The position numbers and the translations under genes were made by a program. From IMG/VR virus record IMGVR_UViG_3300020186_000013, positions 62,001-126,000 of that record: a DNA stretch of 64,000 bases; one strand, given 5' to 3'. The first letter of the stretch is position 1. Each line of letters starts with the position of its first letter. Positions 1 through 64,000 of this stretch are shown here, one piece after another. The stretch comes from a virus. The notes beneath the pieces were generated by a model. That model worked only from the letters and a program-made list of their open reading frames with translations, was not told the DNA's origin and made no database searches.

Positions 1-241
1 GGTCCCACCCGATCTTCCGGAGGGCGTCAATCAGGTCGTCGTAGCCCCAGCTGTTGGGGCTGCTCTTCTTCACCTTGGCCAGCGTCCGGTTGATGTCGGA
101 TATGGCCCTCGCCTTCGTCCGCACGGCAGGCGGGGCTACCGCGATGCCGTGCGGATACGTGTCGTCACCCGACTCGTCGTAGAGGGTGACGTAAATCCGC
201 CCCTGGAAAGGCTTAGATTTGGTGTCCTTGTTCAGGAGCAT
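1..241 (-). CDS. hypothetical protein, partial (3' end outside window)
   Basis: The frame is open from an ATG at 241 to the window edge, giving 80 residues that start MLLNKDTKSK and contain a hydrophilic Asp/Lys-rich stretch. Its ATG overlaps the TGA of the next gene upstream (ATGA), as in a translationally coupled operon. No family is recognised, and the C-terminus is not in the window, so size and role cannot be judged. Confidence 0.6.
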   Translation of the reverse strand, partial: MLLNKDTKSKPFQGRIYVTLYDESGDDTYPHGIAVAPPAVRTKARAISDINRTLAKVKKSSPNSWGYDDLIDALRKIGWD

Positions 242-708
242 CACGTCTCCTGCGTGGGGTCGTGCTCGTAGTCGTCGTCTTCCTGGTTGGCCAGCGAGTC
301 CTTCACGAACTCCGGGTCGGCCAGGCCGATGTTCATCTCGACCGTGGCCACCCAGTAACGATCGTCGCCCTCGACGCGGAACAGCACGGTGGGGTGCATC
401 CCCGAGCCGTCGAGCATCCGCCCGCCCGCCATGAGCACCTCCGCGATGGTGCCGCCGGGCGTGATCGACAACTCGTCGTCGTCGAGGATGACCTCGCGGA
501 CCACGGCCGTCTTGGACAACTCGTCCGAGACCGAGTTGCCGTAGTTGATCTTCTCGCACAAGACGTCGATGTCGGACGCCGAAGGAGGGTCGACATCGTA
601 GAAGTGGTCGCTGTCCTTCATGGCGAGCATCAGGTCTTGGTTGAAGCTCTCTTGAAGGCGTCGGAGGGCGAACAGCACGGCGGCTGTTTCCTGCTTGTTG
701 AGTGTCAT
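241..708 (-). CDS. hypothetical protein (155 aa)
   Basis: Starts at ATG 708, which overlaps the stop of the upstream gene (ATGA); a longer reading would run far into that gene and is unlikely. The N-terminal 60 residues look helical (MTLNKQETAAVLFALRRL), the middle resembles a beta-rich domain, and the C-terminus is acidic (EDDDYEHDP). No known family is recognised. It is one of a run of small coupled genes at the 3' end of the accessory region. Confidence 0.6.
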   Translation of the reverse strand: MTLNKQETAAVLFALRRLQESFNQDLMLAMKDSDHFYDVDPPSASDIDVLCEKINYGNSVSDELSKTAVVREVILDDDELSITPGGTIAEVLMAGGRMLDGSGMHPTVLFRVEGDDRYWVATVEMNIGLADPEFVKDSLANQEDDDYEHDPTQET

Positions 709-923
709 CACAACCTTTCGGTTTGGTCCTTGTCCGCCTTGACGGACTCGGTCTCGCTGTCTTCGACGATCCACGCCTTGGCGGGGAAGCGACCCGACAG
801 GGCTGCCTGCACGGCGTTGTGCTCGGCCTCCTGCTGCGTCGCCCCCTCGACGGTGATGTCCATCGTCGAGTCAACCTGCTCACGCCGGAGGAGGGTTACC
901 CGCCACCGCTTTTTCTTTGCCAC
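708..923 (-). CDS. small hypothetical protein (71 aa)
   Basis: GTG start preceded by GGAGAAGGACA, a reasonable ribosome-binding site. The sequence begins MAKKKRWRVTLLRREQ and goes on with an alternating pattern that suggests a small beta-alpha fold (TVEGATQQEAEHNAVQAA). It overlaps the end of the upstream gene by 44 nt and its stop overlaps the next start. No function is recognised. Confidence 0.6.
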   Translation of the reverse strand: MAKKKRWRVTLLRREQVDSTMDITVEGATQQEAEHNAVQAALSGRFPAKAWIVEDSETESVKADKDQTERL

Positions 924-1116
924 TGTCCTTCTCCTTGGTGTCGACCAGGAGCCACACGCGGACCCAGACCTGCTCGGTGCCCAGCGACACGTGGTCGGGC
1001 ACGTCGTGCTTGATGCCCTTCTCGGCGAGCATCTTCACGGTCGCGTCGACGTACTGCTGCTTGGTGGCCTCGCGTTGCTCGGGCGTCAACTTTTCGGGGT
1101 CGTATACGATAGGCAC
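880..1116 (-). CDS. small hypothetical protein (78 aa)
   Basis: Begins MPIVYDPEKLTPEQREATKQ, a helix-forming segment, followed by a likely beta strand (VWVRVWLLVDTKEKD) and a Lys/Glu/Pro-rich tail. Overlaps the downstream gene by 44 nt. The 97-nt gap upstream holds a hairpin and one copy of the dispersed palindrome, so a transcript boundary may lie there. No family is recognised. Confidence 0.55.
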   Translation of the reverse strand: MPIVYDPEKLTPEQREATKQQYVDATVKMLAEKGIKHDVPDHVSLGTEQVWVRVWLLVDTKEKDSGKEKAVAGNPPPA

Positions 1117-1134
1117 GTTTGGTCTCCGGGAATA

Positions 1135-1162
1135 GGGTCATGGTTTTGGAATTCCATGACCC
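1135..1162 (-). other. intergenic hairpin
   Basis: A 9-bp perfect inverted repeat (GGGTCATGG / CCATGACCC) with a 10-nt loop lies between two genes. On the minus strand a T-run precedes rather than follows it, so it is not a classical terminator. It may protect RNA ends or bind a protein. Confidence 0.5.
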
Positions 1163-1188
1163 CATAAAAAATCGAACTTAGGGTCGAG

Positions 1189-1205
1189 TTAGAAACCGGA
1201 TTCTA
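1189..1205. repeat. dispersed palindrome, copy 1
   Basis: TTAGAAACCGGATTCTA, a variant of the imperfect palindrome TTAGAAACTGGCTTCTAA found eight times in the window. Here it is intergenic, just past the stop of the upstream gene. A role as protein-binding site or small repeat element is inferred from recurrence only. Confidence 0.5.
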
Positions 1206-1213
1206 TGTCGAAC

Positions 1214-1720
1214 TTAAGCCGGCAGCGTTTCGTCTTCGTCCTTCTCGCGGAGTTCGAGCACCCGCTTTATGGCGTCTATGTGGTCGGTTTGCTCGACGCT
1301 GCGACTACCGGCGTCCGGGAAAGCCGCCTCCCTAACAGAGAGTTCTTCCCGAAGTTCCGGGGTGGTTATCAGCTTGTACACACGGATCAACGTGTTGTCG
1401 AACTCCTCCTCTTCTTCTTCCTCGGGGTTCTCACCGAATTGCTCCGTTGCTTCGTAGCGGAGCGTATCCCAGTTGACGCCCTGCTCAGCGTCGTGGTTAC
1501 GGTTCGCCTCCCGCAGCACCTCCATGGCCTGCTCGTCGGTCAGACCGGCGTAAATGCTGTGCACGTCCCTGACGTCCCACGTGATGGCGATTTTATCTTT
1601 CCAGTAGTCCTGAAGGAGTGCCAGGACTGCCTTATTGATCGCCTTCTTGGTCTTGAGCGGCTTCGCGGTCAGCTTCGCTGCGACCAGCTCGGCCATCTTC
1701 TCCAATTGGTGGCTGTACAT
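1214..1720 (-). CDS. hypothetical protein (168 aa) with poly-Glu stretch
   Basis: ATG at 1720 with GGAGAGACG just upstream supports this start. The N-terminal half is helical and basic (LTAKPLKTKKAINKAVLALL); a run of seven Glu sits near residue 105 and the C-terminus is charged. It overlaps the preceding gene by 89 nt in another frame, which is unusually long for this genome. No family is recognised. Confidence 0.6.
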   Translation of the reverse strand: MYSHQLEKMAELVAAKLTAKPLKTKKAINKAVLALLQDYWKDKIAITWDVRDVHSIYAGLTDEQAMEVLREANRNHDAEQGVNWDTLRYEATEQFGENPEEEEEEEFDNTLIRVYKLITTPELREELSVREAAFPDAGSRSVEQTDHIDAIKRVLELREKDEDETLPA

Positions 1721-2018
1721 CGTCTCTCCGTTGGATGTAGTTGGCCGTCAGCCAGACGACCTCCGCTTCCTTCGCCACGCCCTCGCGGTCGAACGTGTGT
1801 GTCAGGCAGACCCGGTACTTCTCGTCGCCCGTGGCGTCAGCCAGGTGGCTGAAGTCCACGTAGAACCGACCGGCGTTCGGGCCGTCCTCCACCGTATTGA
1901 TGATGGACGCCCGCCGCCGGCTGGCGGCAAAGTCCGGTCCAAACGCCTTCTCCCATGGGAAGTTGTCGTCGTGGATTGCCCGGACCTTGCCGCCTGGTGA
2001 GAACTTCAGCCGGACCAT
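1632..2018 (-). CDS. hypothetical protein, N-terminus resembling the DUF2997-like protein
   Basis: 128 residues; ATG with GGAGTAACC upstream. The opening MVRLKFSPGGKV resembles MIRMKFDRGGKV at the start of the 66-residue gene at 5182-5382, so the two may share a small beta domain. The middle (FYVDFSHLADATGDEKYRV) looks folded. The last 29 residues overlap the next gene and are Arg/Asp-rich, as expected of a shadow frame, so either the overlap is real or a base error extends this frame. Confidence 0.55.
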   Translation of the reverse strand: MVRLKFSPGGKVRAIHDDNFPWEKAFGPDFAASRRRASIINTVEDGPNAGRFYVDFSHLADATGDEKYRVCLTHTFDREGVAKEAEVVWLTANYIQRRDDVQPPIGEDGRAGRSEADREAAQDQEGDQ

Positions 2019-2020
2019 GG

Positions 2021-3403
2021 TTACTCCTTGCCGAACATCTCCTGGAACTTCTTCGCCCCCGTCACCTTCCGCCGGACGACGCGAACCTCCTCGGCCGTCG
2101 ACCCCAGCTTCTCCATCGCGTCGGTGATCGCCGTCGCGAGGTCCTTGCGGTACGACACACCCGACTTCACCTCGGTCGCGACCTTCTGGGCGAGCGAGGC
2201 GTTGTCGTCGCCGTGCTTCCGCAGCTTGTCGAGGGTCGCTGCCAGGTTGTCGAAGCTGGCGTCGATGTTGTCGCCGTAGGCCCCGAGCATCTGCTTCTTC
2301 TTCGTCCGGATCTCCTGCATCTCCTTCAAGATGCCCTCGATCACGTTCGGGAAGATCTTCTTTTGTTCATCGACCTCGGTCGGCCGCACTTTCTCTTGGT
2401 ACGCCTTCTCGGAGATCGGCCCGACCCAGTGCGTCTTGCGGGTCTGCACCGGCTTGCCGGCCTCCTTGCTCAGCTCGGTATCGTACGTCTTGTACGACAG
2501 GTACACGTAGATCTCATCTTCCGTCTCGGCGGGCTTGGTCTTGATGACCTCGGCGTCCGGGTACAACGCCTTCCACGGGTGGTCGGCGACCGGGTCGATC
2601 CGCACCCGGTTGACCAGCTCGTTCAAGAGCGTGCCGAACCCCCTGTTGAGGTCGTCCACCATCCGGACGGTCGCGGCCTCCAGGTCACCTGACAGCTTCT
2701 CCATGAGCCGCTGCTCGGCCCGAGCGTAGATCTCGGGGGCGAGCTTCGTGCTGACGTGGTACTCCCGGAACATCTCGTCCGTACCTGTTACGCCGACGAC
2801 CTTGGTCACGTCCTCGGGGTAGTCCGAGGCGTCCCAGGCGTCGCCGCAGTTCATCTTGTCCATCTCCTTGATGGACGGGACGATGATCTGCTGGTTCTTC
2901 TTGTCGTAGTGCGTGGTCTCGTGATCCACAGCGTGCTGGACCTTGGCGGCGGCGTCCGTGATCCGCTTTGCCCTCTCGATCACGCCCTCGTAGAACTCCT
3001 GGTGATCGGCCTCGAAGATCAGCCGCACCCCGCCCAGGATCTTGCTCTTGCCCGAGTCGTCCTCGACGACGTCGGCACTCTTCACGATCGTGAAGGCGTT
3101 GCGGTATTCGTCGAGCTGGCGGATCACCGCGTTCAGCTCGCTCACCGCCGGGTGCTCGGACGTGAAGATCGACTTCGACGCCCGCACGCCCTTCGTCTTG
3201 CCCTTCACGCTCTTCGCGATCTCCGTCGCCATCTTGCCGCCGATCTTCCGGCTCTTCGGCAGGCCGTGGACCGTGAACTGAACCTCGAAACATTTTTCTT
3301 TCAAACTCTTCACCGCCGACACGTGCTCTTCGAGCGTGACGACCTTCAACTGCTTCTTGCCCGACTGGGCCTTGGGTGCCGGCTTGGTCATGGTACTCGT
3401 CAT
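2021..3403 (-). CDS. hypothetical protein (460 aa)
   Basis: Start chosen at ATG 3403 because a longer reading would include the terminator hairpin of the upstream gene. Sequence is highly charged and mainly helical, with a Lys-rich N-terminus, a central domain (about 150-330) and a C-terminal helical bundle (LDKLRKHGDDNASLAQKVAT). No catalytic motif is visible and no family is recognised with confidence. It follows the AAA+ ATPase gene, so a partner or substrate role for that ATPase is possible but only inferred. Confidence 0.6.
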   Translation of the reverse strand: MTSTMTKPAPKAQSGKKQLKVVTLEEHVSAVKSLKEKCFEVQFTVHGLPKSRKIGGKMATEIAKSVKGKTKGVRASKSIFTSEHPAVSELNAVIRQLDEYRNAFTIVKSADVVEDDSGKSKILGGVRLIFEADHQEFYEGVIERAKRITDAAAKVQHAVDHETTHYDKKNQQIIVPSIKEMDKMNCGDAWDASDYPEDVTKVVGVTGTDEMFREYHVSTKLAPEIYARAEQRLMEKLSGDLEAATVRMVDDLNRGFGTLLNELVNRVRIDPVADHPWKALYPDAEVIKTKPAETEDEIYVYLSYKTYDTELSKEAGKPVQTRKTHWVGPISEKAYQEKVRPTEVDEQKKIFPNVIEGILKEMQEIRTKKKQMLGAYGDNIDASFDNLAATLDKLRKHGDDNASLAQKVATEVKSGVSYRKDLATAITDAMEKLGSTAEEVRVVRRKVTGAKKFQEMFGKE

Positions 3404-3414
3404 GGGTTCGTAGA

Positions 3415-3464
3415 CCTTAAAAAACGAGCCAAGGGTGCCCGACATTATCGTCAAGCACCCTTGG
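3415..3464 (-). terminator. rho-independent terminator after the AAA+ ATPase gene
   Basis: A perfect 10-bp stem (CCAAGGGTGC / GCACCCTTGG) with a 16-nt loop is followed on the minus strand by a T6 run. It would end transcripts of the ATPase operon, 36 nt beyond its stop codon. Confidence 0.8.
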
Positions 3465-3499
3465 CCATCCTAGCTCAGTAGTCGGTTACACGCCGACCG

Positions 3500-5185
3500 T
3501 CACAGCAACTTGCGGACCTTACGCTTGGCCCGCACGCCCACGGGGAGGTGGCCCGTCGATTCCGGTGCCGCCTCCTTGTTCTTCCGATAGATCTTGCCCG
3601 TCTCCGCGTCGAGCACGCGACCGTCCGCCCAGTCGCGGAGACGCTCGATCTGATCCGCCACCCGCACGCTCGACGGGATGACGATCTCGCTGGCCTCGAC
3701 CAGGGTGAGGTTGAGGTTGTCGGCCTTGCGACAGCACCCCTCGATCTCGACGCCGGCCCAACCCTTGTCGTCCGGGAGGGTCTGTTCCTCTAGCCCGTAC
3801 TTCTGCATGCAGATGTCCCAGATCTTCGCCTTCTGTTCCTTGCCCGGCAGGCCGACGTACCAGATGGCGTCGACGCGACCTTCACGGGTCAAGGCCATGT
3901 GCATCTTCGACATGTCATTGGCGGTCATGACGACGAGGACGTCGTCATGATCCCTGTGCGTGTCGAGGTACTCCATGAGTTGCTGCTTCAGGGCCTTGTC
4001 GACCGAGTGGCCATCCGACTCCTCGCCTCCCACCTGCTCGTTCACCTCGTCGATGTACGCGACCAGGTCGTGCATCGCCGTCAACTGGCTGAACAGCCTG
4101 CGGGTATTGGCCTCGGACTCCCCCACCCACTTGCTCTTCTGGTTGGAGAGGTTCATGCCGTACGTCTTCCGCTGCACGGCGTTGCCCAGGGCTTTCGCCA
4201 GGAGCGTCTTGCCCGTACCCGGAGGGCCGATGAGCAGCACCGCCCCCATCTTCGACCGCTTCTTGCGGCTCTCGGGTTGCATGATCTTCATCAAGAAGTC
4301 CTTGCAGGCGTCGTTGCCCCCGATGTCGTCCCACAGCGGCCAGTCCCGCTTCGGCCCGTCAGGCTTCTGCGGATCGACGGGCACCTTCATGTCCCAACGC
4401 TTAAGCAGCCCGTTGGCGTTCAAGAGCTGGTTTTTGATCTCCTCCACGATCTCCGTCTTGACCTTGCTGCTGCGGGTGAGGCTGCGGCCGTACGCACCCC
4501 CAGCCTGGAGCCGGGTCATGCCCGTGGACGCCTTGGCCAGAACGGACGCCTCCTCGTCGCTCAACTCGACGGGCTCGCCGTCGAGTTCCAACTCGTTCAA
4601 GATCGGCAGGAAGTCCTCGGCCTTGGGGAGTTCGTGCTTGATAATACTGAACAAGGGCATCCACTCGTTGGGGAGGGTGGTGCCCGGCGGGCAAAGAAAG
4701 ACGAGTGACTTGCACTGGCTCTTGCCGACCCGGACGAACTCCTCCACCAGGTGGAGGAAGATCATCTTGACTTCCGGGTTGGGGCTGAACAACGGCTCCC
4801 ACAGCATGTGGGCGTTCTTCATCAGGAGGACGGCCATCGGGTCGTCGTCCTGCTTGACCTTCTTCAGGAGGTACTTCACCGCCGCCAGGGCACTAGCACT
4901 GCCGCCGCCCCCGCTCTTCGGCGTCGACGCCGTGGTCGGAGCCAGGTGGGACGCGGGCGACTCTTCGTCGCCGGGCTGGGGCTTCGTCTCGTCCACCTCC
5001 ATCCCTTCCGCCGCGTTCCAGGTCATCAGTGACCAACCCTGGAACCGGCAGCTCTCGCTGATATCGACGGCCGCGTCCTCCCGCTCATCCGACAGCAACA
5101 GGATGCCGGCCTGCCCGGAACAGACGCACTCGTTGAAGTCCCGCCGCAGCGGGTTGGTCGACTTCTTCTTCTTGTCCGTGCTCAT
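3500..5185 (-). CDS. AAA+ ATPase, Ycf46/FtsH-like
   Basis: 561 residues. Visible motifs: Walker A GPPGTGKT (320-327), Walker B with acidic pair YIDE (377-380), sensor-1 TAND (421-424) and an arginine-finger region REGR (434-437). The first ~270 residues form a second domain without a P-loop, the layout of the Ycf46 family (degenerate N-terminal ATPase-like half plus active C-terminal AAA half). Expected role is ATP-driven remodelling of a protein partner; the substrate is unknown. Its ATG overlaps the stop of the DUF2997-like gene, which in turn follows a Ycf35-like gene. This order is known from cyanobacteria and other bacteria. Confidence 0.85.
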   Translation of the reverse strand: MSTDKKKKSTNPLRRDFNECVCSGQAGILLLSDEREDAAVDISESCRFQGWSLMTWNAAEGMEVDETKPQPGDEESPASHLAPTTASTPKSGGGGSASALAAVKYLLKKVKQDDDPMAVLLMKNAHMLWEPLFSPNPEVKMIFLHLVEEFVRVGKSQCKSLVFLCPPGTTLPNEWMPLFSIIKHELPKAEDFLPILNELELDGEPVELSDEEASVLAKASTGMTRLQAGGAYGRSLTRSSKVKTEIVEEIKNQLLNANGLLKRWDMKVPVDPQKPDGPKRDWPLWDDIGGNDACKDFLMKIMQPESRKKRSKMGAVLLIGPPGTGKTLLAKALGNAVQRKTYGMNLSNQKSKWVGESEANTRRLFSQLTAMHDLVAYIDEVNEQVGGEESDGHSVDKALKQQLMEYLDTHRDHDDVLVVMTANDMSKMHMALTREGRVDAIWYVGLPGKEQKAKIWDICMQKYGLEEQTLPDDKGWAGVEIEGCCRKADNLNLTLVEASEIVIPSSVRVADQIERLRDWADGRVLDAETGKIYRKNKEAAPESTGHLPVGVRAKRKVRKLL

Positions 5186-5382
5186 ACTTTTTCCTGGGGG
5201 TTCATTTGAGCGACCGTGTAGGCACGCTCGGGCTCTTGGCTCTCGTCCGTAGGAACTTCACTGTGGGTGGAGCCCGCCATGTGCTTGCGGATGTGGGCGG
5301 TGACGTTCTGGCACTCCTTGCCAGGGTAACCCTCGGGGGAGATGGTCACCTTGCCGCCTCGGTCGAATTTCATTCGGATCAC
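5182..5382 (-). CDS. DUF2997-like small protein
   Basis: 66 residues, GTG start with GAGGAGAGACC upstream. The N-terminal 35 residues (MKFDRGGKVTISPEGYPGKE) fit the DUF2997 pattern: a short strand, Gly-Gly turn, second strand, then G-x-x-G-K-x-C. The rest is a hydrophilic tail. DUF2997 proteins are typically encoded beside a DUF1257/Ycf35 protein and a Ycf46-type ATPase, as here. Biochemical role unknown. Coupled to the ATPase gene by an ATGA overlap. Confidence 0.7.
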   Translation of the reverse strand: MIRMKFDRGGKVTISPEGYPGKECQNVTAHIRKHMAGSTHSEVPTDESQEPERAYTVAQMNPQEKV

Positions 5383-5391
5383 GGTCTCTCC

Positions 5392-6045
5392 TCAATACTG
5401 GGGCGGGGCCGGGATGGCCTGGTTGAGCCCCGTGTTCGCGGTGTCTGCGACGCCCTCGTACGTCCCGTCGGCGAGCTTCTTGAAGTTGATGTCCCAGCCT
5501 GACTCCTGAGCCGCCAGTTTGGCGGACATCATCTGGTAGAACATCAGGTACTCTCCGTGTGCGGAGATGACCTTCTTGCTGCTCCGGTCCACTTCGGTCT
5601 TGCCGACGATGTCTTCGATCCCGTACCCGCCCTGATAGAAGTCGTGGGCCAGGGAGTACGTGATCTCGCCGGTCTTCTTGTCGACGTGTGGGACCAGCCC
5701 GATCTCGTAAGGGGCCGTCCCGTAGCTCTTCACCTTCGACTTGTCCTTCACGCGGAGGATGGCCACCGCGTTCTCGCCGACGTCCGCGAGGGTCATGCCC
5801 GTCGGCATCGGCCAGTCGCCGACCAGCCGCCCCGAGTGGTCGTCCTTCCAGGTGCGGTAGTGCATACCGCCCTTGGTGACCAGTTGCCCGTTGGCGTCCC
5901 GGACGTGGCCGTCCTCGCCGATCGTATGCCCCTTGGGGAGCACCAGCTCCAGGTTGTCCTGGCACTCTGCCGCCATCTTCGCTGCGGTGATGTTCCGCAG
6001 CTTCTGCTCGACCGCACCGGGTGCGTACTCCACAACGTGTGACAC
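5392..6045 (-). CDS. Ycf35/DUF1257-like protein
   Basis: 217 residues, GTG start behind a strong AGGAGGT site. The central part matches the DUF1257 (Ycf35) pattern: YEIGLVPHVDKKTGEITY, then a D-x-Y-x-G-G-Y-G segment, a YLMFYQMMSAKLAA helix and a final GWDI...DGTYEG segment. Ycf35 proteins are of unknown function and occur with DUF2997 and Ycf46-type ATPases. First gene of the three-gene block; a weak hairpin lies 23 nt upstream. Family assignment is from pattern recall, not a search. Confidence 0.65.
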   Translation of the reverse strand: MSHVVEYAPGAVEQKLRNITAAKMAAECQDNLELVLPKGHTIGEDGHVRDANGQLVTKGGMHYRTWKDDHSGRLVGDWPMPTGMTLADVGENAVAILRVKDKSKVKSYGTAPYEIGLVPHVDKKTGEITYSLAHDFYQGGYGIEDIVGKTEVDRSSKKVISAHGEYLMFYQMMSAKLAAQESGWDINFKKLADGTYEGVADTANTGLNQAIPAPPQY

Positions 6046-6063
6046 AGCCTACCTCCTATAATG

Positions 6064-6094
6064 AAAGACGCCGCCCCTATTGTAGTGGCGGCGT
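6064..6094 (-). terminator. possible weak terminator
   Basis: An 8-bp stem (ACGCCGCC / GGCGGCGT) sits in the 71-nt gap after the acidic-protein gene and is followed on the minus strand by CTTTCAT, so the T-run is poor. It may reduce read-through into the Ycf35-like operon. Confidence 0.45.
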
Positions 6095-6116
6095 ACCTCT
6101 CATCCGATCTCAGTCT

Positions 6117-6542
6117 TCACTCTTCTTCGTCGTCATCTTCATCGTCTTCATCGTCTTCATCGTCGTCCCAGTCATCCTCGTCGTCATCAAAATCGAGATC
6201 GTCGTCCTCGTAGTCATCGTCCTCGTCACTGTCCTCGTCGCTGAAGTCGTCATCTTCCTCGTCGGTGTCGTCCACGGCCACGCATTCGTGCCGGGCAGCG
6301 ATGTCGTTAAGGAAGTCGTCGTCTTCGTCCACGTCGTGGAAGTCGTCCTCAACGGCCTGGGCGGACAGATCGTCCGCGATCCGCTGCCGCAGGAAGGCGT
6401 CCAGGTCAGCGAGTATCGCCGGCCTGGTCATGCTCTGCTCGCGGATAAACTCGACGAGAAGAAACCGGATCTCTTCATCGTCCCAGTCGATTTCAGCCGC
6501 CAGTGCGTCCACGGCGTTCAGTAGTTTGTCCACGTTAATCAT
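6117..6542 (-). CDS. acidic-tail protein (141 aa)
   Basis: The first ~70 residues form a small helical domain (MINVDKLLNAVDALAAEI). Residues ~70-141 are almost entirely Asp and Glu with a few Phe/Tyr/Trp, encoded by GAC/GAT/GAA repeats. Such tails can mimic DNA or bind basic proteins, but no family was recognised. Start overlaps the stop of the next gene upstream (ATGA). Confidence 0.65.
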   Translation of the reverse strand: MINVDKLLNAVDALAAEIDWDDEEIRFLLVEFIREQSMTRPAILADLDAFLRQRIADDLSAQAVEDDFHDVDEDDDFLNDIAARHECVAVDDTDEEDDDFSDEDSDEDDDYEDDDLDFDDDEDDWDDDEDDEDDEDDDEEE

Positions 6543-7291
6543 TGCGGGCCTCCAAGTTGAGAAGCAGCATCGCTTGCGGCCTCTGCCTTCTGGGCGATAC
6601 TGCCGACACGTTCTTCCAGCTCCTTCGTAGTCCCCTCACGCAGGGGGAGTGCCTTCAGTTGCTGTACCAGTTCCTGCGTGCCCTGGCGGATGACGGCGTC
6701 GACGTCGTCCGATTTGTCTTGCTGGTTCTGGTAGATCATTGAGAACATTTCCGGGTCGTCACTAAAGTTGAAGCGGACCTGGTTGCTCAGGTCGGCCCCG
6801 ATGGCGATCCGGAGAATGTCCGGAGGGGTAACGTACCCCTCTTCCTTCAGAAGGTGCGAGATGTAGTGCCGGATGTCGCCGCAGAACGGTTCATCCTCGT
6901 CTGGCGGCGACAGTAACAGGGCCTCGGTCAGAGCCCACGCGGTCTCAGCCGAGTCGGGGTGCGAGACCTCGTCCGGTTGGAACTCCTCGCCCGACAGGAC
7001 GGTGGCGAGGACCAAGAAGCGAGACAAGTCCTTAAAGAACAGGTCCGTCGTCACGATCGTGATCGCCGCCATCAGTTTGTCGAAGGTCAGCTTGATTGGC
7101 TCGACGCCGGTGTCCCGCCGGATCTCGTGCATGATGGTTTCGGGTGCCCAGACGAACACATTGGGCTGCTTCGTCTCAGGGTCGAACCCGAAGTGGTCGA
7201 TGGCCCACACCAGCACGGTGGTAGCGTACGTGCCCTCGCCACGCAGCATGTCGCGGACGGCCTTGGTCGGGCCGTGCCCGAAGTCAGTCAC
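6539..7291 (-). CDS. hypothetical protein (250 aa)
   Basis: A GTG at 7291 that overlaps the upstream stop (GTGACTGA) is preferred over an ATG at 7330, because the extra residues look like a shadow of the neighbouring gene. The protein is mainly helical (MLRGEGTYATTVLVWAIDHF; FLVLATVLSGEEFQPDEV) with a charged helical C-terminus (TTKELEERVGSIAQKAEA). No motif or family is recognised. It lies in a run of tightly coupled genes with the acidic-tail protein. Confidence 0.55.
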   Translation of the reverse strand: MTDFGHGPTKAVRDMLRGEGTYATTVLVWAIDHFGFDPETKQPNVFVWAPETIMHEIRRDTGVEPIKLTFDKLMAAITIVTTDLFFKDLSRFLVLATVLSGEEFQPDEVSHPDSAETAWALTEALLLSPPDEDEPFCGDIRHYISHLLKEEGYVTPPDILRIAIGADLSNQVRFNFSDDPEMFSMIYQNQQDKSDDVDAVIRQGTQELVQQLKALPLREGTTKELEERVGSIAQKAEAASDAASQLGGPQ

Positions 7292-7805
7292 CGTTGCTGT
7301 TGCGGACGTCCTTATGAGACTTGTCGGCATCCGTGCCCCCGTAGATCTGGCGTATCCGGTTCATCGTCTTCAGGTACAACGCGGTCACGTCGCAGTTGAC
7401 GTGGGTGATACAGGCGTCGGGAAGCTCCGGGATCTCCTCGTCGATTTGCAGGTCCAGCCAGAACTCGTTGGCTGTCGTCGACACATACCGCATGTCGGAG
7501 ATAGTCAGTACGAACGACGGTAGTTCTTCCCTCGCGTCGCCGTCGTCCAGGCCGATGCCGAGGAACGCCTGGTACTCGGCCAGGTCGCGACTGCGGCGGG
7601 TCAGAATGAGCTGCTGCTGCTGGTCGCTGATGAACCCGATGTAGTGCATCCAGTCGGCCAGCATCAGCTTTAGCTGCACGAGGAGCGGGACGTTCTTGGC
7701 CTGGTGGGGCTGCACCTTCAGGTAGCCCCGTACCAGGTAGGCGAACCGCTCCGGTTCGAGCATCACCAGGACCCGCTTCAACTGCTCAACGGTCACCGGC
7801 GTCAT
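7284..7805 (-). CDS. hypothetical protein (173 aa)
   Basis: ATG at 7805 overlaps the stop of the upstream gene (ATGA). Predicted largely helical in the first half (VTVEQLKRVLVMLEPERFAY), then beta-rich (SFVLTISDMRYVSTTANEFW). No recognised domain. Gene order suggests an operon with its neighbours on both sides. Confidence 0.6.
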   Translation of the reverse strand: MTPVTVEQLKRVLVMLEPERFAYLVRGYLKVQPHQAKNVPLLVQLKLMLADWMHYIGFISDQQQQLILTRRSRDLAEYQAFLGIGLDDGDAREELPSFVLTISDMRYVSTTANEFWLDLQIDEEIPELPDACITHVNCDVTALYLKTMNRIRQIYGGTDADKSHKDVRNSNGD

Positions 7806-8140
7806 CACAGGAGCGGCCTCGTCAGCGGGACGTCGATGCGGTACGCCGCCGGCCGCATCTTGGGGTGCGTGAGGGGCAGCACCTCGTCCTTGTCGCCGCG
7901 TACCGCCTCCAGAGGCTTGCCCTCGACGTTGACCGGGTACGCCGGGCCGACGTTCCCGTTGATGCGGGGGCTGCCCATGCCCTTCTGGGCGGCAAACCCG
8001 GCAGCGAGCGTGCGGGTCTGGGTCGACCCCAGCTCCTCGATAGCCAGGCCGAAGTTGGCAGTGTTGTCACTCTCGACAACGACGACGCCGCGACTGAAGT
8101 CTTCCTCGAACTTACTCTCTTCCGAGACGACCTTCAACAT
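7805..8140 (-). CDS. hypothetical protein (111 aa)
   Basis: Start at ATG 8140 (MLKVVSEESKFEEDF) with GGAAGA upstream is preferred; a longer reading from 8173 would begin inside a terminator-like hairpin. Contains a VVVVESDNTANFGLAIEEL segment and a Gly/Pro-rich second half. No family is recognised. Confidence 0.55.
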   Translation of the reverse strand: MLKVVSEESKFEEDFSRGVVVVESDNTANFGLAIEELGSTQTRTLAAGFAAQKGMGSPRINGNVGPAYPVNVEGKPLEAVRGDKDEVLPLTHPKMRPAAYRIDVPLTRPLL

Positions 8141-8160
8141 GATGCGATCTTCCGATTGGT

Positions 8161-8199
8161 AAAGAAAAGGCATGGGTACACGGCTGAAGTGTACCTCAT
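8161..8199 (-). terminator. terminator downstream of the frameshift gene
   Basis: GGTACAC / GTGTACC (8175-8181 with 8189-8195), flanked by CATG on both sides, forms a hairpin followed on the minus strand by CCTTTTCTTT. It fits an intrinsic terminator, and its position argues that the next gene starts at 8140. Confidence 0.65.
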
Positions 8200-8208
8200 G
8201 CCGACCCC

Positions 8209-8285
8209 GGTGGCCAGGCTAACGGGCTGCACATGAATCTCCCTTAAGCGGGAGAACTGCATGTGCAGGCCGCAGCCTGGTCACC
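8209..8285 (-). other. long compound hairpin (three nested stems)
   Basis: Three nested inverted repeats: outer GGTGGCCAGGCT / AGCCTGGTCACC (one mismatch), middle CTGCACATG / CATGTGCAG, inner TCTCCC / GGGAGA. Together they fold ~77 nt into one extended structure that begins at the stop codon of the frameshift product and precedes a terminator. Function is unknown; an RNA-stability or protein-binding structure is possible. Confidence 0.7.
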
Positions 8286-8843
8286 GTATGGCCGTCCGAA
8301 GAGCGAACCAGGCACGCCGCCCGGTCGCGAGTTGTTGCAACTGCCGCCAGTTGGCAGCCTCACGTCGTTCCTCCAGTTCCTGAGCGGCGGCTGTCACCTC
8401 GTCGTCGCTCAGGCCGGGCAGTTTGGGACCAACGCCCTCACCGCCTCCTTCGCCGCCAACTCCGACTCCGTCATGTTCAAACCCGTCTGACGGTAGAGTG
8501 TTGCCAGACTCGCCTCCAACGCCGTCGTCTTCCTCCGTAGAGCCGGCAGAAGGACGATCGTCATCGGGCTCTTCTGTCCGAGCTGGGTGTTCAGCTCGGT
8601 CAACCTTTCGGCGACTTCGCTTAATGCTGCTTCTGTCACGCTTGCTTGTACCATCTCGAACTCTGACAGGATCGACGTCCGTACCGTCGCCAGCAGACTC
8701 CGCAGACGCCCGGCCATCTCCTCCCGTGTCCTCGTCATCACGAGGAGCGGGTCGTCGCTTTCGTCCCTGGTCACGACGGGGACCAAGGCATCGGTCGAGC
8801 TGGGCTCGAACGACTCCGAGGTCGCTTCCTTCTTCTTCGCCAT
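8281..8843 (-). CDS. hypothetical protein with predicted -1 frameshift product (144 aa and ~187 aa)
   Basis: The zero frame (8409-8843, 144 residues, starts MAKKKEATSESF) is helical with long amphipathic segments (EEMAGRLRSLLATVRTSILS) and ends three codons past a CCCAAAC heptamer. A -1 shift there reads 46 further residues (LPGLSDDEVTAAAQELEERR...) to a stop at 8281. The extension has normal helical composition but no start codon of its own. A 7-nt spacer and an 8-bp stem follow the heptamer. Two products sharing an N-terminus resemble tail-assembly chaperone pairs such as lambda G and GT, but here the gene lies far from the tape measure gene, so the role is open. Confidence 0.65.
8379..8427 (-). 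promoter_or_regulatory. programmed -1 ribosomal frameshift signal
   Basis: Slippery heptamer C CCA AAC (X XXY YYZ type) at 8421-8427 in the zero frame, a 7-nt spacer, then a stem of CCTGAGCG with CGCTCAGG (8406-8413 and 8379-8386). Purine-rich stretches resembling ribosome-binding sites (AAGGAGG, GAGGG) lie upstream of the heptamer and could stimulate slippage as in dnaX. All elements are seen in the sequence; efficiency is unknown. Confidence 0.7.
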
Positions 8844-8912
8844 TCATGACTCCTCCGAGTAGGGACGAGGACCGAGTGGTCCTCGTCGGGTATGTGGAAA
8901 TGGAAACTGTGA

Positions 8913-9518
8913 TCACTCGTCGTCGGCATCATCATCCAGATGACGGGCATACTCGACTTCCTCGGTCGCCCATCTCTCTTCCTCTTCCTTGTGGTAGAGT
9001 CGCGACGCGACGTTGTCGCCGAGTAGCTTATCCAAACTCAACCACGTCACCCAGAACACCATTCCGAGCGACCCGGCTACCGGGTACTCGACGGTGACCA
9101 CGCCCAACAAGAACAGCACACACGCGAGTACGGTGCTCTTATAAACTCGGCGTCGGTTGGCCTTGCTCTTGAACTCGACCGACAAAGCCGCCAAGTACGG
9201 CACCTCCAACACCAGCACGATGCCAGTTACAGCTGCCAAGCCGAACTGCCACGGGAACGCATACCCGGTGATCACCAGACACGTCACCACGAACACTGCG
9301 GTGGCGACGTACTGCCAGTACGTCGTCTTTACCTGCGGGGCCAGCGGGTCGATCTTCAGACCGAAGGCTGACGACACCGCGTTGTAGAGCATGGTCGCCG
9401 TCGTTACGGCCATGTACCACAACCCTCCGAAGATCGAGCCGATGAGGCTGGTCGGCTTCGCCTCGTCGTCCTTGACTTCGGTCTTGGTCTTCTTCTTGGA
9501 CGTTGTTGCCGTTGCCAT
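8913..9518 (-). CDS. multi-pass membrane protein (201 aa)
   Basis: A Lys-rich N-terminus is followed by about four hydrophobic segments (near 35-55, 75-95, 97-115 and 130-160, e.g. YVATAVFVVTCLVITGYAF) and a charged, acidic C-terminal tail (HLDDDADDE). It would sit in the host inner membrane with a large cytoplasmic tail. It is preceded by a promoter-like element and a terminator, so it probably starts its own transcript. No family recognised; holin or superinfection roles are possible but unsupported. Confidence 0.65.
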   Translation of the reverse strand: MATATTSKKKTKTEVKDDEAKPTSLIGSIFGGLWYMAVTTATMLYNAVSSAFGLKIDPLAPQVKTTYWQYVATAVFVVTCLVITGYAFPWQFGLAAVTGIVLVLEVPYLAALSVEFKSKANRRRVYKSTVLACVLFLLGVVTVEYPVAGSLGMVFWVTWLSLDKLLGDNVASRLYHKEEEERWATEEVEYARHLDDDADDE

Positions 9519-9548
9519 GTGAGACTCCTGAAGAGGGTAAACGAGAAG

Positions 9549-9600
9549 AGGTAAGATACCTCTCAGATAATATGACGCAGATCAGTGTTTAATTTAGTAG
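9549..9600 (-). promoter_or_regulatory. promoter-like element, copy 1
   Basis: About 50 bp shared with 56437-56487. Read on the minus strand both have CTAAAT, a 19-nt spacer, TATTAY and then CTGAGAG and ATCTTAC. Here it lies between the terminator at 9645-9672 and the start of the membrane-protein gene at 9518, where a promoter is expected. A 7-bp hairpin (AGAGGTA / TACCTCT) overlaps its downstream end. Confidence 0.55.
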
Positions 9601-9644
9601 ACGTGCTCGGGACGTGTCCGGCGTGTCCGGCCATCGAACTTAAC

Positions 9645-9672
9645 GAAAAGACCTCCGGGATCACCGGAGGTC
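9645..9672 (-). terminator. rho-independent terminator
   Basis: Perfect 9-bp stem GACCTCCGG / CCGGAGGTC with a 5-nt loop, followed by TTTTC on the minus strand. It ends the transcript of the CxxC protein gene at 9693-10016. Confidence 0.75.
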
Positions 9673-9679
9673 GTGTGGC

Positions 9680-9696
9680 TAGATTCCAGTTTCTAG
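9680..9696. repeat. dispersed palindrome, copy 2
   Basis: Reads CTAGAAACTGGAATCTA on the minus strand and supplies the TAG stop codon of the gene at 9693-10016. It belongs to the eight-copy family with consensus TTAGAAACTGGCTTCTAA. Confidence 0.5.
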
Positions 9697-10016
9697 AAGG
9701 TCTTCTGGATCGTCCGGGCACCGCCGTCTTGGTACACGATCCTGACCTGCTGGGCGTTCAACATTTCCTTAAGCCGCCGCTTGCTGTCCACGTCCATGTT
9801 GGCCAGACTGGACTTAGCCGAGAGCAGTAGCTGGTTCCGTTCCCGTCCCTTGCCGCCGCACGTGCCACACCCTTGCTTGGGGACACGCAGCTGAGGATTC
9901 TGGAGGGCTGCCAGGAACGGAAAAGCGGCAACGAATTTGGCGTTCGCCGCCATACTTAGAAGCGTGCCGTCTTCGATGACAACTAGCTTGCGTTGTGGTT
10001 GTGGGGTCGGCGTCAT
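9693..10016 (-). CDS. small CxxC protein A (107 aa)
   Basis: Contains GCGTCGGKGRERN near residue 50, a single CxxC knuckle with Gly/Lys-rich flank, then helices and a C-terminal strand pair (VRIVYQDGGARTIQKTF). The same layout occurs in the 116-residue protein at 10499-10849, so the two are probable paralogues. One CxxC could bind zinc by dimerisation or act in redox chemistry; neither is shown. ATG with GGAGATAGCG upstream. Confidence 0.6.
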   Translation of the reverse strand: MTPTPQPQRKLVVIEDGTLLSMAANAKFVAAFPFLAALQNPQLRVPKQGCGTCGGKGRERNQLLLSAKSSLANMDVDSKRRLKEMLNAQQVRIVYQDGGARTIQKTF

Positions 10017-10039
10017 CGCTATCTCCTTGCAGCTTGATG

Positions 10040-10489
10040 CTACGGGGCCGGTTCACTTAGAGATCCCTGCGGATCTTCAGGGTACGGGCCGATCCAGACT
10101 TCCTCAACCGGCTCCAAATCTTCGAGGCGGTTCAAGGCGTGCACCAAAGTGGTAGCTTCCTCGACGATCAACCTCCATGCCTCATCAGCCAAGGCGGTCG
10201 ACCGGAAATCGAGTTCGACGAACCGCTTCCGGAAGAACGGGTACGCCTTCTGAGGGTCCGGCTCCTCGGACGGGTATTCGGCCATGTCAACCGGGCTGGC
10301 GATCGTGAAGAACGTGTCGAGCACGTCGCCGGTGTACGGGTTAGCCAGGTCCCGGCGGTACACGAAGATCTGGGGCTCGATCCCGTGGGTCAACTCGACC
10401 TCGACCCGCAGCCGAAAGGCACTGAGGTACAGGTAGTCGACGTTGAGGACGGCCAACTTCTTGAGTTTGATCGCACGCTCGACGGGCAT
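10040..10489 (-). CDS. hypothetical protein (149 aa)
   Basis: ATG with AGGAGGCACGG upstream. The N-terminal half is beta-rich (YLYLSAFRLRVEVELTHG), the C-terminal half helical (STALADEAWRLIVEEATTLV). It lies between the two CxxC paralogues, which suggests a shared complex. No family can be named with confidence. Confidence 0.6.
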   Translation of the reverse strand: MPVERAIKLKKLAVLNVDYLYLSAFRLRVEVELTHGIEPQIFVYRRDLANPYTGDVLDTFFTIASPVDMAEYPSEEPDPQKAYPFFRKRFVELDFRSTALADEAWRLIVEEATTLVHALNRLEDLEPVEEVWIGPYPEDPQGSLSEPAP

Positions 10490-10498
10490 CCGTGCCTC

Positions 10499-10849
10499 CT
10501 ACATCGTCAGGGTCTGCACACGTCCTGTGTCATCCCTATAGTACAGCAAGATCGGAACCGGGCGGTAGCGACGTTTGGCCGTGATGAACGCCACCAAGCC
10601 CGCCCGCGTGGCCTCGGACGCCGCCGCAACGGCCCCGAGCTTCCACAGGAGTTCGTTCAGTTCGCCCTTACCCTCGCCGCAGCTGCCGCAGCCTGTGCCA
10701 CGCAGGGAGCCGTCCAGAGCCCGCTCGTAGACGCCGGCTCCCTCCACAGCCCACGACTCGATTCCAGGGACCTTGTAGAAGTCCGGGAACTTGAGGGCCT
10801 GGAGCAGGGTCAGACGGTCGAAGACGAAGGTCGTACGCGGCCGTCCCAC
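10499..10849 (-). CDS. small CxxC protein B (116 aa), paralogue of the gene at 9693
   Basis: GTG start behind AAGGAGTTCCC, inside the last 40 nt of the glycosyltransferase gene. It carries GCGSCGEGKGELN near residue 55 and ends with ILLYYRDDTGRVQTLTM, matching the knuckle and C-terminal hairpin of the gene at 9693. The N-terminal ~45 residues differ between the two. Function unknown. Confidence 0.6.
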   Translation of the reverse strand: MGRPRTTFVFDRLTLLQALKFPDFYKVPGIESWAVEGAGVYERALDGSLRGTGCGSCGEGKGELNELLWKLGAVAAASEATRAGLVAFITAKRRYRPVPILLYYRDDTGRVQTLTM

Positions 10850-12813
10850 GGGAACTCCTTGTTCTTGGGACCATGGGACACGCCACGAGGCGAGTGCCCG
10901 GAACTGTGCACGAACTTCTTCCCCTCGTTGAAATTCTTGATCTTGAACCCGCCCTGCCGAACCATCTCGCCAATAACTATGTCACCACCGTTGTGCCGCA
11001 GTCGCACATCAGGGATGCCGCACCGGCGGATGGCCTCGGTCGCGACGCACCAGAAGCCGCCAGCCACGAAGTCGACGACCGACCCGTTGGGGGCAGGTTG
11101 GTCGACGTGCTTCAGGCGGAAGTTGACGTGCCTGTACCAGTCGCCGCCCCGGAACCACAGGTCGGGGCGGTGGCCGTCCTTGGCGTAGTGGTTGAAGTCG
11201 TGCTGGAACTTCCACCCATACAGTCGCGAGCCGTGGGGGTGGTTGGCCACGATCGTCTCGGTCAGTTTCTCCAGCCACAGGGGGTCGACCACGAAGCTGT
11301 CGTCATCAAACCAGATGACGTGGCTAGTCTCGATCGGCGTCTGCTGGTCCCAGAACATTTCCCGCATCACCGGGTACTTCAGCTTGTTCACGGGGTTGAC
11401 GTAGACCCGCGTGATCGGCTGGTCCCGGACGTACTGAAGGGTCTCAGGGCAGCACTCGTTGCACGCGACCCGTAGGTCGATGCAGTTGGGCGGCACGTAC
11501 CGAAGGATGGAGTCGATGCACCGCTTGGCCAGTTCGGGATGATTGCCGTAACAGAGGACGCACACGGTGAACTTACCGTTGATGATCGGGTGGGACAGAA
11601 GGTTCGGTCGGTGGGGGGCCTTGGCGAAGATCTCAGGAGGCAACATCTTGTTCTGTATCGGCTGCGTCTTTGCCGCCTCGGCCGGCGGGCGGGTGAACTC
11701 CAAGGTGGACTCGGGCTGGCCGTTGACGTACAGCCCGACCTCGTTGCCATGGTCGTCGACCAATGGGTAGTTCGCCGGGACGATCACGGGCAGGCTGTAC
11801 TTGCCGCTGGGCTTTCCGATTGGTGGTAACACGCCATCCTCGTAGTAGGACATCACGGCCTCAACCACATGGTCGACACTGATCATATCAAGGCACAGCG
11901 GCACGGGCATGCTGCCCTGTGGCCGCACAGGTTCAGAGCACAGACGCTTCTGGGCGTTGCCGGGTAGCAGGTCTTCTTTGTCGATCGGCACGGTCAGCCG
12001 CTTCCAGCACCCCTTGTCCTTGCAGCAGTAGATCATGCCCAGGGTGTGCAGATATTTGTGGGGCACCTTCACGGGCGGGCACGCCGGCCCAAAGGCTGTT
12101 GGGTAGTAGTCGTTGACGTACCCCTCCCACCACGGAGCCTCCCGACCGCCACCGAGGACGACGCACGGCTTGTCGAAGCACGCCGCGATGTGCATGGCGG
12201 CGGTCACCCCGCACACCACCCCGTCGGCGTTGGCGATCAGCGAGAGTAGGTCCCTGACGTTCTCGGTCCGGCCCACGGCGTTGAGGGCTCCGGCCAGCGG
12301 AGGGTGGACGTGGTGTTGGTGGGTCGCCCCGGCCTGGACGAACTGGACGCCCTGATGGGCCAGCGTGTCGATGACCTGCTGGTAGCGGTCAACGTGCCAG
12401 TGTTTGGTGGTGATGTCGAGCTTGCCACCCGACAAAATGACCCAATACCGTCCTTTGACGAGAGGCTGCTTCTCGGTCTCGGCCAAGAACAGCTCGCCTT
12501 TGGGGGCCGTGACGGGTACGCGGATGCCGGTCTTCAGCTCGAAGTCGCGATGGAACCACGCCAGGAAGTGAACCTTCTCCCGGTTGTTCGCTTCCTGGAT
12601 GCCGTCCTTGTAGGACAGCTCGATGACCCGTTGGTTCTTGACCGTGAAGTCCAGGGGCACGACGCGGGAGTTGTTCCACCACACCGGCGTCCAGTGTGTG
12701 TCGACCATGAGCCGGTACTGGTTCGGGTACGCCAGCTGGATGTCCCGCACCAGGGCCGTCACGAGGACGGTGTCACCCAGTGCAAACTTGTGTCTTAGAA
12801 TCAGCGTTTGCAC
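10810..12813 (-). CDS. two-domain glycosyltransferase (GT9-like + GT2-like)
   Basis: 667 residues from a GTG preceded by GGAGGAGAAGC. Residues 1-330 resemble the heptosyltransferase (GT9) fold: ILRHKFALGDTVLVTALVRD at the start, then a second half with a GVVCGVTAAMHIAACFDKP segment typical of the nucleotide-sugar site. From about residue 420 a GT-A-type domain follows (FTVCVLCYGNHPELAKRCID) with an acidic WFDDDS motif near 520 that would bind the metal and sugar nucleotide. A fusion of a GT-B and a GT-A enzyme could add two sugars in succession. Donor and acceptor are unknown. Overlaps both neighbouring genes by about 40 nt. Confidence 0.75.
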   Translation of the reverse strand: MQTLILRHKFALGDTVLVTALVRDIQLAYPNQYRLMVDTHWTPVWWNNSRVVPLDFTVKNQRVIELSYKDGIQEANNREKVHFLAWFHRDFELKTGIRVPVTAPKGELFLAETEKQPLVKGRYWVILSGGKLDITTKHWHVDRYQQVIDTLAHQGVQFVQAGATHQHHVHPPLAGALNAVGRTENVRDLLSLIANADGVVCGVTAAMHIAACFDKPCVVLGGGREAPWWEGYVNDYYPTAFGPACPPVKVPHKYLHTLGMIYCCKDKGCWKRLTVPIDKEDLLPGNAQKRLCSEPVRPQGSMPVPLCLDMISVDHVVEAVMSYYEDGVLPPIGKPSGKYSLPVIVPANYPLVDDHGNEVGLYVNGQPESTLEFTRPPAEAAKTQPIQNKMLPPEIFAKAPHRPNLLSHPIINGKFTVCVLCYGNHPELAKRCIDSILRYVPPNCIDLRVACNECCPETLQYVRDQPITRVYVNPVNKLKYPVMREMFWDQQTPIETSHVIWFDDDSFVVDPLWLEKLTETIVANHPHGSRLYGWKFQHDFNHYAKDGHRPDLWFRGGDWYRHVNFRLKHVDQPAPNGSVVDFVAGGFWCVATEAIRRCGIPDVRLRHNGGDIVIGEMVRQGGFKIKNFNEGKKFVHSSGHSPRGVSHGPKNKEFPWDGRVRPSSSTV

Positions 12814-14317
12814 GCTTCTCCTCCAGTTTGCGTGCCGTCCGGCCTTCCGCCTGCCCCCAGCGGCGGAAGTGCTCGTACCCGCTGCCCACCTCACCCTTCT
12901 GGACACTGTAGAGCACGTCCAGGTGCTTCGTCAGATAGTAGTCTTCGTCGAACTCCTCCTGCGACACGTACCCGGAGACGGTAGGCACCAGGGCCATCGC
13001 CGACAGGTGGTCGCACGTCACGCCCCAGTCGAGCTTGGCGGCGTCCTTGAGTTGCCCGTAGAAGTGGGTGTCGTAGCACTCCTGCTCGGAGAACACGAAG
13101 TTGCGGACGACGCTGCTCCGCAGCAGGACGCAGCCGAAGCCATTGCCCGCCACCTTGACGACGCCCGTGCCGGGGGTCTTGATGATTACGTCCGGGCGGG
13201 ACACCCAGGCAACGAAGCCCTCGCGGTAGCGGTGGGCGTAGGCCCCGGACACGCTGGCGGTCTTCTCGTCCATGGCGTAGAAGAGCCGCAGCAGGGCGTC
13301 GTCCGGGGGGATGACGTCGTCCTCTAGCACCCAGGCGTAGTCCGTCGTCAGGTTGCGGGCGAACAGGTTGTAAATCTTGGCCATCGCCCGGTTGGTGGCC
13401 CGCAGTACGGCTTGATCCATCCGGTCGGCGTCCGCGAGGCCGGGCTCGCCGACTCGCTGGTTGATGTACCGGTAGTCGGCGTAGTCCGACTTCGCCAGCC
13501 AGCTCTGCACGGCGTAGGAGAACCCGCTGCTGTCGCACGTGCTGGTCGTATCGAGGATGACGAGCTTGACCTGGTCGTGGGGCCACGTCTGCCGTTCGAG
13601 GTACGTGCTCAGTTTGGCCCAGCAGTCGAACCGACCGGACATCGGGATGAACAGTGTCACCTTCTCCAGGGACAACGCGGCCCGGCGGAAGAAAGAGTGG
13701 TCGTTTCGCTTGTTCACGAGGCTACTCCCGTGCTTGCGGTAGCGGTACGCAGCCGCCATCTTCACGGCGTCGTACCCGGCCGCGACGATCCGCCGCCACA
13801 GGAGCCAATCCTCGTGGGCGTGGGGGAGTACGGGTATGGAGTACACATCCGCCACGCTGTACGCGATCTTGCGAACGACCGGGCCGCAGTGGATGCAGTT
13901 CTCCCGAGCCAGGTAGTCCGCCGTGGCCGTGTCGGGGAAGGAGGTCACGTCCGACTGATCGCCGAAGTGGGCGAGGTCGGAGTAGACGATGCCGACCTTG
14001 GGGTCGGCGAAGTACGGCAGGGCGTAGTCGATGTACGCCGGGGACAGTTTGTCGTCGGCGTCGACGCAGACGACGAGGTCGCCCCGAGCCGTCTTGATTC
14101 CCGCCAGCCGCGTCGGCAGGGGGTGGTTGTACCTGACCTTCAGGTAGCGGACGGACGGATACCGCGTGACGACCTTGACGGTCTTGTCCGTGGAGTCGTC
14201 GTCGACGACGATGATCTCGTCGGGCGGGCGTATTTGGTGGAAGATGCTGTCAAGGCATTCCCCCAGGTAGTGACCGTAGTTGTGGCACGGAACTACAACG
14301 CTGACGCGATGGCTCAT
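12773..14317 (-). CDS. tandem-domain glycosyltransferase (two GT2/GT-A domains)
   Basis: 514 residues. The first domain opens VSVVVPCHNYGHYLGECLDS with EIIVVDDDSTD, the classic GT2 start and nucleotide-binding DDD, plus a later CVDADDK (DxD-like) motif. A second GT-A-like domain begins near residue 225 (LFIPMSGRFDCWAKL) and has WVLEDDV. Expected to transfer sugars from nucleotide donors in the cytoplasm. Second of four consecutive glycosyltransferase-type genes; substrate unknown. Confidence 0.8.
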   Translation of the reverse strand: MSHRVSVVVPCHNYGHYLGECLDSIFHQIRPPDEIIVVDDDSTDKTVKVVTRYPSVRYLKVRYNHPLPTRLAGIKTARGDLVVCVDADDKLSPAYIDYALPYFADPKVGIVYSDLAHFGDQSDVTSFPDTATADYLARENCIHCGPVVRKIAYSVADVYSIPVLPHAHEDWLLWRRIVAAGYDAVKMAAAYRYRKHGSSLVNKRNDHSFFRRAALSLEKVTLFIPMSGRFDCWAKLSTYLERQTWPHDQVKLVILDTTSTCDSSGFSYAVQSWLAKSDYADYRYINQRVGEPGLADADRMDQAVLRATNRAMAKIYNLFARNLTTDYAWVLEDDVIPPDDALLRLFYAMDEKTASVSGAYAHRYREGFVAWVSRPDVIIKTPGTGVVKVAGNGFGCVLLRSSVVRNFVFSEQECYDTHFYGQLKDAAKLDWGVTCDHLSAMALVPTVSGYVSQEEFDEDYYLTKHLDVLYSVQKGEVGSGYEHFRRWGQAEGRTARKLEEKRANADSKTQVCTG

Positions 14318-14320
14318 GGT

Positions 14321-15235
14321 TCACTTCGCTTTAGGCCCGTCATAGTAGAAGTTGTTCTCCGGCACGTCGAACTGGACGCCGCCGATGCTGTGCTTCTCTC
14401 CGAGGAGCTGACGCTCGATCGCCCCGTAGTCGAACGCCTGCTTACCGCGTTTCCGTATGTGCTCGCAATACAGTAACGCCATCGTGCCGCCGCTGACCAG
14501 GGCGAAGTCGTACTGCCCCTCGAACTTGTCGATCGCGGCGTAGACGGCGGGCAGGCGTGACCACTTGGGCACCTCCCACCGCTTGGGCGTGTCGACGAAG
14601 CCGACGACCGTGTACCCCTTCTCGATGCCGCACCGGCGGTGCCGCTCCTGGAACGCCGGGTCGGCCAGCACCCGAGACACCTTCTCCGACATCCCGCCGA
14701 CGACCAGGACCCGCTTGCCGTCGAAGCACGGGAAGAAGTTGCCGTGCGTGTTCATGCTGTAGCAGGCGTTGACGTCGATCTTCGGCTTGCCGAGGTCGGT
14801 CAGGTTGAACCCCATCCGCTTGAAGATCTGGGCCTGGGCCATCTCGACCGGGACCCACCAGTACATGAGCAGGTAGACCGGCGAGTTGGCCATCGCCTCG
14901 CGGATGTTGTGCCGCAGGATGTAAGAGTCCTCGACCGTCGACCCGGCACACCGTAGGGCATGGACGACCAGGTGGGGGTTCAGGTCGGGCACGTCGAGCA
15001 ACGCCTCGGGGCAAGCGGGGATGATGTCCGAGTCGCCAAGGCTGACGACGGACGCCGGGGCGTCCCCGGTGAAGAGTTCTCGGATCTTGGCGGTGGCCTC
15101 GGTGCCCCGCAGGAAGTTGGCCCGCCACGCGAACAGGTCGCTGTCCGGCGGCGGCGTCCACTGCTGGGCGATCAGGTCGTGCCATGCCTTCGGAATGTTT
15201 TTAACGCACCACTGAAGGTTCTCGTACACGGTCAT
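14321..15235 (-). CDS. GT-D-fold-like glycosyltransferase
   Basis: 304 residues. The segment VVSLGDSDIIPACPEALLD resembles the conserved RxGDGE-type motif of GT-D (DUF1792) glycosyltransferases, with Ser in place of Gly-Glu. The C-terminal half (RVLVVGGMSEKVSRVL ... YDFALVSGGTMALLYCEHI) looks like the second part of that fold. Coupled by ATGA to the gene downstream of it in the cluster. Assignment rests on motif resemblance and context. Confidence 0.55.
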   Translation of the reverse strand: MTVYENLQWCVKNIPKAWHDLIAQQWTPPPDSDLFAWRANFLRGTEATAKIRELFTGDAPASVVSLGDSDIIPACPEALLDVPDLNPHLVVHALRCAGSTVEDSYILRHNIREAMANSPVYLLMYWWVPVEMAQAQIFKRMGFNLTDLGKPKIDVNACYSMNTHGNFFPCFDGKRVLVVGGMSEKVSRVLADPAFQERHRRCGIEKGYTVVGFVDTPKRWEVPKWSRLPAVYAAIDKFEGQYDFALVSGGTMALLYCEHIRKRGKQAFDYGAIERQLLGEKHSIGGVQFDVPENNFYYDGPKAK

Positions 15236-16173
15236 CCCCCAATATAACCCGGTCGACTACGCCACGGCTCGACGTGGAAGTCCTCTCGCAGTGGCATGCG
15301 GTGCTTGTCGGCAAGGTTGTGGTACTCGCCGAGACTCGTCACCTCGTGCCAGTACGTGTCGGGGTGCCAGACGGCACGGCCCAGCCCGAGTAGCTCCCAC
15401 ACCATGAAGGTTCCGCCCAGTTTTGTCCAGACCTCCTCGATCAGGGCCTGCTCGGCCGCGATCGTGATCGGCCGTGGGCACAGGTCGGCGATGAGTCCCG
15501 GCTGCGTCCATGCGGCGACGTCGAGCAACATGGCCTCAGTCCGCAGTGGGAAGCCCGTGCTCATGCAGGCGTTGCTGGCGAGCGGGCGACCCGACTCCGC
15601 GAGCAGCCTGGCCCCGTCCTGGAGCCAGTTGGTCCTGTCGATCATGAACCGCTGGGACAGCTTGGCCAAGACCTTGACCTGGGTTGCCTTGGCCCATTGC
15701 AACCCCTTCCACAGGGCCGACAGGTCACCGCCGGAGTGCCCGACACGTTGGACGCTCGGCCACATGACCACGTTCGGGTAGCGGTGCTGGAGCCACTCCA
15801 GGCGGTCGTAGGCCGTGTCGCCCGTGCGGTCCATCATCCCGTCGCTGTTGTCGTCCGCAATGAGTATCGGGGTGTCCGGCCCGCAATGGTGCCGGACCAG
15901 GCGGATCTGAAGTTCGACGGCGGACGGCATGTTGTAGCTGCCGATGACGACCGCGACCGGCACGTCGGCAGCTTTAAGCGAGAGCGGCGGCGGCAACTCG
16001 CCCTCGCCACCCTCGGTACTGAGGAGTCCGAGCAGGTCGGCCTTATACACCTTGAGGGCGTCCAGCAGAGGCTCCGGGACCAGCTCGGCGGGGTAGAACC
16101 TGATGTTCTCCCCGCTTCGCCACACGCGGACGCCGAGTTCGTTGAGGTTCGCAAGTACGTTCTGTGCTGACAT
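15232..16173 (-). CDS. glycosyltransferase-like protein with N-terminal TubC_N-like docking domain
   Basis: 313 residues; ATG at 16173 overlaps the upstream stop (ATGA). Residues ~3-50 (VLANLNELGVRVWRSGENIR, then ELVPEPLLDALKVYKADLLG) match the TubC_N docking-domain pattern, usually found on NRPS/PKS proteins. From ~70 a GT-A-like domain follows (PVAVVIGSYNMPSAVELQIR, with ILIADDNSDG). The docking domain could recruit another enzyme of the cluster. Activity and partner are inferred. Confidence 0.6.
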   Translation of the reverse strand: MSAQNVLANLNELGVRVWRSGENIRFYPAELVPEPLLDALKVYKADLLGLLSTEGGEGELPPPLSLKAADVPVAVVIGSYNMPSAVELQIRLVRHHCGPDTPILIADDNSDGMMDRTGDTAYDRLEWLQHRYPNVVMWPSVQRVGHSGGDLSALWKGLQWAKATQVKVLAKLSQRFMIDRTNWLQDGARLLAESGRPLASNACMSTGFPLRTEAMLLDVAAWTQPGLIADLCPRPITIAAEQALIEEVWTKLGGTFMVWELLGLGRAVWHPDTYWHEVTSLGEYHNLADKHRMPLREDFHVEPWRSRPGYIGG

Positions 16174-18446
16174 CAGATGGTCCCCACGGTGCCCTTGAGT
16201 GCGAGTGCTCCGCTGCCCGTGCACGGGCAGCCCGGCGGGAACGTAATGTCCAGCTCGAACTTCCAGCGACAGCACTCAACAACGGAGACCTTAAACGTCG
16301 CCGCCGGTACGGGACCGGTCCTGGTCGTCACAACGGAGTCGAAGATCCAGTTACACGGCCCCGGCAGGAACAGGTTCAGTTCGAGATCGAACTTGCAGTC
16401 GTCGTTGCAGATGATTTGGAAGTTGCCCTGCGGCCGGGAGCACGGCCCGGTGACGAGGATGTAGAGCTTAGGCGTAATGTCCGGGCACGGGAAGTCGACG
16501 TTCAAGTCGAGTTCAAACTCATTCTGGACGTACCCGACGGCCCACTGAACACGAGGCTTCAGGTTGCACTCGTACCGCCACGTCGGGTTCCGGAGGATGA
16601 TGTCCGGGATCGGAAAGGCGACCCGCAGCTTGAACGTGAACTCGCAGTCCGTGATCTCGACGTTCCAGCTGACCAGACCGAACCCGCCCGGCGGTTGTAG
16701 GAACCACAGCGGGTAGTTGAGGATGATCGACGGGCACGGAAAGTTGACGTTGAGGAAGAAGTCGAAGATGCAGCCCGGACTGCTGGTGATCGTGAACACC
16801 ACGCTCGGGAACTGCCCGGCGGGAAGCCACCGGACCAGCGGCGGTAGCGTGCGTAATCGAGGGCACGGGAAGTCGATCCGCAGGAAGAAGTCGAACGAGC
16901 AGTTCGCGTTGTTCGTGATGATGAACTGGACGAACGGGGGAAACCCGGACGGCAGGTAGTTGACGACCGGCGGCGGTCCACCGACGAACGGGCACGGGAA
17001 CCCGATCGTCAAGTCGACACGGAACAGCCAGACCGCCGGGTTCGTGACCGTCAGGATGACGATCGGGCCGAAGCCGGGTGGTCGCTGGAACACAATGGGG
17101 ATGCCAGCGACGACGACGGGGCTCGGGAACTGGACCGTGTACGTGAAGTTCCAGGTGCAGTTCGCAGCCGGGGCGATGTTGACGAGGAACAGGCCGGGAC
17201 CGCCGGGGGCCTGACGGCTGACGGCCACACCGGCGAGTTGCAGGGTCGGACACGGGAAGTCGACATCGACCGATACATCGAACGTGCAGTCGTCACGGCC
17301 GTCGATGGTGAGCAGGACGCGAGGGATTCCCCCCGGCGGCAGCACTCGGACCGTGGACGGCAGAACGACGAACGTCGGGCACGGGAATGCGATGTCGACG
17401 TTGAATTCCCACGTACAGTCGGGCAGCGGGATGATGTTCAGGACGAACACCGGCTGCGACCCCGGACCGAGGTATCGCGTGAGTACGGTGCCGGTCCGTA
17501 GCAGCGGACACGGGAACCCGATGTCGATCGTGAAGCCCCACGTACAGTCCGCCGTCGGGACGATCAGGAACGCCAGTGTGGGCGGCGAACCGGGTGGCAG
17601 GTAACCAACTGTCGTTGAGTTGACCTGCAACAGGGGGCAGGGGAAGTCGATCTCGAAATCGAAGTCAAACGAGCAATCGCTGTTCGACGTGAGGGTTAAT
17701 GTGAAGTCCGGCGGCAAGCCGGGGGCCAGGTAGTTGACTTTGCCGTCGCCCTGGCCCGATAGGACCGTGGGACCGGGCCTGCCGTTGAGTAGGATGAGCG
17801 GGCAGGGGAAGTCGATCTCCAGGTCGAAGTCGAACGAACAGTCCGCTCCGACGGTCAGCGTCAAGCGGAACTCAGGCTTGGACCCAGGCCCCTTCTGGAT
17901 CGCCTTGCCGGCCCCGCAGGTGACCGAGCCGCCGTTGGAGGGGCACTGACCGCAGATGCAGATCTGAGGACACGGGAAGTCGATCTCAAAGTCAAAGTCG
18001 AACGAGCAATCGGGGCCAACAGTGAGGATGAAGCGGAAGTTTGGCGTCTGGCCCGGAGGCAGCTGGACCGCCTGTCCCTCGGCGAGACCGTCGAGGACCA
18101 TGGAGCCGCCGGTGCACGGCGGTGCCTGGCCCTTCAATAGCAGGGTCGGGCACGGGAAGTCGATGTCGAGGTTAAAGTCGAAGTTACAGCAATCCAGTGG
18201 GACGATTTGGAACGTGAAGCTGCCGGTCGGTTGGCAGGTCGACACGGTCTTAGTTGCGACGATGTTTGTGGCCGGGATGCCGGGGCACGGCGGCGGCTCG
18301 GGCACCGGCGTCGGGATTTCGGCCGGGCAGTCAGGGATGTCCGGAGGAGGTGCGGGTACACTCGGGTCCGTGAGCATGTGCTCGTTCGGGACCGGGTGAA
18401 TCGGCTCGATTACGCACTTGTGCGTATTGAAGACCGGGTCTGCCAT
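16173..18446 (-). CDS. FPCP-repeat virion or adhesin protein (757 aa)
   Basis: About 15 tandem repeats of ~48 residues. Each has a D-C-x-F/W-x-F-x-(hydrophobic) strand and ends in FPCP (11 exact copies; FPSP, FPIP, LPGP and FPPG variants). Each repeat carries two conserved Cys, so an all-beta rod with a disulfide or metal per module is plausible. No signal peptide is seen, and neighbours on the upstream side are virion-type proteins, so a receptor-binding fiber is the likeliest role. No matching family is known to me. Confidence 0.65.
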   Translation of the reverse strand: MADPVFNTHKCVIEPIHPVPNEHMLTDPSVPAPPPDIPDCPAEIPTPVPEPPPCPGIPATNIVATKTVSTCQPTGSFTFQIVPLDCCNFDFNLDIDFPCPTLLLKGQAPPCTGGSMVLDGLAEGQAVQLPPGQTPNFRFILTVGPDCSFDFDFEIDFPCPQICICGQCPSNGGSVTCGAGKAIQKGPGSKPEFRLTLTVGADCSFDFDLEIDFPCPLILLNGRPGPTVLSGQGDGKVNYLAPGLPPDFTLTLTSNSDCSFDFDFEIDFPCPLLQVNSTTVGYLPPGSPPTLAFLIVPTADCTWGFTIDIGFPCPLLRTGTVLTRYLGPGSQPVFVLNIIPLPDCTWEFNVDIAFPCPTFVVLPSTVRVLPPGGIPRVLLTIDGRDDCTFDVSVDVDFPCPTLQLAGVAVSRQAPGGPGLFLVNIAPAANCTWNFTYTVQFPSPVVVAGIPIVFQRPPGFGPIVILTVTNPAVWLFRVDLTIGFPCPFVGGPPPVVNYLPSGFPPFVQFIITNNANCSFDFFLRIDFPCPRLRTLPPLVRWLPAGQFPSVVFTITSSPGCIFDFFLNVNFPCPSIILNYPLWFLQPPGGFGLVSWNVEITDCEFTFKLRVAFPIPDIILRNPTWRYECNLKPRVQWAVGYVQNEFELDLNVDFPCPDITPKLYILVTGPCSRPQGNFQIICNDDCKFDLELNLFLPGPCNWIFDSVVTTRTGPVPAATFKVSVVECCRWKFELDITFPPGCPCTGSGALALKGTVGTI

Positions 18447-18473
18447 CCTTGACTCTTTGTTGTCGTCCTGCCA

Positions 18474-19445
18474 TCAGATGCTCTCAGACACCTGCGACAC
18501 TCCGTTGCACGATTGCAACCCCACCATGCTGACGTCAATCACCAGCGTGTTGTTGTCCGGATCGGGCTGAATCGACACCCCTTGTCCTGGGGTGATTGTG
18601 AAATTCGGCCCACCTTGCCCGTTGATCGACCGCAGCGTCTCGTTACATGTCGGCCCGCCCGCGTAGAGGCTACTGTCGTTCGGCGGCTGCTCCCCGGCGA
18701 ACACCGGGGTCTCGACACACGGCTGCCCATCTCCCGCACCGGGCACGGCCCGAAACACCAGGCCGTTGTTCGCGGCGTCCTGGTAAATCGAACAGTTGTA
18801 CCCCGGCTTAAAGAGGATGTCGCCCTGGATGCACCGTGCTCCAGGATAGATTACGCCTGTCGGGAACGGCCAGGTGACCGGCGGGCAGCCCTCGGGGGCC
18901 ACAACTCGGGTCCGGTCGCCGTTGGCCAGACTCACGCCGCGTACGTAAGTGTGAGCCAGGTTCTGGATCAACGCCGGCTCGACGGTGGCGTCATCGGCCT
19001 GCCGCTCCAGTGAGCCGTCGGTCGGAAGCAGTGCTACCAGATCGTCGATTCTCCCCGAAACCATGTACCCGGACCAGAGGGGTTCGTCGCACGGTCCGGC
19101 CGACTGGCTGGTCAGGTGCACCTCCCACTCGTCGACGTGCTCCGCTAGGTATCCGTTGTCGCCGAGGAAGCGGACAAACACGAGCTTGGTGCCGACCAGG
19201 TTGGCCGCGTCCGAGCCGAACTCGAAGCGGAACGCGGAGCCGGTCCGTCGGACGCGGGCCAGGTAAATCTTGTTGACGTCCGTGATGAACCCGGCATTGT
19301 TGCCGACAATGAACCCGGCGTCGACGACGACAGAGTTGGGCAGGTGCCGCAGCGTCGCCGGCCCGAGGACCTGCGAGTTGACGGTGCCGAGCAAGAACGG
19401 GAACGCACGGTTGCGGTTCTCGTTGTAGAAGCCGGGGCGGGCCAC
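18474..19445 (-). CDS. virion structural protein, YPF/N-terminal-motif family member 1 (323 aa)
   Basis: GTG start with CTAGGAGTCATC upstream. The opening FYNENRNRAFPF resembles openings of the genes at 19468, 20289 and 24957 (N-x-x-R/T-x-Y/F-P). It is beta-rich, with several Cys in the second half and a Gly/Pro-rich region near the end. Probably part of the tail-fiber or baseplate-periphery set; exact function unknown. Confidence 0.6.
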   Translation of the reverse strand: MARPGFYNENRNRAFPFLLGTVNSQVLGPATLRHLPNSVVVDAGFIVGNNAGFITDVNKIYLARVRRTGSAFRFEFGSDAANLVGTKLVFVRFLGDNGYLAEHVDEWEVHLTSQSAGPCDEPLWSGYMVSGRIDDLVALLPTDGSLERQADDATVEPALIQNLAHTYVRGVSLANGDRTRVVAPEGCPPVTWPFPTGVIYPGARCIQGDILFKPGYNCSIYQDAANNGLVFRAVPGAGDGQPCVETPVFAGEQPPNDSSLYAGGPTCNETLRSINGQGGPNFTITPGQGVSIQPDPDNNTLVIDVSMVGLQSCNGVSQVSESI

Positions 19446-19454
19446 GATGACTCC

Positions 19455-19471
19455 TAGAAACTGGCTTTTAG
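19455..19471. repeat. dispersed palindrome, copy 3
   Basis: TAGAAACTGGCTTTTAG in the 22-nt gap between two structural genes. It overlaps the TAA of one gene and provides part of the ribosome-binding region (CTAGGAG) of the next. Confidence 0.55.
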
Positions 19472-20289
19472 CCGGACGAGGGCGACCCGACAGCTTCGAT
19501 GATCATACCGCCATCGACCGCCCGCACGCGAAGGACAGTGTCCGGGGCCAGATCGTTAATGACCGTCATCTTTAGTTCGCCGTTGGCGTCCGGTCCGCAG
19601 ATGAACTGCGTATTCTTCGCCACCACCCGGACCTTCTGAATGAACCGTGGCGTCTTGAACAGTGAGTGCGGGTTGCACAGGCGGCGGCGAAACAGCGGGT
19701 CGCCAACGATGTCCACGCGGATGACCCGTGCCGACCCCGTGACGCCGCACACCGGAGGTAGGGCGACGGTCTCCTCGGTGAGCACCACACCGTCCTCGCC
19801 GACGATCCACACGTCCCCCGTCATGACTGTCCCGTCGGGGAGCTGAAACCCCCGGACACCGGTCTCGGGCGTCGGGAAGCAGACCGTGGCGGCGAACCCG
19901 GTCTCGGTCGCCAAGAACTCCTGCGTGCCGATCGACCACGATTGGAAAATGCCGAGGCGGGCGGTCTCGCTCACCAAGACGCCGGCCGGTCGACCGAACC
20001 CGTCCACCAGGCTCACCAGGTTTGGTGGGTTAATGAGAGGGAACGTCGCCGACGCGATGGCCGGGTTGTCCAGGTCGCCGATGATCACGGTCACGGACTG
20101 GTGGTCGACCGTGACGGACGAGATGTACAGGCCGACGCCGCCGCCAATCGGGTAGAGGGCGGCGTCCAGGAACGTGCCTTCGATGACCGCGAAGCCGGCA
20201 TCGTTGATGAGTGTGGAGTCGTCACCGAACGGGTACTTCGTCGTCTCGTTCTGCTTCCGCCACTGGGGGTAGAGGACACGTTCCGGCAT
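19468..20289 (-). CDS. virion structural protein, N-terminal-motif family member 2 (273 aa)
   Basis: Opens WRKQNETTKYPFGDDSTL, then NDAGF, the same motif type as its neighbours (short strand, N-x-x-x-x-Y-P-F, D-D/E, then a dispersed Asp-Gly). Predicted beta-rich throughout. Start overlaps the stop of the upstream gene (TAATG). Inferred tail-fiber or adaptor protein. Confidence 0.6.
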   Translation of the reverse strand: MPERVLYPQWRKQNETTKYPFGDDSTLINDAGFAVIEGTFLDAALYPIGGGVGLYISSVTVDHQSVTVIIGDLDNPAIASATFPLINPPNLVSLVDGFGRPAGVLVSETARLGIFQSWSIGTQEFLATETGFAATVCFPTPETGVRGFQLPDGTVMTGDVWIVGEDGVVLTEETVALPPVCGVTGSARVIRVDIVGDPLFRRRLCNPHSLFKTPRFIQKVRVVAKNTQFICGPDANGELKMTVINDLAPDTVLRVRAVDGGMIIEAVGSPSSG

Positions 20290-21935
20290 TACGGTGCGAC
20301 CTCCACGTGGAAGTAGGAAAAGCTGGTGATCGACCGGTTAGAGTGGAACCCGAACACTCCGTCCGACGTCCCGTAGCTGTTGGTGGTCACCGGCCCAAGG
20401 GTTGCGGCGACGACACCGCCGATCTCGGTAACCTGCGTTGTGATGCCGGCTTGCCCCGCGTAGAGGACAGGGGACACTTTCACGCTCACGCGATACCACT
20501 TCTCCCGAACCAGTCCGGGCAAATCGAGCGACGCAACGGGCAGGTACACGGACCCATTGAACCGTTCGAGCTTCAGCTGCTGGGTGTCGACGTCAAGGGA
20601 AGCAACAAAGTATTCAAACAACCCGGCAACAGTCGTATGCGGCCGGTAGTTGATAACGACACCGCCGTTAGACCGGGAGCCGCTCGGGCCGTCTTGCATC
20701 TTCAGTGTGGTGACCACGCGGCGACCGATCGTGGTCGTGTCGAACCCTCGCCACAGGGTGACGTTCTCCCGTGAGGCGTCCTGGGTCTGGTAGCTCGCGT
20801 GCGGGTAGACCAGGGAGTACGGGTTGTCCAGGTCCGCCGGGCAGTAGAGTAGCTCGTCCGGGGTATCCGTCGTCGAGAAGCCCCATGTCCCGGACAGCTC
20901 CTGGAAGTACAGGCCGAACTCCTCGTCGAAGCATTCGGTGTATGGCAAGGAGCCGATGATGACGACTGATTCGGCGGGCGGCGGCACCACCGGCACCACC
21001 GGCACGGGTGGCGGCACGGGCACGTTCGCCGGAGGCACCTCGAACGGAAGCAGGCCGTCCTCGTTCGGCAGGTACTTGGGCGGGCACGCGGCAGACAGGC
21101 CGAGGTTGCAGTCGATGGCGATGCCGCACGCTTCGGCGATTTGCGACAAGATCGAGCAGCCCCGGAAGTCCAGGGTGATCATTCCGGTGCAGTCGGGTCC
21201 CACGGTGTTGACGGACTGGATCGGCTGCGGGTCGCCGCAGGTAGCGGACTCCGGTCGCCCGCTGCACGGCCCGGCAAAGTCGGCAAACGTGCTGGTGTTC
21301 GATAGGGTGCCGGTTGTCGCGGTACTGGAGGACGCGGCCTGGTCGTTAGTCACCAGCCGGACGACGATCACGTCTCGGAGAACATTGTCGATCTCCCTGG
21401 CCTCTTTGACGATCTCTAGCGGCGAGTCGGCCGACAGTTGCACGATGTCCGTTAGGTCTGCGGCGAGGCCGAGCGTGCGGACGCCTGTAACGGGTAGCTT
21501 GGCGTATCCCCGGCAGGACCGGGGGGTCAGCAAAGATTGCTGGGGGGATGAGAACCGCCCACGGTAGCCGACCTGATCGAGTGCCCCCTGACCGAAGACG
21601 ATCCAGCCGCCGACGCCGTCGACCTGGGCCTGCACGGCGACGTGAGAGTGGATGGGAACAGGCTGAGGGACGGTCACCACACACAGAGGCGTGAACCGGG
21701 TGGGCATGACGGGGTTGTCGGCGACCTCGAAGACGAGTGTAACCAGGTTGGCGGTCACCGACACGGCCGCGAGGAACGGGTACGGACCCAGGTCGCGAGG
21801 GTAGCGAATGGAGAGGTCGGCGAGGATGTCGGACGGCAGATACTTGCCGGCGTCATCGACGTTGGACGCGGACTCGTCGACGGGGTACGGCGTGCCCTCG
21901 TTTCGCGTGTACCAGTTCTCGTTAATGACACCCAT
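20289..21935 (-). CDS. virion structural protein, N-terminal-motif family member 3 (548 aa)
   Basis: Opens NENWYTRNEGTPYPVDESAS, then DDAGKYLPSDILADLSI, close to the motif of members 2 and 4. A Pro-rich linker (about residue 305-320, PPANVPVPPPVPVVP) separates the N-terminal part from a C-terminal ~200-residue beta-rich domain whose LFEYFVASLDVDTQQLKLER segment suggests a concanavalin/lectin-like jelly roll. A carbohydrate-binding fiber tip is a reasonable inference. Confidence 0.6.
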   Translation of the reverse strand: MGVINENWYTRNEGTPYPVDESASNVDDAGKYLPSDILADLSIRYPRDLGPYPFLAAVSVTANLVTLVFEVADNPVMPTRFTPLCVVTVPQPVPIHSHVAVQAQVDGVGGWIVFGQGALDQVGYRGRFSSPQQSLLTPRSCRGYAKLPVTGVRTLGLAADLTDIVQLSADSPLEIVKEAREIDNVLRDVIVVRLVTNDQAASSSTATTGTLSNTSTFADFAGPCSGRPESATCGDPQPIQSVNTVGPDCTGMITLDFRGCSILSQIAEACGIAIDCNLGLSAACPPKYLPNEDGLLPFEVPPANVPVPPPVPVVPVVPPPAESVVIIGSLPYTECFDEEFGLYFQELSGTWGFSTTDTPDELLYCPADLDNPYSLVYPHASYQTQDASRENVTLWRGFDTTTIGRRVVTTLKMQDGPSGSRSNGGVVINYRPHTTVAGLFEYFVASLDVDTQQLKLERFNGSVYLPVASLDLPGLVREKWYRVSVKVSPVLYAGQAGITTQVTEIGGVVAATLGPVTTNSYGTSDGVFGFHSNRSITSFSYFHVEVAP

Positions 21936-24535
21936 CAGCAGTCACCGCACGGGTAAGTCCGTGCCACGGGGTTGAGGGGTATGGTTTTCTGGATGAACCC
22001 ACGGACCGGCGACGGCGAGTCGGTCCACAGGGCCGAAACGTCGGCCGGAACTGCGACGACCGGAACCGGGCACGACACGCCGGCGTCGTTGGGGAGCGGG
22101 TCGGGTGCGTGTGCCGTCATAGTCATCTTGAGGGACCAGTTCGGGTTGCACCCCTTCGTGCAAACACGGAACTGTACGGAGGCGTTCGATTGCGGGTCCA
22201 TCTGGGGGATCGTGGCCTTGTAGACCGGGAACTCCCCGCCCATCGCGTACGGCTCGCGACCGACCCACGGCGACCCGGTGACGAAGCTCTCACTGATGGT
22301 GGCCTGAATGGTGCCCGACGGGATCGGTGTGACTCCGTCAAACAGCTGGGCCGTGAACCGAAGCTCGGTCTCCTGGAGACAGCATACCGAGAAGTTGCAG
22401 TAGGTGCCCGCGAACTGTCCGTTGCACTGCTTCTCCGTGAAGCCGATGAGTTTAACGGGGTGTTCGAGCCGGCACTGGTACTGCTCCAACCACCGCACCT
22501 TGTCCTTCTCGTACAGGTCCCTGACCCGTTCTCCGTGCTGGGCGACATCGAGCCAAGTGAACCACACGTGCCGCAGACCCTTGTACACGCGGGCGTAGTC
22601 ATCGCACTCACAGCACGGCTTGCAATCGTTGTCGAGGCGGATGGCGGACGCGGCCTGCTCCGGTGTCAGCGTGTCGCTGAAGAACGAGGCCGTCCGGGGC
22701 GGGCCAGCGTTGATCTTCAAGGGCATCTGGATGCGGTAACAATCGGTCGCGTCGATCGTGAAGTTGCCGCTGTCTGTCGGCTTGATGGTGTTGATTCGCC
22801 GCAGGATCGGCTCGACGGACTCGCAGCCGGGCGAGCGGCCTTGCCCGCTGCCGGGCGTCGCGTCGATGGTGGCCCGTGTCACGAACCTGCCGCCGTCCAC
22901 CCTGGTCGTCGCGGCGTAGGTGAGGGTGACGTTGTACCCGTCAGTGAGTTGGACGTTGTGGTCGAACCGGTCGAGGCCCAATTGCAGGCTCCGCACCCGA
23001 GGCGGCAGCCGCTCATACGTCCGGCTATCCAGCTCGCTGTTGACGGGTTGGATGAACACGTCGTAGTCGCGGGTCGACGTTCCATCCGACGGCCACGCCG
23101 TGTGTTGCACAATCCGGCAGACGGTGTCGCCGTGGTGCCACTCGCAGATGAGCAGGCGATCACCCCACGGCCGTTCGACGTAGGACTCGGCCAGGGTGCT
23201 GTCGAACACGCGGTTACCGAGAGCGTCGACGACGATCAGATCCCGCCGATGGGTCGGCTCGGGGAAGCCGGGGATTTCGTCGTTGAGTCGGCAGCCGAAG
23301 CCGTACAGCCAGTCGAGGAAGAGTGGGTACGTGAACTGACAGCCCTGGTCTGGGTACGACAGGTAGAAGTCGCTGAACAGGAGCTGGATGTCGTCCGACG
23401 GGGCCACCAAAGGGTAGTCGTGGCCCATCCCCTGCGAGGCGTTGACCGTGGTCGGTTGGCGACCACGCAAGTCATAGTTCGTGACACAGATCGAGATCCG
23501 CCCGAATTTCTCAGCCGACGGGATGCCCGTCATCAAGATCCGCTGGTCGATCTGTCCGACGCCGAACGACTCGTCAGTGGGGATGCCGACAGGGCGAACG
23601 CCGGTGCCCAGTCGTGGCGTGCCGAGTGCCTCGGCCGACGTGATACCGGCCGGGTTGACAACACGGGCGATGTTCGGACGTCCGACCGCGTCTGAGCGGA
23701 ACCCGGTCGGGCGGATGAGGCGGGCAAGTGACGGGGTGCCGAACGCCTCCTCGGTTGGGATACCCGACGGCCGGATGCCGTCCGCGAGCTTCGGCGTCCC
23801 GAACACCTCCTCAGTGGGGATGCCGGTCGGGTAGATCGGTCGACCCAAGGACGGGACGCCGATGGCCCCGGCCGACGCGATGGCTGGCGGCTTGATGCCG
23901 AAGGCGACTGAGTGCGATCCGAATGCTTCGACCGACGCAATGCCGGTGGGCTGGAGGAAGCTGTTGGCGATCGAGATGATGCCGAACTGCTCGCGGCTGA
24001 CGATCGGCGACGGCTGGATCGTCCACAGCAGGCTGGGCGTGCCGAACACTGCTGCGGATGCGATCCCTTGTCCGGAGACGTCGATGACCGGGGCGTTGAT
24101 GTTCGGCGTGCCGAACGCTTCCTCGGACGGGATGTCGACCGGAATAATTCGCGGGCCGGTGAGCGTCGGCGACCCCACCGCCTCTGAGGACACGATGCCG
24201 GCCGGGTTGATGCCCTTGCCGACACTGGCATAGCCGATCGCTTCACCGGAGTCGATGCTGGTCGGGTGGATGTTGTCGGGGAGGGTCGGCGTCCCAAACG
24301 CCTCCTGCGACGGTATGCCGGTGATGAGCTGGATAACCGACGCGATCAGATGTGGGATGCCGAAAACGACGCCGCCGCCGATTTGGACCGGGACGATGAT
24401 GCGGTCCAACTCGTGGGAGCCGAACATCTCCCCGGAGGCAATGCCGGTCACCGTCAGCTTCAGCACGGCTCCCGGCGAACCGAGAGCCTCGCCGGAGCCA
24501 ATAGCTTCTCCGCTAAGGTCGATGAAGTCTGCCAC
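21935..24535 (-). CDS. EAFG-repeat fiber protein (866 aa)
   Basis: The first ~340 residues hold about 17 repeats of 18-20 residues with core I-x-S-x-E-A-F-G-x-P-x-L, a repeat type I know from phage and prophage fiber-like proteins. The remaining ~520 residues form a non-repeat, Cys-containing region (CKPCCECDDY near 610). GTG start. Likely a fiber or appendage with the repeats as a shaft. Confidence 0.65.
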   Translation of the reverse strand: MADFIDLSGEAIGSGEALGSPGAVLKLTVTGIASGEMFGSHELDRIIVPVQIGGGVVFGIPHLIASVIQLITGIPSQEAFGTPTLPDNIHPTSIDSGEAIGYASVGKGINPAGIVSSEAVGSPTLTGPRIIPVDIPSEEAFGTPNINAPVIDVSGQGIASAAVFGTPSLLWTIQPSPIVSREQFGIISIANSFLQPTGIASVEAFGSHSVAFGIKPPAIASAGAIGVPSLGRPIYPTGIPTEEVFGTPKLADGIRPSGIPTEEAFGTPSLARLIRPTGFRSDAVGRPNIARVVNPAGITSAEALGTPRLGTGVRPVGIPTDESFGVGQIDQRILMTGIPSAEKFGRISICVTNYDLRGRQPTTVNASQGMGHDYPLVAPSDDIQLLFSDFYLSYPDQGCQFTYPLFLDWLYGFGCRLNDEIPGFPEPTHRRDLIVVDALGNRVFDSTLAESYVERPWGDRLLICEWHHGDTVCRIVQHTAWPSDGTSTRDYDVFIQPVNSELDSRTYERLPPRVRSLQLGLDRFDHNVQLTDGYNVTLTYAATTRVDGGRFVTRATIDATPGSGQGRSPGCESVEPILRRINTIKPTDSGNFTIDATDCYRIQMPLKINAGPPRTASFFSDTLTPEQAASAIRLDNDCKPCCECDDYARVYKGLRHVWFTWLDVAQHGERVRDLYEKDKVRWLEQYQCRLEHPVKLIGFTEKQCNGQFAGTYCNFSVCCLQETELRFTAQLFDGVTPIPSGTIQATISESFVTGSPWVGREPYAMGGEFPVYKATIPQMDPQSNASVQFRVCTKGCNPNWSLKMTMTAHAPDPLPNDAGVSCPVPVVAVPADVSALWTDSPSPVRGFIQKTIPLNPVARTYPCGDC

Positions 24536-24544
24536 GAGTGGGCC

Positions 24545-24946
24545 TTACAGCTTGAAGATGCGGTTCGCACCGTTATCCCATTGCACGATGATGTCACCGC
24601 CGCCCGGCGTCACGGGCAGGCCCAGGGCCGTGTCGATGTAGGCGATCAACGGACTCGTCGCGGCACTGCCGGTATCCTTGTAGATGATCACCTGCTGCGA
24701 CGCCGGACCCACGACGGCCGAGAACGTGACGTCCGCCGCGTCGGCCACACCGCCCGTGGAGGTCTTGGTGGCGAGATTCGGCGAGGTCGCTGTGATGTTG
24801 CCGCCGGGAACGTCGGACAGGAACTCATGCAACGACAGGTTCACGGTGTAACCGTTCACCAAGATGCACTTGATGTTATCGGTCAGCCACAGAATGCTCC
24901 CTTCGAGAAATTTCTGCCTGCCCTTTTCAAACAAAGCGTTGGCCAT
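24545..24946 (-). CDS. conserved phage structural protein (133 aa)
   Basis: Opens MANALFEKGRQKFLEGSILW and ends GLPVTPGGGDIIVQWDNGAN, matching a small protein family I recall from many tailed phages, commonly encoded among fiber or structural genes. ATG with GAGGAGAAGACC upstream. Fold is probably beta-rich; molecular role unproven. Confidence 0.7.
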   Translation of the reverse strand: MANALFEKGRQKFLEGSILWLTDNIKCILVNGYTVNLSLHEFLSDVPGGNITATSPNLATKTSTGGVADAADVTFSAVVGPASQQVIIYKDTGSAATSPLIAYIDTALGLPVTPGGGDIIVQWDNGANRIFKL

Positions 24947-24956
24947 GGTCTTCTCC

Positions 24957-25913
24957 TCAACAGGTGATACAGGAACGGTCGCCCAGGCGACTGCCCAGGA
25001 CGATGGAATCGAACGTGCTGATTGCGGTGTCCAGGCGGTTCACGAATTCACCGACGCTCAGGGCCTCGGCCTGCAACCGTTCGAGGTCTCGGGTGATGGT
25101 CTCCAGCTCCGGGCATCCGCAGCACGGCTGGGAGCACGTGTCGACGAGCTGGATGCCGTTGGCGATCGGCCTCACTTCCAGGCAGCTGTTGCCGATGATC
25201 GTGAAGTCCCCGGCTGCCGTCGGACCGATGCCGTCGATCGACTTGATGGGCAGCGAGGTCTGATCTTCCCCGGTGCAGACGCACTCGTCAATGGTGCCCT
25301 CGCCGGAGATGGCGTTGATGCGGATCTTGGGGTCTTGGCCGGATACGAAGATGGGCACCAGTTGGATGTTCGTGCCCGCGACTAGCTCGATGTCGCCGTA
25401 TAGCGGGGGTGACAACTGGCCCCGGTTGCTAAGGACGATGGAGCTGACGCCGCGAATGATCGGGCGAATGGCATCAGGATCGAGACGACCTCCGTCCAGG
25501 TCGAACGTATGGAAGCCGGGGGGTTGGTCGTCGATGGCTTCGAGTCGGCCGATGACGATCTTGCCGACCGTGTCGTCGAATGGGGCGACGCCGCCAAGGG
25601 CGTAGACCTTGTTGCGGGTGTGAAGCGGACGGGCGATCAAAGCCGTTGCCACGGGGATCGGGGCCGACAAGTCGACTGGCTGGTAGCCGATCACGACCGA
25701 GTACCCGGTCGCATAGGCACCGATGTGGAGGACGAAGAACTGACCGGGGGCGACGTCAAGGCCGGCGTGGACAGCCAGATCCAGTTCGACGATGAAGTCG
25801 TCGGGAATAGCGAAGTCGCCGGTCGTGGAGACGCCGGTGGCGTCTTCCGCGATCGGGTAGTTTCTCTGGCTGTTGAGGTTCAGCCATTCCAGGTTCCACG
25901 CACCGAGTGGCAT
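24957..25913 (-). CDS. virion structural protein, N-terminal-motif family member 4 (318 aa)
   Basis: Opens WLNLNSQRNYPIAEDATG, then FAIPDDFIVELDLAV, the clearest form of the shared N-terminal motif (N-x-x-R-x-Y-P, D, P-D-D-F-I-V-x-L). The second half has a Cys-rich patch (CSQPCCGCPELE, near 265-275) and a helical C-terminus. Inferred baseplate or fiber component. Confidence 0.6.
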   Translation of the reverse strand: MPLGAWNLEWLNLNSQRNYPIAEDATGVSTTGDFAIPDDFIVELDLAVHAGLDVAPGQFFVLHIGAYATGYSVVIGYQPVDLSAPIPVATALIARPLHTRNKVYALGGVAPFDDTVGKIVIGRLEAIDDQPPGFHTFDLDGGRLDPDAIRPIIRGVSSIVLSNRGQLSPPLYGDIELVAGTNIQLVPIFVSGQDPKIRINAISGEGTIDECVCTGEDQTSLPIKSIDGIGPTAAGDFTIIGNSCLEVRPIANGIQLVDTCSQPCCGCPELETITRDLERLQAEALSVGEFVNRLDTAISTFDSIVLGSRLGDRSCITC

Positions 25914-25931
25914 CCGTGCCTCCTAGTCGAA

Positions 25932-27758
25932 TTACGCTCCGCTGACGGCACCAACCAGCTGCAACAACCCGATCTCACCGTTGTAGCCGTCGGGGGCGTT
26001 TCGGGTGATGCTGAAGAAGACGATGTCACCGGGGGCGATGGCAAACGGCAGTGACTCGGCCTCGTAGCACAGGTTGGCGGTGACCAAGGTCGTCTGGAAG
26101 TTGATCGTGATCGGGAACTCCGTGGCTAAGAGCGGCAAGGGCACCAAGGTAGCCAGAGGCGTCGAGGGTCGCGGCACGCGACGGGCCGTTACGGTCATCT
26201 GCGGTGTCGTGCCGATGTTACGACCGAGCACCCGGAACCGAAGGGACAGCATCGGGTTGGGGACGACCAGGTCGTAGGGCACGTGGATTTTGGCCCGGAG
26301 GCTGGTCTGCTCCGTGGCCCCGAACCCCAGGTACATGAGGTTCTGGTAATACTCCTCGGTCACACTGTCGAGCCTGACCAGCTGTGTATCCAGTTCCAGC
26401 GTGTTCTGGGGCGTCACTGCGACTGTGACGATGTCCTGATAGAGCGTCGCCGACAGGGGATTATTTGGGTCCACTGGTCGCGTAACCGGAGACGATAGCA
26501 CGACATTCGGAGAGCCTTTAAGCAGGCCCTCCACCACACGACCACGCCGGAACTGGTTTCCCGTTAGCTCCTTGAACGCCAGCGACCCGACGGCCGTATC
26601 GTTCTGAATGAGGAAGCTGAAGTCCAACATGAGTTCGAGGTCGCCGGCCGTGGCGGGCAACCCCGTCTGAAGACAGAGTACCTTGATGCGGGGGTCGATC
26701 GACCGCAGGCTGGTGACCGCCGTCGTGTCCGTGGCGAAGTTGATTCGGGTGAACCAAAGGTCCATCCGCATGTCCGGAGTGTACGGGCACTCGCCCAGGC
26801 TCTGCGACGACACGTTCGGGAAGGCCGTGTCGAGGGTCGCCGGCCACGGGCAATCGCCGTTGCAGTCCGTCAACCACCACAGGCCGTTGCGGTCAATGAT
26901 CGCCATGCCGCCGGCCCCGAGTGGTACGCCGCCGCCGAAGGGGAGGGGGGTGCCGCTCAAGATGACGTTGTCGCCCCGGTTCCATTCCAGGTAGGAGTTC
27001 TGAGCCGGCAGGGGAGGCCATGCGGCGTTGAGCTGTTGGTGAGCTTTGATGTTGTACCCGAACACGGCCCCTGGAGGGGCTAGTCCGTTGAAGACCGCGT
27101 GATTGGCGGGCAACCAGCCGACCAGATTCGGATCAGGGTTGGTGATGATGTGCCGCCCACCGGGGGCAGGTGGCATCGTATCGCCAGCCGGCTGGCAGTA
27201 CAGGCCGAAGTGGTAGTGGATGTGCCGGTCGAAGAAGTCGACCAGCGTCGGCGTTACGAACACCATGCCGTTGCCGTCGGACCGGAGTACCGGCACGGCG
27301 ACGGGCGGGCGGTTGACGTTCATCTTGCCCGGCGTGACGCCCGACAGGAAGTACACGCCCGCGACCACCGGGCCGTCGACGGCCAGGGTCAGGTCCAAGG
27401 GGGCGTAGCCGTAGAGCAGGAGGTCGGCGAGGGTGGTGTCGAACTTCTCGTAGATGACGCCCCACACGTTCGTGCTCGGGGACGTCCGGAGGACGCCGCT
27501 GGAGAGGTCCGTCTCCAGGGACGTGACCGCCCGCTCGAACCGCTGAGTCGCCGGGTTGTAGTAGACCGGCATGCCGGGGACGGCACCGGGCTCGACGGTG
27601 ACCTGGCGGGCGAAGATCGTCGACCCGATCGTGGCTGCTTTGATCAGGTCGTACAGGTAGCGTACGTTCTGGTTGAGCTGCACGAGCGGGTCATTAACAC
27701 TGCCCTCGATAACCGGGTCGCCCCGCTTGATGAGTTGCAGCTGGTCCTTGAAGGCCAT
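25932..27758 (-). CDS. large virion structural protein (608 aa)
   Basis: Start at ATG 27758 with an AGGGGGG site; longer readings run into the upstream gene. Opens MAFKDQLQLIKRGDPVIEGS with a helical N-terminus, then is almost all beta, with His-rich (DRHIHYHFGLY) and Pro/Gly-rich parts. No enzyme motif is seen. Context suggests a fiber, collar or baseplate-periphery protein. Confidence 0.6.
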   Translation of the reverse strand: MAFKDQLQLIKRGDPVIEGSVNDPLVQLNQNVRYLYDLIKAATIGSTIFARQVTVEPGAVPGMPVYYNPATQRFERAVTSLETDLSSGVLRTSPSTNVWGVIYEKFDTTLADLLLYGYAPLDLTLAVDGPVVAGVYFLSGVTPGKMNVNRPPVAVPVLRSDGNGMVFVTPTLVDFFDRHIHYHFGLYCQPAGDTMPPAPGGRHIITNPDPNLVGWLPANHAVFNGLAPPGAVFGYNIKAHQQLNAAWPPLPAQNSYLEWNRGDNVILSGTPLPFGGGVPLGAGGMAIIDRNGLWWLTDCNGDCPWPATLDTAFPNVSSQSLGECPYTPDMRMDLWFTRINFATDTTAVTSLRSIDPRIKVLCLQTGLPATAGDLELMLDFSFLIQNDTAVGSLAFKELTGNQFRRGRVVEGLLKGSPNVVLSSPVTRPVDPNNPLSATLYQDIVTVAVTPQNTLELDTQLVRLDSVTEEYYQNLMYLGFGATEQTSLRAKIHVPYDLVVPNPMLSLRFRVLGRNIGTTPQMTVTARRVPRPSTPLATLVPLPLLATEFPITINFQTTLVTANLCYEAESLPFAIAPGDIVFFSITRNAPDGYNGEIGLLQLVGAVSGA

Positions 27759-27774
27759 CCTTGACCCCCCTCTT

Positions 27775-28440
27775 TCACTGGAGTGTGAGTTCCCATTCAA
27801 GGCCGATCTGCCCGGTCGGCAGTTTGGGCTTCTGCTCCGGTACGTCAAAGTAGAACCGGCTAAGGACCAGGTCCTCGGTCGCATCGTCCGGGTTCGGGGT
27901 CGCAACCAGGGCCGCACCGATGACCGTCGAGTTGTACACGTCGCCGAACGGCTTGCTGTGGACGCCGACGGTGCCTTGCGTCTGGGCAAAGAAGGTGACC
28001 AGGTTGCCCTTCGGGTACAACACCGGGTCGGACGTGTCGACCGGGGCCGCGATGATCGGCACCCGCAGGTAGTCGTTGGCGGGGTTGGTGATGAGGGCGT
28101 TGTAGTACGTCACGCCCGAGGCCGGGTTGCGGTCGAACGTCGGGATAGGGGCCGGGTCGCCAGGCAGAGCGACGTTGGCGTACTCGATGTACATGGTGCC
28201 GATGCGGTACTCGCGACGGCCGGATGCCAGCAGCTGAGCACCGATCGCTGCCCACTCCCGTAGAACCAAGTTCGATTTCCAGTCGGTGATCGGCTCCCAG
28301 TTCTTGCGGATAGCACCGACGAAGGTGGTGACCATGGAGGTGGTGCTCTTGCCGATGGCCCGGCCACAGGGGATCACCATCATGGCGGGGACGTGGTGGG
28401 CCTTCACCCGGCCACGAGGCAGCGGCAGTGTCTCGGTCAT
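27775..28440 (-). CDS. conserved phage structural protein (221 aa)
   Basis: Opens MTETLPLPRGRVKAHHVP and contains IGTMYIEYANVALPGD, a pattern I associate with virion proteins of large phages. Beta-rich, no catalytic motif. Sits between two large structural genes with 12-16 nt gaps, consistent with co-translation for virion assembly. Confidence 0.6.
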   Translation of the reverse strand: MTETLPLPRGRVKAHHVPAMMVIPCGRAIGKSTTSMVTTFVGAIRKNWEPITDWKSNLVLREWAAIGAQLLASGRREYRIGTMYIEYANVALPGDPAPIPTFDRNPASGVTYYNALITNPANDYLRVPIIAAPVDTSDPVLYPKGNLVTFFAQTQGTVGVHSKPFGDVYNSTVIGAALVATPNPDDATEDLVLSRFYFDVPEQKPKLPTGQIGLEWELTLQ

Positions 28441-28452
28441 GGAATCCCTTCC

Positions 28453-30015
28453 TTACAGGCACTGCCCGCTGTGGTATCGTGCCCGCACGCTCTCACGGAT
28501 GAGGGTGTAGGGCAGCGACTCTTGGTACGCCGTGCCGGTGAATGTTTTGACGGACTCGGTGAACCCCGGTCGCAAGTCATCCCCTGGTGCGTCCAGTGTA
28601 ACCGGGTCGTCTTGAAAAACCAATTCCACCAGCACGACGCAGCACTGCCCAGGGGGCACGAGGCGGCGGGCCAAGGTCGCGACCGACATGCCCAACGCAC
28701 CGGGACCGAACGACGCGGTCCGCAGCTTAACGACAAACAGGTTGTCGCGGAAGAGGTTACTCGTCAGGAAGCCCAGCGGGTTGACGGTCGCGGGCAGGGC
28801 CATCGCGGTCGGCTGACTGGTCCGAGCGGACGCCGGCCGCTGGTCCAGGAGCATCGCCAACGTCTGCCCGGAGGCCACGCCGTTTCGGTGCACGTCGGCC
28901 CAGAAGGCTTCAGCGTCGGCCGGCACGCCACCCACCTCGAACGATACCTTGGTGTACCCGTCGACGTCCTCTTCGACGACCAGGGGTACTACTTTGTTCT
29001 CAAACACGAGGTCTTGGAAGTACCCGGACCCGAGCAGTCCCTCGCCGACCGCGAGTGCCCGCAGGTCGGGGGGCAGCTGGCCTCGGTTGAACTCGAACAC
29101 CGTCAAGGCGTCCGACAGGCTGTCGCCCTTGCGGATGGTGTCGCCCACGGCGGGAACGATCGTCGACCGGGGGTTGAATCGGTAAACGAACTTGTCGGTG
29201 ATGACGAGGGTTGTGTTCGGCTCGTAAACAATGTCCTCAACGACCTCGGTGCCGTGGGCCAAATCCACGCCCGCCACGGTCGCGAACAGGCGGTCGAGAG
29301 ACAACGACGAGCCGCCGTCGATCAGGCCATCAAAGACGGCGTTAATCAGTTCCCGGTAGCCCTCGGACGAGGACAGGTGGACGCCGAGGGCGTAACCGAA
29401 CTGCTCGTACACGGTATTGAGGTCGAGTTCGCCCCGGTAGATCCACAGCCCAGCCTGACGGTCAATGACTTTGTTGTCCTTGAGCAGCGTCCGGATCGGG
29501 GTCAGCGGGTCGGCGAACGGGTCGTCGCGGAACGTGAGACTTGTTTTCCCGTTGTTGGCATTTTTCTCAAGCAGGAAATCAACCCCGTTTAAGAAAGTCA
29601 GGCTGGGGTCGGTGATGCGGTTGGTGATCGCCGGCACATCGACCAGCTGCGGGTCCACGTTCCAACTGAACATCGACCCGGCGACAGGGATGCCGTATTC
29701 GAGGTCGCCCGGCTGGTAGGCGTGGGTGCCGATGTACCTCGCCAGATTGGCGTCCGATAGATTCCTCTGCGACTCCAGCAGCTCTAGAAAGTACCAGTTC
29801 TCCTTGCGGAATACGGGGACCGTGTACCGACTCACGGAGGCCAGTAGGTCGAGGGTGTTGAGGTAGAGTTGGGCGTCGAGCTGGCCGCGAGCGTAGAGGT
29901 AGCTTTGGACGGGGAACGACCCCTGGTAGACGTTCTCCCAGAACGTCCCGACCAGAGCGAGCAACGCCTCTGGCTTGTCCAGTTGGTTCGTCGGATAGGT
30001 GTAGGGCTGCGTCAT
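28453..30015 (-). CDS. virion structural protein (520 aa)
   Basis: Opens MTQPYTYPTNQLDKPEALLA. A helical N-terminal third is followed by a beta-rich body. No signal peptide or enzyme motif. One dispersed palindrome ends 2 nt before its ATG, so this gene has no obvious ribosome-binding site, which is odd. It follows a terminator, so it may start a transcript for the fiber genes. Confidence 0.6.
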   Translation of the reverse strand: MTQPYTYPTNQLDKPEALLALVGTFWENVYQGSFPVQSYLYARGQLDAQLYLNTLDLLASVSRYTVPVFRKENWYFLELLESQRNLSDANLARYIGTHAYQPGDLEYGIPVAGSMFSWNVDPQLVDVPAITNRITDPSLTFLNGVDFLLEKNANNGKTSLTFRDDPFADPLTPIRTLLKDNKVIDRQAGLWIYRGELDLNTVYEQFGYALGVHLSSSEGYRELINAVFDGLIDGGSSLSLDRLFATVAGVDLAHGTEVVEDIVYEPNTTLVITDKFVYRFNPRSTIVPAVGDTIRKGDSLSDALTVFEFNRGQLPPDLRALAVGEGLLGSGYFQDLVFENKVVPLVVEEDVDGYTKVSFEVGGVPADAEAFWADVHRNGVASGQTLAMLLDQRPASARTSQPTAMALPATVNPLGFLTSNLFRDNLFVVKLRTASFGPGALGMSVATLARRLVPPGQCCVVLVELVFQDDPVTLDAPGDDLRPGFTESVKTFTGTAYQESLPYTLIRESVRARYHSGQCL

Positions 30016-30017
30016 GG

Positions 30018-30035
30018 TTAGAAGCCAGTTTCTAA
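30018..30035. repeat. dispersed palindrome, copy 4
   Basis: TTAGAAGCCAGTTTCTAA, the most complete copy (its reverse complement is the consensus TTAGAAACTGGCTTCTAA). It lies between a terminator and an ATG, where an operator would be well placed. Confidence 0.6.
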
Positions 30036-30037
30036 CG

Positions 30038-30073
30038 AATGAGGGGTCAGCCCGTCAGAGCTGACCCCTCGTT
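30038..30073 (-). terminator. terminator hairpin
   Basis: A 14-bp stem with one wobble (AATGAGGGGTCAGC with GCTGACCCCTCGTT) and an 8-nt loop. The trailing T content is low (ATTCGTT), so termination may be partial. It follows the stop of the Val/Gln-repeat gene. Confidence 0.65.
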
Positions 30074-30100
30074 GCGGGCAGGGTACGCAAGGTCACCGAA

Positions 30101-30796
30101 TCAGTGGCACTGGGCGATGTACTGCCGTTGCGGTGCCGTCACGATGTACTGCGGGGCCTGCACGTATCTAACGTACTGCGGGGCCTGCACGACCTGCTGC
30201 ACCTGCGGCGGGCAAGGATCGACAACGGACAACGGAGTGGCGTCAGGGGCCTTCACCGGAGCCGGTGCGACCATTGGAGCCGGTGCTACCATTGGGGCTG
30301 GCTGGACAACTGGAGCCGCCTGCACGACCTGCACCGGTTGCACGTACTGGTACGCCGGCACCTGAATCACTTGCTGCGGAGCGTACTGAATGTTCTGAAC
30401 GGTGTTGTACGGCGTGTAGCTGTACGTGTTCAGCTGGTTCAGTTGCAGGCGTTGACCAACCAGGAGTTGCTGCTGCTGCACGTGCTGCACCTGCACGACC
30501 TGTTGGACGTGCTGCACCTGCACCTGCTGGATCTGCTGCACGTGCTGCACCCGCACCTGCTGCACGTGCACCGGGGCAACGAGCAGACGCTGCCGGGGGA
30601 CAATCACCCGCTGAGGAGCGACGATCACCCGCTGGGGGGCGACCACGATCCGCTGTGGAGCGATGAAGCCGCCGCCGACCTGCACGATATTGGTCCGACG
30701 GCCGAGGAGGCCACGGTTGTTGACGACAGTGACCTGGCCGAAGGCGTCGGTGACGAGGCAGAGAAGGGCCAGAGTGGCCAAAGCGAGAGTCCGCAT
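30101..30796 (-). CDS. exported Val/Gln-repeat protein (231 aa)
   Basis: Start at ATG 30796 behind a consensus AAGGAGGT. A signal peptide is clear (MRTLALATLALLCLVTDAFG, cleavage near residue 20). The body is low-complexity: VQQVQ/VQHVQQ repeats and VAPAP repeats. The pattern suggests an extended, surface or periplasmic protein. It directly follows two exported heme-c-type genes, so it may share their destination. No family recognised. Confidence 0.65.
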   Translation of the reverse strand: MRTLALATLALLCLVTDAFGQVTVVNNRGLLGRRTNIVQVGGGFIAPQRIVVAPQRVIVAPQRVIVPRQRLLVAPVHVQQVRVQHVQQIQQVQVQHVQQVVQVQHVQQQQLLVGQRLQLNQLNTYSYTPYNTVQNIQYAPQQVIQVPAYQYVQPVQVVQAAPVVQPAPMVAPAPMVAPAPVKAPDATPLSVVDPCPPQVQQVVQAPQYVRYVQAPQYIVTAPQRQYIAQCH

Positions 30797-30867
30797 AACT
30801 AACCTCCTTGTAACTGCGATTACCATCCAGACACACATGCCTGCCGGTAGGTTCCAGAGACCGTATT

Positions 30868-31566
30868 CTACGGCGAAACGGTCCACTTCAGCAAGGCCGG
30901 CAGGTATTCCTGTTTCAGGGCCTTGCTGCCGTCATTGACGGCCTCGGGCGGCATGACGCCGGTCGACGCCTGCCCGTAGATCATCCACTTCCGCTCTTTG
31001 CCGTGTTTGGCGAGGGCGTAGTTGCCGTTCTGTTCGTACAGGAGCCGCAGGTTGCCCTTGGTCCCCATGGAGCCGCCGTGGCACTTGTAGCACGTCCCCA
31101 CGAACGCGGCGATCACTTGGGGGTCGCCCTTGTCGTCGATACCAAGGTCAGTCCGGACTCCCGACTGGGTCACAGGCGGTTGGATCATAGGAGCGGGGGC
31201 CACGGCAGGGGGCGGCGTATATGTTGCCCCCGGAGCGACGGGCTGCCCCTGGGTGGCCAAATAGTTGCGAAGTTCTTCGCGGATCACGTCGCGGATCGCG
31301 GCCCGCTGCTGGTAGGCGTCGTGGACCGAGTAGTAGTGTGTCGCCCCGTACGCCTGAATTGGGACAGCGTAGCTGACAACGGGGACGGTCACGACCAGGG
31401 GAGCGACGACCACCTCTTGGGCGACGACCTTTTGGACCGGGGCAGTGTAGTAGTTGTACCCGCTCGACTGATACGTCGGCTGGTAGTACGTCTGGCAGCG
31501 GATTTGAGCCTTCGCCTCGGCCGCGACGAGCAGCAGTGCGACGGCCGCGATTGCGGTGCGGAACAT
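30868..31566 (-). CDS. exported monoheme c-type cytochrome-like protein
   Basis: 232 residues with a signal peptide (MFRTAIAAVALLLVAAEAKA). Heme c site CYKCH at 159-163 in the C-terminal ~80 residues and a candidate axial Met in GVMPPE (205). The N-terminal half is Tyr/Val/Pro-rich and lacks other Cys pairs. Cytochromes of this form carry electrons outside the cytoplasm; maturation would need the host Ccm or Ccs system. ATG with GGAAGGAGTCC. Surrounded by phage structural genes, which is unusual. Confidence 0.8.
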   Translation of the reverse strand: MFRTAIAAVALLLVAAEAKAQIRCQTYYQPTYQSSGYNYYTAPVQKVVAQEVVVAPLVVTVPVVSYAVPIQAYGATHYYSVHDAYQQRAAIRDVIREELRNYLATQGQPVAPGATYTPPPAVAPAPMIQPPVTQSGVRTDLGIDDKGDPQVIAAFVGTCYKCHGGSMGTKGNLRLLYEQNGNYALAKHGKERKWMIYGQASTGVMPPEAVNDGSKALKQEYLPALLKWTVSP

Positions 31567-31618
31567 GTGGACTCCTTCCCATATGTGCGTGCGGACACGC
31601 GGGTTGCATTATCCCTGG

Positions 31619-33388
31619 TCACGGGGCTACGGACAAGGGCGGTAGCCCTCGCAGCTCGCGGTCCGCCTGGACGGCCTTGCGGTACTCCATCAAAAGGAGG
31701 AACGCCTCCTGGTATCCGCCCCTCTCCCACGTCGTGCGGGGGATCGGCTTGCCGTCGAGGATCAATCGACCGATGCGGCCCTTGGTCGACAGCGATATAG
31801 CGTCGGCAAACTCTTGGGGATTGCTGCCGCACTCACGGGCGGCTTGCTCCAGGCTCAGTGGGGCGATGTACCACAGGCGGTGTTTCTTGAACTGCTCGGC
31901 GTTCTCGTCACCCGACAGCCCGTTGCACTCTTTGATGAAGTCCTTGTAGGCTTCCTGGTCGTTCCGCACCAGCCGCTGGATGTTCGATAGGTAGAAGGAC
32001 TGGATCTGTTGCTTGGTTTGAATGTTGGCGTTCAGCTTGACACCACTGCGAAGGATCGCACTTACCTCGTTCTTGGGGGTGATGATGCCCTCGACGTGGC
32101 ACGCCACGCAGCTCTTCCATGTTAGCACGATACCCTTCTCGCCCGATATCGTGTCGTGTACGACGCGAGGGTCGCCGAACTCCACACGCTGGTTCTCGCC
32201 GTTGGTGAGCAGGTAGTATTGGGCACCCTTCATGTCCTGGAAGATGATCTCGGCCGCATCGAACTTCGTCGGGGGTACGGGTAGGGTCTCCAGGAAGTCC
32301 TGGTCCCCGGCGGTGCGGAATACGTCGTACGTCTGCCACAGCACGCCCCCTGGCCCCTGAATGCGTCGCAGTACGCGGTTCTGGTACGACACGTAGCTCT
32401 CGCCCTGGTCGACGACAACACCGCGATCCGCGTACCGTTTACGAGCCTGCTTTTCGTCCACGCCCCAGAACTTGAAGAACTCGTCCGTCGTCTTCGGGAC
32501 TGTCCCGGCAATCTTCTGCTTGACGGTCTTCTTGGTCTTCTGAACGACCTTCCGGGTGGCGTACTCTTTCTCCATGTACTTGTGGCCCTTCGGAAACACG
32601 GTCCCCTTGAGATCGGGACCACCAGGCCAGATCTTCTCCACCATCCGCCCGGTTTCGTACGCCTCATCGGTCGAAGTCTCGACCTCAGTCTCGACCTCCT
32701 TCTCGGCCGTGCTGTACGAATACAGGAGCTGGTAGTAGAAGGCGTTGTCAGCTTGAGTCGCGGCCGACGCCAGGAATTGGGTGGTGTCGCCAACGTAGTA
32801 GACGAACCAGTCGGACCGGACGACGCCGTTGCCGATCATGCTTTTCGTGTATGCCAAACCTCGGCTGTCCGACGGGATCAAGGGCTCGCGGAAGTAAGGG
32901 TCCTCGGCCGAGATCTTCTCGAACACTTCGGGCGTCCAGCAGTACCACCGCAGGTCGATCCAGTAGAGGCGGTTGTCCGTATTCGGGACTACGCGGGGTC
33001 GCTCGACGACTGGCCCGGCCGAGGCCGAGTTGCAAGTGAAGAGGAGGGACGCAGTGGCTTCAGGGAGGCGATTACGCGGCACGCCCGACAGGTCGAAGAA
33101 TCGCAGGTAGGCGACCTCCTCCGTTGCCTTCTTCTCTGCTGTTCGCAGATCAGATCCACCGGCGAGGAAGTCGGCTGTGAAATACTTGTGCATGACCGAT
33201 ACGTGCTCGGCCACCCGTTCCACGACATACGCGGGACTCCACGCGGGCAATTCGGGGTTGAGCTTCAATCGGAGTTTTTCCCATCCCGCGTCCGGTGGTT
33301 CCAATACGTCCGACTGGCCTCCCGCCGGCAGGATTGCCAGCAGGAGGCCGAGCAGGACGGCCGGAATCAGTGCGACCCGTGGGGTCAT
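31619..33388 (-). CDS. exported protein with single heme-c motif (589 aa)
   Basis: Signal peptide (MTPRVALIPAVLLGLLLAIL) and one CVACH motif at 427-431, followed by VEGIITPKNEV. About 420 residues precede the motif, with a WYCW segment near 150 and a Lys/Glu-rich central part. The layout resembles secreted planctomycete-type cytochrome proteins but I cannot name the family. Whether heme is bound is not shown: an axial Met or His cannot be picked with certainty. Confidence 0.6.
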   Translation of the reverse strand: MTPRVALIPAVLLGLLLAILPAGGQSDVLEPPDAGWEKLRLKLNPELPAWSPAYVVERVAEHVSVMHKYFTADFLAGGSDLRTAEKKATEEVAYLRFFDLSGVPRNRLPEATASLLFTCNSASAGPVVERPRVVPNTDNRLYWIDLRWYCWTPEVFEKISAEDPYFREPLIPSDSRGLAYTKSMIGNGVVRSDWFVYYVGDTTQFLASAATQADNAFYYQLLYSYSTAEKEVETEVETSTDEAYETGRMVEKIWPGGPDLKGTVFPKGHKYMEKEYATRKVVQKTKKTVKQKIAGTVPKTTDEFFKFWGVDEKQARKRYADRGVVVDQGESYVSYQNRVLRRIQGPGGVLWQTYDVFRTAGDQDFLETLPVPPTKFDAAEIIFQDMKGAQYYLLTNGENQRVEFGDPRVVHDTISGEKGIVLTWKSCVACHVEGIITPKNEVSAILRSGVKLNANIQTKQQIQSFYLSNIQRLVRNDQEAYKDFIKECNGLSGDENAEQFKKHRLWYIAPLSLEQAARECGSNPQEFADAISLSTKGRIGRLILDGKPIPRTTWERGGYQEAFLLLMEYRKAVQADRELRGLPPLSVAP

Positions 33389-33399
33389 GGCTCACTCCG

Positions 33400-34383
33400 T
33401 CAGGCAATCTTCTTACCGTCGAGGAAGATCCCCGTGGCCCCCTCAATGAGGAGGAACGACTTGTTGCCGGGGGTTGACGGCGTAGTCGGACCCGGCGGCA
33501 CGGGAACCGTCGGAGGTACGGGAGTCGGCGGCGGTACGTTGTCGGGCGGGCCGTACCGGGCTTGGATACGGGGTACGTCGTCGTTGCCTTGGGGGCCGCT
33601 GATGTTGACGTTGTAGTACGGGGCCATGAGGGCCGAGCCGACCTTGCTGTGGTCGAGGCCGAGCAAGTGGCCGAACTCGTGACAAGCGACGTTCATCATC
33701 AGAATGCCCCGTTGGTTGGGGTCCGTGATCCACGTCTCGTCCACGTCGAACCGCATCTGCAACTGCTGGTCGCTGCCGTCGGGCAAGTACGCCCAAGCCA
33801 GGACGCCGCCGGAGCCATCGAAGTTCGATTTCTGCCCCTGGCCAGTACCGATTAAGATGTCGCACGACTCGCCCGACCGGGCCTTCTCGATGTTCAGCTT
33901 GGCGACCCGCATCCAGCGGTTGAACGCCTCTTGGAGGATCGCGTCCTGCTCGATCTTGCCGAGGCCACTGACGTAATCCGTGATGCAATACTTGATCGAC
34001 GTCTTCCGCCACCGGGGCAGGTTCAGCTCGGCGAACTGCTTCATCTTCATGTACTGGGCACCGCTGGCCGTGTCCGGCTGCACCAGGTCGGGGCACCCGC
34101 ACCGTTGCAGCTCCATCGCCCGGACGGTCTTGGCGTCGATCTGCCCGCTCTCCTTCAGGCCGAAGAACTTCTGGAACGCCGAGACAGCGTTGACGATGTC
34201 CCCCAGGCTGATGTCCGTCCAGCCGGACAGTTCCTTGCCGAGGTAGCCGAAGGCGTCGAGGTAATTGAGGGCGAACCGGGCCTCTGGTTTGGCCGATCGC
34301 GAGTCGTTGATTCGGTTGAAGTCGGTCAGGGCTTGCACGGCGTGCTCGACGTGCCCGCTGCTCGGATCTGTGCTCGAATTCAT
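33400..34383 (-). CDS. matrixin-family zinc metalloproteinase (MMP-like)
   Basis: 327 residues. A peptidoglycan-binding-like pro-domain (~40-92, with SAFQKFFGLKESGQIDAKTV) ends in a cysteine-switch motif RCGCPD (94-99). The catalytic domain (~115-275) has HEFGHLLGLDH (235-245; three zinc His and the catalytic Glu) and a Met-turn ALM (251-253). The C-terminus is a Pro-rich linker plus a short segment. All key MMP residues are present, so a zymogen activated by loss of the Cys-zinc bond is predicted. No signal peptide is seen, which fits packaging in the virion rather than secretion. Adjacent to the baseplate J gene. Confidence 0.85.
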   Translation of the reverse strand: MNSSTDPSSGHVEHAVQALTDFNRINDSRSAKPEARFALNYLDAFGYLGKELSGWTDISLGDIVNAVSAFQKFFGLKESGQIDAKTVRAMELQRCGCPDLVQPDTASGAQYMKMKQFAELNLPRWRKTSIKYCITDYVSGLGKIEQDAILQEAFNRWMRVAKLNIEKARSGESCDILIGTGQGQKSNFDGSGGVLAWAYLPDGSDQQLQMRFDVDETWITDPNQRGILMMNVACHEFGHLLGLDHSKVGSALMAPYYNVNISGPQGNDDVPRIQARYGPPDNVPPPTPVPPTVPVPPGPTTPSTPGNKSFLLIEGATGIFLDGKKIA

Positions 34384-34401
34384 TGCCGTCCTCCTTGACA
34401 G

Positions 34402-36054
34402 TTACACGTTCGTGGGCACCGCCGAGACTACCGCAATCCCGACGTCGGCGGCGTCCAAGAAGAACTGCACCGTCCGTGGTGTCACCATGTTCGCCGGAGA
34501 GTTCGGGACCTGGAGGGTCTCGTCACTCCGGATGTATTTGATCGAGTTGTTAGGGTATCTGATGCGGCCGAACATGTCGATAGCACCGGTGCTCATGCCG
34601 TCCGACAGGTAGGGGGCGATGACGGCTTGGAGCGTGCTGGCACTGACGGTGCCTGTGAACCCGGTAGTGTTGACGGTGTGGACCAGGGCGTTGGCAATCG
34701 CCGCGACGTCCGGGTCGGCTGACAAGTTCCGCTTGACGATCTTGAACGACAGCTGGACGAAACACGGCACCGGGGCCTTGACCAAAACGTCAGTACCGCG
34801 ACTGCGGACCTCGGGCATGTTGATCGTGTCCTGGATGTCGCCAATGAGGGGTAAGCACCGGACTTCGAGGGTGTACAGGTTCGTTGCCCCCGGTAGCAGG
34901 CCAGTCGTCGGCGTGACGGTATCGGTGAACTGGATCACGGCCGTCTGGTAGCGGGTGTACGCCCCCTCGGCCAAGGTGCGGATGTCGGGGACGAATCCGG
35001 TCAACCCGGTGAAGTCGAGGGCACGGGCGTCTGAGTTGATCGTGAACCCGCCGATGACGTTCTCGGCGTCAGCCCGGCGGATGTTGGCGACCTCGTAGAA
35101 GCCTGGGGCGTCGTCGCGGCTTACGTTGAACTGCCATAGGCCGCTACCATCATTGTTGACCCGCACCAAGCTGGCCGTCTTCGAGAGGGCCAAGTGGAAC
35201 AGGTCGTCCTGGGACCGGATGTACCAGTCGGCCCGCCCGCCGTAACTGACGGGGAAGATGGTGTGCCGATCCCGGTGCATCTCAGGGTCGCCGTAGCCGA
35301 TGACGGATGTCACGGGCACCGCACTGTACGCCGTGATCGACCGCAGGAAGGCGTTCATGTTGACGCGGTTCGACAGGGTCTTGGCGGCGATGCCCTGCTG
35401 GAGACGGTTGATCAGTTCCTGGTTGGTCTCGGTGTTTCGCCCCTCGGTGAAGTCACTGACCACATAACTGCGGAGGTAGTGCGACGGCAGCTGAGTCGGA
35501 ACGATCGGCGTGTCCTTCTTGAGCAGCCCGGCCGACCCGACGGCCTGGGCGAACACGGTGATCGTGAACACGTAGGTGCCGTCCTGGAGCAGCGTCAGGA
35601 GTCGGTCGCTTGCGTCGTTGATCTGGGCCGGGTCGTTCTTCGCCGCGTACACCTGGTCGGTCTGGAAGATCTGCCCGTCGGCCTCGAAGGTGGTGCCCAG
35701 GGACAGCGTGACGATCGTGTTCGTTGACAGGACGATGGCGACCTCACCCTGGGCGACCGTCCCGGCGTACCGGAACAAGCCGAAGTTCGACAGCACGCCG
35801 TCGACCGTGTCTGGGTCGGCCAGGGTCGGATCGGCCTGGATGTCGATGAGGCTGCGGGCCGACAGGTAATCTTTGACGTTGGCGTCGAGCTGGGCTTCGA
35901 GGACCGCATGGTAGTAAGCGAGGAGGTTGTGCAGCACCCCGAACCGAAGGTCCAAGGTCGGGTTGTCCTCCTGCACCCGTGCCGTGACCTCGGACAGGTT
36001 CTGAGCCACGACGGCCGCGTCCAGGGTCGTCAGGTCTCGGAGTGCAATCGTCAT
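34402..36054 (-). CDS. baseplate J-like protein
   Basis: 550 residues. Length, position after the gp25-like gene and internal pattern (LSARSLIDIQADPTLADP; LSLGTTFEADGQIFQTDQVY; long beta-rich middle) fit the baseplate J / gp47 / T4 gp6 family that forms the wedge ring of contractile tails. It would bridge hub and fibers. Start ATG 36054. Confidence 0.75.
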   Translation of the reverse strand: MTIALRDLTTLDAAVVAQNLSEVTARVQEDNPTLDLRFGVLHNLLAYYHAVLEAQLDANVKDYLSARSLIDIQADPTLADPDTVDGVLSNFGLFRYAGTVAQGEVAIVLSTNTIVTLSLGTTFEADGQIFQTDQVYAAKNDPAQINDASDRLLTLLQDGTYVFTITVFAQAVGSAGLLKKDTPIVPTQLPSHYLRSYVVSDFTEGRNTETNQELINRLQQGIAAKTLSNRVNMNAFLRSITAYSAVPVTSVIGYGDPEMHRDRHTIFPVSYGGRADWYIRSQDDLFHLALSKTASLVRVNNDGSGLWQFNVSRDDAPGFYEVANIRRADAENVIGGFTINSDARALDFTGLTGFVPDIRTLAEGAYTRYQTAVIQFTDTVTPTTGLLPGATNLYTLEVRCLPLIGDIQDTINMPEVRSRGTDVLVKAPVPCFVQLSFKIVKRNLSADPDVAAIANALVHTVNTTGFTGTVSASTLQAVIAPYLSDGMSTGAIDMFGRIRYPNNSIKYIRSDETLQVPNSPANMVTPRTVQFFLDAADVGIAVVSAVPTNV

Positions 36055-36067
36055 GGCGTCCTGCCCC

Positions 36068-36559
36068 TTATCGCAACGTCACAGGGATGGGGGCGATAAA
36101 CGCCCGCTTGGTGCCGGCCTCGCTGACCAGAGCCAGCCGGAGGATAACATAATCGGGTGCCGTCAGCACGATCGACAGCACCGTCACGCCGTTGAACCGC
36201 TCGTCGGGCGGGTCAGTCGCCAGCTGGAGTGCCCGCAGTTGCCGCTTGACGTCAACCATCGAGAACGAGAACGATTGGAGCACGTCGGTGGACGTCCGCC
36301 ACCGCCCCTGGCGGGCGTCTTGCATGAACGGGCAACCGGCGTCGGGGTTGTACGGCTGTGACCCCTTGTCCGTGAGGAGCAGCATGAGGAACCTCTGGGC
36401 CAGCTTGAAGATGCCCGTGAGGACCTCGCCGCCCTCGCCCGGCTGGGCGATGGCCTGGTCGACCTGCTTGTCCGTACCGTAGCCGGCACCGTGAAAGCAG
36501 CTGATGTCGATCGTGCGTCCGACGTAGTCGACGACCGTGGTCTTGGGGGCAATGGTCAT
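36068..36559 (-). CDS. baseplate wedge protein, gp25/W-like
   Basis: 163 residues from ATG 36559, which overlaps the upstream stop (ATGA). Size and location immediately before a baseplate J gene fit the gp25/gpW wedge family, as does a segment with FKLAQRFLMLLLTDKG followed by paired strands (TDVLQSFSFSMVDVKRQL). Such proteins nucleate sheath assembly at the baseplate. A lysozyme active site is not seen. Confidence 0.65.
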   Translation of the reverse strand: MTIAPKTTVVDYVGRTIDISCFHGAGYGTDKQVDQAIAQPGEGGEVLTGIFKLAQRFLMLLLTDKGSQPYNPDAGCPFMQDARQGRWRTSTDVLQSFSFSMVDVKRQLRALQLATDPPDERFNGVTVLSIVLTAPDYVILRLALVSEAGTKRAFIAPIPVTLR

Positions 36560-37017
36560 TGCGGTCCTTTCGCCCTCTTGATAGAGCGGCTGACAAACTC
36601 GATCCCGCACTCTTTGAACACCCCAAGGCTAGACCCCTGGCCATGTCGCGTCCCCGCGAGGTGGGCGAACCGCCGCGATCGGTTCATGGTCATGCGTGCC
36701 CGGAACGACCGCTCCATCACCGCGAGGTAATCGACCATGGTGCAGGCGTTGATGATGTCCTGCACCACACCCGGCGTGTTGGGGCTCTCGATCGCCCGGA
36801 CCGCATCATTGTTCGACTTCGACCGGTCGAACGGGGTCGCCATACCGGTGTGGTCGAACGGGTTGCCGTTCCACCCCGTCGGCCGCATCCACCGGATCTG
36901 CCCGCCGGTGCGGAGCTGCTGCTCCTGCTCCTGGCACAGCTGCTGGACCCGCTCCAGCTGCCGCTGGAACACGGGGTCCATGTCGACCTTGGACACGGGC
37001 TTGGCGACGTCGGGCAT
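36556..37017 (-). CDS. hypothetical protein in baseplate cluster (153 aa)
   Basis: Opens MPDVAKPVSKVDMDPVFQRQ with a Gln-rich helix, then a central Trp/Asn/Pro region and an Arg-rich helical C-terminus (MERSFRARMTMNRSRRFAHL). Between the sigma-like factor and the gp25-like gene. No family recognised. Confidence 0.6.
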   Translation of the reverse strand: MPDVAKPVSKVDMDPVFQRQLERVQQLCQEQEQQLRTGGQIRWMRPTGWNGNPFDHTGMATPFDRSKSNNDAVRAIESPNTPGVVQDIINACTMVDYLAVMERSFRARMTMNRSRRFAHLAGTRHGQGSSLGVFKECGIEFVSRSIKRAKGPQ

Positions 37018-37024
37018 GGTGTCC

Positions 37025-37753
37025 TCAGAACGGCGACAGCTCGTCGCCCTTGTTCAGTTGCTCTTGGATGTACTTCTTCCGCTGGCTGACGAGGCCGGGG
37101 CTGCGGCGGATCTTGTCGGCGATCTGGTGGTTGGCCAAGACCTTCTTGCCGTTGTACCCGAGGGTGTGCTCGAAGATCAGCTTGTCGGTGGGCGTCAGGT
37201 CGTCGTACACGATCTGGTGCCACATGGTTGATTTGGGTGAGCCGGTGCCGCCGAACACCATCTGCTCGGGGTTCGACGCCTCCAGGGTCCCCTCGGCCAC
37301 AGCCGGGTTGTACGTCCGCACGTGCTTCATCCGCTTGTGGGAGAAGCCGGTGCGATCGGCCAGCTCGGCGTCCGACGGGTCGCGGCCCAGTTCGTGCGAC
37401 AGCTCTTGGTGGGCGTTCTCCATGTTGTACCGGTCGAGGGACACCCGCTCGGGGACCTTCATGACCGACCCTTGCTGGCGGCTGACTCGCTTCAACCCTT
37501 GGAGCTGGTTGAACAGGTGCGTCTGCAACCGGGACCGCTTTGGGTCGTACGTGCCGAGTGAGTCGAGGGTCATCCGCCGAGCCCGGCTGGTAATTAGCGG
37601 GTTGGGCTCGCCGACGTGGGTACGAATCGCCTTGTCGATGGTTGGTTGGAGGTGCGTGAGGATGGCGGCATTGGCCTCGGGGGTCTTGGCCCCCTTCCAC
37701 GTCCCGAAGGCTTCCGTGTGTTCGGGTTCCAACATGCTGGTGCTAGGTAACAT
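37025..37753 (-). CDS. sigma-70-family transcription factor
   Basis: 242 residues from ATG 37753 (GGAGGCAGCG upstream). A region-2-like helix set (NPLITSRARRMTLDSLGTYD) is followed by a region-3-like helix-turn-helix (SHELGRDPSDAELADRTGFS) and a region-4-like part (LTPTDKLIFEHTLGYNGKKV, then a helix ending KIRRSPGLVSQRKKYIQEQL). Phage sigma factors redirect host RNA polymerase, often to late genes. It overlaps the hub gene by 11 nt, so it is probably made together with tail proteins. Its promoter set is unknown. Confidence 0.75.
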   Translation of the reverse strand: MLPSTSMLEPEHTEAFGTWKGAKTPEANAAILTHLQPTIDKAIRTHVGEPNPLITSRARRMTLDSLGTYDPKRSRLQTHLFNQLQGLKRVSRQQGSVMKVPERVSLDRYNMENAHQELSHELGRDPSDAELADRTGFSHKRMKHVRTYNPAVAEGTLEASNPEQMVFGGTGSPKSTMWHQIVYDDLTPTDKLIFEHTLGYNGKKVLANHQIADKIRRSPGLVSQRKKYIQEQLNKGDELSPF

Positions 37754-39494
37754 CGCTGCCTCCCAAATCGCCGCCGAAATTCCCGTCACTACGATTCAAG
37801 TTCTCGTGACCGGGGACCAGAGGCATGCCGGCCTGCACTCTGCTGCCGAATAGCGGATGCACAGGGACGCTGGTCCGCCCGTCCGTACTGCTATTCTCGG
37901 TGTTGGTCCGGACGTGTGACAAGCTGAATGTCGTTTGGGCCTGGGCAGACTCGGCGTTGATCGCGATCGTGACGCGGGCGACTGAGCCGACGAGGTCCAT
38001 GGCCAGGCTGTCCTCGCCGGCCAGGAACTTCTCCTCGGACGCCTTGACGATGATGATTGATCCGGGGCCGATGTCGAACCGGAGTTTGCCGCCGACCAGC
38101 CCGGTGCGGCCCCGGAGCATATTAGCGACGTACACCGATTGGGCGTACCGGTTGAACAGATCGAGCACGTCCTTAGCGAGCTTGTCGCCCTTGGGGTCGG
38201 GACCGGCAACGCCCTTTGCGTTGGGCGTGGTGGCGGTCTTGGTGACCTTGTCGTTGCCGATGCCGGACGTGCCCGATACGTTGTCGGTCGCGTCCTTGAT
38301 GCCGGCCAGCCACGCGGGCGGCGACACATACTGGACAACGCCGTCACTTGCGTCGACAGAGGTGGCTGAGAAACAACCACCGACGATCGGAATGGACCCG
38401 TACCGCCCGGCCTGGACGAGGCCGTAGTCACCGGAGTAGTTCGAGATGACGCCCACGGCCCGCAGCGGGCGGTCGAGTTCAGCTTGCATCTGGAAGCTGT
38501 CGTACTCGTCCGGAGTGATGGCCTTCCACGGCTCGCCGTTGTATGCCGGGGTATCGGCCGCGACGCACGCGAACTCGACCGACGGGTAGATCGCCATGTT
38601 GAACTGGGGGAAGAAGGTCCCCAACATCTTGTCCCAAAAATTGGTGTTCGCGTACGACTCAACAGCTCCCTGGGACAGTGCCCGTGACACGGACTCGGTT
38701 GCCATCGGCACGCTCGCGACGTCCAACTTGAGAGGCGTGCCGTACACGTACGCCTTATCGCAGTTCGGAGCGTTCGTGCCCTTGGCACCAGGACCCTCAA
38801 TCTTTTTGAGTGCGTTCGAGGCCCGGTCATTCTTGACAGCAGCTTCCGTCCCGGCTCCCGAGCACTTGGCATCCCCGACACCAGGTTCGGCTTTGACGTC
38901 GGCGAGCTGACAGAACAGTCCCTTCATCGCCCCCCACAGGTCGGCGGTGACCGTATCGACAGTCGTCTTGTACCATACCATCGACGCAATGTAATTGCCC
39001 TTGCCGAGGTTCGCTCCGGTGAGGTTGCCGTTGGCCATGACAGCCCGTGAGGTCATGGCCCACGGGTTAGCGGGGTGACTGTTCTTGGCTAGGCAGCTGG
39101 AGTTGGCCAGGTCGATCAGCCAGTGCCGAAGGTTGGCGATCACCTGGATCTTGCCGCTAATCTTGGTGTACGCGAGGCCGACCATGTACCCTTCAAAGAT
39201 CACGAACGGATCTTCGGGCCACTGGATGCCTTTGGTGTCCCAATCGCCCTTGAGTTGCAGGGTGACCCTCGCCGGCTGCATCTGCTTGACCTTCGAGAAC
39301 ACACTGTGGATAACGGCGTCTTCTAGTGTCCGGGCGTTGCGACCCACGGCCAAAAGGATCTGGGCACTCGGGATCTCATTCACCGCGAAGCTACTCGTGA
39401 ACTGGCTCACGTCGAACTTGAGACCGTTGACTTCGAGTGTCAGCGTCGTGCCCTCGCCCAGGTGCGTCAGTGCCCACTGCTTAGTTTGTCCCAC
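37743..39494 (-). CDS. baseplate hub-like protein (gp27/gpD-type)
   Basis: 583 residues. The N-terminal 130 residues have the beta-rich form of hub proteins (ALTHLGEGTTLTLEVNGLKF). The central part contains a Gly/Ala/Asn insertion with scattered Cys. Position between tape measure and wedge genes supports a central hub that carries the spike. Start ATG 39494; the end overlaps the sigma-factor gene. Confidence 0.6.
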   Translation of the reverse strand: MGQTKQWALTHLGEGTTLTLEVNGLKFDVSQFTSSFAVNEIPSAQILLAVGRNARTLEDAVIHSVFSKVKQMQPARVTLQLKGDWDTKGIQWPEDPFVIFEGYMVGLAYTKISGKIQVIANLRHWLIDLANSSCLAKNSHPANPWAMTSRAVMANGNLTGANLGKGNYIASMVWYKTTVDTVTADLWGAMKGLFCQLADVKAEPGVGDAKCSGAGTEAAVKNDRASNALKKIEGPGAKGTNAPNCDKAYVYGTPLKLDVASVPMATESVSRALSQGAVESYANTNFWDKMLGTFFPQFNMAIYPSVEFACVAADTPAYNGEPWKAITPDEYDSFQMQAELDRPLRAVGVISNYSGDYGLVQAGRYGSIPIVGGCFSATSVDASDGVVQYVSPPAWLAGIKDATDNVSGTSGIGNDKVTKTATTPNAKGVAGPDPKGDKLAKDVLDLFNRYAQSVYVANMLRGRTGLVGGKLRFDIGPGSIIIVKASEEKFLAGEDSLAMDLVGSVARVTIAINAESAQAQTTFSLSHVRTNTENSSTDGRTSVPVHPLFGSRVQAGMPLVPGHENLNRSDGNFGGDLGGSDVT

Positions 39495-40284
39495 GTTCAG
39501 CTCTCCACGCTTGGTCCATGCGGTACGCCACGGCCATCAGCAACGCACTGAGCCGCAGTGGCAGCTCTTTCTGATTCTTCCACAGATTGCGGAAGGTCAG
39601 GTAAGGTTGCTCGGCCGTGATGCCGAACAGGGCGTTCAGGTTGGGCTCGCCGATGTTAGTAAGACTCGCCAGCAGGTCCGCTAGGTCCGCCTGGGGGCGG
39701 TTCCGGACGACGACGTCCCAGGCCATTCCGGGGCTCGTTGTCGTCAGGCGGACCGAGTATCCGGACTGGCCGAGTGGGACCGCGTCCGACAGGCCGTCCG
39801 TCAGGGCGAAAGGTAGAAACTGGCTTCTAGATGTCGGTGTGATCTCCTGCACCTGTACGGACGTCGGGCCGGCAACGCGGACCTCGACGGTCGTTTCGAT
39901 CTGCCCAGTGGTATCCGGAGCGGTCGGTACGCCCTGAACGTAGAGTGTAGTCGGTACACCTTGGAGCTGCATCACAACCGGCATAAATGCGGCGGCGGGC
40001 ACGAGGGCGGCGTCGGTCAAGGAGTACGTCACGCGGGGGTCGAGTTGGAACACGTAGTCGACCAGTGGCGTGGCGTGGATCAGGCGAACGAACTGCCGGC
40101 ACCGGTAGTTCACCATGTGGCGATCGGGCTTGGAGCCGAATAAGAGGGACCGAACCACGGTCAAGTACCCAGGGACGGCCTTCAGGGGCACGAAGTCCGT
40201 GGGCGTAGCTTCCTCGGCGAGGTACGACGCCGAGCCGTTGAAAGATGCCTGGTTGGCCAGCATCGTGCGTGCGTGGTTGTACAC
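39481..40284 (-). CDS. tail or baseplate protein (267 aa)
   Basis: GTG start at 40284 with GGAGACTTGAA upstream; a longer reading would cross the upstream gene. Beta-rich central part (QGVPTTLYVQGVPTAPDTTG) and helical C-terminus. A copy of the dispersed palindrome lies inside the coding sequence, encoding SRSQFL. Function unclear; context gives a baseplate role. Confidence 0.55.
   Translation of the reverse strand: MYNHARTMLANQASFNGSASYLAEEATPTDFVPLKAVPGYLTVVRSLLFGSKPDRHMVNYRCRQFVRLIHATPLVDYVFQLDPRVTYSLTDAALVPAAAFMPVVMQLQGVPTTLYVQGVPTAPDTTGQIETTVEVRVAGPTSVQVQEITPTSRSQFLPFALTDGLSDAVPLGQSGYSVRLTTTSPGMAWDVVVRNRPQADLADLLASLTNIGEPNLNALFGITAEQPYLTFRNLWKNQKELPLRLSALLMAVAYRMDQAWRAERGTN
39814..39830. 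repeat. dispersed palindrome, copy 5 (inside a gene)
   Basis: TAGAAACTGGCTTCTAG within the coding sequence of the 267-residue baseplate protein. Its presence in a frame without disruption argues for either tolerated insertion or selection for the DNA motif. Confidence 0.5.
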
Positions 40285-40285
40285 T

Positions 40286-40765
40286 TCAAGTCTCCGGGAG
40301 GGTCTGCATGCTGAGACCCCACTGAACCATGCCCGACTCGGGCTCGACCGTGTCGAAGGTCGAGCTGGTGACAAAACCCTCGATCGTGTTATTCGGATTC
40401 GTGCCGATGGTAATACGGACCGGGGCACCGGTCTTGGAGACGCGGTTTCGCCTGTACCAATCCATCATCAGGGCCATGCCGTGGTCCTGGTTGGTGTCGC
40501 ACGGGGCCGCGAAGGATAAGCCCGCCAGACTCAGACTGCCGATCCGGTCGCCGAATACGTACACGTAGATCGAGGCCCCTAGGGTGTGCAGGAACTGCAC
40601 GTTCGCCTGTTGGCTGAGTGTCACCCGCGTGATGATCGACTGCTGTGACTCGAAGTCGATCTCCTCCCGCACGTCCTGGAACCCGACGAAGCCGACGCGA
40701 GCCTGGGCGGTCGGATCGTCGACACGGACGACAGTACCGCGATTTTTCTCAAAGATGACGGGCAC
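40286..40765 (-). CDS. tail-tip or baseplate protein (159 aa)
   Basis: GTG start with AAGGAGCCCCC upstream. Beta-rich with a central DTNQDHGMALMMDWYRRNRV and ending EPESGMVQWGLSMQTLPE, features I associate with small tail-end proteins that bridge tube and hub in myoviruses. Located between tape measure and hub genes. Assignment is tentative. Confidence 0.5.
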   Translation of the reverse strand: MPVIFEKNRGTVVRVDDPTAQARVGFVGFQDVREEIDFESQQSIITRVTLSQQANVQFLHTLGASIYVYVFGDRIGSLSLAGLSFAAPCDTNQDHGMALMMDWYRRNRVSKTGAPVRITIGTNPNNTIEGFVTSSTFDTVEPESGMVQWGLSMQTLPET

Positions 40766-40774
40766 GGGGGCTCC

Positions 40775-43700
40775 TTACGGCTTTGTGACCGGGTTGAGGG
40801 GGTTGCCGCTACTCGCACCGTCGACTTCGGCCTGGCTGCCCTTAATCGTAAGCGTGCCGGTGAACTTGACATTGTCCCACTTCGACCCACCCTTGTCGGT
40901 GTCAGCTTGCGGCAGTCGCTGTCCACCCTGTTCCATGATCGTGTACGCCTTATTAAGCTGTTCAAGGGAGACGTTGCCGTCCTTGTTCCGCTCCAGCAGA
41001 CCCTGCTGCTGCTGGACCTCCAGGGCACCCTTGACCTTCTCCCATTGATGGTCGTCTCCGATGTGCAGTTTGCTCCGGAGATTGTTGAGGTTCTCGGTCC
41101 TCTTCTTCTCGTCGGAGACGTTGACCGTCGCGTCGTTGAATGCCTTGCCGAGTTCGCCCACGTTGGCAAACGACTTCTGGCTGCCCTGGACCGCACCCTT
41201 GAGTTCATTCTCCGAGTTGACGATGCTCTCCGTACCCGCCGCCGACTGGGAACCGATCCTCCCGGCGAGTGCGGACCACTTCTGCCCGTCTCGCTCGGCT
41301 TCGTCGATGCCGAAGACGTTGCCGACCCGCGTCAGCCGCATGCTGCCGCTCTCCCTGGTCCGGTCGTAATACTTTTCCGCCGCCGCCTTTTGCACCTCGA
41401 TGACGCCAATCGCACCGGGCAGTGCCTCGGCCGACACGCCGATCTTCGTGGCGATTTTCTCCATCTGGGCCTTCTGTTCCGTCGTGGCCTTGTCGCCCGC
41501 TGCCATGATGGTGCGAACGGACTGTTCTTCCTCGCCCGTCATCTTGCGGGCGATGCCGACGTTGTCCGCCTGCTTCTTGAGGAGCACCCGGCGGGCGAAG
41601 TCGAGCGGGTTAAGGCCCTCGCCGTTACCCTTCTCCAGTCGCTTCATCTCCTCGTCGGTTAGGCCCATCAGGGTGTGGGCCTCCTTCATGTTGCCGACTT
41701 GCTCCTGGCGGGCGACGACACGCTTCTTGTAGTCCTCGTCTGTCTCACCGGCCTTCTTGGCTTCAATGTCCTTCTTGGCCTGTTCCTCGTCGCCCAACCA
41801 GAACTGACGACCGAGTTTGCCGGTAGTATCGTGCAACATCCCGACGATGCCGCCCTGTTCGGTTTGGAGTTCCTTGATCTCGTTCATGACCTTCTCGTAC
41901 GTCTCCTTGTTCCCGAACGTCTGGATGTCGCCGTGCAGGAGCTTGGCGATGTCGCCGCCTGCGTACTTGAGGGCCAGCTCATGTTTGCGGGTCGTGATGT
42001 CGTTAAGCCGCGTGTGTGCCGCGATACCACGGGTGCCGAACCGTTGGGCCGATGGGGCGGTAACGGCTTTGTCGGCAATCGTCTGGTAGGCGTCCTCGGA
42101 CCGCATGATGCTGCTGCGGGCCATCTTCCCGTCGTCGGTACGCCAGAACTCGCCGAACCGATCCGATCGGTCCTGGAAGCGTTTCTCCAACATCGTCTTC
42201 CTGGCTGTATCAATGTCCCCGTCCTTGATGCCTGGGTTCGCCTTCCTGACGTCATCGTCGGATACGTTGAAAATCACCTTCTCCTCCCGGTCGATCAGTT
42301 CGCCGAGCTTCCTGCGTTCATCGGCCGGGGTGAACGGGGTCTTGGCGGCTTCAGCTGCCTTCCGGGCCTCGTCGATCTCGTGGCTGAACCCCCACCGCTT
42401 AGCCCGTTGACGAGCTGCGGCAAGTTCCTCCGCGTCGGCAGGAGACATGCCGCCCTTGATCAGGGCGTCGACGGCTGCTCGCGGCGGACGGAACCCCGTC
42501 GCCCGGCGTTCGGCGATGATGACGGCACGGGCCTGTTCGTCCGTTGTGATTTGGCCCTTCTGCATCTCCAGTTCCATGTCTGAGTGACTGATCTGCGACA
42601 TATCGCGACCCTTGGCGTCGCGGGAGCCGGGCTTCGTCGACCACGTGGCAATCTGGTTGTTGATGATCTCGTTGCGGGCATCATCCTCCGAGAGTACCGT
42701 GCGGTCGAGGGCCTTGCGTCGTTGGATGGTGGCGTCGATGTCCTCCTTGGAGATCGCTGACTTGTCGGTCCGCATCCGCTCAATCGTCTCCCGTCGGCGG
42801 GCGATGATGGCGGCTGCCGCTTGGTCGGTGGTAACTGGCTTGTTGACCCGGTAGTCCCTTTTGACTGCGTCGATCTCGGGCCGTTCGATCTGCGAGCCAG
42901 ACGCACTGCGGATGCCGGCCGTCTCTGCGACTTCTCGGGAGATGTCGCGGGCGGCACTCAACGCCTCCTTGGTGTCCTTCGCGGAGACGCCGGTCTCGCC
43001 GAAGAACCCGAAGTCAGCTGACACCTTGGCCAGGTTCGATGCGTCGTCGGTTAGCTCCCTCATCCCGGTGTCGTGCTGCTCTTGGAGTTTGTCGCGGGCC
43101 TCACCGGGCTTCTCCTTGAGGATCTTTGCCTGCAACTCTTCGAGGGCGGCTCGCTTCTCTTGGAGCTTCTGGAGGGGGGCGACAAGGGCCTTGTTGACGT
43201 CCTCGTTCTTGACACCGCCGAAGGCCGTCGCGATCAGCTCGATCGGACTGTCGGTCGACTTGGCGTTCTGGAGGAACTGCATGGCCCGCGACAGGGCCGT
43301 CCCCTTACCCAGCGGGGAAAGGGCGTCCTGTAACTGTCCGGTGAAGTTCTGGCGTTGTCGGTTCCGATCGGCCGCTGCCATCGTCTCGGGGTTGAAAATC
43401 CGCTGGACGTTGCCGACGTTCTCCAGGCCGGCGAAGCCCGAGTTCTGGAGGGCGAGGTTGGACTGACCCTTCCACCGCTCGGCGGCAAGACCGAAGAACT
43501 GGTTACGTTCCTGATCCGGCATTGCCGCCAGGGCCTTGCCGGCGTCGGTGCCGGCCAGCTGGGTCTCCATGATCTTCTGGAAGTTCGCCTTGAACTTCTG
43601 TGGGTCGTTGAAGTCCGCCGTCGACATACTAAAGACCTGCTTCGTTGCCTCAGCGGACACCTTACCCATCGCCTCCTTGGCGGCGTCCTCGTTGATGCCC

Positions 43701-45370
43701 TTCGCCTTCAGCTTCTCGACCATCGTCTCGTGCATGCGGTCGGCGAGAAATGGCATCACCTGCTTCTCGCCCTGGAGCCCACGGACGGAGTCACCGATCT
43801 TGTACTTGTCGACTTGCTCTCGGTTGTCGAACTGCTGGGTGAGCATCTCCTGGACGTCATTCTGGGTGATGCCCCGCGACTTGCCGCTGGCGTCGACGCC
43901 GTGGGTGAGGGTGTGAATGAGGTCTTCCTCGGACAGGGCGATCGACTTGAATTTGCCGTCTGCTCCTCGGTACTCCTTTTGACCCGTCTTGATCGCCTTA
44001 ATCAGGTTGGCGGCTTCTGAGTCTTTCTTGAACCCGCCCACGGAGTCCGCGACGCGGACGGCCGCACCGAGGCGGTTCGCCATGTTGGAGCCAGACGCCG
44101 ACGTGGTCAGGTTGGCGTCGAGTTGCGTCAACTGGTCGGAGTTCATCGCCCCCCAGGCCGTGACCGCCCCCTCGCCGCGAGCCCGGTAGGCCCCGCCGAA
44201 GGCCAGAGCGTGCTGCGTGGCTGAGACACCGAACTGCGACTCGATACCCAACGCCGCTGCGTGCTGGGAGGCGTGGCCCTGGATCATCAGGGCGTTGTCG
44301 ATTGAGACGCCGGTCGACTTGGCCAGATTGTACGTCTGGCGGGCAATCATGCCGGCCTTGGCCGGGTCCATCTGGGCCAGGTTGCCGCCCGTCAGCTGTT
44401 CAAGGCCCCGCATCAGCTCGGACATGGGGGCGTTAGGCCGACCCTGGTCACCAAAGATCTCCCGCATCGCCGACACAGCCCCGGCGTAGTTCTTGATCGA
44501 CTTCGCGATCCGCCCCGTGTCGATGGACCGCATTTTCTCCGAGACCGCCGGATCGAGGGACAGCTTGTCGATGTCTTCGGCGGACAACTTCTCGACGCCG
44601 CCGGCCGGCAGGGTCATTTTCTGGCGGCTGGCAGCCTTCTGGAGTTGCTCGGCTGACATCCCCCGGACGACGTCCGACGTCTTGGTCCCCACCGACCGGG
44701 TGTCCTGGTCGACCATGCCCCGCATCTGGAGTTCCTGGAACAGCGACCCGGCCTGGCCCGCCGTGACGCCCTTCATGTCGCCGATCTTGGCCTTATCGCC
44801 ATAGAGCTTTTCGTACAGCTCGCGTGACTGCTGACCGACGGTCTCGGCCGACATGCCCATCCGGCCGGTGGCCGGGTCCATGCGGTAACGACCGCCCTCG
44901 ATCATGCGGCTGGCCATCACCGTCGCCGAGCCCCGGAGACCGCCGAGTTGGTCGAGCGTGTCCGGGGCGATCTGAGCCATAATGGGAGCGGCAAACTGGG
45001 CGGCGTCCGCCAGCGTACCGGCGGCACGCCGCTGGGACGCACCAAACTCCTGGCCGCTCATTGCGGCTACGCCCCGGAACGTCCGCATGAAACTCTGGCG
45101 ATCTACTGCCGAGGCGTCGGACATGGCCTGTCGCTGCATCGCGGTGAATTCGCGGTGCTTAAGCGTGTCCCACGCATTCTGATCGTGGCCGAGACCCATC
45201 GGGGTCATGTTCATCCCGCCCATTGCGTTCATCAACAGCGGCGACGCCGCCATCCCGACGAGCGGGTTGCTGGAAATGAACGGAGCCCCCTCAAGCCCGT
45301 ACCGGTACTGGGGGGCGTAACCTGCGGCCATGGGGGCGTACCCCATCGCCTGTCGCTGCATCGGGTCCAT
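40775..45370 (-). CDS. tape measure protein (1531 aa)
   Basis: Largest gene of the window. Low-complexity, mostly helical, rich in Ala/Met/Gln/Lys, with an N-terminal Met/Gly/Pro-rich stretch and a long charged helical middle (~850-1200). Such proteins set tail length at about 0.15 nm per residue, which would give about 230 nm. It directly follows two overlapping chaperone-like genes, the standard order. No lysozyme or peptidase motif was noted. Confidence 0.8.
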   Translation of the reverse strand: MDPMQRQAMGYAPMAAGYAPQYRYGLEGAPFISSNPLVGMAASPLLMNAMGGMNMTPMGLGHDQNAWDTLKHREFTAMQRQAMSDASAVDRQSFMRTFRGVAAMSGQEFGASQRRAAGTLADAAQFAAPIMAQIAPDTLDQLGGLRGSATVMASRMIEGGRYRMDPATGRMGMSAETVGQQSRELYEKLYGDKAKIGDMKGVTAGQAGSLFQELQMRGMVDQDTRSVGTKTSDVVRGMSAEQLQKAASRQKMTLPAGGVEKLSAEDIDKLSLDPAVSEKMRSIDTGRIAKSIKNYAGAVSAMREIFGDQGRPNAPMSELMRGLEQLTGGNLAQMDPAKAGMIARQTYNLAKSTGVSIDNALMIQGHASQHAAALGIESQFGVSATQHALAFGGAYRARGEGAVTAWGAMNSDQLTQLDANLTTSASGSNMANRLGAAVRVADSVGGFKKDSEAANLIKAIKTGQKEYRGADGKFKSIALSEEDLIHTLTHGVDASGKSRGITQNDVQEMLTQQFDNREQVDKYKIGDSVRGLQGEKQVMPFLADRMHETMVEKLKAKGINEDAAKEAMGKVSAEATKQVFSMSTADFNDPQKFKANFQKIMETQLAGTDAGKALAAMPDQERNQFFGLAAERWKGQSNLALQNSGFAGLENVGNVQRIFNPETMAAADRNRQRQNFTGQLQDALSPLGKGTALSRAMQFLQNAKSTDSPIELIATAFGGVKNEDVNKALVAPLQKLQEKRAALEELQAKILKEKPGEARDKLQEQHDTGMRELTDDASNLAKVSADFGFFGETGVSAKDTKEALSAARDISREVAETAGIRSASGSQIERPEIDAVKRDYRVNKPVTTDQAAAAIIARRRETIERMRTDKSAISKEDIDATIQRRKALDRTVLSEDDARNEIINNQIATWSTKPGSRDAKGRDMSQISHSDMELEMQKGQITTDEQARAVIIAERRATGFRPPRAAVDALIKGGMSPADAEELAAARQRAKRWGFSHEIDEARKAAEAAKTPFTPADERRKLGELIDREEKVIFNVSDDDVRKANPGIKDGDIDTARKTMLEKRFQDRSDRFGEFWRTDDGKMARSSIMRSEDAYQTIADKAVTAPSAQRFGTRGIAAHTRLNDITTRKHELALKYAGGDIAKLLHGDIQTFGNKETYEKVMNEIKELQTEQGGIVGMLHDTTGKLGRQFWLGDEEQAKKDIEAKKAGETDEDYKKRVVARQEQVGNMKEAHTLMGLTDEEMKRLEKGNGEGLNPLDFARRVLLKKQADNVGIARKMTGEEEQSVRTIMAAGDKATTEQKAQMEKIATKIGVSAEALPGAIGVIEVQKAAAEKYYDRTRESGSMRLTRVGNVFGIDEAERDGQKWSALAGRIGSQSAAGTESIVNSENELKGAVQGSQKSFANVGELGKAFNDATVNVSDEKKRTENLNNLRSKLHIGDDHQWEKVKGALEVQQQQGLLERNKDGNVSLEQLNKAYTIMEQGGQRLPQADTDKGGSKWDNVKFTGTLTIKGSQAEVDGASSGNPLNPVTKP

Positions 45371-45383
45371 AGGCGTCCTGCCT

Positions 45384-45860
45384 TTATGTCTTCTTCAACT
45401 CGCGGAATCGGCGGTTGATCCTCTCCTCGTCGGTCTCGGCCTGAGCAACCGGGACGTACCAGTCGCGGATCTCCTGGGCCAACTTCCTCTTAAACTCGGG
45501 ATCATCGGGGTCGCCGATGATCTTCTTGAACTGTTCCTTCAGCCCGGCGATCTCAGAATCCTTACCCGCCTCACGGGCGTTCCAGGGGTGCAAGAGGCCG
45601 ATGATGTTGTTGAACGTCTCCACGGCGTTCTTCGTTGACTTTTTCCAGCTCTCGTCCGTCAGGCTGGAGTTCGCAACCAAGGCGAGGTGGTAAGCGTAGG
45701 CCGCTTGCGACAACTTGAGGTCGTCCTCGCGGGACATCCCGTCGATCAGGATGTTCACCTTACGCCACCATCGTACGTCCAGCAGCCTCGCCTGGCGAAA
45801 GTCGATGACGCCCTTCGTGGCTGCCTGAATCGTCAGGACTGCTCCTCGGTCGCGTTCCAA
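45384..45860 (-). CDS. probable tail-assembly chaperone, GT-type extension
   Basis: 158 residues in the -1 frame relative to the upstream gene, overlapping it by 28 nt. The frame starts at TTG 45860 or later; no good ATG is present, though GAGGAG precedes a CTG. It contains DFRQARLLDVRWWRKVNILI and a helical remainder. In many tailed phages the second chaperone is made by -1 frameshifting just before the tape measure gene, as the layout suggests here. A T5 run (ATTTTTGG) is the candidate slip site. Confidence 0.6.
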   Translation of the reverse strand: MERDRGAVLTIQAATKGVIDFRQARLLDVRWWRKVNILIDGMSREDDLKLSQAAYAYHLALVANSSLTDESWKKSTKNAVETFNNIIGLLHPWNAREAGKDSEIAGLKEQFKKIIGDPDDPEFKRKLAQEIRDWYVPVAQAETDEERINRRFRELKKT

Positions 45861-47044
45861 AAATCCGAGTTGTCGACCATGCCCTCCAGTCGCGACACCA
45901 GGCGGTTAAACCGCTGGGCCTGGTTCGCGATAACGCGGTTGAGACTCTCGCTGCGGAGTACCTTTTCCAGCACGTACTTCTCGATGTGCTGGAGCCCCGT
46001 GTCGGACGGGTCGGCCGGGTCGGGCAGTTTCCAGTGGGCCTCGGCGTTTGGGTTCGATTCCTTCGATAGGCCATCGGGCAGGTCTTCACTGAACTGCGTC
46101 GAGCGGAACTGCTGGATCTGGAGGTACAGCCGCAGGCGGTTGACCCGTTCCCAAAAGTCCAGCTCGGTCGGCAGGAGGCCCCGGAACCGTTCCTGGTAGG
46201 CATGCTTGAAGACGACGTCCAGTTCCTGGGTCGTTAGCGTGCGGAATACGACGGACACCGCCCCACCGAACAGCGGGTACTCCTTGACGAAGCACTTCAA
46301 GCCGAGGATCGCGTGCAGGAACGACATCTTCTCGCCGTACGGCGGCGTGGGGATGTCCTCCTGGTTAAGCGGCCACTCGCAGTGCGGACAGTGCGACATT
46401 AACTTGTCCGCACCGAGATCCGTTGTCGGAGTCGGTGTAGCCGTGGGTGGCGTGGGTGGCGTGGGTGGCGGTGCCGCCGCCGGAGGAGGCACCTGCTCCA
46501 TGTCATTGACAATCATGGGCTCTTCCCGCCGCCGCTGGCCGATCGCCCGGTCGGCGTCGGCCTCCAGTTTTCGGACGCCGGACTCGATCTGGGGCGGGAG
46601 GGCGGATGAGGTCGGGGAGAACGCCGTCAGCGTCTCGGATATCTTCCGACGGATCTCGGCTTGCTGCGTGGGCGTCAGGTCCTTCTCACTGACCGTGGCG
46701 ACTTCAAGGTCCTTGAGCCGTGGGTCGGCGGACAGGGCGGTGTTCGCGATCTCCTTGGCCGAGTTGGCCTGGACCTGGCCGAGTATGTCCGCCATGTTCG
46801 ACGGAACGTCCTCGCCCTCCCGCCAGCCGACCTTCTTCAGGTCCTTCTTCTCCTCCTCGGAGAGGGAGCTGGCCTTGATCACGGTCACCGGTCGGTCGGT
46901 CGGGAGCGGCAGCGTGCCCTTGACGCCGGGGATCTGCCGACCGCCGGGCGGCACGGGCATGGTCGCCTTGGCCACCTTTGCCTTGATGTCGTCGTAGGTG
47001 ACGGGCGGCTTGCCGGCTGCGGAAAGGTCAACTTCCTTGGCCAC
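45833..47044 (-). CDS. probable tail-assembly chaperone, G-type (403 aa)
   Basis: GTG start with AAGGAGGCCCACG. A Lys/Pro-rich N-terminal region is followed by a helical segment, a Pro/Thr linker (~195-215), a Cys pair (CPHC near 225) and a C-terminal helical domain (LDVVFKHAYQERFRGLLPTE). Position right before the tape measure gene suggests gpG-like function. It is larger than lambda G, so the assignment rests on context. Confidence 0.5.
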   Translation of the reverse strand: MAKEVDLSAAGKPPVTYDDIKAKVAKATMPVPPGGRQIPGVKGTLPLPTDRPVTVIKASSLSEEEKKDLKKVGWREGEDVPSNMADILGQVQANSAKEIANTALSADPRLKDLEVATVSEKDLTPTQQAEIRRKISETLTAFSPTSSALPPQIESGVRKLEADADRAIGQRRREEPMIVNDMEQVPPPAAAPPPTPPTPPTATPTPTTDLGADKLMSHCPHCEWPLNQEDIPTPPYGEKMSFLHAILGLKCFVKEYPLFGGAVSVVFRTLTTQELDVVFKHAYQERFRGLLPTELDFWERVNRLRLYLQIQQFRSTQFSEDLPDGLSKESNPNAEAHWKLPDPADPSDTGLQHIEKYVLEKVLRSESLNRVIANQAQRFNRLVSRLEGMVDNSDFWNATEEQS

Positions 47045-47055
47045 CGTGGGCCTCC

Positions 47056-49803
47056 TTAGTTTGGTTTGACGATCTTGAAATTTTGGGCCAGTGACGCCGT
47101 CTCGTTCTCCGGCAAGGTCGGCGACTCGTACTGACTTTGGTTACTACTGCGTTCCTTGTCAACACCGCGACCCCAGTCGTACAGGCCGAGCTGGGCCAGC
47201 CGGAGGAATACGGAGGAGTCTTCCCACTTGGCCTTGCCGGGCCACGGGTACAGTTGTCGTCCCTGGTAGCTGACGGGCTTCTCCTCCCACGTGTCGCCAC
47301 CGGACCCGCCGCCCAGCCGCTGGATCTGGTGCCACCGGCTCTCCACAAACTGCAAGGTGGTCGTGTGGTACTGCTTACCCGGTTCGTCCGAGTCGCGGTA
47401 GCTGAAGCCGATCGCACTGATGGTGTCGTCGCTGCCGAGGGACTGCGTCCCGTACCACGGCACGGTGACGTCGCCCGTCATGGCCAACTGCCCGTCTTTC
47501 GTGACCTTTTGGAGGGCCTGGCAGGCGTCCTGGCATAGCTCGGTGACGGCCGTAGCCGCCTGATCGCCGCCGGGGCCGACGAGGCCCTCCTTCTTGGCGA
47601 TGTACTGCCCGCCGCTCGCGACACCCTTCACGGCGGCAATGCTGCCGTTGACGGCGAGGTTGCCGCTGCCGCACGAGCCGACGATCAGGCCCTTGGCCAA
47701 GACCATCGACCCCTCGTGTGTCACGTTGTTCTGGCCGAACCGGTGGCTCTTCACCATCGACGGTGCCGTGGTGCCGGAGATCGAACCCGAATAGTGCCAG
47801 ATGGTGAAGTCGTTCTTGACGTACGCATCGACCTTCTTGGCGTTGACGGCGACCGTGCCCAGGCCCTTGCCTGCGTCGAGGACGATGTCACCTGTTTGCT
47901 TCTTCGCACCCGATCGGATATACACGTCCTCACCGAGTAGCCCGACGACACTGGCAGACTTGAGGACGATGCCGCCCGCGTCGACGTCCTCGCCGATCTT
48001 GTCCTGGTAGTCCTGCGTCTTGCTGGTGCTCTTGGACTCCACGAGGACGGTGTTCTCGCCGAGGATCTGGAGGTTCTTGAACGCCCGCAAGCGGACGTCC
48101 TTGTTCGACGACGAGATGTCGACCGAGTCGTGGCTCTTGACGATGACCTCACCCGACATGATGAGGGCCGTGCGGCCGGGCAGGATCTGGACGGACCCAG
48201 GAGCCTCGATCCGGACATTGCCGGCCGTCATGGTAATCTGCGACCCGAATCCGTCGGCAATGGCGATGCCGCCGTCGTCGAGGAAGGCGATGAACGCCTC
48301 ACGCTGGAAGTATTCGACGTCGTTGTACCGCTTGTCGATGCGGAGGACCTTGGGCGTGGGGTCCGACATGTACGACTGGGACGACAGGACGCCGAAGTCG
48401 AGGTTGTCCATCGTGCGGCTGAAGAACTGGCTCTGACTCTCCTCGGCGACCTGGTAATCCTTCTTGTGGTAGTGGAACGGGTGGAGCCGCTTCCAGTTAA
48501 TGTTCCACGCCAGGATGTCCTGCACGCCGCCGACCCGCCGGATGGACCGGTTGGTGCCGGTCACCTTCATGTCGTTGACCTTGTGGTCCTCGCCGCTACC
48601 GAACTGGGACGAGAACTTGTAGTTGCCGGCTTCGGCGTCGTCGCCCGTCGCATCGTTGACGAGCTTCTGCTGCTTGGGCACCGGGATCAGGCACCGCTTG
48701 GCGAAGATCATGCTCTTGGCGGACTGCACCACGTACGAACCGTCGAGTCCAACGTGCTGGGCGAACACGCCCTCGTCGGCGACCGGATCACTGTACCGCT
48801 GGACGCCGGAGTCCCGTTGCAGCTTGACGACGTAGTCGAGCCCGCCTTGGCCGAGGTAGCCGCCGTAGTGCCGGACCCGGTGGATGGGCTGGACGTCCTT
48901 GCCGGTGTCGGGCAAGTCGACCTTGCCGACGGGCTTGTTGTACTGCACGTCTTCGTCACTGTACTCCTGGGTGAAGTCCGTACCGGGGGCGTATAAGCCC
49001 AGAGCCTCCCACGGATACGTCGCCACCATGTGCTGGTAGTTCGCCTCACCCTCATCGGCGTACGCCTGCTCGTCGTGGATTGCTGACGTGATCTCCAGCT
49101 GGGAGCCCGCCAGGCTGCATAGGCCGTCCCAGAAGCTCAGGGATAGGCCGCACATCTCGTTGACGCGAAGGAACGCCATGAAGCTGTCGATGTGGATGCC
49201 GACGCCCGTCTCGGTGATCTTGTTCCATTCCAGGCTCGTCGAGTCAACGGGGGACTGGCAGGAGAAGTCCTGGATGCCGCCGGACCGCTCCATGCCCTTG
49301 GCGACCTGCTTGTGAATGCGTTCCCGCTTGTACCCTGCCTGACTGCCCTGGGAGATCCAGCCGGGGCAGGCGACGCCGTCGTCCTCCAGGGCGTGAGGGA
49401 CGACGCCGAGGATGGCGGACGGCCCCGATCCCGACTCCGTCGGGCAGAAGATGATGACCGTGCTGCCGGCCGTCAGGGGTGCCCCGGAGCGGGGGCCGAG
49501 GGGAGTCTTGATGGAGTCCGACAGGTGATAGGCGGCGACCCACCCGGAGTCGCCGAGTTGGACCTTGTACCAGTTGAGGCCGGGGATCGAGTGGACGATG
49601 ACGCCGATCCGGAGGCCGCTGTGGCGTCCCGGATGGTTCAGAAGACCCGCAATGACGCGGGCGGGGTCGCGGGTGAGGCGATTGGCTTGCTGACCCAGGG
49701 CGTCGAGTTCGCTCTGGAGGTTGGTGATCCCCTGGATGCGACCGTCCGGCTGGGACACGCCCATACCGGGGTCCTGGGAACCCCGATGTGACTCGGTTGA
49801 CAT
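47056..49803 (-). CDS. baseplate spike/hub protein with beta-helix (915 aa)
   Basis: N-terminal ~150 residues fit an OB-fold-like module (LRIGVIVHSIPGLNWYKVQL; GSTVIIFCPTESGSGPSAIL), as in VgrG/gp5-type spikes. The region ~540-760 has a repeating pattern of ~12-residue strands (GNVRIEAPGSVQILPGRTAL) consistent with a triple-stranded beta-helix needle. No lysozyme motif is seen. It would be the puncturing tip of the tail. Confidence 0.65.
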   Translation of the reverse strand: MSTESHRGSQDPGMGVSQPDGRIQGITNLQSELDALGQQANRLTRDPARVIAGLLNHPGRHSGLRIGVIVHSIPGLNWYKVQLGDSGWVAAYHLSDSIKTPLGPRSGAPLTAGSTVIIFCPTESGSGPSAILGVVPHALEDDGVACPGWISQGSQAGYKRERIHKQVAKGMERSGGIQDFSCQSPVDSTSLEWNKITETGVGIHIDSFMAFLRVNEMCGLSLSFWDGLCSLAGSQLEITSAIHDEQAYADEGEANYQHMVATYPWEALGLYAPGTDFTQEYSDEDVQYNKPVGKVDLPDTGKDVQPIHRVRHYGGYLGQGGLDYVVKLQRDSGVQRYSDPVADEGVFAQHVGLDGSYVVQSAKSMIFAKRCLIPVPKQQKLVNDATGDDAEAGNYKFSSQFGSGEDHKVNDMKVTGTNRSIRRVGGVQDILAWNINWKRLHPFHYHKKDYQVAEESQSQFFSRTMDNLDFGVLSSQSYMSDPTPKVLRIDKRYNDVEYFQREAFIAFLDDGGIAIADGFGSQITMTAGNVRIEAPGSVQILPGRTALIMSGEVIVKSHDSVDISSSNKDVRLRAFKNLQILGENTVLVESKSTSKTQDYQDKIGEDVDAGGIVLKSASVVGLLGEDVYIRSGAKKQTGDIVLDAGKGLGTVAVNAKKVDAYVKNDFTIWHYSGSISGTTAPSMVKSHRFGQNNVTHEGSMVLAKGLIVGSCGSGNLAVNGSIAAVKGVASGGQYIAKKEGLVGPGGDQAATAVTELCQDACQALQKVTKDGQLAMTGDVTVPWYGTQSLGSDDTISAIGFSYRDSDEPGKQYHTTTLQFVESRWHQIQRLGGGSGGDTWEEKPVSYQGRQLYPWPGKAKWEDSSVFLRLAQLGLYDWGRGVDKERSSNQSQYESPTLPENETASLAQNFKIVKPN

Positions 49804-49843
49804 TGCCTCACCTCAAGGGTGCGTTTGTGGGCTTAAAGCCCTG

Positions 49844-49869
49844 GAGGGGGAGGGCCGTCCCTCCCCCTC
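49844..49869 (-). terminator. terminator after the tail tube gene
   Basis: An 11-bp perfect GC-rich stem (GAGGGGGAGGG / CCCTCCCCCTC) with a 4-nt loop 25 nt past the stop codon, followed by a second mini-hairpin (GGGCTTTAAGCCC). No long T-run, so it may be partial and let some read-through reach the spike gene. Confidence 0.65.
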
Positions 49870-49873
49870 AGAG

Positions 49874-49891
49874 TTAGAAACTGGCTTCTAG
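49874..49891. repeat. dispersed palindrome, copy 6
   Basis: TTAGAAACTGGCTTCTAG directly after the tail tube stop codon and just before the GC-rich terminator. Confidence 0.55.
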
Positions 49892-49893
49892 GG

Positions 49894-50370
49894 TCAGTTG
49901 CCGTAGAAGACCATACTGGCGAAGACCATCTGCGACTGCTCATTGACGATCATATCCTGAGCCGCCACCGAAATGCCGACCTGGGTCAGGCAGCACCCGT
50001 AGAGCCCGTACCCGCCGTACCCGCCGGCAGGCGGGCAGGAGAGCGGGTTGAACTCCAGCCCGATGTTGTTGTACTGGGCGTTGCAGACCTTCCCGAACTT
50101 GTTGTAGAAGGCGGAAATGGTTGTCGTCGGCCCCAGGACCCGACCGAGGCCGAGCGTGCCCTGCGTTCGACCGCCGACGTAGTAGATGTTGGTTTGGCCG
50201 TAGGTGCCGTTGCCCACTTCGTACAGGCGACTGATGTTCTGGACGTAAGTGGCGTTGACGTTCTGGACGAGGGCGTTGCTTACCACCCCGCCGAAGTTTA
50301 ACTTGGCGAGTTCGGCCGAGAATGCACCGCCGAGCTGTGCACCGTTCGCCAGGAAGATATCACCGGGCAT
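49894..50370 (-). CDS. tail tube protein (probable)
   Basis: 158 residues, the usual tube size, encoded directly after the sheath gene. It begins MPGDIFLANGAQLGGAFSAE, is beta-rich, and has a Gly/Tyr/Cys loop (GYGGYGLYGCC) near 125. Strong ribosome-binding site (ACGGAGG). Flanked by terminators on both sides, as expected for a highly expressed protein made in hundreds of copies. The tube fold itself cannot be seen from sequence alone. Confidence 0.6.
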   Translation of the reverse strand: MPGDIFLANGAQLGGAFSAELAKLNFGGVVSNALVQNVNATYVQNISRLYEVGNGTYGQTNIYYVGGRTQGTLGLGRVLGPTTTISAFYNKFGKVCNAQYNNIGLEFNPLSCPPAGGYGGYGLYGCCLTQVGISVAAQDMIVNEQSQMVFASMVFYGN

Positions 50371-50435
50371 GGAAAAAACCTCCGTGTGTGAAGCCGAGCC
50401 TTACCACAGGCTTGGCGGCTGTCCTTATAGGAAAG

Positions 50436-50463
50436 CTCCCCCCGGCATACGTGCCTGGGGGAG
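50436..50463 (-). terminator. terminator after the sheath gene
   Basis: A 12-bp stem with one mismatch (CTCCCCCCGGCA / TGCCTGGGGGAG) and a 4-nt loop, followed by CTTTCCT on the minus strand, 14 nt past the sheath stop. A second hairpin (GCCGAGCC / GGCTTGGC) lies nearer the tube gene. Confidence 0.7.
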
Positions 50464-50476
50464 TTGGTGGCTGGGA

Positions 50477-53299
50477 TCAGAACGTCAGGTGGATCTCGAT
50501 GTTGTTCAGAGCGTACGGGACGACGAGGGACAGGTTCACGACGATCCGGTCCTTGAGTGTCGGGTGCTGGTGCACGTCGATTACCGTGCCGTCGATGAGC
50601 TGTCCGCCCAGCAACTTTGTCGAGGATTCGATCTTGAGCACGTTGATCAGCGTGTTCGTGTCGAGGCGGATGCGGGACACCGTTCCGGGGGTGACGTTGG
50701 TGACCCCGATGAACGGGGCGAACGTGTCCTTGAACCGGTAAGAGATCGAGTCCACGTTGCGGGTGATCATCTCCTCCCGCTTGTTGATGTCACTGTTCAA
50801 CGCGGTCGTGACCGCGTGTCGCGTGAAGATCGTGCCGACGATTGGGTCCTGGGTGACAATCCAGGTGCCTGCCAGGGCCATGGCGTCGAGCTGGGCCTTG
50901 TTGAACTTCGCGGTTGTCCGGTCCACGTTCGAGTACCCGGTGATCTCCAGGTGCGTGAGTCCCTGGTGGGGCAGCACGCCGCCGGACAAGGCCGCGAGCG
51001 AGCAGCACAGGAAGGTCCCGTCCATGATCGTGCCGGCCGACTCGATCTGGTCCGGCCACACCGCACGAATGCGGCGGTCGCCCCAGCTGCCAGCCGACAG
51101 AGCGATCTCCTGGGACTCTTCGCCGGCACTGAGGTGCCGCCAGATTTCCGTCTTGGCCCCGACGGACAGCGGGCCGGACGGGCCGACGAGAAGCCGGAGC
51201 TGGTCCTCGGCAGTAACCACGTCGACGACGAACTCGGTGTACGAGTAGTTACCGAAGCCGTCGCCGGTGTACTCGGTCCGGACGATGTCGCCGGGGCGGA
51301 CGTTGTTGGTGATGAACCCGCCGTTGTCGCTCGTGCACCGGAGGATGGTGAAGCTCGACCCGATGAAGAACGGGTCCTGCTCGACGACGCACAGACAGAC
51401 ATCGCCGTCCGTCGTGGTGGCCGTCAGGTGGTTGGCGACCGTCGACCCGGACGAGACGATCGGGATGAGTGGGACGCCCATCAGGTTGAACCAGGTAACC
51501 CGCCACAGGGCGGCGGTTGCCACCGACTGGTCATCGACGTGAGCAGCCCACAGGTCCTGGACCGTGCGGTTCTTCGTCAGCGGGACGAGCCCGTAGACGT
51601 CGTCGCGACCGATCAGGATGCCGAGTACGTCGGCCCACGAGGAGACGTCGGCCGGGTTGCACACCGACGAGAATTTGACGTCCGTGCCGTTCGCGTTCTC
51701 CAGGGCCTTGAACACGCCCCACTTGAGGGGGTTGTCCGGGTGCAAGGCACCGCTGATCTGGTCGTTGATGGTGCCGACATCATTGATCGTGAACACCTCG
51801 TTGCAGAGGTCCGACAGCCAGGCCCGGTATTCGACGTACACTTGGCCGTACTGCTTGCTTGCTTCCGACGACAGGGGAAGGGCAACCGGAACTCCGCTGT
51901 TCGTCCAGGTCGCGTCGAACGCCTGGATGCCGTCGTTGATCGTGATCTGTTCGGCAGTCTGGTCCCAGTTGGTCAGCGGGGCGGACCCGATGCGGTTCTT
52001 TTCGATCTGGAGTACCGGCTTGCGGATGAACAAGGTCAGGTCCAGTTCGTTGCCGGCCGGGATGGCGGACGGCAGGTTCTGGCCCAGTTCAATTGCCTTG
52101 ATCGGTCCCTCGGCTGCGGACAACACGGGGACATAGAAGCGGTCACCCGTCCGCAGGGCGACGCCCGAGAACATGATGGTCGCCCCGAGCGTACCGATCG
52201 GCACAGCCGTGGCGGACGCCGGGACAACAATCGGCCCGCTGATGTCGATGCCGTTCGTGGTCGTGATGTTGATCTGAGGGTCGTTCGGGTACGTACCACC
52301 CCGGTTGACGACCACGATGTAGGTCGTGTCGTTGAGGCCGGTGTACGTGCCGCCCGATGTCGCAGACGGGGCCGTGAACAGCTGGTTCACGGTCACACGC
52401 CACCGCTGGCCGACCACGATGTCTGCCGGGAGGACGCCGTCGCCGATGGCCGAGATCGAGTCGCCGCCGCTACCACTGCTGTCAAACGTGACCGTGAGGC
52501 CACGGGTGCCGATCGGCGTGGGCACGTTCATGCCGTTCGGGACCACCGACAGGATGTCGTCCGTACCCGAACCGGAGATGATGCGGATCTTGCCTTTGGT
52601 CAGGTCACTGCTGACCGACGTCTCAGTGACGATGATGTCGTACGTTTCGGTAATGTACCCCGATGCCAGGCCGTCGTAGGCTGTGCCGTCAGGGATCAGG
52701 ATGATGGCGTTGTCAGGGCCACTGACCTTGGTGTACGAAGCCGAGTACGACTGCGTGGGCTTGTTGTTGACGTCGTTCGCCGCCGCCAGGACCGAGCTGG
52801 CGATCTGGTCGCCGTGCAGAGCCTTGACGTAAGTCCACAGCGTGACCGGGGACAAGGTGTTGTCCAGGCCGCGAACCTTGACCACGTCGCCCGGCTGAAC
52901 GTCGCGGTCGAGGAACTCGTTCGAGCGGACGTAGATCCCGTTCTCGGCGAAGTTCAGGTTGGTCGAGTGGATGCGGTTACCGTACGACGCCATCTTGGTG
53001 ACCATGTGGCCACCGCCAATGAACGTGGTGAAGTATTGGAGCAGGGCGTCCTTGACCCACACCTTCGTGTAGGTCGCGTCGACGATCCCGCCAGCCGGCC
53101 GGTGCGGCCATGCGTGCGGCTGCGGCAGGAGGTTGTCGTAGTAGCCGAGGAAGCCCTTGGCCTGCTCGTCGGTCTCGTTGTAGCGGAGCAGCTGGGCGTG
53201 CGGCCCGGTGATGTGCGACCGCAGCGGGTTTGCGACCGCCGCCGGGACGATGTTGAACTCTTGGAAAACCAAAACCTGGGGAAGGACGTACGTCGCCAT
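50477..53299 (-). CDS. contractile tail sheath protein (940 aa)
   Basis: Starts MATYVLPQVLVFQEFNIVPA, like sheath N-termini of other large myoviruses, and its C-terminal ~250 residues (from WAAHVDDQSVATAALWRVTW to the end VPYALNNIEIHLTF) match the sheath end that interlocks subunits. At 940 residues it is longer than T4 gp18 (659), with large beta-rich insertions in the middle. Neighbour of the tube gene. Contracts to drive the tube into the host. Confidence 0.75.
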   Translation of the reverse strand: MATYVLPQVLVFQEFNIVPAAVANPLRSHITGPHAQLLRYNETDEQAKGFLGYYDNLLPQPHAWPHRPAGGIVDATYTKVWVKDALLQYFTTFIGGGHMVTKMASYGNRIHSTNLNFAENGIYVRSNEFLDRDVQPGDVVKVRGLDNTLSPVTLWTYVKALHGDQIASSVLAAANDVNNKPTQSYSASYTKVSGPDNAIILIPDGTAYDGLASGYITETYDIIVTETSVSSDLTKGKIRIISGSGTDDILSVVPNGMNVPTPIGTRGLTVTFDSSGSGGDSISAIGDGVLPADIVVGQRWRVTVNQLFTAPSATSGGTYTGLNDTTYIVVVNRGGTYPNDPQINITTTNGIDISGPIVVPASATAVPIGTLGATIMFSGVALRTGDRFYVPVLSAAEGPIKAIELGQNLPSAIPAGNELDLTLFIRKPVLQIEKNRIGSAPLTNWDQTAEQITINDGIQAFDATWTNSGVPVALPLSSEASKQYGQVYVEYRAWLSDLCNEVFTINDVGTINDQISGALHPDNPLKWGVFKALENANGTDVKFSSVCNPADVSSWADVLGILIGRDDVYGLVPLTKNRTVQDLWAAHVDDQSVATAALWRVTWFNLMGVPLIPIVSSGSTVANHLTATTTDGDVCLCVVEQDPFFIGSSFTILRCTSDNGGFITNNVRPGDIVRTEYTGDGFGNYSYTEFVVDVVTAEDQLRLLVGPSGPLSVGAKTEIWRHLSAGEESQEIALSAGSWGDRRIRAVWPDQIESAGTIMDGTFLCCSLAALSGGVLPHQGLTHLEITGYSNVDRTTAKFNKAQLDAMALAGTWIVTQDPIVGTIFTRHAVTTALNSDINKREEMITRNVDSISYRFKDTFAPFIGVTNVTPGTVSRIRLDTNTLINVLKIESSTKLLGGQLIDGTVIDVHQHPTLKDRIVVNLSLVVPYALNNIEIHLTF

Positions 53300-53348
53300 T
53301 GAGAGTGCCTCCGTGCACGAACGGGTGTGTCAGGAACGAAGAATGGTT

Positions 53349-54053
53349 TTAGCACGACAGTAGCGTGCTGAGGGCAATTCGCCGCAGCTTCATGGACTCC
53401 AGTTCGAGCCGCCAGTTCTCGGCGTAGGCCCAGCCTATCGTGATCGGAACGACGAAACTCTCTTTGGACTCCTCGATCTCAGCGATAGCTCCGACTTCGG
53501 TTACGTTCCATCGGAGCAGCCCCAGGTACTCGACAATTACCTGGTGGAAGCGATTGAGGTAGCTTACCACTTCAGTCGCGAGTATCTCGACACTGGCACC
53601 CGTTCCATGGATGCAAAAGACGGTGTGCGAGCCGACCCATCCGGTCGTGAACTCAACGTGGCCGTCTTCGGTTGTGCGTACGCGGTCTGCGATTCCGAAT
53701 CGCATGTTCTGGTACGCATTTCGCTTCATGATGATCGCGGGACGCTTCTCTACGAGATCGCCACGCCACCGATGAATGCTTTCAATGAGAATACCAGTTG
53801 GCGGGTTCTCGTTCCAGATGTACTTGCGGAGGTCTTCTTCCGTGATGTTGCTCGGCACCGCGAAGTGCCGCACCAGCATGTCCCGCAGGAGTCCGGTGAT
53901 CAAGATGGGTCGCCAGCCCTTCGAGCATAGATTGCTGAATAGACCGGGGATGATCTGCGTCGCGGGCGGCTCCGTAAACGGCGACGGGTCGGGGTTCTGG
54001 TTGCCCGGATTGTTCGGGTCGTTCGGGTCGCACCATCCTGGTGGAACGGCCAT
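53349..54053 (-). CDS. probable tail terminator or completion protein (234 aa)
   Basis: Opens with a Pro/Asn-rich stretch, then a mixed alpha/beta domain (GWRPILITGLLRDMLVRHFA; VEILATEVVSYLNRFHQVIV) and paired strands ending FVVPITIGWAYAENWRLELE. Size and position just before the sheath gene suit a tail-terminator/neck protein. No family was named with certainty. TAATG overlap with the gene upstream. Confidence 0.5.
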   Translation of the reverse strand: MAVPPGWCDPNDPNNPGNQNPDPSPFTEPPATQIIPGLFSNLCSKGWRPILITGLLRDMLVRHFAVPSNITEEDLRKYIWNENPPTGILIESIHRWRGDLVEKRPAIIMKRNAYQNMRFGIADRVRTTEDGHVEFTTGWVGSHTVFCIHGTGASVEILATEVVSYLNRFHQVIVEYLGLLRWNVTEVGAIAEIEESKESFVVPITIGWAYAENWRLELESMKLRRIALSTLLSC

Positions 54054-54316
54054 TACTGCTTCTCCTTCTTCTTCTCCGGTCGCACCAGTCCGGCGGTACG
54101 CTCGTCCTTGTAGATCTCGCGGTCATTGAACAAGTGCTTAGCGACTGTCAGCGGGTCCACGTCGAACTTCCACAGGCTGATCTTGTCGAGGCCGACGGTC
54201 TTACGGATCGCGGACTGGTCATCCTTGGCGACCGGAGGCAGGCTCGCTTTGTTCTGCTTCGGGGCCTGCGTTCCGGGGGTTGCGGACGACAGCTTGCGGG
54301 GTTGGTCGTTTGGCAC
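54053..54316 (-). CDS. small hypothetical protein (87 aa)
   Basis: GTG start (GTGCCAAAC). Hydrophilic, with a Lys-rich C-terminus (VRPEKKKEKQ) and a central IRKTVGLDKISLWKFDVDPL. It is coupled to the tail-terminator-like gene and follows the Cys-rich neck-like gene. Function unknown. Confidence 0.55.
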   Translation of the reverse strand: MPNDQPRKLSSATPGTQAPKQNKASLPPVAKDDQSAIRKTVGLDKISLWKFDVDPLTVAKHLFNDREIYKDERTAGLVRPEKKKEKQ

Positions 54317-54324
54317 GGTGTCTC

Positions 54325-55275
54325 TTATGGTTCGGGGAAGTTCGGCCCGTACGACGAGTAGCCCTCGTCGGGCGTGTGGGCTGGGTCAGGGAAGTCGATG
54401 CCGGCGTCGGGCAGTTGCCCGAGGTGGGCCAGCTGGTCGGGTATCTTGATGTCGTAGACCACGGACGAGTACGCGATGGGCCTCATCTCGACGTTGCCGA
54501 TGAGCGGGCACCCCCGGATCTCACTGACGTGGTCGATCTTGTGGATGTAATACCGGTCGTCGGTCCTCTTGTTGACCCAGATGTCGTCCTCACCCATCAG
54601 GTCAGTAAGCAGCATGCGGGCCTGAACGACGATGTCATTGACGGTTGCTCGGGTCTCGCCGTCGATGTGAATGCGACGGCTCTTGGGGCTCAGGTCGGCC
54701 CAGGTACAAGCCATCGGGTAGAAGTACCCACACAGGAAGCCGGTGCCGTAGCAATACTCGCAGTTGGCGTCCGTGACCTCCTGCGTCTGGTAGTCGAGGC
54801 AGTGCGTGCACCGGACACCCGTGACACGACGTTTGAGCAGGTAACCGTCCTGCCCCGCCCCGATGCGGAACCGGAGCTTCTCCTTGCGGATAATCTCGCG
54901 GGCATTCCGCCAGTCGCGACGGTCGAGAGTGCCGATAGCCGCGACCGGCTGCGACACGTAGGTGCCCTTGGAGCTGGTGACCAGGACCCGGTAGTACGTC
55001 CAGTTGGTCTTACCGAAGACTCGCTTCTCGGGGTCGATGGCGTAGAAGGCGTTCTCGATGGGTCCGCCCACGTTGGCCCAGTCGTCGGCGTCCTGATTGG
55101 CGGACTGGCCGACCTGGAGTTGGAAGACGAGTGGGTTGGGGTCCGTGAAGGTGTCGAGCAATTCCCACATGATGCGGGTGCCGCCCCGGATGAGGTAGCT
55201 CACCACGACCCGGTCGAAAACGGGTTCACACTGGTTGGGGCAGAGGCGGCACCGGTGGAAGTGTGAGTTGGCCAT
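54325..55275 (-). CDS. Cys-rich neck/structural protein (316 aa)
   Basis: ATG at 55275; the terminator at 55297-55331 shows that longer readings are wrong. It has CRLCPNQC at 9-16 and CTHC / CEYC pairs around residue 155-175, a likely zinc-binding ribbon. The rest is beta-rich with a helical REIIRKEKLRFRI. Between head genes and the sheath, so a head-tail neck or connector role is likely. Confidence 0.6.
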   Translation of the reverse strand: MANSHFHRCRLCPNQCEPVFDRVVVSYLIRGGTRIMWELLDTFTDPNPLVFQLQVGQSANQDADDWANVGGPIENAFYAIDPEKRVFGKTNWTYYRVLVTSSKGTYVSQPVAAIGTLDRRDWRNAREIIRKEKLRFRIGAGQDGYLLKRRVTGVRCTHCLDYQTQEVTDANCEYCYGTGFLCGYFYPMACTWADLSPKSRRIHIDGETRATVNDIVVQARMLLTDLMGEDDIWVNKRTDDRYYIHKIDHVSEIRGCPLIGNVEMRPIAYSSVVYDIKIPDQLAHLGQLPDAGIDFPDPAHTPDEGYSSYGPNFPEP

Positions 55276-55296
55276 CCGTGGCCCCCGCTGATAGGT

Positions 55297-55331
55297 AAAA
55301 AAAGGCGTTCCTTCATGATGAAGGATACGCC
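55297..55331 (-). terminator. rho-independent terminator
   Basis: A 12-bp stem with one bulge (GGCGTTCCTTCA / TGAAGGATACGCC) followed by T7 on the minus strand, just past the stop of the 66-residue gene. Confidence 0.8.
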
Positions 55332-55342
55332 CAAAGCAAAAC

Positions 55343-55543
55343 TCAATCAACCCGCGTGGCCCGCTCTCCTGTCGAGTGGGCCACCCTGGCTGCTGTACGA
55401 TTGATCGGGCGACTACGATGTGTCGCCGCCCGCCGACCGAACCCGCCCCTCTGGTAACCCATCGCATATGGGTTATCCTCGAACATTGCCACCTCTTGCT
55501 TGGGTGTGAGTTGTTCACCGTGGTTGTTCTTCTTTGCGGACAT
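55343..55543 (-). CDS. small basic hypothetical protein (66 aa)
   Basis: ATG at 55543 with GGAAGGAGTC. Arg/Gly/Asn-rich (GGFGRRAATHRSRPINRTAA), basic, no recognised domain. It sits in its own terminator-bounded unit between membrane-protein genes and the neck gene. Possibly a nucleic-acid-binding or virion-internal protein; inferred only from charge. Confidence 0.55.
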   Translation of the reverse strand: MSAKKNNHGEQLTPKQEVAMFEDNPYAMGYQRGGFGRRAATHRSRPINRTAARVAHSTGERATRVD

Positions 55544-55577
55544 GGAAGACTCCTTCCGCCCATGTAGGACGGTGGGT

Positions 55578-55606
55578 AAAGAAACACCCCGACCGAATTG
55601 GCCGGG
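55578..55606 (-). terminator. terminator of the 2-TM protein gene
   Basis: A 7-bp stem with one wobble (CCCGGCC / GGTCGGG on the minus strand), loop AATTC, then GTGTTTCTTT. A second perfect hairpin (CCCCGGTG / CACCGGGG, 55635-55654) lies nearer the stop codon. Confidence 0.6.
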
Positions 55607-55670
55607 ATCAGTACCGAATCGGCACTTCTCCGCACCCCGGTGCCGTCACCGGGGCAGGAAGAAAAGTCGA

Positions 55671-56006
55671 TCAGGATCGCGAGTACACCTCGTCCTCGGG
55701 GAACCGTTCACGGACCTCTTCCTCGTCGTCGCCCGTGTCGACTACATCGACACACGGGTCAGCCTTCTTCGGCGTCTCCGTGACACGGGCATCCCGTGTC
55801 AGGAGATAAACTGTCACTACCGCACTCGCAAAGAGTGCGATCCACGGGAGGGCCTCCAGCACCATCTCGGACTTTTTTTCCGTGGCCCGCTTCTCAACGA
55901 GATAGCGGGTCCACTGCACCGTCCGAACCACCAACATGAACCCGAACGAGACCGCGAACGCAATCACGAACGCGGGGGCGAACGACGCCCAGAAGCCATC
56001 GAACAT
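55671..56006 (-). CDS. small membrane protein with two TM segments (111 aa)
   Basis: Two hydrophobic segments (near 8-28, FAPAFVIAFAVSFGFMLVV; near 52-70, ALPWIALFASAVVTVYLL) separated by a basic loop, and a long acidic C-terminus (DTGDDEEEVRERFPEDE). A holin or membrane accessory role is possible by topology and size but unproven. Flanked by terminators. Confidence 0.6.
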   Translation of the reverse strand: MFDGFWASFAPAFVIAFAVSFGFMLVVRTVQWTRYLVEKRATEKKSEMVLEALPWIALFASAVVTVYLLTRDARVTETPKKADPCVDVVDTGDDEEEVRERFPEDEVYSRS

Positions 56007-56070
56007 AATGCTCTCCTGTTATTCCCCGCCCAATGGGCGAGGAGGGATGGGAAAAAAAGACACCGCGACC

Positions 56071-56376
56071 TCACCAGAACTTCAAGGCGTGCCACCAACG
56101 CCGTTTCTTCTCAGCCTCGATCCGGGCCAGTTCGGCCTCCTCACGGGCCTTCCGCTCCGCTTCGAGCCTGGCCAATTCTTCGGCCCGCTCCTTCACCTTG
56201 GTGACTTCCAACTCCACGGCTTGGCGGTGAACCTCCATGGCCTTCGCCTGCTCCTGGAGCGTCGACACGCTCTTGTCCTGCCGAGCGATCTCCTTCTGGG
56301 GCTGGAACCCCAGGTCGTTCCGGGCGAAGACGTACACGATCCCGAGCACGAACACGGTCATAAGAACTGCTTTCAC
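56071..56376 (-). CDS. TM plus coiled-coil protein, spanin-like topology (101 aa)
   Basis: GTG start at 56376 (a longer form would overlap the hairpin at 56397-56440). One N-terminal transmembrane segment (VLMTVFVLGIVYVFA) is followed by a ~70-residue charged helix rich in Glu/Lys/Arg (VKERAEELARLEAERKAREE). This i-spanin-like layout could act in lysis, but no o-spanin lipobox partner was found nearby. Confidence 0.55.
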   Translation of the reverse strand: MKAVLMTVFVLGIVYVFARNDLGFQPQKEIARQDKSVSTLQEQAKAMEVHRQAVELEVTKVKERAEELARLEAERKAREEAELARIEAEKKRRWWHALKFW

Positions 56377-56436
56377 AGGAACACCCTCAAAGAACCACAC
56401 CCTAGTGCTCGCCAACCAAAGTGGTCGACGTCTAGG

Positions 56437-56487
56437 GTGTAAGATTTCTCTCAGGTAATATGACCCGTTTCGGTCGTTTATTTAGAA
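56437..56487 (-). promoter_or_regulatory. promoter-like element, copy 2
   Basis: Nearly matches the element at 9549-9600. It starts at the TAA of the 305-residue gene and lies just upstream of the spanin-like gene. On the minus strand CTAAAT and TATTAC are 19 nt apart. A following inverted repeat (ACACCCTAG / CTAGGGTGT, 56397-56440) may be part of a 5' untranslated region. Confidence 0.55.
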
Positions 56488-57399
56488 GCCACGCATCCCG
56501 CCGTAGGGGCTGCCCACGTGGCCCGAAACCTGCATCATGTTCAGCTCCAGCTTCTTCAGGTTCACGAACTCCGTCCACTCGGCCATCAGCTCCTTGCTGG
56601 CCTGGCCGTACTCGTTGAACCGGTTGAGGTCGTCGATGGCCGTACCACCCGCTTGATACGACAGGTGGTTCCGCCGGTAGTTGGTCGCGGCGAACTCGTA
56701 CAGGTGAGCCAGTGCCGCCTTACGCCACGCCTCCCGGAACGGGAAGTTGCGGGTCGAGAACTTGTACCCGAGGGGCGGCGGACGCTCGTTGAAGTAGTCG
56801 ATCGGCCGGGTGAGGGCCAGGAGGATCTGCTCGGCCCCGAACTCGATGTCGTCGAGCCGCAGGTTCTCCGACGGCGACGAGTCCATCATCGTCATCCGCA
56901 GTTCTTGGACAGTCAGCGACCCCATACCGTCCATGACGTTGTTGATGTCCATCGCGAAGAGGCTGGCCTCCACGCTCATGATCGCGTTGTCGACGCAGAG
57001 GATCTTCTTGTTGGCGTCCTCGATTGCCCAGCACAGCTGGTAGACGCCCCGGCGATCGACGATCTTGGGGTCGAGAGTGGCTCGGACGACGCCCATGCTG
57101 GGGGCGTAGTCCCAAGCCGGGTTCTCCCACAGCGGGTTCTGCTCCGGGCTCAGCCCCCTACCGACGGCCTCCTTGATCCGGAGGCGGACCTTGCCCCCGG
57201 CCTCGGCCGTGCTGACGCTGTTGTTCTCGGGGCCGAAGATCGGGCTCAGGTCGATAGGGTTGCCCTTGCGGTCCCTGAACGTGTGCTCCAAAGTCGCGTG
57301 TGTCCCCTGGTCGACCAAGAACGCCTTCAAGCGGGTCAAGACCGGGCACTCGTCGACCTCCGGGATGCCGGCCGTAATGATGCCGAGTTCGCTGGCCAC
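56482..57399 (-). CDS. head or neck structural protein (305 aa)
   Basis: GTG start with AGGGAGGACAGC upstream. Mixed N-terminal half (LEHTFRDRKGNPIDLSPIFG) and helical second half (FPFREAWRKAALAHLYEFAA; NLKKLELNMMQVSGHVGSP). It follows the major capsid and other head genes and precedes the tail. Connector or neck function is inferred; no family named. Confidence 0.55.
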   Translation of the reverse strand: MASELGIITAGIPEVDECPVLTRLKAFLVDQGTHATLEHTFRDRKGNPIDLSPIFGPENNSVSTAEAGGKVRLRIKEAVGRGLSPEQNPLWENPAWDYAPSMGVVRATLDPKIVDRRGVYQLCWAIEDANKKILCVDNAIMSVEASLFAMDINNVMDGMGSLTVQELRMTMMDSSPSENLRLDDIEFGAEQILLALTRPIDYFNERPPPLGYKFSTRNFPFREAWRKAALAHLYEFAATNYRRNHLSYQAGGTAIDDLNRFNEYGQASKELMAEWTEFVNLKKLELNMMQVSGHVGSPYGGMRGF

Positions 57400-57420
57400 G
57401 TGCTGTCCTCCCTGATGGGT

Positions 57421-57457
57421 AAAAAAAAAAGGCTGTGACCCTTGCGGGTACAGCCTT
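57421..57457 (-). terminator. strong rho-independent terminator
   Basis: AAGGCTGT / ACAGCCTT with an inner ACCC / GGGT extension and a 4-nt loop, then T10 on the minus strand. It ends the transcript of the 121-residue gene before the 305-residue gene. Confidence 0.85.
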
Positions 57458-57531
57458 AATCTTACCGATCTCTACGAGCCCACGCATCATCGCGTGGTTT
57501 CTCGTTGAGCCACCGGGGTGGTTCGTTGTAG

Positions 57532-57897
57532 TTAGCTCGGACCTTCCTCGACCACCGAGCCGGGGTTCGCCCAGCACGGGTCGACGACGCCGAGAGCCCC
57601 GCCCGACAGCTGAAGCATCTTGATGGCCTGCGTCGCCTGGTCCTGGAAGATCGGGGCCGGGGTGTGCACGATGACCATGTCGCCACGGGAGATGGCGGAC
57701 TCGAACGCCTGGATGTCACGCCGCGACGAGACGCGGTCACCACGGCGGTGGGCAATCAGGTCGATGATGTTGCCGAAGACGGTGAACTCCTCGCCAGCTT
57801 GCAGCTCCCGCCCGTGCGGGGGAAGGAAGCCGAAGAGGATGCGACCGGCGGTGTTGTTCCGCACGGTCGAGAACAGGCAGTGGGTGTCTTGAGACAC
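57532..57897 (-). CDS. small head structural protein (121 aa)
   Basis: GTG start with AGGAGGACCGTAC. Beta-rich (AGRILFGFLPPHGRELQAGE; GEEFTVFGNIIDLIAHR), ending with a loop that has one Cys. Located in the capsid gene group. Capsid-vertex or decoration function is inferred from location. A further 26-codon stretch in another frame overlaps its end. Confidence 0.55.
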   Translation of the reverse strand: MSQDTHCLFSTVRNNTAGRILFGFLPPHGRELQAGEEFTVFGNIIDLIAHRRGDRVSSRRDIQAFESAISRGDMVIVHTPAPIFQDQATQAIKMLQLSGGALGVVDPCWANPGSVVEEGPS

Positions 57898-57954
57898 GTA
57901 CGGTCCTCCTATGACCTGTCCGACGCGGGAGACCCGCGACGGGGTTGTTGGTGG

Positions 57955-58386
57955 TTATCGACCCTGGGCAGCCATCGCGGCGTAGCTGTCGGCCTCGTGG
58001 GCCTTCAACGCCAGGACGCTGTCGTAGATCAGGGGGTCCTGCATGACGATCGAAGCGGCCTGCTTCATCGACATGAGTTCGTCCTGCTCGGCCGCAGCCT
58101 TGACGGAGCCGAAGCCCGCCTGGGCCAGGACCTGGTCAAGAGCCGAGTTTGCGGCGGCGAACGGGTCGTAGGCGTCTTCCGCCTGCTTCACCGCCGCCTC
58201 CTCCTCGACGAGCCGCAGCTTGCCGGCGAGGTCGAGGAGATCGGACGCCTGCTTCTGCGTCCGGGGCACGTGGCCAAGCTGGGCCAGCTTGTGGAAGAAG
58301 ACCCGCTGGGCAACCCCGTCGAACACGTTCTGGTAGGCCGTCTGAGGGTCAGGAAGAGCGGCCTGCTGATTGGCGGTCCCTGCCAA
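57955..58386 (-). CDS. small helical protein in head cluster (143 aa)
   Basis: TTG start behind a strong AAGGAGGT. Nearly all-helical and charged (KQASDLLDLAGKLRLVEEEA; MKQAASIVMQDPLIYDSVLA). The head cluster and helical nature suggest an internal capsid or assembly protein. No family recognised. Confidence 0.55.
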   Translation of the reverse strand: MAGTANQQAALPDPQTAYQNVFDGVAQRVFFHKLAQLGHVPRTQKQASDLLDLAGKLRLVEEEAAVKQAEDAYDPFAAANSALDQVLAQAGFGSVKAAAEQDELMSMKQAASIVMQDPLIYDSVLALKAHEADSYAAMAAQGR

Positions 58387-58407
58387 GGGACACCTCCTTG
58401 ATGGTTC

Positions 58408-58424
58408 AAGAATCTGGTTTCTAG
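58408..58424. repeat. dispersed palindrome, copy 7 (degenerate)
   Basis: Reads CTAGAAACCAGATTCTT on the minus strand, a degraded relative of TTAGAAACTGGCTTCTAA, in the gap between two small head genes. Confidence 0.4.
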
Positions 58425-58450
58425 CCGCTCTCCGGTGAGGGCCAGTTGGG

Positions 58451-58813
58451 TCAGCCGGTGATCACCGCCGGTCCACCAGTCGTTGCCGGCAGAGCAGGGG
58501 TCGGGTTGTTCACGTTGTCGAAGACGGAGGCGACGCCGCCGTTCTTCGAGTAGTCGTTGCCCCGGTTCCAGTACGCCGGTGCGATCGGGGTCGCGTCGGT
58601 GTGGCTGAAGCCGGACTTTTGGGCCTCGTTGACGTCGGCCGCACTGTACGGGTCGTACACCGTCGTCAGCTGGTGGTTGTTGACCCCGGTGTTGGCCGGC
58701 GGGGCGGGCTTCGGCGTCTGGGTGAAGTTGTCGGGGTTGCTGCCGGTCACCGTCCCAGGGGACTGGTACGTGTCCGCACTCAGCGATCCGAACTTGTTGG
58801 CGTTGGCACTCAC
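58451..58813 (-). CDS. small head-associated protein (120 aa)
   Basis: GTG start at 58813 with AAGGAGG six nt upstream; longer frames read into the hairpin after the capsid gene. Low complexity, rich in Asn/Pro/Thr/Ser (FTQTPKPAPPANTGVNNHQL), like flexible virion proteins. No family recognised. Confidence 0.6.
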   Translation of the reverse strand: MSANANKFGSLSADTYQSPGTVTGSNPDNFTQTPKPAPPANTGVNNHQLTTVYDPYSAADVNEAQKSGFSHTDATPIAPAYWNRGNDYSKNGGVASVFDNVNNPTPALPATTGGPAVITG

Positions 58814-58852
58814 GACTGTTCCTCCTTGAACAGGGGTCGGTTTGTGAAGCAA

Positions 58853-58874
58853 GGCCGGGTCCCATGACCCGGCC
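58853..58874 (-). terminator. hairpin after the major capsid gene
   Basis: Perfect 9-bp GC-rich stem GGCCGGGTC / GACCCGGCC with a 4-nt loop, 20 nt past the capsid stop, followed by TTGCTT. T-run is short, so partial termination or RNA 3'-end protection is likely. Confidence 0.6.
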
Positions 58875-58894
58875 GACGCGACCGTCAAGGTCGA

Positions 58895-59833
58895 TTATCG
58901 GTAGTCGATTCGGGCGAGCCCGCTCGTGTGACCGATGGTGCCGCCCATCGTCTCGTACGCGAAGAACTCCAACATGTACGCCTCGCGGCGAATGTACATT
59001 GTGGTGTCCTCAAGAACGTACGACTTTCCGATGAACTTGGGATCAGCGAAGTGGTACATGGTGTTGGTGGCCACCAGACCCTTCTTGATCGTGACCAGCC
59101 ACTTGCACCCCATGAACTCTTGCAGGCTCCAGCCCTGCTTCATGATGTCCTGGGCGAGGTCGCCGCCCATTTCGTTGCGGGTGAACTTCCCGACTTCCTT
59201 GATGGTGATGTTGTTCAGCAACACCATGTGGACTTCGAGGTTCGACGGCGTGTTGGGCATCACCTTCAGTGAGTCCCACAACGTGTCGCGGGTGATGCCA
59301 CCGGCGATCACCTCGTACTGCACCACGCCCGAGGTCGGGACGATGAGGCCCGGTCCGACGAGGGCCGTGTTTACGGCTCGAAGGAACTTGCCGTCTTCTT
59401 CCGCCAGCATGTCCTTGATCGCGTTGTCGCTGAGGACCTGGCGGATGTCCATGATCCACGTCCTCAATTCATCCACGTCCTTCGTGAATCGAGGGGTCGC
59501 GATCCGGTCAAACATCACGCGGTAGCGGGGACCACGGATGTAGAGGTTCTGGGGCAACGTCGCGAACGGAATGCTGATGGCCGCAGGGCTGTCAGGTTCC
59601 TTGTCGACGATCTTCACCGGCTTGTCGGTGTCGACCTGGCGGTCGAGTTCGTCGTTGGTGATCGGGATCGGCGGCATGATCCGCCGGTAGAAGCCGTCTT
59701 CACGCATCTTCGTGCGGGTGAAGTCGTTGACGGCGTCGATCGCCTGCTTTTCGAGGACGGGGTCCCGAGAAGACAGCTTCTCGAAGATCGTCTCGTTGAG
59801 GAGTTTCGCCTCCTCCTGGGTGGACATGGCCAT
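58895..59833 (-). CDS. major capsid protein
   Basis: 312 residues, a normal size for an HK97-fold capsid subunit. It starts with a helical arm (EEAKLLNETIFEKLSSRDP), then a beta-rich body (PITNDELDRQVDTDKPVKIV; NLEVHMVLLNNITIKEVGKF) and ends with a strand-rich segment (MLEFFAYETMGGTIGHTSGL). It resembles capsid proteins of large myoviruses as I recall them. Strong ribosome-binding site GGAGGTAC and a 3' hairpin fit high expression. The order protease, scaffold, capsid supports the call. Confidence 0.7.
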   Translation of the reverse strand: MAMSTQEEAKLLNETIFEKLSSRDPVLEKQAIDAVNDFTRTKMREDGFYRRIMPPIPITNDELDRQVDTDKPVKIVDKEPDSPAAISIPFATLPQNLYIRGPRYRVMFDRIATPRFTKDVDELRTWIMDIRQVLSDNAIKDMLAEEDGKFLRAVNTALVGPGLIVPTSGVVQYEVIAGGITRDTLWDSLKVMPNTPSNLEVHMVLLNNITIKEVGKFTRNEMGGDLAQDIMKQGWSLQEFMGCKWLVTIKKGLVATNTMYHFADPKFIGKSYVLEDTTMYIRREAYMLEFFAYETMGGTIGHTSGLARIDYR

Positions 59834-59913
59834 CGAATGAGTACCTCCGTGTAACGTCGAGCTGCTAGGGGCAGCCTTATTGGTTGAGGGTTAGAGTCCT
59901 TCCTGTCCCCGGA

Positions 59914-60456
59914 TCACGGGTTGGACGGGATGTAGATCGGCCAGAACGCGATCGCGTCGTAGCCGTATCCGTTATCGACGACGCCGCGAGACACAATACC
60001 GCAGATGGTATCGGTCCAGACGGTGCCCACCTTCAGCTGCCCGGCGTCAATGGCCGGCGAGACCGTCGACGTCAGGTGGTCGTTCGGAGCGTACGTGCCC
60101 GCCACGAACGCGGTCGAGACGAGTTCGTACGCACCAATCGCGACGAGGGCCATGGCCTGGCCGGTCGGATTGATGGGGATGAACACGCCCTTGGTGGTCG
60201 AGGCGTCTGCCGAGTTGTTCATGACGTCCGGGTCGTCCGACCCGTTGAACATGAACAGGGGCATCACCTTGAGGTCGCCGACGCCGAGCAGGTACTGGCC
60301 GGCGGGCGAGAGGTGAACAACAGAACCAGGGAGCACGACGGCGTTGCCCGCGATTACGGTCGGGTCGAACGTCGTGTTGAAGTCAACGGCTGCCGGCTGC
60401 GGCCACCCCTTGAGTGCGTTGAGGGTGTACTGCGTCATCTGCCGTGGGGCACCCAT
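59914..60456 (-). CDS. capsid decoration or head structural protein (180 aa)
   Basis: Beta-rich, Gly/Ala/Val-rich (VLPGSVVHLSPAGQYLLGVG; AMALVAIGAYELVSTAFVAG), no charge clusters, like small capsid decoration proteins. Directly upstream of the capsid gene, with a good GGAGGATT site. A surface decoration role is the best inference. Confidence 0.55.
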   Translation of the reverse strand: MGAPRQMTQYTLNALKGWPQPAAVDFNTTFDPTVIAGNAVVLPGSVVHLSPAGQYLLGVGDLKVMPLFMFNGSDDPDVMNNSADASTTKGVFIPINPTGQAMALVAIGAYELVSTAFVAGTYAPNDHLTSTVSPAIDAGQLKVGTVWTDTICGIVSRGVVDNGYGYDAIAFWPIYIPSNP

Positions 60457-60473
60457 GTGTCAAATCCTCCGTG

Positions 60474-60502
60474 AAAAATCTAGTGGCCGCGAGGGCCACT
60501 AG
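60474..60502 (-). terminator. rho-independent terminator
   Basis: Perfect 9-bp stem CTAGTGGCC / GGCCACTAG, 5-nt loop, followed by ATTTTTC on the minus strand, 25 nt past the stop of the 148-residue gene. It separates the scaffold group from the capsid group. Confidence 0.8.
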
Positions 60503-60526
60503 GTGGAAATCGTTTCCGAACACTTA

Positions 60527-60973
60527 TCAGCGGTCGGGAGACCCGAGCACGGCCAACATGGCCATATCGGACGCCTTCTTTTGGGACGTCTTGCGACCCA
60601 CGAACGGGTCGTTGAGGCTGTCGTAGTCGGTCGGGACCGAGCCGTTGAGCCCGGCCTGCTTCTCGTCCACGCCCTTGCCCAGGTCGCTGCCCTTCTTGAG
60701 CCGCTCCTTGTGCAGTTCGTCGACGGCGTTCTTGAGCAGTTGCAGGGTCTCCGCGTGGCTGCCCAGCATGGCGGCGGCTGCCGCACGCTGGTCCTCGCGG
60801 ACGGCCCCTGTCTTAATCATCAGGTCGAGCACCGGACCGGTGAGGTCCGACGCCTTCTTCTGCATCGACCGGTGAACCTCAATTTCGTCGCACGCCCGCT
60901 TCATTCCGAAGCTGCCGATTTCGACGAACTTGAGGGTATTGTCGATGAACTGCTGCATGAGTGCAGGGTTCAT
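60527..60973 (-). CDS. helical head-assembly protein (148 aa)
   Basis: Mostly helical (MNPALMQQFIDNTLKFVEIG; ETLQLLKNAVDELHKERLKK) with KKASD twice, once near residue 41 and once in QKKASDMAML near the C-terminus. Such K-K-A-S repeats also occur in the scaffold-like protein upstream (KKAE). It could be an internal protein processed by the protease; this is inferred from context. Confidence 0.55.
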   Translation of the reverse strand: MNPALMQQFIDNTLKFVEIGSFGMKRACDEIEVHRSMQKKASDLTGPVLDLMIKTGAVREDQRAAAAAMLGSHAETLQLLKNAVDELHKERLKKGSDLGKGVDEKQAGLNGSVPTDYDSLNDPFVGRKTSQKKASDMAMLAVLGSPDR

Positions 60974-61028
60974 TAGCGAATCTCCTCCATGAGAAAAGGC
61001 GGTAGGTTACTGTCGGTTCAAACGCGGA

Positions 61029-62510
61029 TCAACGGCCGCTGCGACGCGACCGCTGGATGACTTCGGTGATGTAGTCCTTCATGCCGTCGCGGTGGTTACC
61101 CTGCTTGGCAGCTGCCTGCTTGGGCCGGTTCCGACGGTCATGACCCATCTTCGGTTCGCCGCCGCCATCGCCCATGGCGTCGCCGCCAGGAGGTGCGTCG
61201 CCGCCCGGAGGGGGAGCACCGCCGCCCGCATCGGCACCGCCGCCACCGCCACCGCCCTCTTGGGCCATAGCCTGTTGCAGTTCTTCCGGCGTGACGCCGA
61301 GCTGGTCGAGGAGGTCAGCCAGGTGCTGGGCCTCGTCACCGCCGCCTCCCTCGCCACCGCCCGGAGGGGCACCGACGTCGCCGCCACCGCCGCCCGCATC
61401 GGCACCGCCGCCGAGAGCGGCCATCATGCCGCCCGCGTCGCCGCCACCGCCAGGAGGGGGAGCACCGCCACCCATGGGGTCACCGCCGGGAGCACCGCCA
61501 CCACCGCCGGCCATCATGGCCGGGTCGATCGGAGGCATCTCGCCGCCACCGCCCATCGGGTCACCTTCGGCCTGCTTCTGAGCCTGGAAGAAGTTGTCGA
61601 GGAAGTGGGCCACACGAACGGCGTCGTCGTTCGCGGTCTTGATGACGCCGGTGAGGGCCTCGTGGACCATCTGGTCGGCGGCTTGCTTGTCGAAGTTGTT
61701 GGTCGCCAAGCCGGCCAGTTCCCAGCCAGCCTGCATCTGGAGGCTGGCATCGGCGTCGCCGGCCTGCTTCCGTTGCCCGCCGCCGTTGTTGGCCGCGTGC
61801 TGGCGGGCGTCAGCCGCCGTCTTGGAATTGCCGAGTTGCTCGGACATCTGGCTGATCTGGGCACAGATCAGGTTGCCGAGGCCCTGCATGTCCGCCGCGA
61901 TCTTGTGCAGCGGGGTATCTGAGGCGTACTTGTGGCCGTCGAGGGACTCGTTGTCCGTCCGGGCCGGGTGCAAGGAACCGGGGTCCTTCTTGCCTGCCTT
62001 GACACCCTTGGTCTCGATGTCGGGCGTCTGCCCGGTCGGCTGAGGGTTCAGCGGGCTATCGACGTGATCGTCGGCAGCGGAGCCGGCCGTCTGGACGGCA
62101 CCCTCGGCCTTCTTGAGGCGGGCCTTCTTGTCGCGACCCTTCTTCTCGTCCGACTCGTCGGAGTCCGACGACTCGGCCTTGAGGTCCTGCTCGACCTTCT
62201 TCATGAAGGGGTTCTCGGCCTTCTTGGAGAACTGGCCCAGGAACGCCGACGCCGTCTTGGCTTTCGCCTCGGCGGTGCTGTCGACGCTGATGGCACCCTG
62301 CTCTTCCTTGACGTCCTTTTCGTTCTCCTTGGAACGAGCACCAGTCTGTGCGACTTCGGTGCGGTCGTCGACGTTTTTGACGGGGTGCTCGGTCTCACCG
62401 CCGATGGAGCCCGCTTCGGTGTGGGCCTCCTCGGCTGACTTGGTGTGACCGACGCGGCTGAGAAACGATTCGATGGTGGCCATCGAACTCTGTGCGGATT
62501 TGGTTGCCAT
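61029..62510 (-). CDS. scaffold or internal head protein, Gly/Pro-rich (493 aa)
   Basis: ATG at 62510. Charged, Ala/Lys/Glu/Ser-rich N-terminal two thirds without obvious globular domains, then a Gly/Asp/Ala/Pro low-complexity stretch (~330-450) and a basic C-terminus (HDRRNRPKQAAAKQGNHRDG). Between protease and capsid genes, the canonical place of the scaffolding protein. Repeated KKAE/KKA motifs may be protease cleavage sites. Confidence 0.55.
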   Translation of the reverse strand: MATKSAQSSMATIESFLSRVGHTKSAEEAHTEAGSIGGETEHPVKNVDDRTEVAQTGARSKENEKDVKEEQGAISVDSTAEAKAKTASAFLGQFSKKAENPFMKKVEQDLKAESSDSDESDEKKGRDKKARLKKAEGAVQTAGSAADDHVDSPLNPQPTGQTPDIETKGVKAGKKDPGSLHPARTDNESLDGHKYASDTPLHKIAADMQGLGNLICAQISQMSEQLGNSKTAADARQHAANNGGGQRKQAGDADASLQMQAGWELAGLATNNFDKQAADQMVHEALTGVIKTANDDAVRVAHFLDNFFQAQKQAEGDPMGGGGEMPPIDPAMMAGGGGGAPGGDPMGGGAPPPGGGGDAGGMMAALGGGADAGGGGGDVGAPPGGGEGGGGDEAQHLADLLDQLGVTPEELQQAMAQEGGGGGGGADAGGGAPPPGGDAPPGGDAMGDGGGEPKMGHDRRNRPKQAAAKQGNHRDGMKDYITEVIQRSRRSGR

Positions 62511-62595
62511 AGCTGGCAGCACTCCTTTGCTTCGGTTACCTGTGTTGGTCCGTATCGCCAGTCCCTGAGCGGACCTCAGCCACCGTTAGGAGGCG

Positions 62596-64000
62596 TCAGA
62601 TCACCTGATTCTGGACGATACCCAGTCTCGCTGTCAACATGAACTCGTCGTCGAACGCCGCGATGCGTTGCAACGCCGCGACCTTGTAAAGGGCGTACGC
62701 CCTCGCGAGTTCTTCCGCCTCGTGCTTGTCCGAGGCGGACTTCTCGCTCCAGATTCCAGTTTCTAGAACTGGCATCCGGTAGGACCGGATCGAGGCGAGC
62801 TGGCAGCGGTGGTCGACCGCCGCCTTCTCCAAGGACAGCCCGTCCCGGATTTGCAACACCCAGCGGCGAAGCTGGGCCGATGCGGTTTTGGTGGAGAGAG
62901 CAAACGGATTGTTCGTCAGCCGCCGCTCCAAGGACCCGTCAGTAATCATTCGCCCGTAAACGCCACGCAACGCCGCCGCTGCGGGGGCCACGAACTCGGC
63001 CTTCTTGGTGAGCTTCGCGAATTCGCGGAGCGGCAGGATGACCTTCTCGACCGCGAGTGCAGCCAGGGCCTCGGCACACTTCTGCGTGCCGGGTTCGCCC
63101 AGCATCGCAGGATCGACTTTTCCTTGCAACCGGTCGTCGAAGGCGAGCTTGTAGATGTCGTGTACCTGGCGGCGGTCCATGGTCCGCTCCAAGTGGTCGA
63201 GCCCTGCGGCCAGCTTCACCTGTTGGTCAACGTCCGTGGGGTTCATCCGGGAGAAGTAGTCGTCGGCCATCATGACAGCCAGGGGAGCAGAAACGCCCAG
63301 GTCCTCGGCCACCTTGCTGCTGTACGCCCCGTAGGTGCCGTCCCAGCGATCGGACGCAGCCTTGGTGAGGTAGTCCGCCCGATTAGCGTACGCGATGCGG
63401 TCCGCCGGACGGAAGACGTTACTCATGTCGAACCACGTCGGGCGGGGGTTGTCGACGTGCAGCTGGTGGACGTCGTTGCCGACCTTCACCAGGCGGCTCA
63501 GGTTGTCCTTGCACCCGCCGGCCTTGCAGCTGGCTTCTTTGCAGTAGTCGTCGCGGGTCCTGGCCTGATTGCCGCACCACGAGCACGTGTCGTACGGGAC
63601 GCGGCACGCCATCGACACGGCGATGTCCTCGCCACGTGCCAGCTTCTCCATCTCCTTGTCGGCGACCAGCCCGCCGTTGCGTTCCGCCGCCGACTTCTCC
63701 TTGTTCAGGAACGCCAGCAACTCGACGCGACGCATGGTCTCGTTGTACGCGGACTTCTTGATGATCCCGTACGACGCCTGGGGGTCCTTGTTCTTGTGGT
63801 TCCGATACCACCGGGCGAACTTCTCGAACGTGTTGTGGTACTCGCGGCAGGTGGCCTCCTTGAAGCCGTCGCCGTTGCGGTTGGGGCCGTACGCCTCAGT
63901 CGCCCCGTGGGACAAGACGTGGACAGGCTCCTCGTCCTTCGCCGCCTTGATGTTGTCGATGACATCGAGAAAGGCGTGGGACGCCCGCTTGACGAAGTCC
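62596..64000 (-). CDS. probable capsid maturation (prohead) protease, partial 5' end
   Basis: The frame stays open to the window edge (about 467 residues visible). It contains HGATEAYGPNRNGDGF and then a His/Lys-rich stretch (YHNTFEKFARWYRNHKNKDP), with SMACRVPYDTCSWCG and two more Cys pairs forming a probable zinc ribbon near 155-185 of the visible part. This combination I recall from prohead proteases of large myoviruses. The C-terminal half is helical. Catalytic residues cannot be fixed from this alone. A palindrome copy lies inside it. Confidence 0.6.
   Translation of the reverse strand, partial: DFVKRASHAFLDVIDNIKAAKDEEPVHVLSHGATEAYGPNRNGDGFKEATCREYHNTFEKFARWYRNHKNKDPQASYGIIKKSAYNETMRRVELLAFLNKEKSAAERNGGLVADKEMEKLARGEDIAVSMACRVPYDTCSWCGNQARTRDDYCKEASCKAGGCKDNLSRLVKVGNDVHQLHVDNPRPTWFDMSNVFRPADRIAYANRADYLTKAASDRWDGTYGAYSSKVAEDLGVSAPLAVMMADDYFSRMNPTDVDQQVKLAAGLDHLERTMDRRQVHDIYKLAFDDRLQGKVDPAMLGEPGTQKCAEALAALAVEKVILPLREFAKLTKKAEFVAPAAAALRGVYGRMITDGSLERRLTNNPFALSTKTASAQLRRWVLQIRDGLSLEKAAVDHRCQLASIRSYRMPVLETGIWSEKSASDKHEAEELARAYALYKVAALQRIAAFDDEFMLTARLGIVQNQVI
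62751..62767. repeat. dispersed palindrome, copy 8 (inside a gene)
   Basis: CTAGAAACTGGAATCTGG on the minus strand, inside the protease gene, encoding LETGIW. It matches the copy at 9680 except for one base. Confidence 0.45.

Follow-up and report, generated by a model that had tools for sequence, protein, structure and literature searches.

A plausible -1 frameshift in an orphan accessory gene of a large phage encoding an RNA polymerase

An orphan accessory gene of a large tailed phage, read on the minus strand (8843->8281), plausibly undergoes -1 frameshifting close to its 3' end, as judged from its sequence. If such an interpretation is correct, a single start would give two proteins. The majority of ribosomes would terminate at 8411-8409 and produce a helical protein of 144 amino acids. 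In a minority, the tRNA-Pro and tRNA-Asn paired with CCA AAC would slip one base back to CCC AAA, with a downstream stem-loop resisting unwinding, and the slipped ribosomes would translate 46 more codons into a form of 187 amino acids, the added tail of which would be partly basic and helical. The combination of CCCAAAC with a simple hairpin points to a low yield, which we infer to be at the percent level and which would suit a minor extended form made in a fixed ratio. Only tentatively would we go further and propose that a large phage encoding an RNA polymerase has a second programmed -1 frameshift, outside its tail genes, which yields the major and minor forms of a helical accessory protein in a hypervariable slot by means of a heptamer (C_CCA_AAC) thought to be inefficient in bacteria. 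Were this true, phages would recruit recoding for their fast-evolving genes too, and gene callers would be truncating such proteins.

The stretch of DNA analysed (64,000 nucleotides, hereafter the window) covers bases 62001-126000 of a 208-kb IMG/VR virus record. The gene calls (226 genes, 62,127 codons per genome) come from a codon model for which the window served as training sequence. The features on which the argument is built are the following.

8409 to 8843, minus strand: zero-frame open reading frame of 144 aa, ATG start with GGAGG upstream; an orphan, codon score +17.9
8444 to 8450, minus strand: Shine-Dalgarno-like AAGGAGG, 16 nt 5' of the heptamer
8421 to 8427, minus strand: slippery heptamer C_CCA_AAC in the zero frame, the same in a second contig
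8414 to 8420, minus strand: spacer TGCCCGG, 7 nt
8379 to 8413, minus strand: stem-loop of 8 bp, arms 8413-8406 and 8386-8379, -20.6 kcal/mol with the extending CCGG/CUGG pairs
8409 to 8411, minus strand: zero-frame TGA stop, three codons past the slip site and within the 5' arm of the stem
8281 to 8421, minus strand: -1 frame extension of 46 aa plus stop (8283-8281), codon score -1.2
8214 to 8280, minus strand: strong hairpin of 67 nt (-46 kcal/mol, z -7.6) separating the accessory slot from a conserved 122-aa gene

The zero frame runs through the slip site as ...GCG TTG GTC CCA AAC TGC CCG GCC TGA, so that the heptamer, the 7-nt spacer, the 8-bp stem and the stop three codons past the slip site, all of them described in an earlier note on this DNA, are indeed present on the minus strand. 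The arms of the stem are CCTGAGCG (8413-8406) and CGCTCAGG (8386-8379), separated by a loop of 19 nt. The spacing of 7 nt lies within the 5-9 nt range; the fold itself is only marginally better than that of shuffled sequence (best z -1.85, for 51 nt, and weaker for longer windows, with 11 of 200 shuffles as good). Shine-Dalgarno-like elements that stimulate -1 frameshifting usually stand 10-14 nt from the slip site, and the 16 nt found here is longer. From 8421 the -1 frame reads LPGLSDDEVTAAAQELEERREAANWRQLQQLATGRRAWFALRTAIR (46 aa) and is open to 8281; it is also open 5' of the heptamer, up to 8916 (an ORF of 211 aa), where its upstream part is Gly-rich and scored as non-coding. The same note described the 46 residues as devoid of a start codon of their own, which needs correcting, as the near-starts GTG 8397 and TTG 8340 lie in frame inside the extension, neither of them with a convincing Shine-Dalgarno (SD) sequence. 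The GTG, 11 nt past the zero-frame stop and in the -1 frame, is what would allow ribosomes to re-initiate after the stop at 8409 and make the extension as a separate small protein, from this codon (about 38 codons) or from another start. Such re-initiation is very unlikely, since no SD stands at a usable spacing and the start would fall in the loop of the stem.

The codon usage of the region changes frame where slippage would be expected to occur. In sliding windows of the codon model, the signal stays in frame 0 down to about 8440, belongs to frame -1 between about 8430 and 8370, and fades thereafter. Over its 46 codons the extension scores far above the alternate reading frames of real genes, which average about -36 and in 0 of 2,337 windows reach as high. 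Taken whole, it also scores above composition-matched, stop-free DNA generated as a Markov null (-14.8, sd 7.8; p 0.038). For its first 25 codons p is 0.006, the final 21 codons scoring low (-5.9). Real in-frame windows average +18.5, and 46-codon windows of the candidate's own zero frame range from -2.6 to +11.0. An antisense ORF on the plus strand (8263-8490, 75 aa) scores +12.3 in the same phage codon model, and thus the coding signal at the extension is not exclusive. The idea that a plus-strand gene owns this signal, and not the -1 extension, deserves next to no credence all the same: 219 of the 226 called genes lie on the minus strand, and the antisense of real genes often scores well, 24% of the open windows in such frames matching the score of the extension.

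How often would these elements meet by accident? In-frame XXXYYYZ heptamers occur 56 times in the 62,127 codons, and within 10 codons of a gene end about 2 of 226 genes are expected to have one and 6 do. A free -1 extension of at least 35 codons, in DNA unclaimed by another gene, follows 20 of the 226 genes, and a stop-free run of 46 codons has a probability of 36% at this composition. A perfect stem of at least 8 bp at a spacing of 5-9 nt is found at 0.44% of coding positions, and one of at least 6 bp at 4-10 nt at 5.8%. Multiplying the rates for heptamer, free extension and stem gives about 0.001 coincidences per genome with the strict stem and 0.01 with the loose one. The conjunction is unusual, yet the findings were chosen among many windows. 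It is therefore a possibility to be taken seriously, if short of probable, that the 144-aa protein alone is made and that heptamer, stem and open -1 stretch came together by chance where a GC-rich orphan gene ends. At the above rate, hundreds of genomes read will yield some such cases; heptamers near gene ends and free extensions occur elsewhere in this genome too, the stem is weak by the shuffle test, and CCCAAAC is a poor motif in bacteria (PMC4066793). Against chance stand the switch of the codon signal at the slip site, the score of the extension above composition-matched DNA, and a stop that brings the extension right up to the boundary hairpin, with no gap between them. Another gene, at G000:C1:39125-39775 (minus strand), has an in-frame AAAAAAG three codons before its stop, then a coding-like -1 frame of 109 codons; the following gene overlaps that frame, and ordinary coupling is possible there.

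The boundary hairpin starts directly after the stop of the extension (8283-8281), whilst the zero-frame stop would leave 128 nt unused. Equally strong hairpins (z -7.3 to -12.7) stand in the same place in three relatives, at about 3950-4030 in L138, 9449-9520 in L139 and about 8580-8670 in L140, and their sequences are unrelated. Structure is kept between the slot and the 122-aa gene and sequence is not, with a clear U tract absent; these hairpins are perhaps terminators or RNA-processing sites. In the window, this seems to be where a transcription unit ends, and the -1 extension fills the space up to it.

Relatives were found by means of the RNA-polymerase motif NADFDGD[AT]M, their beta' being 45-66% identical, and the syntenic regions were reached through the 122-aa downstream neighbour and a 263-aa gene; a scan with a three-member alignment (A6) of the 149-aa gene upstream brought in L192, a near relative. 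Among them, most of the order g698-g116-g149-g107-[slot]-g122-g174-g263-g217-AAA-g477 is conserved, and the slot (window 8174-9692, from g107 to g122) stands out as a hypervariable cassette from the syntenic operon around it. In the window it holds two genes, the frameshift candidate and a multi-pass membrane protein (9518->8913, 201 aa). Elsewhere it holds two other membrane proteins (L139), one (L140 and L178), none (L138), or a secreted 154-aa protein and others (L192); this secreted protein has a GPYQI motif and may be lysozyme-like. Inside the 263-aa gene of the window, ARAGORN calls a tRNA-Gly (ACC) at 7164-7248, probably falsely.

Neither the 144-aa protein nor its extension is present in any relative examined, L192 included, and scans of the viral collection, bacterial genome contigs and phage records for homologues gave no more than one near-identical contig. 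Weak tblastn matches to the gene or extension in L139, and in G026 and L186 (E 0.0018), proved in their context to be out of frame with, or antisense to, other genes, and were put down to chance. With no relative carrying the gene, the candidate rests on a single sequence. The twin contig differs by 10 substitutions in 16,560 positions, has no indels and keeps the frameshift arrangement, which makes an assembly error unlikely. Another origin for the two frames would be decay, a one-base indel near the 3' end of a longer single-frame gene having left the extension as a remnant of the old C-terminus. Decay is common in hypervariable accessory places such as this slot, and a remnant could account for the coding-like character of the extension's first half; an indel, however, does not predict that the break should coincide with a slippery heptamer and a stem 7 nt further on, and the two contigs, with their 10 differences in 16.5 kb, share the layout without an indel. 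We consider decay improbable.

As to the product itself, a single-sequence AlphaFold2 prediction for the 144-aa protein gives four helices (40-64, 71-89, 98-120 and 126-138) at a low pLDDT of 63. Foldseek returned no significant match for it, and no useful family was found in Pfam, PHROG, NCBIfam or PADLOC. A likeness to Avd, and hence to diversity-generating retroelements, was considered on a Foldseek hit of rank 16 (E 0.81) and rejected, because the genome is without a reverse transcriptase and a match of four helices lacks specificity, copper storage proteins and others matching as well. The proposal that the candidate might belong to another class of paired proteins finds no support beyond its position.

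The RNA polymerase that the phage encodes is of the multi-subunit kind, its beta and beta' having an intein-like break. In L009 (15507-19989), an intein-like coding stretch (CFTERVFLHTESSG... and ...NNVLVSNS) seems to break the polymerase genes near the beta/beta' border. Window 50477-53299 encodes a sheath-like protein, which resembles structural proteins from Salmonella phage Arash and from Vibrio phage D181 at about 26%, and the genes of 36068-54053 appear sheath-, tube-, tape-measure- and baseplate-like, PHROG matches being absent for most; this region indicates a myovirus-like, poorly described lineage. It also contains what is likely the tail-assembly chaperone pair of the phage, with a conserved -1 junction of its own. 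A 403-aa gene (47044->45833, minus strand) is followed by a 158-aa -1 ORF (45860->45384) that overlaps its last codons, and the gene that comes directly after the pair, of 1531 aa, occupies the place of a tape measure. Homologues of the 403-aa gene occur in 9 of 11 related records; in the alignment of seven of them, identity is 23-39% across the full length, and in the extension it is 22-42%. At all ten junctions read (window 45833-45860 and nine relatives) the slip site is [GA]ATTTTT. The zero frame there reads (D/N)F(W/F) from [GA]AT TTT TGG, two records having TTT TTC instead. Read in the -1 frame, the T run leads into conserved sequence, mostly F(L)..DR..(V/A)L, 5' of any convincing start, the first near-start in G008 and G009 standing nine codons downstream. 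PRFect lists a 'five-two' slip pattern for phage genes (PMC10885494), which TTTTTGG resembles in our own reading. No PHROG, Pfam, NCBIfam or solved structure identifies the family, so the label of chaperone comes from position and frameshift layout.

The candidate at 8.4 kb, the accessory product of a variable slot, is not the tail chaperone, whose place is taken by this likely pair. The earlier note was right to keep the two apart on distance: the candidate is about 37 kb from the tape-measure gene, not directly upstream of it, and has no sequence or fold likeness to a chaperone family in PHROG, Pfam, NCBIfam or Foldseek. In this phage clade the chaperone gene seems to be read with a -1 frameshift, and this junction, in an unclassified group of RNA-polymerase phages, is maybe the more useful by-product of the present work, as it is kept, with its T5-run slip site, across relatives down to 23% identity and standard family searches miss it as a chaperone.

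Frameshifting at the 8.4-kb site is favoured by elements in the right order and spacing, which are expected to coincide so rarely in one genome; by a codon signal that moves frame at about 8430, with an extension that beats alternate frames and the composition null; and by a stop abutting the hairpin, a twin contig that keeps the layout and a chaperone gene that seems to use the same device. It is weakened by the lack of any homologue beyond the twin in the collections and related records searched, by a heptamer outside the most efficient E. coli motifs, by a stem that is marginal against shuffles, by the poor last 21 codons of the extension, by the ease with which 46 codons stay open, and by the high-scoring antisense ORF. 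The layout put forward as a programmed frameshift with all the classical elements is thus real and unusual, and the signal does change frame; the word 'programmed' is what goes unproven.

Several known systems bear comparison with the candidate. The best E. coli heptamers are V_VV.A_AA.R and others, those ending in AAC being weaker (PMC4066793). C_CCA_AAC falls outside the efficient E. coli classes (PMC4066793), and its strength may differ in the phage's own host. Insertion sequences of the IS1/IS3 family use A_AAA_AAC and G_GGA_AAC at low efficiency for OrfA-OrfB (PMC4066793). The candidate heptamer ends in AAC just like these signals; unlike them, it comes with no transposase or mobile-element features and its -1 product is just 46 aa. 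From T7 gene 10, -1 slippage near the gene end likewise yields a main product and a lesser, extended one (10A/10B; PMC5009743). The candidate, too, is a phage gene that would yield two such forms, though it is an orphan and its slip site is C_CCA_AAC. The T7 product is the abundant major capsid protein, and its slip site is of the G_GU type. Programmed -1 frameshifts of tailed phages are best known in tail chaperones, with few capsid cases. Xu, Hendrix and Duda are said to have described, in 2004, the chaperone frameshift of lambda G / G-T and its conserved counterparts in tailed phages. Lambda G / G-T and these counterparts are reviewed in PMC5009743. Unlike them, the candidate lies away from the tape-measure gene, whose neighbouring place holds 47044-45384, lacks a sequence or fold match to a chaperone, and is known from one sequence and its near-twin. 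Like lambda G / G-T, it has its slip site a few codons before the stop of a small zero-frame protein and a -1 extension with no convincing start of its own, from which a minor, C-terminally extended form would be expected.

Follow-up and report, generated by a model that had tools for sequence, protein, structure and literature searches.

The window (the whole stretch of 64,000 nucleotides that was analysed, part of the 208,145-bp IMG/VR virus record referred to here as G000) harbors a gene coding for a complete matrix metalloproteinase (MMP) zymogen, which lacks a signal peptide and occupies a slot of the tail operon whose content changes from relative to relative. The gene is real and under selection, and its regular company is made up of exported or membrane proteins, often including a second protease. 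On this basis we tentatively suggest that the gene might belong to an accessory module for proteolysis of the host envelope from inside, at the time of exit.

The zymogen and its homologues

The Pfam analysis assigned residues 124-278 of the protein to Peptidase_M10 (115.8 bits against a cut-off of 24, 2.3e-33) and residues 40-90 to PG_binding_1 (31.5 bits against a cut-off of 23, 2.1e-7). The closest solved relatives, retrieved from the PDB with phmmer, are human proMMP-10 (9csx, 2.3e-33), proMMP-1 (1su3, 9e-32) and proMMP-3 (1slm, 1e-30), and residues 37-303 align with human proMMP-10 through prodomain, switch and catalytic domain. When the AlphaFold model (pLDDT 79.7, pTM 0.76) was used as a Foldseek query, proMMP-1, -3 and -10 were among the top four matches, with E down to 8.8e-15; the catalytic domain of the model matches MMP-1 and MMP-13 with a TM-score of about 0.8 of the target and at about 3 A, and the prodomain-catalytic arrangement of the whole zymogen fits that of the proMMPs only at about 7 A. 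The protein, in other words, exhibits the HExxHxxGxxH motif with its Met-turn, a score above the family cut-off, a globular prodomain with a PRCGxPD-type switch and the catalytic fold that define M10A matrixins. The first-pass annotation, which had described a complete MMP with pro-domain, RCGCPD, HEFGHLLGLDH and Met-turn, is therefore confirmed by Pfam, phmmer and Foldseek; the switch residue that it called Cys96 is actually Cys95 (R94-C95-G96-C97-P98-D99). A contact between Cys95 and the zinc is the predicted latency lock of the enzyme. A further cysteine, Cys97, is located where proMMP-10 has Val.

The absence of a signal peptide, also claimed previously, was borne out: the N-terminus is not hydrophobic and the open frame (333 aa) continues for merely about six codons upstream of the ATG, where a cryptic export signal was sought, so that a hidden upstream signal peptide can be rejected. 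The possibility that the ORF is a chance or frameshift artefact was likewise rejected on the basis of the E-values and of the dN/dS reported below, and that of bacterial contamination of the contig because the gene is embedded in a tail operon whose gene order recurs in other phage records. A pattern search through the 209 predicted genes of the record for the C-terminal tail, as a tag common to other phage proteins, retrieved the MMP only. The features of the region are listed in Table 1.

Table 1. Features of the MMP gene, of the borders of the slot and of the exported partners (window positions)
Feature	Position	Strand	Evidence
Phage matrix metalloproteinase zymogen, 327 aa	33400..34383	-	PF00413 2.3e-33; proMMP matches in PDB; Foldseek proMMP-1/-3/-10
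Shine-Dalgarno AAGGAGG of the MMP gene	34390..34396	-	6 nt before ATG, from sequence
MMP prodomain, PG_binding_1 fold, residues 40-90	34114..34266	-	PF01471 2.1e-7
Cysteine switch RCGCPD, residues 94-99, predicted zinc ligand Cys95	34087..34104	-	Alignment to proMMP-10 RCGVPD; C95 kept by all 14 aligned phage MMPs
Zinc-binding motif HEFGHLLGLDH, residues 235-245	33649..33681	-	H235, E236, G238, H239, G242 and H245 invariant in 14 phage MMPs
Met-turn LMAP, residues 252-255	33619..33630	-	14 aligned phage MMPs: L252 always kept, M253 almost always
Short C-terminal hairpin-like tail after Pro-rich linker, residues 309-327	33403..33459	-	Similar tails in most signal-peptide-less phage MMPs
Baseplate J gene, bounding the slot on one side	34402..36054	-	PF04865 Baseplate_J 1e-8; PHROG baseplate wedge phrog_6 8e-14
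g29, gene of the tail operon, bounding the slot on the other side	28453..30015	-	Contiguous with baseplate J in 12 relatives
CytA, exported 589-aa protein with SCVACH haem-c motif	31619..33388	-	Signal-peptide-like N-terminus; beside MMP in other phages
CxxCH haem-c attachment motif of CytA, residues 427-431	32096..32110	-	C427, C430 and H431 invariant in 5 homologues
CytB, predicted exported class I c-type cytochrome, 232 aa	30868..31566	-	PSCyt1 9e-4, just under cut-off; conserved CxxCH and MP motif
CxxCH haem-c motif of CytB, residues 159-163	31078..31092	-	Conserved in family alignment
Small exported Gln/Val-rich protein at the end of the insert, likely start MRTLALAT...	30101..30796	-	Signal-peptide-like start

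Scans with the single protein against viral and genome contigs, and tblastn against deposited phages, did not disclose any relative. Homologues were reached by searching IMG/VR with a degenerate HExGHxxGxxH pattern and with phmmer, which gave at least 13 clear ones, and then by a profile scan based on their alignment, which revealed 21 viral and 17 bacterial loci, the latter mostly from Planctomycetota and including prophage-like loci in Limnoglobus and Gemmata. The HExGHxxGxxH motif is kept in all the 33 phage MMPs of the tree set, which were selected on that very motif, and the Met-turn and the switch cysteine in all or nearly all of them (loose patterns, misses checked by eye). Close MMP pairs have a dN/dS of 0.03-0.07, that is, they are under strong purifying selection; since the 33 copies were chosen on the zinc motif, this is a stronger argument than motif retention.

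In the phylogenetic tree the phage MMPs group with five copies from planctomycetes, among them those of the Gemmataceae prophage-like loci, and the exported matrixins of planctomycetes lie outside this group. The node joining the MMP of the record with 15 other phage copies has a support of 100/97, and the wider grouping a weaker one of 82/87. The great majority of phage MMPs is devoid of a signal peptide. Chromosomal matrixins matched the profile at E<=1e-10 in 90 of the 392 Planctomycetota genomes searched; 13 of the best 20 such loci have signal-peptide-like starts and almost none carries the switch motif, as judged by crude tests. Since the best 20 are mostly exported and switch-less, the combination of a missing signal and a cysteine switch appears, in this sample, as a phage design.

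Slot cargo and partner genes

The MMP gene follows the baseplate J gene at a distance of 18 nt, and the adjacency reported earlier is thus correct. The same order is found in 12 other records (several of them near-duplicates; GC 42-67%), and in all these records secreted or membrane proteins part the MMP from g29, the next tail gene. The slot is empty, with baseplate J directly abutting g29, in 12 relatives (L198, L211-L213, L215-L219 and L221-L223), and contains one short unrelated ORF in three more; the baseplate J protein of L221, where the slot is empty, is 49% identical to that of the record, the closest of all being that of L192 (51%). Three forms of occupied slot can be recognized, harboring i) MMP, CytA and CytB (the phage of the record, L193 and L192/L209), ii) MMP together with a TM protein, an exported protein, a papain-like protease and others (L197, L199-L202, L204-L206 and L210), or iii) a papain-like protease in the absence of the MMP (five records, L194-L196, L203 and L207).

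Similar cassettes are present at other places. MMP, CytA and CytB are found without baseplate genes in L151, L182, L183, L184 and L186 and in the prophage-like L152 (Limnoglobus) and L155 (Gemmata), the Limnoglobus stretch L152 being contained in the IMG/VR virus record L188; in L153, also without baseplate genes, MMP and CytA are accompanied by another exported CxxCH protein. Cassettes formed by a TM protein, the MMP and a papain-like protease occur in G009-G012 and G036-G038, and those of G036-G038 are far from baseplate J (about 40 kb or more in G036-G037). The MMP is hence not constantly present beside baseplate J among the relatives and, the slot being empty in 12 of them and occupied in three forms in others, it represents a cargo of the slot rather than a fixed baseplate gene. 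The idea of an MMP belonging to the baseplate is not supported, given the empty slots, the cassettes located elsewhere and the nature of the co-conserved neighbours, which are exported or membrane proteins.

As for these neighbours, the genes of CytA, CytB and the small protein have three of the strongest signal-peptide-like starts of the record, according to a crude predictor, and small exported proteins hold the equivalent position in other MMP cassettes. On the basis of its CxxCH and distal Met (MP) motif, CytB is a predicted exported mono-haem cytochrome c; its family profile matched cytochromes c of the PDB weakly, the best at 0.003. No relative of CytA was found in the PDB, its AlphaFold-type model (pLDDT 48) is too poor for use, and proteins with its C-terminal part are present in 8 of the 294 planctomycete genomes sampled. 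The attachment of c-type haem occurs outside the cytoplasm, and for this reason CytA and CytB are expected to work in the infected cell's envelope and probably do not belong to the virion; more generally, export-type neighbours weaken the baseplate reading because such proteins are not readily accommodated by virions that are put together in the cytoplasm.

A papain-like protein is encoded by 14 of the 33 records searched, none of the 14 being a CytA/CytB record. This family has invariant Cys, His and Asn residues and a relative in the PDB, the cysteine protease 3ois (1.6e-13); signal-less members, in the same slot or with an MMP, are located at L171:9684-10508, L174:9768-10892, L147:11499-12524 and L203:8978-9919. 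In G033 an exported trypsin-like protease lies beside the MMP (PF13365 2e-12), and in G007 an exported protein with trypsin-type motifs, recognized by motif, lies near it; the coordinates of exported serine proteases of this type, adjoining a phage MMP or close to one in two phages other than that of the record, are L247:5619-7391 and L145:11888-12892. Small holin-like TM proteins are found beside the MMP in G009 and G038, with matches to Phage_holin_10 (0.0012) and to a PHROG holin (0.044) that are both below the cut-off. In the groups of phages whose partner is recognizable, the MMP lies beside one candidate activator and not two, this being a trypsin-like protease, a papain-like protease or a pair of haem proteins.

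Possible roles at the host envelope

The virus of the record probably infects planctomycetes. The planctomycete type of host suggested by the first-pass annotation is supported, since most of the 17 bacterial relatives belong to Planctomycetota, but the notion of a wall made of protein alone no longer holds: planctomycetes also have a lysozyme-sensitive peptidoglycan wall (PMC4432640), so that some unrecognised factor must still cut peptidoglycan. No known peptidoglycan hydrolase was detected by Pfam among most of the G000 proteins, which were those scanned; in the 24 MMP-bearing records, lysozyme, SLT and Amidase_2 domains were not found and M23 did not exceed the cut-off. The M23 matches in relatives were discounted, since all of them are below the cut-off and mostly concern very long ORFs, perhaps RNA polymerase subunits. 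The relatives without an MMP in the slot are likewise without SLT; its absence is therefore not specific and does not alone indicate that the MMP replaces an endolysin, and divergent endolysins may be present in place of the known ones.

Cysteine-switch MMPs have mainly been studied as animal enzymes. The phage MMP shares with the vertebrate M10A zymogens (proMMP-10, -1, -3 and -9) the prodomain, the RCGxPD switch, the HExGHxxGxxH motif, the Met-turn and the catalytic fold; however, it is encoded by a phage, has neither a signal peptide nor a hemopexin domain, and possesses a second Cys two residues after the first and a short C-terminal hairpin-like tail. Its catalytic domain is also similar to that of karilysin, a bacterial MMP of known structure (Foldseek 1.0e-10, phmmer about 6e-23), but the lock is a different one, since karilysin has a 14-residue propeptide with an aspartate switch (PMC6949598). 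The M10-type domain is common to the chromosomal Planctomycetota matrixins as well, but the 10 such bacterial rows included in the tree fall outside the phage set. MMPs are reported from viruses in general in the part of PMC6949598 that cites Marino-Puertas 2017, and no Gemmata phage had been isolated as of PMC5707555. In the open literature we came across no account of MMPs with a cysteine switch from phages of planctomycetes, of the slot or of the partner modules; metalloproteases and Planctomycetes are absent from the main text of a 2025 survey of viral lytic proteins, as is the word protease from a review on envelope breaching by tailed phages. What is described here is a complete animal-type zymogen that is strongly selected in many large phages, the bacterial phylum of their hosts being one whose envelope is unusual.

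A question concerns the role that such a zymogen might have. The reading we favour, to which we give a little less than an even chance, is that of an accessory module in which a cytoplasmic zymogen, released or activated late, attacks the envelope of the host from inside and favors exit. It is built on the architecture, the missing signal peptide, the slot, the cassettes elsewhere, the partners and the selection described above, and its timing, release, activation and substrate might be as follows. The MMP would be made late, together with the tail operon, and the prodomain and Cys95 would prevent it from doing harm inside the cytoplasm; once the inner membrane is breached, it would reach the envelope in the manner of a signal-less endolysin, and there the zinc might be freed, either because the prodomain is lost or because Cys95 is oxidised; the active enzyme would then cut planctomycete envelope proteins and help the virions to leave. 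The periplasmic-side partners would be the two c-type cytochromes and the small exported protein in the phage of the record, and a papain-like or trypsin-like protease might replace these partners in other phages. This idea is supported by the exported or membrane proteins that regularly accompany the MMP, often with a second protease among them, and in some relatives the signal-less enzyme beside small TM or exported proteins resembles a holin-endolysin cassette. The likeness has its limits, since the MMP is a protease by family and not a peptidoglycan hydrolase, the PG_binding_1 match being its prodomain, and the holin assignment in the MMP relatives is weak. Other observations count against an exit function: the cassette of the record itself contains no recognizable holin, the presence of cytochromes next to a lysis aid is left without explanation, the location in the tail operon is compatible also with a virion protein, the MMPs of G007, G008 and Gemmata L155 carry an N-terminal export or anchor segment, the M10 protease of G039 is of the ordinary exported type, and the records are metagenomic and of uncertain completeness.

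The location in the tail operon would also fit a different role, the one proposed by the first-pass annotation, namely that of a virion-borne entry protease. The zymogen would be packed inside the baseplate or attached to it, possibly by means of the C-terminal hairpin, and once unlocked on contact it would cut surface proteins. Most copies indeed lack a signal peptide, the gene adjoins baseplate J in the record and in the 12 others (near-duplicates included), the short tail after the Pro-rich linker is conserved, and the MMPs of L183, L184 and L186 contain an FN3-like insert, recognized by eye. We nevertheless consider this rather unlikely, given the 12 relatives with an empty slot, the MMPs far from tail genes or in unrelated phages, the export-type neighbours and the fact that a tail position is common to whatever fills the slot. 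If the MMP were a tool for either exit or entry, these phages would breach cells by proteolysis, beside or instead of known peptidoglycan hydrolases.

The prophage-like loci bearing MMP, CytA and CytB in Limnoglobus (L152, within L188) and Gemmata raise the further possibility that the envelope of the infected or lysogenic cell is remodelled, a low-level release of MMP leading to the processing of an exported partner and to an altered sensitivity to lysis or superinfection. A precedent exists in Listeria, where the phage-derived metzincin Mtz cleaves Tim and sensitises cells to phage lysis; the common trait is a phage-associated metzincin beside an exported partner (PMC8235301). The phage MMP does not, however, form a Listeria-type pair of exported metzincin and TIMP-like lipoprotein: Mtz is itself exported by a Sec signal and Tim is a TIMP-like lipoprotein, whereas the MMP has no signal and its neighbours are CxxCH proteins or a protease, and the Mtz/Tim paper makes no mention of a cysteine switch (PMC8235301). 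As the MMP of the record has no export route of its own, its cytochrome partners are not TIMP-like lipoproteins and the MMP stays while the type of partner changes, we regard remodelling as improbable. A purely cytoplasmic role, with the MMP processing phage structural proteins or destroying host proteins inside the cell, would fit its predicted cytoplasmic location and its position among structural genes; it would, on the other hand, require the lock to be opened inside the cell, to which no partner points, the partners act outside the cytoplasm and 12 relatives do without the MMP at the slot, so that we judge it very unlikely.

As to the module itself, it might consist of a zymogen and its dedicated activator, that is, a protease clipping the prodomain or a haem pair oxidising the switch cysteine in the periplasm. 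We hold this to be quite doubtful; if true, it would represent a protease cascade opening bacterial envelopes, parallel to the activation of animal MMPs by trypsin or oxidants.

Other genes of the record and its relatives

The Pfam analysis of G000 revealed a multisubunit RNA polymerase, a thymidylate synthase-complementing protein, a ribonucleotide reductase and tubulin-like and CAP domains; a sulfotransferase and several glycosyltransferase matches, together with the tubulin-family, CAP-domain and multisubunit RNA polymerase genes, lie mostly outside the window. Within the baseplate operon, a gene at 37025-37789 (-) resembles sigma-70 region 3 (PF04539 2.6e-5, just below the cut-off; PHROG sigma factor 3e-5). 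Its synteny is maintained in about 10 phages related to that of the record, and a sigma factor is unusual in a tail operon. The C-terminal half of a 940-aa protein (50477-53299, -) is about 26% identical to structural or hypothetical proteins of Salmonella phage Arash and Vibrio phages D181/D148/D69, and the protein is possibly a tail sheath. A small ORF on the strand opposite to that of its neighbours (L007:8589-8783; record 154589-154783, plus strand), starting with MLVLSRKAGEKIHIGDNIVLTIVEVRGNKV, presumably resembles the translational regulator CsrA. Lastly, near the MMP cassette of L147, a single 1456-aa ORF (L147:15440-19810) matches both the Rpb2 and the Rpb1 domains and is apparently a fused phage RNA polymerase.
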